Origin: Allomyces macrogynus ATCC 38327
Taxonomy: Eukaryota > Blastocladiomycota > Blastocladiomycetes > Blastocladiales > Blastocladiaceae
Direction of reading: 5' to 3'
Length of the DNA: 29,132 bases
Assembly (NCBI GenBank): GCA_000151295.1
Contig: GG745344.1
Span: 682,755 to 711,886 of the forward strand
The notes below the pieces were generated by a model, which saw only the letters and a list, made by a program, of their open reading frames with translations, was not told where the DNA came from and made no database searches. The number at the start of each line of letters is the position of its first letter. The first letter of the stretch is position 1. The position numbers and the translations under genes are program-made. This document shows positions 1 to 29,132 of the stretch, piece after piece.

Positions 1-94
1 TCGGACAGCGCAAGGCGCAGGTCGGACGCACGGGCCAGAGCGTGCCAAGCAGCGACGAGAGCGGCACATCGCCGCTTTGCGACGGCGAGCTCAC

Positions 95-1055
95 CGGCGG
101 CGGCAGTAGCCGGCTTGAGAAAGCCCGGCGGGGCTGACGGCGGCCGCCGGCGAGCTGTGGTGCAGTACGGGCACCGACACGGGCGAGCGGATGGTCCTGA
201 TCATGGTTGGCGACGGCGGGCAGCGACGAGCGACGGACGGCAACGAGCAACGAGCAACGAGCAACGAACGGCGACGAGGGGGCGGGCGGTTAGAACGGCA
301 GCAAGACGAGGAACGAAGCAACAGCAACAGCAACAAGAGCAAGACGGCGAGGACGAAACGAGACGAGACGAGACGACAGTATGATGCTCCCCCAAGCTCC
401 ACTCACAACAAGCACGCAAGAAAAGGCAAGCAATAAATAAGGGAAGGGCAAGCCGGCGAGGCACACGAAGGCGGTGCGCGCCCGCGCGCCACCAACCACC
501 ACACCGCGCCGAGTGGAAGCGCATTCGCGGGTCGCATCTCACAGGACCACCGTGACCGCAAACCATGGCCGCGCGTACCCGGTCCAGACCCGCCGCGCGC
601 CGCGTCTCCCGACGAGCCATGAGCGCCGTGGACCCGGGCCGGCATCGAGCGATGAAATCGAAACGAAACAATGCGACACGAAACGAACCGACATTGCACA
701 ACGTACTTTGTACTCAACGACAGCAGCAAGCCCGAGTCGAGGTCGGCCGCGAGCGATGTGACGGGCGTCGACGCCCTTGTGCGCGAAAGAGGGCCCGAGA
801 ACTGCGGGCGGCGCGCCGTGACGCCGCTTGGTGCCGACGTGGCCGTCGAGGAGAATGACGACGGCACCAGCATGTTGCGTGCAAACGAGAACGCGGCGCG
901 AGGGCCGCACGGAGCACCGCGCGAGATCAGAGGCCTAGTCGAGCGCGATAAGCGCGATGAGCGCGAGCAAATGGAGAGGGCCGGCCACGACGCGGACGGT
1001 CAAGTACTTACGATCCCACCTCCTCCATCTCCACGTCGGAGCTCGGCGGCATCAT
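95..1055 (-). CDS. 5' part of an unrecognised gene running off the left edge (three exons modelled)
   Basis: A three-exon model on the minus strand keeps one reading frame: exon 1 at 1055-1012, exon 2 at 934-707, exon 3 at 196-95. Exon 1 begins with two ATGs and reads MMPPSSDVEMEEVG, then a perfect GTAAGT donor. Exon 2 starts after CTAG, encodes a Ser/Thr/Pro-rich stretch ending DLDSGLLLSLSTK, and ends at a GTACGT donor. Exon 3 follows a TCAG acceptor, reads SPVSVPVLHHSSPAAAV, and ends at GTGAGC. All three junction phases agree (TC|G, AA|G). That gives about 125 residues of low-complexity, probably disordered N-terminus; the acidic start resembles transcription-regulator N-termini, but no domain is visible. 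The second intron, about 510 nt, is long for this window and its acceptor is the least certain junction. The rest of the gene lies outside the window. Confidence 0.42.
241..375. repeat. AACGAGC heptamer and related purine-rich short repeats
   Basis: About four tandem copies of a 7-nt unit (AACGAGC) lie at 241-270. They are followed by AACAGC repeats near 317-335 and GAGAC/ACGAG repeats at 356-375. In the gene model above they fall inside the long second intron, where on the minus strand they form a pyrimidine-rich tract upstream of the acceptor. They look like simple-sequence drift; no function is claimed. Confidence 0.6.
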
Positions 1056-2421
1056 CTCGATGTTGTATCGTCAATGAATTTTGGATTTCGGGCGCAAATA
1101 CGCGGCCACCAAGTCGAACGGCCGTCGGAGGTCAGGGTCCGTCGGGGGGTCGAAATGAAAGAAGACGAGGGTGCAAGGTAGAAATAATGGCGAAGAGAGA
1201 AGGGATATGGATGAAGAAGCGGCCCCGCGTGTCGGCAGCAGAGCGGTTTACGAGTGAGAGGTATCGAGGAAGACGGCGGCGGCAACGCCGCTGTAGGCAC
1301 GAGCAACAATGGCGACACAGGGGTCGAGCAACCGGTGCAGCGGGCGGGAGTCGAGTGGCGACCCCAGCAGCAGCAGCGTCGGCGGGGCAATCAAGGCGTC
1401 GGCAACGACGGCAGGGCAAATGTACGTTGGTGGATGAAGAGAGCGAGAGCAGACGGACTGTGATCAGGTCGCTGGCAGCGCGTTTCGCCGCTGCCTGTGC
1501 TCTCCAAAGCAACAAACGGCTGCTTTGTCCAGCAAGAAAAAAAACAATCGGCGTCTCCCATAAGCGCGATCGCATTTGCTCTATTCTCATCGACTTGCCA
1601 GCCCAACCAGCAAACCGCACGCGCACGAGATGGTGGGCGACAGCCAACCTGGGGCGCGTGCTAGTGCAGCAGCTCTCCCGAGACTCAATGCATCTCAAAG
1701 CCCATGTTGCGCGATATCGACGGCTGTCGAGCGAGTGATCAGGTCAGGTCGCGGGGTCGGCCTGGATGCGGTCGCGCCGCTGGTGATGAGGCGGCCGAGC
1801 GCCTCTCGCAGAGCTTCGTCGCGGCTGTACCGGAGCACCCAAAGCGACGAGCAGCCGAGCTTCTTGCCCAAGCAGTAAACGCTGGTCAATAACTTTGCCA
1901 GTAAACGCTGGTCAAAACCAACGCGTCGTGGCGCTCTGCTCTCCTGCAAGAACTCGACCGCGTGCGACTGGAACGCTCGATCACCGTCGCGTGAGATGCG
2001 AGACGAAGGGTCGAATCCACGTGGACATCACGCAAAGAGGAAATGGCATTTTACGTCAGAGGCCTCGAACGGTTCGCGATGCCGATGTGGGCGCAACATC
2101 CCTGCCCAAAGCGGACCATGCCATACAACCCACGCGGTGTCACGGCCAACGGCTGCAGGCCTGTTACCAAAAATCACCACACATTTCGCTCCTGCAACCA
2201 CTCCAAACGCCAAGACAATGCACCCACGCTGTGGTTGATAATTCGCCAAGACGACCTGCACCACCACCACCACCACCAACCGCTCGCCCTTGCCCACCCG
2301 TGTCGCGCGCACTTCGCGTTCAGGCACCCACGCATCGCATCTTGGACCAAATACCAGCCGCCGACGCGCTCGACCCACGCTCTCCCCAACCAATTCCTCA
2401 ATCCCCGGTTTCTCTCCAGCC
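1056..2421. other. Intergenic region between divergent genes
   Basis: This spacer holds the upstream regions of the minus-strand gene starting at 1055 and the plus-strand phosphatase starting at 2422. The long open frames in it are Arg/Ala/Pro-rich in all frames, as expected of GC-rich DNA, and none shows a recognisable domain. A 17-bp direct repeat is annotated separately. A CAC trinucleotide run lies near 2260-2280, with CT-rich tracts just before the phosphatase ATG. Confidence 0.6.
1873..1915. repeat. 17-bp direct repeat, two copies 26 bp apart
   Basis: The 17-mer CAGTAAACGCTGGTCAA occurs at 1873-1889 and again, identical, at 1899-1915. The 9-nt spacer is unrelated. The repeat sits in the spacer upstream of the PAP2 gene. 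It could be a paired protein-binding site or a small duplication; the sequence does not decide. Confidence 0.6.
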
Positions 2422-3779
2422 ATGGCGGGATCATGGCACCCGATACAGCTGCTCCGCGACGGCATTGGCGCCGTCCCGCTCATTTTCCTGGGCATTGCCT
2501 TGGCCACGCGTTATATCCCCGTTTTCCAACGGTTTGTACGACACCCGCGCCATTTCCTCGCTAGGAACCGTCGACCGCAGGATACCTCCAACCACAGGGA
2601 ACTTGCTCCGAAATTGCTGCCAGCAACCGACGAGCGTTCCTCTAGGCCATTCCTGTCGGCTCACCGCCCTCGCCCCACTGGCACTCGCCATTTTAGCAAG
2701 TTTTACGTCGACGATGAGTCGATCCAGTACCCCATGGCCAAGCACGAGACCGTCACCTCGTTGCATCTCTTGCTGCTCTCCCTCGTCGCGCCCAGTCTGA
2801 TGGTGCTCTCCTGGAGCTGGGTGCGCGGTTTTTCCCCACTTCAAGCCGTCTACTCGCTCAACGGTGCGCAACTCCGCGCGTTCATCCTCCTCTATCTGTC
2901 GAGCGGGACCTAATTGAGCTTCTCCACCTGTAGCCTTGTTCCTGGCGCTCTCATGGACCATGGCCATCACCGACGTGACCAAAATCGTTGTTGGCCGGCT
3001 GCGACCCGACTTTCTGGATCGGTGCAAGGTACTTCTGAGCTGATTTGTCCCCGAATTGCTTGATTTCGTCGGATTTCTTCGCTCACCCACCCACCACAAC
3101 CGAACGCGATATTGTTAGCCGTTCGAAAACAACGGCACATGGACGTGTATGGGTGATGCCGACCTGGTGCGCAATGGGCGCGTCAGCTTCCCAAGCGGCC
3201 ATTCGTCACGTCCGTTGCTTGCGACCGCGCTTCGGTCCTAATTCGCTTTCGCTCACAGTGCCCTCTGCTTCACGGTAGTCACCTTTTCCGGCTGGTTCTT
3301 TGCCGCGCTCTTCATTTGGGGCACCCTCGCGGCCTCGTCCTGGCGCCGGTCGCCCTTGGTCCAGTCGGTCCTCGCCCTCTTCCTCGTCCCGCCGGCCCTC
3401 GTCGCAATCTCAGTACGTGCCCCTCGTCGCTCTCCACCACTTTGGCACCACTTCCATCTGACTAACCCGTACGACAACACAGCGCACGACTGACTACCGC
3501 CACCACTGGCAAGACGTGACTGTCGGGTCGCTGCTTGGCATCTCCGTCTCGTACCTGTGGTACCGCAGTGTGTTCGGCCGGCCGACCGCGCCCTACTCGG
3601 CGGTCCCGCTTGCCGACCATCGGTCCGGAGCGTCGTCGTCAGCCGGAAGTGTGGATAGCAGGATCATCGCAATGGGTCGGCCCTTGCCGGCATCGCCGTT
3701 GCCCGCGGGGCCCGTGGGCGCGCCGTTCCTCGCGCACGAGCAGTTGGCGAAACAGGCGGCACTGCGCGACGTGGTGTGA
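2422..3779 (+). CDS. PAP2-family lipid phosphate phosphatase (DPP1/LPP1-like), six exons
   Basis: Integral membrane phosphatase expected to dephosphorylate diacylglycerol pyrophosphate, phosphatidate or lysophosphatidate. Exons: 2422-2531, 2697-2863, 2934-3028, 3119-3204, 3259-3412 and 3483-3779; all phases agree, giving 302 residues, close to yeast Dpp1/Lpp1 size. All three PAP2 signature motifs are present: KIVVGRLRP in exon 3, PSGHS split across exons 4 and 5, and DYRHHWQDV with the preceding SR formed by the exon 5/6 junction. The S-R pair and the two motif histidines form the vanadate-phosphatase active site. Exon 2 begins with the family-typical RKFYVDDESIQYP. Hydrophobic stretches consistent with about six spans surround these motifs. 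The ATG at 2422 opens directly into the first span. Intron 5 has a clear ACTAAC branch site, and intron 2 has CTAAT. The Pro/Ser-rich C-terminus after the last motif is poorly conserved in the family. Which lipid is the main substrate cannot be told. Confidence 0.9.
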
Positions 3780-4868
3780 GCGCGCCTGGGTGCGGGCAGG
3801 GATGGCTGCCCATCTGGTGGTTTTTTGTGTAGACGCGCGCGGGATGGGGCCATTTTTGAACCTTTTTTTTTTTTTTTTTTTTTTGGCATCGCTGGTGAGC
3901 GCGCACAGTCGCGCGTGGATCGACCGTTTCTCCCCCGTCTCCCCGTGTGCGATGTGGTTCGCGGCAAAGTCCCAACAAATGGTTCGATTCCATCGAACTT
4001 TGCCGATATTTGCCGGTCCCGCCAACACTACAAAGCCAGCTCTTGGCTGTGCCATGGGTTCTGTGCTTATGTTCGCGCGCACTTATTTTGCTACGCCACC
4101 ACCACGTTTCGCTTCGTGGTACCCATGAAAGTCGCGATGAATACTTTGTTCCCCACTGGTTTATTTTCTTGTTGGCAGCCGAGCAACGCCAGGACGCGCA
4201 CGACAGACGGTGCATCGGCTGCCTCACATTTTGCACGTCAACGAAGATTCGTGCCCGTCAACCAGAAACGGAGAAAAGCACAAAAATCTTCTCTTCTCAT
4301 AACAGCCATTGCCTCAAAAGAGGTTGCCAACTCTTAAACACTGGCCCGGGCATACGATGCATACCGGCCTCCCTGGGATTTGCTGCCGCACAGCCCGGAA
4401 ACCGAGCAGCTGTCATCACGCCGCTTCTTGCGCGTCGCCAAGTGGAATTTATCGTGGCCGAGAGGTGCGCATGGCTCGTCACCAGTTTGATATTGACGAA
4501 ATGCCACATGTGCGCTGCAATGCGGAGGATGAGCCCGTTTTCGCCGCGCTTTCGAGTTTGTCGAACATCCTCTCCTTTCCGCCGCTCAGGGTGCGCAGGG
4601 CTAATTGGCCGAATTTGTTGAATGCTGACGGCAACGTGCCATCCGACAGACTTGGCCCAGCATCGCTCAAAGCGTCGTGGATCTGACCCGACGAGGCGTG
4701 TTCAACAGCATTGGCCGCGCACATCCAGCGCCGTGCGCGCAAAGCAGTAACAAGATGTTTGGGCCAGCGCAAAGATGATTTCAATTTGGCTCAACTGAAC
4801 AAAACGACATGCACTTGGCCTTGCAGACATCAAAACGGCCTCCAACAACCATCACGCACAACAATCGC
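3780..4868. other. Intergenic region between two convergent 3' ends
   Basis: Space between the stop of the PAP2 gene and the stop of the minus-strand secreted-protein gene. It contains a run of 22 T at 3863-3884 and an imperfect stem-loop at 3962-4005, annotated separately. Open frames of 170-224 codons cross it on both strands but show no conserved motif, no family match and no signal peptide. No gene is called. Confidence 0.6.
3962..4005 (+). other. Nested inverted repeat / stem-loop downstream of the phosphatase gene
   Basis: CGGCAAAG at 3962-3969 is perfectly complementary to CTTTGCCG at 3998-4005. Inside it, TTCGAT at 3983-3988 pairs with ATCGAA at 3992-3997 across a 3-nt loop. The two helices would stack on the 3' side, leaving a 13-nt bulge on the 5' side. 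It lies about 180 nt past the stop codon, where a 3' UTR element or transcript end could be. Role unknown. Confidence 0.45.
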
Positions 4869-7393
4869 TTAGTAGAGCGAGTCCGACGACTCGTCCACCT
4901 GCTTCTTGACGTACGAGTCGGTCGTGGGCGCGGCCGTCGCCGTCGTCGTCGTCGTCGTCGTCGTGGCCTTGGCGGGCTCCTGCGTGATCGTCGTCACGCA
5001 GGGCTCCTCCGTCTTGGCGGGCGATTCGGGCACAACAACGGTCGTCGTCGGCTTAGCGGCGCCCTTGGTGCAGGGCGTCGTCGCGACCGGCACGGTCGAG
5101 GTCGGGATCTCGGCCGACGGCACGGTCGTCGTCTTCTGGCCCTTGGTGCACGGCACCGACGTCTTAGGCGATTCCGGCACGACCGGCACGGTCGAGACGA
5201 TCACAGTCTCGACGCACGGAGTCGTCTGAGCGACGGGCACCGTAGCGGTCGGGATCTCAACGGCCGGGACGGTCGTCTGGCCCTTGGTGCAGGGCGTCGT
5301 GGACTTGGGCGACTCGGGCACGACTGGGACCGTCGACACGATTGTCTCGACGCACGGGGTGGTCTTGGCGACGGGCACGGTGGCAACCGGCACGGTCGCG
5401 ACGGGGATCTCAGCCGACGGGACCGTGGTGGTCTTCTGGCCCTTCGTGCACGGGATCGAGGTCTTGGGCGATTCCGGGACGACGGGGACGGTCGAAACAA
5501 TGACGGTCTCGACGCACGGGGTCGTCTTAGCCACGGGGATCGTCGCGGTCGGGATCTCAGCAGCCGGGACGGTCGTCGAGTAGGTCACAACCGGGATCGT
5601 GGTCTTGGGCGATTCCGGCACGACGGGGACGGCCGAGACGATGGTCTCGATGCAGGGCGTCGTGGTCTGGGCAACGGGGATTGTGGCCGTCGGGATCTCG
5701 ACCGCGGGGACCGTCGAGTAGGTCGTGGGTGGCACGACGGGCACCGTCGAGTAGGTCACGGGCACGGTGACGACGGGGATCTCCGTCGGGACGACGGTGG
5801 CCGTCTTGACCGGGGCCGTGCACTTCTTCTTGCGGTGGCACTTCTTCTTGGCGGGCAGCTCGCCGGCCGGGTAGGTGGCCTGCGGCGTCACGCCCGACGG
5901 GTAGGCGTTGGTCGGCTCCTCGCCAGCGACCAGGATCGTCGACGTGATCGGGGCCTCGCCACCACCGACAATAACGGTCGTCACGGGCGCGGCATCGTAA
6001 CCGTAGCCGGGCGCAGCGGGCGAACCCTCGGCAGGCTGCTCGGCCGACGGCTTGGGAGTGTCGTAGTTGTACCCACCGGTCGCCGGGGACTCGGGCGCGG
6101 CCGGAGCAGGCTGCGCGGGCGTCGTGTAGTCGTAGCCACCCGACGGGGTCGTGGGCGCGGCCGTGGGCTGCGGCGAAAGCGTGATCACGGTCGTGACGCC
6201 AGCGATAACCGTGGTGATGCACGGGTTCTCGACGGCAGCCGTCGTCGTGGCAACGGGCGTCGACTTGGCGGGCTCCTCGGTCGCGGGGATGGTGCCGGTG
6301 ATCGTCTTGGTCACCGTTACAACCGTACCCTGAACGATTGTGGTCGTGCAGTCGGCGGGGAGCGTCTCGACGGGCGCGGTCGTGTGGGGCGCGGGCACAG
6401 TCTCGGTCATCGCCGTGCGCGTCGGGTCAACGGCGATCGGGGCCGTGGTCGTGGCCGTGCGCGTCGGGTCGACAGCAATAGGAGCCGTGGCCGTCGAGGT
6501 GCGCGTCGGGTCAACGGCAATCGGGGCCGTGGCCGTCGAGGTACGCGTCGGGTCAACGGCAATCGGGGCCGTGGGCGTGGCCGTGCGCGTCGGGTCGACA
6601 GCAATAGGAGCCGTGGCCGTGGTCGTACGCGTCGGGTCAACGGCAATCGGGGCCGTGGCCGTCGAGGTGCGCGTCGGGTCAACGGCAATCGGGGCCGTGG
6701 CCGTCGAGGTACGCGTCGGGTCAACGGCAATCGGGGCCGTGGGCGTGGCCGTGCGCGTCGGGTCGACAGCAATAGGAGCCGTGGCCGTGGTCGTACGCGT
6801 CGGGTCAACGGCAATCGGGGCCGTGGCCGTCGAGGTGCGCGTCGGGTCAACGGCAATCGGGGCCGTGGCCGTCGAGGTACGCGTCGGGTCAACGGCAATC
6901 GGGGCCGTGGCCGTCGAGGTACGCGTCGGGTCAACGGCAATCGGGGCCGTGGGCGTGGCCGTGCGCGTCGGGTCAACGGCAACGGGCGCCGTGGTCGTGG
7001 GCTTGGCCGTGGTTGAGGGCACGGTGGTCGCGCCGTCTGGAAAAATGATGAAACGAGCGATGCCAGGGTGGGTGACACAAATGATGAGTTCAGCTTTTGC
7101 TGCGCAACACACACACACGCAATCCACAAGGGCTCTCTCGCCACAAACAAAATTGCGCCATCGATCACCGAACAGAAAAACAAAATGAACGTACAGACGG
7201 GCGTCGACGTCGTGGCCGCGGGGATCGACGACGAGGGCGCAACCGTGGCGGCCGGCGTCGTTGCCGTGGCCGCCGGGGTGGTCGGCGGGACAATGACGGG
7301 CACACCGTAGCCAGCGTCCGACACGGGCAGCGCCGACGTGGCGGCGATCAACGAGGCAACAACGGCCAGCGAAAGCGCAGTCTTCTTGACCAT
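4869..7393 (-). CDS. Secreted Thr/Pro-rich repeat protein, probably cell-wall or extracellular
   Basis: Two exons, 7393-7195 and 7036-4869, joined by an intron with a GTACGT donor and TTCCAG acceptor (phase T|AC), give 788 residues. The start MVKKTALSLAVVASLIAATSA is a clear signal peptide, with likely cleavage before LPVSD. Exon 2 opens with fourteen copies of a 14-residue unit (core AP-I/V-AVDPTRT plus a variable ATPT, STAT or TTAT). Next comes a Gly/Tyr/Pro stretch (GYDYTTP, GGYNYDTP), then a basic KKKCHRKKKC patch. Last come about five modules of about 45 residues built on TTPCVET, VPVVPESPK and PCTKGQ, with two Cys in most of them. A Thr run and an acidic tail (DESSDSLY) end the protein. 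Such sequence is normally heavily O-mannosylated. No C-terminal hydrophobic GPI signal is seen, so it may be secreted or disulfide-linked to the wall. The intron contains a short CA run. No named family is recognised. Confidence 0.82.
6413..7000 (-). repeat. 42-bp coding tandem repeat, about 14 units, with 168-bp higher-order period
   Basis: The 42-bp unit encodes the 14-residue AP-I/V-AVDPTRT-x4 repeat of the secreted protein. Units start at regular 42-nt steps (for example 6415, 6457 and 6499). Reading with the gene, the four variable residues run ATPT, STAT, STAT, STAT, TTAT / ATPT, STAT, STAT, TTAT / ATPT, STAT, STAT, ATTT, then a terminal unit. The array thus grew partly by duplication of four-unit (168-bp) blocks. 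The rare synonymous variant GACAGCAATAGG recurs near 6471, 6597 and 6764, in line with block duplication. Confidence 0.92.
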
Positions 7394-9291
7394 GGTGGAA
7401 AGTTGTGGTGGTGGTGGTGCGGGAACGGGCGGGAGCGGCGAGGACCAAAATCCGTCTATAAGTCTATACACACTGCGTCTTGTCCGAGCCGAGGTCGGAG
7501 AGACTGCTGGGTGGGTGGATTGGTCGTCGGGGAGAGCGGGGATGGGTTCGAGCTCATGCGGGGGCGGCCGCGGCTTTATACCCAGCGGCCGGGTGCGGGG
7601 GCTGTGCAGAGGCCGTCGACGGCGTTGTGGCGACGGGATGGCGACTTGGGGGCCATGGAAGTGCCCACGGGCGTTTGCGCAACCACAAAAAACGCGCGAG
7701 AAAAACTGGTGAAATGAACGCAAGCGTGCGCACCGCCTCCGCCACTTCGTCCCCCTAGACATGAACACCCCGTGTCATGTCCGAAAACCCGTGGCGAAAA
7801 GGAAAGGAGAGCACGCGCAACACGCAACACGCGCGCCTTGACCTCGTGGCCACCATCTATTGGCGCGCCACGTTGCGCAACGGGCCGGCGCAGTGGACAT
7901 CCAATCAATCCTTCGGAACGAGTGAGCCGAAACAACGATGAACCCTCGCTCGCGAGGCGGCCGAAAGGTCACACACCGTGTCGTTGTCGATGGCAAACGG
8001 GCCGGATGGGGCGACAAGGTCGCTGCCGAAAAACCAGACTGGCTTCTCGGCGTCCTGTCCGTTTCACCAAGCCGCTCGCCTTGTTTTCTTGCGCTTCCCC
8101 GTCCCTCTTGCATCGCGCCCTTCATGGCCACGTTTCGCACACGTCTCGCGCCCCAGAGTCCAGAACAGGAGCACGCGCACTGAATAATTCACCCGTCCAG
8201 TTCCTGAGCTGGTCTTCGCGCAGGAGAAGGGCCGTCGCTGAAGAGGACGCCGGTCTTCGGATTGCTCAGAACAGGAGCGCGAGGCGCTAGTCGCGGTATA
8301 GTTACATGCTTGCTGCGTTTATGCAGTAATTCGCCAGGCCACTTGGTGGAGATAATCAGCGTGGATTATGAAGTCATTACAAACGAGGACGACGCTGCAT
8401 GATCCCGCAGCGCGTGCTGCATCAGTCCAACATCAATCGTGGCCGCGCGGCAGCAAAAGACAACAACAGCCAGCTCGATGCATCGTGGGCTGATTCATGG
8501 CAAGCACAGCGATTCACCACATTTGCGACACGAAAAAGACGTGCCTGATCGTGCAAGGCAACACCACGACGCCCGCGTTCCACGGACTAATCTCCAATGT
8601 TGCCGTTGGGCGTTGCATGCTCCCTGTGGGAACTAACCCACGGTCTTTCCACTGCCAACCGCGGGCCGGATTGGCAACATTTGTGCGTGCGGTGGGCGGC
8701 GTTGCGGGGCACGCTCGTGCTTCGTGCTCGATCTTGCAGAAACAATACGCGGGTCGATGAATGCCGGCGCGCTTGCCAAAGAGCAAGCGCGCGCAGCCTG
8801 GATCGCTTGTCAGCGAGCGTACTGGTTATCCGACACGGGCAAAGCACAGCACGAAAGAAGCCGACCTGCGTGCGGCAGATGATTCTCACTTTCTGAATTC
8901 CAACAGCAGCCACAGCCTGGCCCAACGACTTCATTCTCAGCCTGTCCTTGGCCAATCCATTCGGATACCAAGCTCCGCGATTGGTCATCAGCTGATGTTT
9001 TTGACGAGAGGAGAGGATAACGGTGTGGGTGTGCACATCGTTGCGTGCGCCTTAACCGCGCCGTGCGCCTGGACCTGTCTGTGGTTCAGCGCCAATTTAG
9101 GATCCACCTGGAGAGCAGGGGCGCGACAACGGCCTTGGACAACTCGAGATGGTGGCGAGGCCGACGTCGTCGTGAGAGAATCCGCAGTCGCAGAGATGCA
9201 GGAGGGTGGAGAGCGCTCTCCTGCTCCTCTTCCTCGACCTCGCACCAAACCTGCCTTCAGCACCGACCTTGGCCTTGACCACAACCGATTC
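7394..9291. other. Intergenic region upstream of the secreted-protein gene
   Basis: Apart from the promoter of the minus-strand secreted protein at the left, I see no supportable gene. Several open frames (up to 172 codons on plus near 7772-8290 and 149 codons on minus near 8587-9036) lack domains, signal peptides or plausible splice-linked partners. A locally AT-richer stretch lies around 8280-8400. The long plus frame from 8761 becomes meaningful only from about 9292, where it enters the disrupted four-Cys copy. Confidence 0.5.
7575..7580 (-). promoter_or_regulatory. TATA box of the secreted repeat-protein gene
   Basis: On the minus strand this reads GGGTATAAAGCC, a consensus TATAAA, about 182 nt upstream of the ATG at 7393. 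A weaker TATAG element lies near 7456-7470. A strong TATA box suits a highly or conditionally expressed wall-protein gene. Assignment is by position and sequence only. Confidence 0.5.
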
Positions 9292-9834
9292 ATGCCACTC
9301 GCTCTCAACGTCCAAGGTGTCCTCATAGATGGCATTGTCTCGCGCGATTTCGGCGCCCCGTTCACCATGAACTCGCATGATCTTCACATCGTCGAGTGCC
9401 CGGGCTACGTGACGCGCTGCGGCTCTCTACTTGGCCGGTCCAGCTGCGCCCAACGATCACGTCGCTATTGTGACGTGCGAGTACGCCATTCAACGAGCCG
9501 ATGCCAGCGGCGATGCCGGATCAATATGGCTCGAGAGCGTCACGAAAGCGTCCGTGACCCCCATCCTCGTGCGCCCGCCCGCATCCGATACCGCGGTTGT
9601 GAACCCACCCGGCGTGCGGTCGTTGCAGGTGGCCTCGACCACGGATCGGATCCTCGGTATGGGCGCGCACGGCCAGCACTACGGCTCGCTCGAGGACAAG
9701 AACACGCTGTGGCGGCAGGATCAGGACAAGACCGTGAAATTGTGCCCGCTCGCGAGGTCGTCATGCTCGCTGGGGACAATATGTATGCACGCGGGTTGAA
9801 GTTGTCGTTTTGGTGCCCGCTCTCTCGACCTTGA
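9292..9834 (+). pseudogene. Frame-disrupted copy of the four-cysteine FWCP domain (relative of the gene at 14104)
   Basis: Translation from ATG 9292 gives RDFGAPFT and VECPGYVTR, matching RPFGNYPT and DRQCADRGTISR of the gene at 14104. Near 9415 the match moves to the next frame and continues as AALYLAGPAAPNDHVAIVTC, then STTDRILGMGAHGQ and NTLWRQDQDKTVKLC. Near 9750 it returns to the first frame for REVV and LKLSFWCP before a stop at 9832-9834. All four cysteines of the intact relative have counterparts. Downstream DNA in yet another frame is Thr/Pro-rich, like the stalk of the relative, but no membrane span is recoverable. Two opposite-sign frame changes mean either a decaying duplicate or two sequence errors. 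I see no splice signals that would remove the frame changes. Confidence 0.6.
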
Positions 9835-10419
9835 CAACGATGAGTGCGACAGCACCACCAACGCCGACAACGACACCCGCTGCTGATGCGATGAACGCCA
9901 GCGAACAGTCCGCACAAAGGCCAGTTTGCTGGCGCTGTCACAATCAAGTCACTGAAAGGTCACTCACGACAGATTGACCTCATGGACCGCCGACCAGGCA
10001 CCTGGACGACGCCCACCGACCTTGGCCACGTCGCGCCCGACACGTGCATCAAGAATTCGACTGGAATCGCGCTCACTGACAAGTTGCTTGTGACGCGACG
10101 CGACGTCCAGCTTGCAAGCTGAAGCAGTGACAGACAGTGAGGGAACGCCACCGTGCGTCTGCTGCATGTGCGACAGACAGCCTTTGACACGCGTCTTCAT
10201 GGTCCCTTCAGTGTTCTTTGGAGGTGACCAGCGCGCACGCACTCGACCTTGACCAAACGCTCAAATGACAGATCGCTGCGACCTGACGCAGCCGCGATAA
10301 ATATATAACGCGCGGCGCCCCCGCAAGTCCAAGTGTCGCCCGAGCCTTGTCCCGCGCCGTCCTTCCGCCAACAACACCCTGCCTGCCGCCCGCTCCCTCT
10401 CCTTTCCTCATCAACGACC
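9835..10419. other. Upstream region and leader of the rvt gene
   Basis: The left part holds the degenerate Thr/Pro-coding tail of the disrupted copy. The right part is the promoter and leader of the reverse transcriptase gene, including a TATA box at 10302-10308. No other coding sequence is supported. Confidence 0.55.
10302..10308 (+). promoter_or_regulatory. TATA box of the rvt gene
   Basis: The sequence GATAAATATATAACG contains a strong TATA element in otherwise GC-rich DNA, about 115 nt before the ATG at 10420. The leader between them is pyrimidine-rich. TATA-type promoters are typical of inducible genes, which fits what has been reported for fungal rvt genes, but this is inference. Confidence 0.5.
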
Positions 10420-13329
10420 ATGGCGTACGTTCACACCAACGCAAACCGTGGCCGCGGCCGTGGTCGTGGCCGTGGTGGCGGTGCCATTCCTCCCCCAGCA
10501 CGCATGCCGCCGTTCCGCTTTGGTCCTGACAACCCGACCGCCGGCCCATCCTCCGCGACCGTTAGTCTCAACGCGACTTCGAGCTCGGCCTATTCGGAAA
10601 TTCTGCGCGCGACGACCGCGACCAAGATCGAGGAGTTTGGCGGCGTTAAGACGCGATTCGACGCGCACTATGCCGCGCTCGTCGCTAAGGCCGACCAGGC
10701 CGCGACGCCCGTTGAGGTGCTCGAGACGTATTTCCACGGGCTCAAGGACCTGAAGGCCGCGCAGACCGAGTTCCACGGCAGTGTCAAGTCGCTGCAGCCG
10801 GTTGTCGACGGGTTCCGTGCGAATCCGCTCGCGCCCGCGTCGGCGGTCCAACCGTGGGTCGACGCGCTCAAGACCGAGGTGCAGCGCGGGTCGGCGCGCG
10901 TCAAGTACGCTGATCTGTTTGGCAAGGTGCTCAACGAGCACGCCGTGTTCACGTCGTCGCTGTCGTCGTCGGCTGCGGCGACCGGTGCCGGTGCCGCCGA
11001 GGACGAGCGCGTAGCCGCGTCGGATGCGGCCTATGTCGCGCTCAAGGACGAGACTCGCGCCGAGTTTGCGTCGCACGCGTTCACGGCGCCCGACGTCGAC
11101 ACGGCCGCGTTCAAGACGTTCCTGACCGACACGCTCTTCACGTTCCCGCACGCCGAGCAGCGCAAGCATTGGGACAAGCTGGTCAAGGATACCGCCGACT
11201 TTGCCAAGAAGCTCGAAGACACGACGGTGACGGTCAGCGACGTGCACCAGTGCATCCGTGGCTTGCTCGCGTCGGACCTGCTTGACGAGAGCCGCGCTGC
11301 AGCGCTGCGCGCCGTCGAGGACAATGCGCTCGTGCACGGTGAGCTCGCGTCGGTGCTGAACATCATGCTGAGTCGTATCGACGAGTGGGCGTGGCCCGCG
11401 TCGGGCGTCAAGCTCGAGCTGCGACGCATGCTCAACGGGCGATTCCGCGTGTTCATGGAAGAGGACCTGGTCACAGCCATTTTCCTGCAGTATGCCGGGA
11501 CCAAGTGGTCGGTGCACTTCTTCAACCAACTGCACGACGAGCGGTACAGTGCCGACTCGTGTCTGTCCAAGCACGAGGTGGAACTGGCCAAGCCCAACGC
11601 GGCTGCGGCAGCCGACCGGGCGGCGTCGCTCATCATGGCGCGGCGCACCAAGCTCGAGCAGTACTCGATGGCGTCGCTGCCCAATAGCATGTCAGACCAA
11701 GCCGGGCGTGCTGCCGTCTACTCGGACGAGGATAAGGACGACAGTGCCGGTGTCGATGTGGCCGGCAAGGAGACGGCGTCGGCCGTCGAGAGCAAGCAGA
11801 ACCTGCTGCATCTGCTCACGACCGAGGCGCGGTACCACGCGCGGTTCCACAGCGAGACGACGCCGTTCACGGTCGTGCGCACCGACTTCAAGTGGTTTGG
11901 GCCGTCGATTGTGCACGAGAACCTGCTCGCGCTGCTCGAGGTGCTCGGCGTGCCGGTCAAGTGGCGCACGTTCATGCACAAGTTCCTCGCCGCGCCGCTC
12001 ATTCTCGACAATGAGTCGTCGCCCCGCGTGCGCGTGCGTGGTATCCCGATTTGCCATATGCTGAGCACGCTGTTTGGCGAGTTGATGCTGTTCCCGCTCG
12101 ACTACTACCTGACGCGCACGACCAAGGTGACCATGGTGCGCATGCTCGACGACGTCTGGATGTGGTCGTCGAACCCTGCCGAGATGCAGCGCGCCTGGAC
12201 CAACATGCTCGAATACGCGGCCCTGGCCGGGCTCGCGCTCAACCTCGACAAGTCCGGGTCGGCGGTGATCCATGCGCGCAAGGGGGATGCCGCCGCGCCT
12301 GTCGCGTCTTACGCGCCGGAACCGCTCCCGCAGTCGCGGGTGACGTGGAGCTCGCTGGTCATGCACGCCGACGCCACGTTCCGGCCCGACTACGAGAACG
12401 AAGTCAAGGTGCACGTTCTCGAGGCGCAGGCGCGACTTGCGGCGGCGCCCACGGTCCTGGCGTGGATCAACGTCTACAACCAGTACGCGCGGTTCTTTGT
12501 GCGCAACCTCGGTGCGCCGGCGCGCGTCTGGGGCAAGTCGGGGATTCTGCACATTCAGAGCGCACTCGTGCAGATTCACAAGGACATGTTCCCAGAGACC
12601 GACGGCAACGTTATTGCCGCGCTCGCCGAGCGGCTGCGTCGCGTGGACGCTGACGTGGCCGACTCGCTGCTCGACGCGTGGGTCTACTGGCCGCTGACGA
12701 TGGGTGGGCTCGAGGTGCACAACCCGTTTGTCACGATCGCGGCGTGGCTGCACGCGATCGACAGCGAGTGGGACAAGGACGCCAAGACGCTCGACCAGGG
12801 CGACGATTTCGACGAGCTCGACGAGAGCAACCGCAAGGAGTACAAGGGTGCCGTCGGGCGGCACGAAAAGTTCTTCAAGGGCAAGATGGGCGAGGAGGCC
12901 GACCGGCTGTACCGTGTGGGCGACAAGGCCGCGGCCGACGCGATTATGCAGGAGCTGCACTCGGACGACGGGATCGGCGACCTTCGGTCGCGCATGGCGC
13001 CACTGCCGAACCTCGAGGCCTACGTGCGCCGGCATCACGCCAAGTGGGCCCCGTGGGTCCGGCACTACAACCAGATGCTCGCGCGCATCCAGCCGTGCCG
13101 CGCCGGGTCCACGTCGGTGAGTCTGGTCGGGCCGCTGAGCAGACTGGCGGGCGACGGGCCCATCAAGAGCAACCTGCGCAGCATGACCTGGTACTGGTCG
13201 TGGATCGTAGCCATGTATGGCGACTCGATCCTCAACATGTTTGGCACACTCGAGTTTATGCCCGCCGATGGCGTCCCCCGCGCCATGGTGAATGCCGTCA
13301 AGAAGGAAAAGATCAAGTGGGGCGTGTAA
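10420..13329 (+). CDS. rvt: rvt-type cellular reverse transcriptase-related protein, intronless
   Basis: One uninterrupted frame of 969 residues from ATG 10420 (preceded by CGACC). It belongs to the rvt genes: single-copy, non-mobile reverse transcriptase relatives of fungi and some other organisms, reported to polymerise nucleotides and to be induced under growth inhibition in Neurospora; their cell role is unsettled. Order of parts: a Gly-Arg-rich N-terminus (about residues 9-22); a helical, Ala-rich region to about 300; the lead-in RRMLNGRFRVFMEEDLVTA and FLQYAGTKW (about 330-370); a long loop; catalytic motif FTVVRTDFKWFGPS with Asp489; RGIPICHMLSTLFGE and LFPLDYYL; the catalytic pair in RMLDDVWMW (Asp577, Asp578); GLALNLDKSG near 605-613; and the family C-terminal signature WPLTMGGLEVHNPF. 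All three catalytic aspartates are present. No integrase, endonuclease, RNase H, LTR or poly(A) tail is seen, which argues against a retroelement. In other family members I recall His before the DD pair; here it is Leu. Confidence 0.88.
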   Translation: MAYVHTNANRGRGRGRGRGGGAIPPPARMPPFRFGPDNPTAGPSSATVSLNATSSSAYSEILRATTATKIEEFGGVKTRFDAHYAALVAKADQAATPVEVLETYFHGLKDLKAAQTEFHGSVKSLQPVVDGFRANPLAPASAVQPWVDALKTEVQRGSARVKYADLFGKVLNEHAVFTSSLSSSAAATGAGAAEDERVAASDAAYVALKDETRAEFASHAFTAPDVDTAAFKTFLTDTLFTFPHAEQRKHWDKLVKDTADFAKKLEDTTVTVSDVHQCIRGLLASDLLDESRAAALRAVEDNALVHGELASVLNIMLSRIDEWAWPASGVKLELRRMLNGRFRVFMEEDLVTAIFLQYAGTKWSVHFFNQLHDERYSADSCLSKHEVELAKPNAAAAADRAASLIMARRTKLEQYSMASLPNSMSDQAGRAAVYSDEDKDDSAGVDVAGKETASAVESKQNLLHLLTTEARYHARFHSETTPFTVVRTDFKWFGPSIVHENLLALLEVLGVPVKWRTFMHKFLAAPLILDNESSPRVRVRGIPICHMLSTLFGELMLFPLDYYLTRTTKVTMVRMLDDVWMWSSNPAEMQRAWTNMLEYAALAGLALNLDKSGSAVIHARKGDAAAPVASYAPEPLPQSRVTWSSLVMHADATFRPDYENEVKVHVLEAQARLAAAPTVLAWINVYNQYARFFVRNLGAPARVWGKSGILHIQSALVQIHKDMFPETDGNVIAALAERLRRVDADVADSLLDAWVYWPLTMGGLEVHNPFVTIAAWLHAIDSEWDKDAKTLDQGDDFDELDESNRKEYKGAVGRHEKFFKGKMGEEADRLYRVGDKAAADAIMQELHSDDGIGDLRSRMAPLPNLEAYVRRHHAKWAPWVRHYNQMLARIQPCRAGSTSVSLVGPLSRLAGDGPIKSNLRSMTWYWSWIVAMYGDSILNMFGTLEFMPADGVPRAMVNAVKKEKIKWGV

Positions 13330-14103
13330 ACAGCAAAATAGGGGCTTGGTTTTGGTTGAATGCAAATTGAATTGTTGATCACATCTCTGGTTGTTGCAAC
13401 TTCCAGCAGCACCTGACCTTGTTTCGACCCTGCTAAGCAATGCTCTTTGGCGTTCTCAAAGCAAGTGTCTTGCTCCGTGCGAGGCAAATTTGGCCTAGTC
13501 CGTTCCCGTGATTTTCCTGTCTTCTCTTCGTGCCTTCTCAGCGTGTACGAGTCAAAACGGCGCTCGCTGATGACGAGCGGCGATATTTGTGGCCGCGTTT
13601 AGCGCATCCCTTCCCCACTCCACGTCCTCGCTATTCACGACCGTTACTGAGGCTCAGCCGGGTGGAGAATCCGAATCAAGTCGGTTCGCACTTGATTTTG
13701 TAACGAGCAGTCTCTCAAGATTGCCAGTCGACATGAGAAATGAACGTTGGTCCGGCAGCTCGTTGGCGAGACGACTCGTCCAATCAGGCTGTTGATCATG
13801 GCCAGCGACGCCCAAGCCACAACGCACCACGCAGGAACAGCCCAAAAACGCGTTCTTGACCTCAAACGGATAAGTATCCACCTGGGCGTCGACCATGGAC
13901 AGGCTGTGAAGCTTCCCTCGAGCGAGTGGTGTCGTCCTTGCTCCTCGCCGCAGTTGCGGCTCATCGTCGACGACGTTGCCAAGTGCCAGGCCTCCATTGC
14001 GCAATCAATCAACTCAAGTTCGACGTTTCCAAGCCGCGTTCATCGCCCGCACTATCCCCACCACCGCCCAAACCATCACCGCCGCCGCACGCTGCGCACG
14101 ACC
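13330..14103. other. Intergenic region and possible upstream extension of the four-Cys gene
   Basis: This follows the rvt stop. The frame of the next gene stays open upstream from 13747, with an in-frame ATG at 13798, but that extension (MASDAQATTHHAG onward) has no signal peptide and is low-complexity near its end (His/Pro/Arg). It is treated as leader. Minus-strand open frames of about 120 codons here show no recognisable feature. Confidence 0.5.
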
Positions 14104-14976
14104 ATGAGCGTGAACGAGACCTACGTTCGCGTAACCCGCCCATTCGGCAACTACCCGACCAACACGCTCGTCGGTGTCATCGACCGACAATGCGCCGACC
14201 GCGGCACGATCTCGCGGCTCATCGTCTACCCCTCACCGTCCAACCGCAACGACCTGATTGGACTCGCGGTCATGTGCTATGCCGGCAACCCGCGCGACGG
14301 CAACGATGGTGTGTCCAGCGCAATCTTCAAGTACGGCAACACGACGGACACGACGGCGACGCCCATCACCATGGAGTCGAATGACCCAACGGCAGCGCCG
14401 GGTCTGCGCGGGTTCGCCGTGGCTGCCGACAAGTCGCACGTGTTTGGCATCTCGGCGTACAAGCAGACGGCCGGGACGTTGCTCCAGGGCACGCTGTGGC
14501 GGCAGGAGCAGGACGCGCAGGTGCAGCCGTGTTTGCTTGGCGGGCTCGCCGTGTACATGCCCAAGGACGTGGTGCTCGGGATGAACATGGCGTTCTGGTG
14601 CCCGCCCGCGGCCGCATCAACGACCACGAGCTCCACGGTAACAAGCACAAGCACGACCACCTCGTCGTCGACAGCGACGTCGGGACCCGACACGCGCAAT
14701 GACCAGAGCACGTCCTTACCCGCGCTCGAGATTGGTTTGGGTGTCGGCGCCGCCACCCTGGTTGCGCTCATCGCGGGACTCGTCTTTTATTGTCGTCGGC
14801 AGCGACAGCGCGCCAACTTGTCAAGGCATAAACCAAGTAGTGAGCGTGGATTATCGGCAGCAGGAACCGCCACGCCTGTCGAGCAACCGGCGTCGCCATT
14901 GTATCTTCCACCAGCGCCTTCCGCAACGCACACAGGATCAAGGAGCCCAGACACGTTGTATTTGCCGGGGTCGTAA
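14104..14976 (+). CDS. Single-pass membrane protein with an undescribed four-cysteine domain and Ser/Thr stalk
   Basis: Encodes 290 residues from ATG 14104 (context ACGACC). Residues 1 to about 167 form a compact beta-type domain with exactly four Cys: DRQCADRG, VMCYAGN, VQPCLLGG and FWCPP. All four are also in the disrupted copy at 9292-9834, which suggests two structural disulfides and an extracytoplasmic location. A Ser/Thr-only stalk (AAASTTTSSTVTSTSTTTS) follows, then one hydrophobic span at about 209-231 (GLGVGAATLVALIAGLVFYC) and a basic stop-transfer (RRQRQR). The cytoplasmic tail is Pro/Ser-rich and ends in two similar LYLP segments (SPLYLPPAPS, DTLYLPGS). The layout is that of a stalked surface sensor or adhesin. 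No N-terminal signal peptide is visible at this ATG or the in-frame upstream one. The protein may insert by its span alone, or a spliced 5' exon has been missed. I do not recognise the family. Confidence 0.72.
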   Translation: MSVNETYVRVTRPFGNYPTNTLVGVIDRQCADRGTISRLIVYPSPSNRNDLIGLAVMCYAGNPRDGNDGVSSAIFKYGNTTDTTATPITMESNDPTAAPGLRGFAVAADKSHVFGISAYKQTAGTLLQGTLWRQEQDAQVQPCLLGGLAVYMPKDVVLGMNMAFWCPPAAASTTTSSTVTSTSTTTSSSTATSGPDTRNDQSTSLPALEIGLGVGAATLVALIAGLVFYCRRQRQRANLSRHKPSSERGLSAAGTATPVEQPASPLYLPPAPSATHTGSRSPDTLYLPGS

Positions 14977-16100
14977 CAATAAATAGACCGATCCAAACGA
15001 ACTCGACAATGCGCTCTCGTAAGCGCTCCAGACGAGCGAGAAATATCAAGCACATGCCCGCCACAGTTCTTTCTCCGTTGCCAGTTCGGCGATAGTAGAG
15101 CACAGCACCAAGAGTAAGAGAGAAACAGCCCATCACGTCGCTCCGTTTCCGCTCACTCCGCAGCACCGGGAATGACCACAGCACCATTCAGTCGATCCAG
15201 TCCAGTTCATCGGCGCAGCCCACGTCCATCTCAGCCGCACCACCAGTCCACGAGTGGAGTGTTGAGCGTGCGCGCTTATCAAACGTCGTCGCGCACGCAG
15301 CGAGAATGAACCGGAGCAGAATTGCAAATCCGGGTGCTCCAGTCGCTGATCGTGCTTGTCGGTCGACGGCATGCCACGCGAAGCAGCTGGTGTCAAGTCG
15401 TCTCAAGTCGGGAGCAGTCGAGGTTGTCTGATCATGTCAGGAGCTCCGTGCAGAGCGCCGACCGGGTCGAGAGCGCTGAGGCGCGTGCTGCCGATGCGAT
15501 TGCAGGTGGTCCGGGTGCGGGTTCAGTGTGTCGGTCCTGTCAGGCCGTGAAAACGGCGTCGGCGTTGGTGAAGGAGGGCGGCCCGAGTGGAGACGAGTGG
15601 AGACGCCCAGAAGCCGCAACGCGTCCACGTCGCGCCCCTCATGGCTCGTTGGACCCGCCTCTTCGCGACCACCTCGTCCGCACGCCGCCACCGACCCTGA
15701 CCACCGTGCCATACAGGCCCGTAACTGTCGGCGCGTGCGCACCGAGCGGCGCCGGATCCCCATCAGCGCAATGTGGGGGGCGGCAGGGCCGTTACGCGCC
15801 CGCACGCCGCTCGTTGCCAGTTTCGCTCGTGCCGAACTCGCCAAGTGCCCCAGGCGCCCTCGCTTCCTTGCGCGACAGGAATCATGCTGGCCGACGGCAC
15901 ACCTCGCGTGCGCAACGATCGGCGCCGAACCGGCCCGGGCTGCCTGGTGCGCTGCGGCGGCGGCGGCGGCCACGACGCGTGATGCGCGACGCGACGGGCA
16001 TAAAGACCGCGACGGGTATAAAGACCGCGACGGACCCGCCACATTGATCTGCGCTCATCGCCGACAAGACCGACGCGTTTTTCCCAGCACCGCAACCACC
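14977..16100. other. Upstream region of the PEPCK gene
   Basis: About 1.1 kb with no supported gene. Overlapping frames of 100-240 codons are Arg/Pro/Ala-rich on both strands. The right end carries a duplicated TATA element and a pyrimidine-containing leader for PEPCK. The length suggests a sizeable regulatory region, consistent with carbon-source control known for fungal PEPCK genes. Confidence 0.55.
15992..16027 (+). promoter_or_regulatory. Duplicated TATA element (two tandem 18-bp units) of the PEPCK gene
   Basis: Two adjacent 18-nt units, CGACGGGCATAAAGACCG (15992-16009) and CGACGGGTATAAAGACCG (16010-16027), differ by one base. The second contains a consensus TATAAA at 16016-16021, about 80-85 nt before the ATG; the first has CATAAA. 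A third partial CGACGG follows. The duplication may give two alternative start-site selectors. Confidence 0.6.
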
Positions 16101-18083
16101 ATGTCCTCGATCCCGTCTATTGCCGAAGTAGGTGATCGTCGCTATGGATGCTCTCCACCGCTCGCGCTCATGCTCGCGCTCTTGACGGCCGATCCATTCG
16201 CCTGTGCCGACGCTGATACACGCTGATCCTGGCCCTCACCTGTTCTTTTTCCGCGCGCTCCAATAGACGGTTCAGGAGCAGCTCCACCAGGAGGCTGGTA
16301 TTGACTTCTCCAAGGAGATCAAGCACAACCTCTCAGTCGCGCAGCTGTATGAAGACGCGCTCAAGCATGAGCCCGGCACGTTCCTGTCGTCGGCAGGCGC
16401 GCTGATCACGTCGTCGGGTGCCAAGAAGGGCCGCTCGCCGCGCGACAAGCGCATCGTCGAGGAGGAGACGACCGCGCGCGATATCTGGTGGGGCCCCGTC
16501 AACACCAAAATGTCCGAGGCCGTCTTCATGGTCAACCGCGAGCGTGCCGTCGACTACCTCAACACGCGCTCACGTCTGTACGTGATCGACGCTTTTGCCG
16601 GCTGGGACCCGGAGGCGCGCATCAAGGTGCGCGTCGTGTGCGCGCGTGCTTACCACGGTTCGTATTACCCGTATTGCCCGCTCTTGATTTGCGCGAGCGG
16701 CGCTCCGAGATGCGCCGCGACGTGTTTGGTTGTGCTGTCAGCCCCGCGCGGGTCCAACGCGCTTCGCTTCCTGCCGCCGTTCCTTCGTTCATACAGCGCA
16801 CTTTCATTTGCTGCCACGGCACGAACAATTGATGAAGAGGCTAAAATCGCGCGCATTCTCGAACCCAACGTCAAACAGCCCTGTTTATGCGCAACATGTT
16901 GATCCGCCCGACCGACGAGGAACTCGCCGACTTTGGCCACCCCGACTTCACCATCTTCAATGCCGGCCAGTTCCCGGCGAACCGGTACACGACGGGCATG
17001 ACGTCGACGACGTCGGTCTCGATCAACTTCAAGCGCCGTGAGATGGTGATTCTTGGCACGCAGTACGCGGGCGAGATGAAGAAGGGCGTGTTCACGATCA
17101 TGCACTACTTGATGCCCAAAGCCGGCATCCTGTCGCTGCACTCGTCGGCCAATGAGGGCCCTGACGGCGACGTGTCGTTGTTCTTTGGTCTGTCGGGCAC
17201 GGGCAAGACGACGCTCTCGGCCGACCCGCACCGGTTCCTGATTGGCGACGACGAGCACTGCTGGTCGGACAATGGCATCTTCAACATTGAGGGCGGGTGC
17301 TACGCCAAGTGCATTGACCTCTCGGCCGAGAAGGAGCCCGAGATCTTCAATGCGATCCGGTTCGGGTCGGTGCTCGAAAACGTCGTCTTCCACCCGCAGA
17401 CGCGTCTCGTCGACTACACCGACAGCTCGCTCACGGAGAACACGCGCTGCGCCTACCCGATCGAGTACATTCCCAACGCCAAGGTGCCGTGCGTCGGCGG
17501 GCACCCGAAGAACATTATCCTGCTCACGTGCGACGCGTTTGGCGTGCTCCCGCCCGTCGCCAAGTTGACCGCAAATCAATCGATGTATCACTTCATCTCG
17601 GGCTATACGGCCAAGATCGCTGGTACCGAGGACGGGGTCACGGAGCCTCAGGCCACGTTCTCGGCGTGCTTTGGGCAGCCGTTCCTGGTCTGGCACCCGA
17701 CCAAGTACGCCAACATGCTCGCCGAGAAGATGGCTGAGCACGAGGCCAACGCGTGGCTGATCAACACGGGCTGGAACGGCGGCAAGTACGGTGTTGGCAA
17801 GCGCATTGCGCTCAAGTACTCTCGCGCGATCATTGACGCGATTCACTCGGGTGAGCTCGCGCAGCAAGAGTATGAAGAGTACCCCGTCTTTGGCCTGCAC
17901 ATCCCCAAGGCATGCCCGGGCGTGCCAGAGAACGTGCTCAACCCCAAGACGGCGTGGCTCGGCGATGCTGACGAGTTTGAGGCCACGGTCGCCAAGCTCG
18001 CCAACCTCTTTATCGAAAACTTCAAGCTCTACGAGGACCACGCGTCGCCCGAGGTTCTGGCGGCTGGCCCAGTGCTCGAGTAA
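16101..18083 (+). CDS. PCK1: Phosphoenolpyruvate carboxykinase (ATP), three exons
   Basis: Converts oxaloacetate and ATP to phosphoenolpyruvate, CO2 and ADP in the cytosol: the committing step of gluconeogenesis from acetate, lipids or ethanol. Exons 16101-16127, 16267-16657 and 16879-18083 give 540 residues, the usual length for ATP-type fungal enzymes. Exon 1 encodes only MSSIPSIAE before GTAGGT. The exon 2/3 junction (CAC G|CC) restores the conserved [13 protein letters not shown]. Family motifs in order: [16 protein letters not shown] (substrate side), [16 protein letters not shown], the kinase-1a P-loop [11 protein letters not shown] at about 243-253, the metal/ATP region [33 protein letters not shown], and [15 protein letters not shown]. 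All key Lys, Asp, Thr and Arg residues expected at these motifs are in place. Intron 2 (221 nt) is fully open in one frame, so intron retention would yield a long insertion and not an immediate stop. Confidence 0.97.
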
Positions 18084-19115
18084 CCGTGACGCTCACCGTG
18101 TCGCGCCGCGCCTTGTCACGTCGCGTCCAAGTAGTTGTCAAGTTGGGAATCTCTTCTTGTTGTTTATTTCGCGCGCAAGTTCTTTCTTCGCGTGCGCACG
18201 CGCCTCCATTTCGCTCTTCTCCCGTTCTCCCTGTCACGGTCGTCGTGGCCGCAAGCTGAAAACAATGGGCAAGTGTCGCTGCAGTGTACCTATGTACCAT
18301 TATCAAGAAATGACAAATGTAACACAGACTGTCCTTGTGCGTGTTTTTCAGCCTGAGCCCCCATCTTTCGATTGAGTCTAGTACGGGACTTGCAGTGAAA
18401 GGCTATCCACCGTTTCACATCCAAGTGTGAGCGGCCGAAACTGTGCGGGGAGGGGGGGGGGGGGGGGAAGAGGAGGTGAAGGAGCGCGCCAGCTCTGCGT
18501 TCCCCCTGCCCGCAGTCGTCGTGCTCATGGCTTGATTCAAAGGCATTTCAGCACTTTGAGCGCTACCAAAGACTCTCCACTGCTTCCCGACCAGACGCAA
18601 ATGATCTGGGGGCACAGACGTCGCGTCGTGCCTGCTGGATCGCGGAGACTGTCATTGTGTCCGTGTTGGAGCGCGTTCTCAGCGGGCCGGTTTAGAGCCT
18701 CGCTCAGCGTGCGGTTCGCGCGTGCCGGTGCAATTTGAAGAGTCTCGCGCTTCAAGATTGACCACGTCGCGACGACGCGTCGCGATGCACACCTCACGCT
18801 CTCGCGACTGACGCAGCGGACGAGGTCTGGTTCGACAAAATAGCATGACAAAACTGCACTGCAGTCGATGGGAGAACGGAAATCGCTCCCGCGCATGGAT
18901 GTTGAAACGAGAATGAAGAGCTGAGAGGAACCTTGAGGATGGAAAAAGAGTACCCCAAGACTGACAGGGAACAACCAAGGAAGCATCGATGCACAGCCCA
19001 AAGGATGTGTATTTTTCCGTTCAAACAACTCGCACACGGCCCTCGACACCGCGGCGCACCGACGAGCGACGCGACACGGCACGCAGTGCCGCGCAACGAC
19101 CTTGGCCAACAGCAC
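18084..19115. other. Intergenic region between convergent PEPCK and P0 genes
   Basis: Contains the 3' flanks of both genes. A G-run (16 G at 18452-18467, preceded by GGGGA) stands out; on transcripts from the plus strand it could form a quadruplex. Open frames here, including a 192-codon minus frame at 18537-19115, show no family features. Confidence 0.55.
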
Positions 19116-20051
19116 TTAGTCGAAAAGACCGAAGCCCATGTCGTCGTCCTCCTCCTCTTCCTCCTCCTCGACAACGGCAGCGGCCGCGGCCGGGGCAGCC
19201 TCCGACGCGGCGGGCGCGGCGGCGGCGTAGGCCTCGGGGTTGTTGATGCGGTCCTTGACGGCGTCGGCGAGCGGGAACGAGATCTCGGTGGCGAGCGCAA
19301 TCGAGAGCACGTTCTTGTAGGCGTTGATGAGCGAGTGCGGGACCGAGGCGACGGTCGGCACGCCAATGGCGAGCGAGACGGCGGCGATGGCGCGGATACC
19401 GGCAAGCAGGTGGCCGAGCAGCTCCGACTCCTCAATGTCGAGCACCGAGGGGTGGAAGGTGTTGCCCTCGTTGAAGACCTGCGTCACGTTCACACCGTAG
19501 GTGAAGGGCGAGATGTTCATCATGTTGAGCAGCGTCGCCTCCGACGGGCCAACCTTCGACCCGGCCTTGATGAGCGGGTAGTCGGTCGTGATCTCGACCA
19601 TACCCTTGGTGATCTTGGTGGGGATACCGAGGGCCTGGAAGAACGACGTCTTACCGGGCTCCATACCGGTGTTACCGCCGGGCACCGTGACGTCGACGGG
19701 GGCGACGGCACCGGCCTTGGCGGGGGCGCGGACACGGTCCTCGACAATGGCGTCGCGCACGGTCTTGAGGTCCTCGTTGGTGAAGACAAAGCCAATGTTG
19801 CCGCGCACGTGCGGGAGCAGCTTCTCGTACGACGGGTTGTCGGCCATGAGCGTGCGGAGAGCGCGACGCACGGTCGTGTTCTTGCCCATCAGAATCTGCG
19901 CCTGGCCGCGCAGCTTGCGACGGACCTGGTGCATCTGGTTCGAGCCGACATTGTCGACCGAAATGACAAAGATCGACTTGTGCGACTCGAGCAGGTGCGC
20001 GAGCTTGTCGAAGTAGTCGGCCTTCTTGTGGCGCGCGTCTCCCTTAGACAT
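19116..20051 (-). CDS. RPP0: 60S acidic ribosomal protein P0 (uL10), single exon
   Basis: Encodes 311 residues, the normal fungal P0 length, from the ATG at 20051 (upstream context GCCAAG). P0 is the base of the ribosomal stalk: it binds the GTPase-centre rRNA and P1/P2 dimers and recruits elongation factors. The start [17 protein letters not shown] is the typical rRNA-binding N-terminus, followed by [35 protein letters not shown] and GNIGFVFT. The middle domain shows [18 protein letters not shown]. The C-terminus has an Ala-rich hinge, an acidic run and the universal stalk tail [10 protein letters not shown]. No intron is needed, although ribosomal protein genes are often intron-rich in fungi. 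Codon choice is strongly C-ending, as expected of a highly expressed gene. A TTTAAA element sits about 40 nt upstream of the ATG. Confidence 0.98.
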
Positions 20052-21677
20052 CTTGGCTGGTTGCAGGTGGCTAGGGGGTCTCGAAAGAGAGCTTTAAAGA
20101 CGGCTACATTGCGAGGGTGGTGGGGAGCGGTCGGTCAGCGTTGGTGCGCGAGGACGAGGTGGTAGCGTCGCGTGCGCTGGTCGTGGCGGGTCCAAACGTA
20201 CCCTCGCGTGAAGAGAGAGCAAGAACGGGGTCGCGGGCCAACGGTGAGGAAAAGATGGCTGGCGGTGCGTCCAAACCGGCGGCCTCGGGCTGTCGACAGC
20301 ATCACGCGGGCGCACGTGCGCGTTGCCATGCGGCCCAACGCGCGCGACCAAGTCATGCCAGTGTCAGGTGACGCAAGTTCCGTCAGCAAGGCCGTGGTCC
20401 GCCGGCGATCGCGTGCCACCACGTCTGACGCCGATCGCGAGCCTGTGTGGGCGCCAAGCCGATCGGCGGCAACCGCGTGCGCCCCCACGTCAAATTGAAC
20501 AGAAACCGACCGCGACAACAACACAGCTTGCTCGTCGTCGTCGGCCACCAGGGCCCGGCGCAGAACAAACGCCCCGTTGACGACCGCGACTGCAACACCA
20601 CGACGGCGGCCCGGCCGGCCAGCGCCCCAAGGCGGTCCGGTGCACACGACGCAGAACGCGCGCGTTCCAGTGAGGGGCGATGGCGAGCGGGTGCGCGCCG
20701 CTGCTGCATTTGATGGCGGCGTTGATGTCGCGCGCGTGCGGGCGGGAGCGGCCGGGAGGCATACAGCAGCAGCAGATGGTGGCAGCCGCCGTACTTAAGT
20801 GCGGTGGCCCTGCCCGTGCGCGCGCAAGCACTTCACCTCCGCCGCGCGCGACTCTTGCTCCACCGACACCACCACCGGCGCCAACTCCACCGACAACCGA
20901 CACCCCCGCGCGTCGGATCCCTAAGCTGCCTGACTCGCTGCAACGCGTGCATCTGCTAGCCCCGCGACCGCTCGCTCGGCTCGCGCCCACGAGCCAGTCT
21001 TCATCAAAGGCGACGCTGCCGCCCGACCTGTCCCTTAGTCGTTCCTGCCCGCCACCGGACAGGGCGCAACCGAACCGCCACCAAGACCGCCAACTCAGCT
21101 CGCCTTGCGTGCCACCTGCCCTTGACGCGGTCGCTGGTTCGGGTCCTTGTCGCTCGACTGGCCTCCAACCGTCGACGAACCCCAAAGGAACCCTCCTGCG
21201 AGCTCGCTGCGAGCGACGCGCCGCTGCCACCTGTTCTCGTGTCGGCGCCCGTCGTGTTCGCGCACAAGTTCGTCGGCTCGGTCGGCCGGCCACCCTGCCA
21301 GGTGCGTGCGCTGCGCCCAACCAATCCACTGCCCAATGCCCCCCGCCGCAACCCCGTCGTGGGTCGTGGCCGTGTCGCGTGTGCACACGTCTCCCAACCA
21401 ACCTGCAGGCCTTGTCGTCGACACACGGCGCGCCGGGCCCGCCGGTCTCTCGCTCCCCGCTCACCCTGCGACCCGCCACGGACAATGCGTCTCACCATGC
21501 CGCCGCCGCTCCCCCCCCCACCCCGCACGCCCTTGTCACGGTGCTACCGCGCGCCGCCGTCGTCGTCGTAGATCTGCACCGCGAGCCCGCTGCGGTCGTC
21601 CAGCACCTTCTCGCGAACGACTGTGACCGCCGCTCCCATCTTGCACGCTCCCACACGCACGCGCCGCCGACTTCGCC
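20052..21677. other. Divergent promoter region between P0 and the WC-2-like gene
   Basis: 1.6 kb of spacer. A plus-strand open frame at 20680-21771 is Pro/Ala/Ser-rich and ends inside the WC-2 exon 1 region in another frame; it shows no domain and is not called. The P0 core promoter (TTTAAA at about 20092-20097) is at the left end. The right end is CT- and CCG-rich and probably carries the WC-2 leader. Confidence 0.55.
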
Positions 21678-23423
21678 ATGCCGCGAGTCTCGTCCCCACC
21701 GCCACCGCCATCGGGCGCCGCATCCAGCCTTGCCCCGCCGCCTGCCGCGCCCGCACCACCGGCACCAGTAGCAGGAGCAGGAGATGCTGTCGGCGGCACG
21801 GCGGCGGCCGCAGGAGCGCATGCCCAGGCCGCTGCCAAGGAACCAACGGTGCCCGACCACATGCCGAATCCGCTGTTTGGGTCGTTTACCAAGGCAAAGG
21901 ACTGGTGCGTTTTGATTTTCATGATTCTTTTGGGTGGGCAAGAACGCACAACTCAAGGTTGGCTCCCTTGGTTCTTGTTTTTATTTTTAGGGCCCAGAAA
22001 CTGATTGATGAGCTGTCCGACTTTATGTGCGTTTGGGGTCGTCGTTGGGAGGGGTCGTGTGCTGTGCCCAACCCAGATTGACGCCCACGCGCTGCCCGTG
22101 CCCCCCTAGCTTTGTGCTCTCGCCGCAGGGCAACATTGTCTACGTCTCGACGTCGAGCCGCGCCATGGGTGCGTGCGTCCTGCTCGCCCCGGCTCATTGT
22201 CTCTCTCATCCCTTGGTCTGACGCGCCCTCCTTTAACTAGTCGGTTTCCACGGCGACGAACTCGTCGGCCACCACATCTCCGAATTCATCCACCCGGACG
22301 ACGCGTGCCAGCTGTCTGTCGCTTTACAAGACGCCCTGATCCACCGCACGCCGTACCAGCTCGTCCCTCGCTTCCGACGTAAGAACGCCGACTACATGAT
22401 TCTCGAAGTTCACGGACGCGTCATGACCATCGCCCCACCGGCCGCACCGTCGACCGTCCTGCTCGTCAACGTCGGCCGCGAGTACCCCGGCAAACTGTCG
22501 CCGTTCCTCGACTCGGTGCTCGACCTGCGCGCCGAGAACGACCGCCTGCTCCGCCGGAAACGGCAGCTCGACGGCGTTCCGGAACCGCCCGTGGTTGTGC
22601 GCCCGGCAGCGCTGGCTGAGGCGGAGAGAGCCGCGGCCGACGCGATCGCGCTGGATGACCCGGATGAGGACGACGACGCGTCGCCCCCGCCGCAGCACGA
22701 AGTGGCCGCGGCGGCCGCGGCGGCGAGGGGGTGGGCGCCTGACGGCGGGTCGTCGGGCGGGCCGTTTGGAACGACGGCCGCGTACTGGGCGGCGGCGCCG
22801 GGAGCAGCGGGCGCGCCGGTGTCGCTCGCCGGGGCACCACCGCTGGCTGCGACCGTGCCTGCGCCAGGGCCGGACGAGGCGGCGGCTGCGGCGGCCAAGA
22901 AGCGCAAGCGGCGTGCGGGCCAAGCCAGCGACCGATCGCGTGTGCATTGATTGAGGGACGACAACGTCGCCGGGTGCGTGCGGCGGGAAGGTAATCAGGG
23001 GTGGAGAGCAGTGCTGACATGAAATGGTGCTTGTTAGAATGGCGCAAGGGGCCGACGGGCGCAAGACGCTGTGCAATGCGTGTGGGCTGCGCTATGTACG
23101 TCTTTGAGGTCGATGCCGTTGCGGTTGCGGTTGCGGTTGCGATTACTGTCTGGATGGGACTAACGTCAACTGCTCATTTGCGGGCTCGATCCCCACCAGG
23201 CCAAGAGTACGTGCACCGTCCGCCGCATTCTTTGGGTGCTTGTGCCGTAGCGCGGTGCTGACCTGACGCGCCCCACCTGTTGCCAGAGGTCAAGACGGAA
23301 AATCAGCTCGCGCGCGAAGCTCGTGCCGCCGCGGGCGCCGTCACACCGACAGGCGCGCCGGCAGGACCCGCGGCGAGTACGACGGCGGCACGGGTCGCGG
23401 CATCGGCGGCCGAAATGGGGTAG
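21678..23423 (+). CDS. wc-2: White-collar-2-like PAS/GATA photoresponse factor with an interrupted GATA finger
   Basis: WC-2 proteins pair with the photoreceptor WC-1 and bind light-responsive promoters through a GATA-type zinc finger. Exons: 21678-21904, 21991-22026, 22110-22168, 22241-22973, 23038-23095, 23200-23206 and 23287-23423. A Pro/Ala-rich start is followed by KDWAQKLIDELSDF, then the PAS core IFVLSPQGNIVYVSTSS and FHGDELVGHHISEFIHPDD (about residues 75-180), an Ala-rich acidic linker and a KKRKRR nuclear signal. The finger reads VCID-stop-GTTTSPEWRKG, then DGRKTLCNACGLRYAKKVK. Three lesions interrupt it: a frame change before 22940, TGA at 22952-22954 where the second Cys belongs, and one missing base near 23053. 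As written, translation stops at 22948-22950 after 343 residues, leaving PAS plus nuclear signal without finger. Splice sites around and after the finger are intact. Either a recently truncated gene or sequence errors. Confidence 0.8.
23200..23206 (+). other. 7-nt microexon in the WC-2-like gene
   Basis: GCCAAGA sits between a CCCCACCAG acceptor and a GTACGTGC donor. Including it after CGLRY (exon ending 23095) and before AGGTCAAGACG (exon from 23287) yields CGLRY-AKKVKTENQ, the basic tail normally found right after a GATA finger. Skipping it gives an Arg-rich frame unlike the family. Both flanking introns have good consensus donors. Confidence 0.6.
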
Positions 23424-24377
23424 TGCGGCAGGCGCTGCCGGTCGGCGCCATGGGAGTGTGCAGTGGTGTGCGCGTTCGTGGGATCGTTTCTGGTTTTTGT
23501 GCGTCCGTTATTTGTCCGTGCCCCACCCGCGTGTCGCGCAAGCTGTGCGCTGTTGCTGCGTGCCAAGAGTGTGGATCGGCACCGGCAGCAACAGGGCAGC
23601 GTGAGCGGCACGCAGAGAACAAAAGAAGGAAGAGGCGCTCATGCGAGCCAATGAGAGGCCCAAAGGAAAATAATCTTTATTTTTCGGCGGATCGGAGAGA
23701 GTGCGCGGGGTTCGTTGAACGTCGTGCAGCATAGATCTTCGTGCGGCGTGCATCGTTGACGTGCTGCAGCACGGTTGTCGTCGTCCGTCGTCGCTCTTTG
23801 GGTCGACTTCCCTTTGTCGGTGTCGCCGTCACGTCGTCTCGGGGGCGTTGCAAGTTGCAACAGTTGGTTGCGCCGTGGCGATGGTCGGACAGGTTACACA
23901 AACCAAACCAGTCCCGCTCGTCTTTTGGTGCGGGGACGTGGCGAACCTGCGGCGAATCGCGCACGTGCGCCGTGGCGTAAATGTGCGGCAACGGTTCTGG
24001 ACGTGCTTTTCCGTGCGGTTTTCGAAGTGGATCAGCACGTGAGGAGCCGAACAACCGCAGCCGCCTGCAAACGCCAGTTCGCCGAGATCGAGATGCGCCA
24101 CGTTTGCGCCACGGCGCTTGCCAGACTCGGCAAAGCAGCGCAGAGAGGAAGACGCGACGACCCGACAGCGCGGCGGACATGGCCATCCACTGCCCACACC
24201 GCCACCGTGTTCCGGCGCGCTCGCGGGGCGGACGGGAGGCACCGCCCACCCGTGCCGCGTGCGCTGGGCGCTCTCTCTCTCTCCCCCCCCCCCCCCTCGT
24301 CGACCCCGACTGACCGAACCGCGCGCCTTGCGGTTGACCCTGCTTGCTTGCGCCGTTTGCACTCACATCGCGCGAAC

Positions 24378-24423
<46 letters not shown>

Positions 24424-24445
24424 GCTGCTGCTGCTGCTCTGCTCT
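24378..24445 (+). repeat. CTG trinucleotide microsatellite in the leader of the zinc-finger gene
   Basis: About thirteen uninterrupted CTG units run from 24381 to 24419, followed by interrupted CTG/CTCTG units to about 24445. They lie upstream of the leader intron of the zinc-finger gene. If translated in the downstream frame they would give poly-Ala, and on the other strand poly-Gln or poly-Ser. Confidence 0.9.
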
Positions 24446-24481
24446 GGTGCGACTCTTCGCCCTTGTCCGCGCTGCCGCCAG

Positions 24482-24577
24482 GTGACGGGGTCGCGCGCTC
24501 GGCCGATAAACGGCAACTCGCGCGCGCGCCCTCCCTCTCGGTTTCGTTTGGGCCATGCACTAACGCGCGTGTTGCAG
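24482..24577 (+). other. Probable 5' leader intron of the zinc-finger gene
   Basis: The sequence CAG|GTGACG at 24481/24482 and GTTGCAG at 24571-24577 bound a 96-nt segment. It holds a textbook CACTAACG branch site at about 24559-24566, close to the acceptor. It lies about 170 nt before the ATG at 24746. Removal would not alter the called protein. Confidence 0.5.
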
Positions 24578-24745
24578 GTTCTCGCTTTGATCCGTTGCGC
24601 TGAACAACAACGACGCAGCTCGCCTCTCGTCGCAGCGCCTGCTTACTCTTCGCTCGCTCCGCTCCACCGCGCGCGCACGCATCCTCCTGCCCTTTGGCCG
24701 ACCCTGCCGCTCCTCTCGCTCTCTCCATCAAGGGCCCCACCAAGC

Positions 24746-26947
24746 ATGTCGCCACACCAGATCAGTAACATGTCGAGCCATCAGCAACCCACTGCTCCTC
24801 CCACCACCACCACCACCACCGCCACCGCGCTCGCCATGCCCGCCGCGTCCGCGTCCCCGGTCGCGCTGCCGCATCCGCATCCGCATCCGCATCCGCACCC
24901 CAACAAGCGGTTCCACACGCCGCCTGCCGCGTCCGCCACGACGGGCCGGTTCCCGTCGTCCCTCATGGCCGTGATGAACCTCGACGACGGCGGCGACGAC
25001 TCGGCGCTGTTGAGCGACGACGAAGACGATGCCGACTTTGCAGATGACGTCCCAGTGGGGCCGGCCCAGGAGGCGTGCCGCGCCGCGGTTGCACCCGCTG
25101 CGCGCGCAGGCGCAGTGGCGCCGATCAGCCACGGCGCTGCTCCCACGTCGTCGGCGTCGGCGTCGGCGGTCTTTGCCGCTGCTGTCGCTGGCTCGCCGCC
25201 ACCGCCAAGCGCCAACGGGCCCGTGTCCGCGTCGCACGCGCTCGCGCCGCCGATGCCGATGCACACGATGCAGCAGACAACGCCGCTGGCAACCGGAATG
25301 ACGCCCGCGGTCAACGGCGCCATGCCGACGCCGACGCACCACGCCCGCCACCTCCACCAGCACCACCCGACCGCGCCGCTTGGTCATCACCACCAACAAC
25401 TTCAGCACCAGCACCAACAGCACGCCCCACTCGCACACCCGTTCCACGTGGCCATGCCGTCTGCTCCAGCATGCACCTCGCCGCCGCCAGCGCATGCGCA
25501 AGCACCGACCCAGGCATCGCCGTTGCCATGGCTGCCAGCTGGCCTGCACGCTCAGCCAGTAGCGCACCACCACGCGTTGCCGCAGCAGCAGCACTTGCAG
25601 TACGCGCCCGCGCACCAGCAGCAGTACCTGCCGCAGCCAGCGCACGTGCAGCACTACCCGGCCCGGCACGCGCACCACGCCTACCCGACTGTTTCCGCCC
25701 CTGCACTTGCACCTGTTGCCACGTCGTCCTACCCGCACCAAGACGCGTCCATGTCGTCCTACTACCGAGAAAACCCATACCGGACGACGCCCCCCGCGCC
25801 ACTCCACCATGCCGCCGCCGCTTCCGCTGCCGCGCAGCCGTGGTCCGCTGCTCCGGCCACGTCGTCATCGCCCCGCACCTCGCCACCGCTGCCGCCGCCG
25901 CAGGCGAGGTCATGGGCGCCGCTTGCCGACCGCTCTGACCGAGATCGACCGTTCCCGCCCCCAGCGGCCGCAGCCCCCGCACCGACGCCGCACTGGGACG
26001 CGTCGCGCGCAGCATCGATTGACAACCAGTCGTCCTCGGCCTCGGCCTCAGCCGATGCGCCGTCCTCTGCGGCGAGCCAAGCAGCGGCGACCGCACAGCC
26101 CGCGACCCCGTGGGAGGCGCTTCTCTCGGTCGCGGCCGCCGAGTCGTCGAGTCTCGACCGGCAGAGCGAGTCGGCGGCGTCGTCATCGGCCGAGTCGTCT
26201 CCAACCTCGTCTGCACGCGTGCGCGCTGTGCCAACAGTCGGCGATGTACCGGCCCTTGCGCGCGTCGCCCCGCAAGTACCCACGCCGGCGCCGACTCCGA
26301 CGCCGCCCATGCACCCGGCGCCTCGCGGGCACCGCTTGGCCCCGCCGCACGTGACCGCCGCAGGTGCCGCGCCGCGGCGCGCGTCGTGGGCGCCGACCTC
26401 GTCGACGACCTCCTCCGCCGCGGGGACCTCTCCCGCCGTGGCCGCAACCGCAGCAGCCGCAGCCGCAGGGACGCCCGAATCCGACATTCTCGACCGGATC
26501 ACGTGGATGCCGACGGGGATGCCGCTCGTCGCGCGCGCCGCGGGCGCACCGGCGATTCTGGCCGCGCTGCTCACCGACGGCAAAGCCTTCCGGTGCATCC
26601 CGTGCGGGCAACGGTTCCGGCGCAAGGCCGACACGGTGCGGCACGTGCGCTCCTTGCACACGGCCGAGAAACCGCACATCTGTCCGGCGTGCCACCGCGG
26701 GTTCGCGCGCGTCGATGCGCTCAAGCGCCACTTGGATACCGACCCGGAGTGTGCGGCCAAGGGGATCGTCCGCGAGAACGCGCGGTGCAACGCGGTACCT
26801 GTCCTCTCTAGTAGGCGCCGCGCGAGTGTGCCCGCCGGGGTCGCGCTCGCGCGAGGGGATGAGGCCATGGTTGCCGCATTGATTGGTGCGGCGAGGGCCG
26901 CGCGAGGATCGGCAGAGGCCGCGGGGGCGCAGGTGAGCGCCGAGTAG
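24746..26947 (+). CDS. C2H2-type zinc-finger transcription factor with a His/Pro/Gln-rich body
   Basis: Encodes 733 residues from ATG 24746 in one exon. Most of the protein is disordered: a Thr run, five HP pairs (HPHPHPHPHP, near residue 45), an acidic patch (LLSDDEDDADFADD), and a long His/Gln/Ala/Pro region with HHQQLQHQHQQH. Then come Ser-rich and Ala-rich stretches. Near the C-terminus two adjacent fingers bind DNA: CIPC...H-x4-H (Cys617, Cys620, His633, His638), a TAEKPHI linker close to the classic TGEKP, and CPAC...H-x6-C (Cys646, Cys649, His662, Cys669). The second finger is C2HC, a variant common in fungal two-finger factors. FRRKADTVRH and FARVDALKRH hold the base-contacting helices. 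The architecture resembles Msn2-type and related fungal regulators, but the target gene set cannot be inferred. An upstream in-frame extension through poly-Ala is open but less likely to be translated. Confidence 0.8.
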   Translation: MSPHQISNMSSHQQPTAPPTTTTTTATALAMPAASASPVALPHPHPHPHPHPNKRFHTPPAASATTGRFPSSLMAVMNLDDGGDDSALLSDDEDDADFADDVPVGPAQEACRAAVAPAARAGAVAPISHGAAPTSSASASAVFAAAVAGSPPPPSANGPVSASHALAPPMPMHTMQQTTPLATGMTPAVNGAMPTPTHHARHLHQHHPTAPLGHHHQQLQHQHQQHAPLAHPFHVAMPSAPACTSPPPAHAQAPTQASPLPWLPAGLHAQPVAHHHALPQQQHLQYAPAHQQQYLPQPAHVQHYPARHAHHAYPTVSAPALAPVATSSYPHQDASMSSYYRENPYRTTPPAPLHHAAAASAAAQPWSAAPATSSSPRTSPPLPPPQARSWAPLADRSDRDRPFPPPAAAAPAPTPHWDASRAASIDNQSSSASASADAPSSAASQAAATAQPATPWEALLSVAAAESSSLDRQSESAASSSAESSPTSSARVRAVPTVGDVPALARVAPQVPTPAPTPTPPMHPAPRGHRLAPPHVTAAGAAPRRASWAPTSSTTSSAAGTSPAVAATAAAAAAGTPESDILDRITWMPTGMPLVARAAGAPAILAALLTDGKAFRCIPCGQRFRRKADTVRHVRSLHTAEKPHICPACHRGFARVDALKRHLDTDPECAAKGIVRENARCNAVPVLSSRRRASVPAGVALARGDEAMVAALIGAARAARGSAEAAGAQVSAE

Positions 26948-27250
26948 ATGGTTTTTGGTTTGTTTTGTGTTTTTTTTTTTGGCTGGAGGGCGATTTTGCG
27001 CGCCCTGCTGGTAGTTCTGGGCGTGGATAACTTTGGAGCGCTCTGCTCGCCGTCGTGGCCGGTCTCACTCTCTGGCCGGCGGACGCGTCCGCCGTTGGTG
27101 TCGCTCGTCTCGCGTCGTCGACCGTGGCGCTCGCGATTTGGAGACAATAATCATCATGTAAATACAGGATCGACGACGCTTCCTCCGCTGTGTCGTCTGT
27201 GTCGTCTGTGTCGTCGGCGCGACCCACATCGACGACGTCGATCGCGTCGC
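26948..27250. other. Short spacer between convergent zinc-finger and SDHAF4 genes
   Basis: About 300 nt holding both 3' ends. It starts with a T-rich stretch (TTTTTTTTTTGG) and includes AATAATCATCATGTAAATACA at about 27147-27167, which resembles a polyadenylation region. TGTGTCGTC repeats follow at 27190-27215. No gene is seen. Confidence 0.55.
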
Positions 27251-27645
27251 TCAGAAATCTAGACAGTCCGCCCGCCGTCAGCCCCACCACCCACCCACCA
27301 CCTTCTCCGCAAACCAACGGCCGAACATACCGTACACGCTTTACGCTCCCAATCGCCGTACCGCGTCGGCTCCGGCCCACGCGGCCCACCGCGCTCGCCC
27401 GTGACCGGGTTCACTCCGTCCGGGTGTGCCGGCAACGGCTCCTTTTCCGCGTCCGGGTGCAGCTCAACGTGCTCGCCCGCCTCGGCACGCGCAATCGACG
27501 CGTCGATCTCGCGCTGCGCGGCTCGGTCGGCGAGCGGGATCGGTGCGGGGCCGCGGCCGGCGCCTCCGGGCGGGCCGCTGACGAAGGTGCGAGTGGACAG
27601 GGCGGCGCGGAGTGCGCTGGGTGCGGCGGCGCGGAGGGCGAGCAT
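27251..27645 (-). CDS. SDHAF4: Succinate dehydrogenase assembly factor 4 (SDHAF4/Sdh8 family)
   Basis: A mitochondrial matrix chaperone that binds flavinylated Sdh1 and helps it join complex II. Exon 1 starts at 27645 with MLALRAAAPSALRAALSTRTF, an Arg/Ala/Ser-rich mitochondrial targeting sequence. A short Pro/Ala linker leads to the conserved C-terminal block: HPDGVNPVTGERGGPRGP, then EPTRYGDWERK. The family normally ends a few residues later with Asp-Phe. Here an intron (GTATGT donor at 27330, CTAG acceptor at 27259) precedes ATTTCTGA. Joining those ends gives a Tyr-Asp-Phe-stop ending only if one G is added after AAAG near 27338. As written, a donor 5 nt earlier (GTACGG at 27335) gives WERKAYF and a stop at 27253-27251, 105 residues. 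The family assignment is firm; the exact C-terminus is not. Confidence 0.85.
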
Positions 27646-28526
27646 CGCGGGTGGGCGGGTCGGTTGTTGCAGATGGAGGATGCCGGAGAAGGAGGAGAAG
27701 CGATGGGCGACCCCGGAGCCCGAAAGGCGACCAGCGCGTGGTTGTTTGCGCGCACGTGCCCCGCGCGCCGGCACGGCGTCACGCACACGTGAGTGTCCCG
27801 CAGGCAGGGTGCGAGACGTTTTGGAGCGTGCTTGTTCGCGGTGCTCCGCGTGGCCTGCGCGGCCGTCGACGCGCTCGTGGCGACCGCGCAGCGCGCGCTG
27901 ACAAGATGAACTGGCAGAGCGGTGGGCGCGCGTGTGCTTGGCAGCGTTTCGCCGAGTCTCTGATCTGCTGGCACAAGAGTCGCGTTCCCAGCATTTGCGT
28001 CTGCCCTCAGTACAGGAAATGTTCAGTCCATTATTTGCTGTCCCTCTTCCGTCCGTTGGGCCGCCGGACAGGCACGCTCGGCGCGGCCAACTCCGGCCCT
28101 CCCACATGCGCACCAACGTACGAACCAACCAACCAACAAACGAACAAACGAGGCGCGCGCGTTTGCATCGCCTGCGGCAGCGGCGCAGCGACAGAGGGGG
28201 TCGGGAGAGCGTGTAAAGGGAAGGCACAGGAGACAAACCACGCGGTAGGGGCTGCTGGGGAGGTGGGTGGGCGGGGACATGGGGGAATGAAAGTCGAGCA
28301 CCGCCAAGAGGGGGGAAAAAAAAAGAGTTCCGCAACCTTCCCCAGGGATTTGATCGACACACGGACGTACAACAGGGCACGGGGGCAACGAGAAGGAGGG
28401 AAGAAATTCGTAACGGGGACGAAACACGCTCGGCGCTCGTTCGCGAGCGCAAGGAATGGGGTGGAGATTGAGGGAGCAGACCCCGTCGACACGCGACGCC
28501 GTGGTACGGGTGTGCGGAACGACACA
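27646..28526. other. Intergenic region upstream of SDHAF4
   Basis: Promoter side of the minus-strand SDHAF4 gene and 3' flank of the right-edge gene. It holds ACCAACCAACCAACAAACGAAC-type short repeats at about 28122-28150 and a GGGGAAAAAAAAAG tract near 28312-28325. Frames longer than 400 codons cross it on both strands, but they are Arg/Ala/Pro-rich, lack domains, and run through SDHAF4 in the wrong frame. Confidence 0.5.
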
Positions 28527-29132
28527 TCACGACGTGATCATTCGTGCCGGCGCGGTCATCCCGTTCACCGCCGCGTTAGGGCGTACCTGCCGCGGTCCGG
28601 CGCCGGCACCGCTCATGTCCCGAGGCTCCGCGAGGAACGCGACCACGGCCTCGACCAGCGTCGGCGAAAACGCGGCCACGTGGAACTGGAGCGCATTGGC
28701 TGTACAACATTCAAAGAACCAAGTCAGTCGATGCCATCCCTGATCCCCATCCCGCGGAAAAAGACGTACTCGCGCCATCCGCCGTCATCACGCGGCCCAA
28801 ATCGTCGGCGTGCGCGTGCACGAGCCGCGCCAAGTCCAGCACATCGTCAATGCGCAAAGTCCGAATCTGCGCCGCGATTTGCGCCACGACCGTCGCGCCC
28901 GGCGACGACGACGACGATAACGCCGTAGGCGCGGGGGGCGGTGGCGCCGGCACCAGCGCCGCCGACTCGGGCGGACTCGGCAACGACGGCGACGGTTTCT
29001 GTGCCACCGGTCGCACGGATGGCGACGGCCGGTCACCCAGCGGCGACACGCGCGCGTCCGGGAACCCGCGCGCGGCAGCCGGTCCACGCCGTGCGACTGC
29101 TGTATCAGCGACTTCGGTCCGTGCGCGCTTGG
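28527..29132 (-). CDS. 3' part of an unrecognised gene entering from the right edge
   Basis: Two exons on the minus strand: 29132-28770 (open at the window edge) and 28699 leftward. The intron has a GTACGT donor and a TTGTACAG acceptor in phase (A|CC). The upstream exon starts with KRARTEVADTAV, a possible nuclear signal, followed by a long Pro/Ser/Ala linker. The conserved-looking part then reads AAQIRTLRIDDVLDLARLVHAHADDLGRVM and, across the junction, NALQFHVAAFSP and LVEAVVAFLAEP, all predicted helical. The second exon either stops at 28529-28527 or splices again at GTACGC (28586). About 177 residues are visible in the read-through version. I do not recognise the family. Confidence 0.55.

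Follow-up and report, generated by a model that had tools for sequence, protein, structure and literature searches.

A duplicated, probably rvt-type reverse transcriptase gene with a probable intron in Allomyces macrogynus

We analyzed a stretch of 29,132 nucleotides of the Allomyces macrogynus genome (C59:682755-711886), hereafter the window, which holds a plus-strand open frame at positions 10420-13329. The frame is intact over 969 codons, as the original prediction had it, and it is nonrandom, since 12 homologues (P0001-P0012) align to it at 26-92% identity. The best-matching proteins are those of A. javanicus and A. arbusculus, followed by those of Blastocladiella, Geranomyces, Phialocephala, and Apophysomyces. 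The features of the gene are given below with residue numbers counted along the 969-codon frame; conservation refers to a 12-row alignment of the window protein with P0002-P0012.

10296..10308, plus strand: TATA-like element GATAAATATATAA, 112-124 nt upstream of the ATG, read directly
10420..10424, plus strand: proposed exon 1 (ATGGC); paralogue B has the same ATG-NC^GTACG arrangement, and the P0002 and P0003 models start MALNAT
10425..10565, plus strand: proposed phase-2 intron of 141 nt, put forward from its splice-like ends, alignment with paralogue B, codon score, and absence from homologues
10566..13329, plus strand: proposed exon 2 including the stop codon; spliced protein of 922 aa
11422..11508, plus strand: RT lead-in, residues 335-363 (RRMLNGRFRVFMEEDL...FLQYAGTKW); R335, R336, G340, and G360 do not vary across the 12 rows
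11509..11865, plus strand: variable loop of about 120 residues (364-482) from the lead-in to motif A, taken as loop 2a
11881..11907, plus strand: motif A, TDFKWFGPS, with catalytic D489 (codon 11884-11886); D in 10 of 12 rows
12040..12066, plus strand: motif B, GIPICHMLS, residues 541-549; G541 and S549 the same in all 12 rows
12148..12153, plus strand: Asp-Asp pair of motif C, residues 577-578; identical in 12 of 12 rows
12241..12252, plus strand: N608-K611, which we take to be of the motif D type; K611 in 12 of 12 rows, N608 in 10 of 12
12703..12729, plus strand: GGLEVHNPF, residues 762-770; GGL and F770 in 12 of 12 rows, P769 in 11 of 12

The RT lead-in, D489, and the Asp pair at 577/578 named in the original prediction are all present in the frame. 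The GGLEVHNPF signature is present as well, but it lies about 200 residues before the C terminus and not at it. D489, D577, and D578 supply the catalytic residues of motifs A and C that are found in rvt genes, and the active site of this copy is intact by sequence. The loop before motif A ranges from 95 to 171 residues across the 12 rows, with the motif numbering for this comparison set by eye. Elsewhere in the window, neighboring genes at 16845-18080, 19119-20060, 22237-22947, and 24743-26944 include PEPCK, 60S ribosomal protein P0, a PAS-domain protein, and a protein with a subthreshold zinc-finger match; copies of PEPCK are also found on contigs C54 and C72. A repetitive coding stretch of many near-identical VDPTRTATPTAPIA-type units lies on the minus strand at about 6400-7050.

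The original prediction considered the gene intronless, but the stretch 10425-10565 is probably an intron common to the window gene (paralogue A) and a second intact gene (paralogue B), giving a protein of 922 aa. It starts with GTACGT and ends with TTAG, with CTGAC beginning 40 nt before the end, and it aligns with a 101-nt GTACG...CAG stretch of B at the same phase (72 of 100 aligned positions identical in a gapped alignment, a score reached by 0 of 500 shuffles). As the 101-nt stretch holds an in-frame TGA and the first Met of the unspliced B frame comes only at residue 46, B needs an intron. With 10425-10565 taken out, ATGGC is joined to TCTCAAC and the protein has 922 aa starting MALNATSSS; taking the corresponding 101 nt out of B yields 928 aa starting MTLNATTSS. 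Residues 2-48 of the unspliced frame have no counterpart in 11 homologues and are of low confidence in the AlphaFold model. The public model of P0001 (A. javanicus GGF32_008164) fuses part of the upstream gene with the RT gene, probably as an annotation artifact; its junction, joining the upstream gene to SFC-LNATSSS, suggests the same acceptor as in the window gene. Introns at conserved positions can occur in rvt genes.

The real protein could, always or conditionally through intron retention, be the 969-residue form with an RG-rich N terminus, since the 141 nt are open in the reading frame of the gene and 4 of 12 homologues have RG tracts, though at unrelated positions. We consider this improbable: 44% of shuffles of the stretch are likewise open, its second frame is also open with a slightly better codon score (-202 vs. 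-205), its codon score and third-position GC (0.60 vs. 0.865) look noncoding, and B has a stop and a length of 101 nt at that place. The score of -205 compares with -180 to -164 for exon chunks and an intergenic mean of -220 (best -195), a contrast between exon and intron that is somewhat flattered by the overlap of the exon chunks with the training sequences of the codon table; 26% of open shuffles equal or beat it. The RG tract at 10447-10485 falls within the proposed intron, a stretch previously taken as an RG-rich N terminus, and such tracts were seen in 5 of 13 proteins scanned (P0004, P0005, P0007, P0008, and the window protein). For annotation, this is an example of an intron in GC-rich DNA that stays open and in frame and can be mistaken for a protein N terminus. 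Upstream of the ATG, GCGATAAATA is common to A and B at -126/-130, with a length reached by 10 of 300 shuffles, and a longer 15-nt ungapped match between the upstream regions has a score reached by 5 of 300. As a promoter element, the shared GCGATAAATA is suggestive only, the "strong TATA box" of the original prediction is weakly supported, and the inducible expression proposed from it is conjectural.

A six-frame search of the A. macrogynus genome (54 Mb, 75 contigs) identified at least three loci, and a search with the RT_UG37 profile found the same three. The gene, predicted to be single-copy, is thus one of two intact copies accompanied by a broken one: besides A, there is paralogue B on the minus strand at C59:787288-790077, 80% identical and ~94 kb away, and a third copy, B', in pieces at C67:990087-991465, one of them with a stop. 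B' is a duplicate of B, as the two resemble each other in their flanks, at 80% over 3.0 kb downstream and 81% over 1.1 kb upstream, and the RT part of B' is 88% identical to B and 80% to A. The 9-kb stretch around B' contains only the 3' half of the gene, without motif A, and the compared part shows four single-base indels and one three-base indel. Its differences from B, at 0.085, 0.054, and 0.215 for the three codon positions, still peak at the third, and B' therefore seems recently broken. The B locus has a partner region on contig C67. For the A locus, we found no long second copy of window 1-8700 or 19100-23000 in the genome, only short pieces; this search took in the RT gene and one neighbor from 8700-15300 and ended before 23000-29132.

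A. javanicus has both an A-type and a B-type copy, each on a contig of 302806 bases. In the tree, computed with B' left out, A joins A and B joins B at 100/99, with the order within B unresolved, and the duplication therefore predates the split of these two Allomyces lineages. Two further observations concern the copies. Upstream of paralogue B, a stretch of 87 nt is directly repeated at 87% identity (L007:6780-6866 and 7067-7153). The public A. macrogynus model AMAG_18994 (P0013) holds the C-terminal RT part alone, with a 98% match over the rvt part and 83% elsewhere, fused to a stretch matching contig C61 of the genome at 83%; the composite is either a rearrangement or a model error.

Purifying selection acts between paralogues A and B. 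Over 915 codons, dN/dS was 0.26 (NG86), 0.25 (LWL85), and 0.10 (YN00), not near 1, the value named in the original prediction as speaking against it. The claim that the gene is under selection, and with it the purifying selection typical of rvt genes, is thereby borne out, judged between the genome's own paralogues. The constraint is uneven along the spliced alignment. The codon windows starting at 300 and 360, within the loop, had the highest and third highest dN of the 16 windows (0.46 and 0.27) and looser dN/dS of about 0.49 and 0.45. In the codon window 720-780, after the GGL signature, dN about equals dS, and part of the C-terminal region thus diverges either freely or under new pressure.

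An AlphaFold model based on 12 sequences had a mean pLDDT of 72 and a pTM of 0.63, with residues 1-55 and the loop segments 385-400 and 429-452 below a pLDDT of 50, and aligned to solved RTs. In Foldseek and VIA comparisons, the R2 and LINE-1 polymerases ranked at the top at 10-14% identity, above bacterial RTs, which speaks in part against the rvt-type placement; in VIA, they were followed by group II intron RTs, DRT9, DRT2, DGR enzymes, and spliceosome chains, the last presumably Prp8. The best PDB profile match was the DRT9 chain 9ioa (E 9.5e-9, ~87 positions). The matches indicate an RT and thumb fold for the modeled protein, not a function. The 922-aa product would start with a long helical N-terminal part, continue with a right-hand RT core carrying the variable loop before motif A, and end with a helical thumb, the GGL signature, and a helical C-terminal part.

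Among sequence profiles, PADLOC RT_UG37 gave by far the best match to the window protein (283 bits over residues 66-783; next RT class 35 bits), and it was also the best profile in all nine other homologues scanned (P0004-P0012). The Pfam search of the protein gave RVT_1 alone, at 25.1 bits and below the cut-off of 29.6, NCBIfam gave weak RT matches only, and PHROGs gave one weak RT family at 21 bits. Two prokaryotic scans returned 25 and 37 pattern matches, using patterns derived partly from fungal sequences, and 0 were confirmed; it is thus the profile alone that carries the link to UG37. Plasmid and phage origins were tried and rejected, as tblastn found no match in plasmids (with the window protein and P0012 as queries) or in phages (with the window protein), and 0 of 23 pattern matches in viral contigs were confirmed.

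The gene is best placed among the cellular RT genes known as rvt, likened by their descriptions and not by sequence comparison. These reverse-transcriptase-related genes were reportedly set out by Gladyshev and Arkhipova in 2011. Published accounts describe them as domesticated, patchily distributed, single-copy, and equipped with a large loop 2a. The original prediction had made the same placement: the cellular, nondispersed nature, purifying selection, and intact active site stand, the single copy does not, and the lack of introns probably does not. The departure from the usual single copy we take as nondiagnostic. PMC10799480, PMC5718144, PMC10680173, PMC12632851, PMC8934634, PMC12483538, PMC3520738, PMC5678591, and PMC12440569 give background on rvt genes and RTs; RVT1 and RVT2 in PMC4920403 are transposon genes, a different use of the name.

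We therefore regard the gene as a cellular, nonmobile, rvt-type RT gene that has one other intact paralogue in the genome and whose product is most likely a stress-responsive, untemplated, protein-primed, and oligomeric polymerase; we give this reading as a whole a probability of about 0.55. What was computed here is its genomic side: the anatomy of the gene and its intact active site, the purifying selection between the paralogues, the low copy number, the duplication, and the probable intron. By analogy with reports on relatives, the protein would add nucleotides without a template, be primed by a protein residue, and act as an oligomer, and the gene would respond to stress. Bacterial rvt products are said, in the title of a 2018 paper, to show multimerization and protein priming. 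In the window protein, Y689 and Y925, the two tyrosines (and no others) conserved throughout the 12 rows, would be candidate priming residues. A 2023 talk summary (PMC10680173) reports untemplated polymerization and a stress relief that requires the catalytic residues.

A cellular polymerase copying a dedicated RNA, in the manner of telomerase or of DRT2 and DRT9, is unlikely but not without attractions: a preprint groups most UG RTs with TERT in a single clade and describes class 2 UG enzymes that are RNA-templated, and the fold matches include structures of DRT2 and DRT9. The conference reports on relatives give untemplated activity instead. Catalysis could also be dispensable and the polymerase fold serve as a scaffold. 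P0010 and P0011 have A and V at position 489 and differ also at R343, G494, and N608, yet they keep the Asp pair and K611 in long open frames (962 and 963 aa). By sequence, they appear to be a lineage with an altered active site, and their lack of D489 makes a noncatalytic role possible in part of the family. We nevertheless see little likelihood in this reading, as D489 is kept in the window gene and 9 of the 11 other aligned rows, and D577 and D578 in all 12.

It is similarly doubtful that the fungal rvt genes are a eukaryotic branch of bacterial UG37 RTs and that the Allomyces pair has been kept through a divided role in stress or defense, based on untemplated, protein-primed synthesis. The strength of the RT_UG37 match speaks for the branch; what speaks against it is a published RT tree in which RVT groups with non-LTR elements. 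If true, the fast stretch after the GGL signature would be the part differing in partner or substrate.

An origin from a LINE or LTR element was rejected on copy number, domains, and selection. The genome has at least 55 RVT_1 matches, at least 50 of them above the cut-off; 12 have exactly the same score, as copied elements would be expected to. The window gene, at 28.4 bits and below the cut-off, ranks 52nd. With three loci against these 55 matches, the many-copy mobile polymerase that would have overturned the original prediction did not appear, and the gene shows the nondispersed state of rvt genes without mobility domains. Pfam found no endonuclease, integrase, or RNase H domain in the window protein, as had been claimed, and the gene thus lacks both the endonuclease and the many dispersed copies of non-LTR elements. 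A repeat search of window 8000-16000 found one 24-nt inverted pair inside the RT gene and a 25-nt direct repeat flanking it (9703-9727 and 14490-14514, one mismatch) that chance does not explain. The latter sits in both flanking genes, themselves distantly related members of a single family (31% identity), and does not occur in the 9.5 kb around paralogue B; we thus read it as shared coding sequence, in keeping with the predicted lack of terminal repeats. These flanking genes lie at 9392-9757, with a stop in the matched stretch, and at 14104-14973, where no Pfam family fits. That the gene is what remains of a mobile LINE-like element, or a young member of one, after loss of the endonuclease is very improbable, given the three loci, the missing domains, the sub-cut-off RVT_1 score, the dN/dS of 0.10-0.26, the presence of both types in A. 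javanicus, and a flanking repeat that lies in two related genes and is missing at paralogue B.

The gene belongs to a known but poorly understood family, and the duplication and probable intron correct the first reading of it. Two intact paralogues and a broken third are natural material on what rvt genes do, and the set allows one to ask which parts stay constant and which change, and which of the copies reacts to stress. With rvt genes, the window gene shares, by description, the RT core without mobility domains, the large insertion before motif A, purifying selection, and a low copy number, and it differs by two intact copies and a broken one in place of one. The bacterial RT_UG37 (PADLOC PDLC03776, there "DRT") is matched at 283 bits over residues 66-783; the host here is eukaryotic, and two scans confirmed no prokaryotic relative. 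The R2 and LINE-1 polymerases have the RT and thumb fold in common with it, across some 450-500 aligned residues and at 10-14% identity, whereas the window gene is without an endonuclease and not dispersed. The antiphage RTs DRT9 and DRT2 have the same RT fold, chain 9ioa of DRT9 being the top PDB profile match, in much shorter proteins. Since the bacterial profile that matches so strongly is listed among antiphage candidates, a direct comparison with the DRT enzymes suggests itself.
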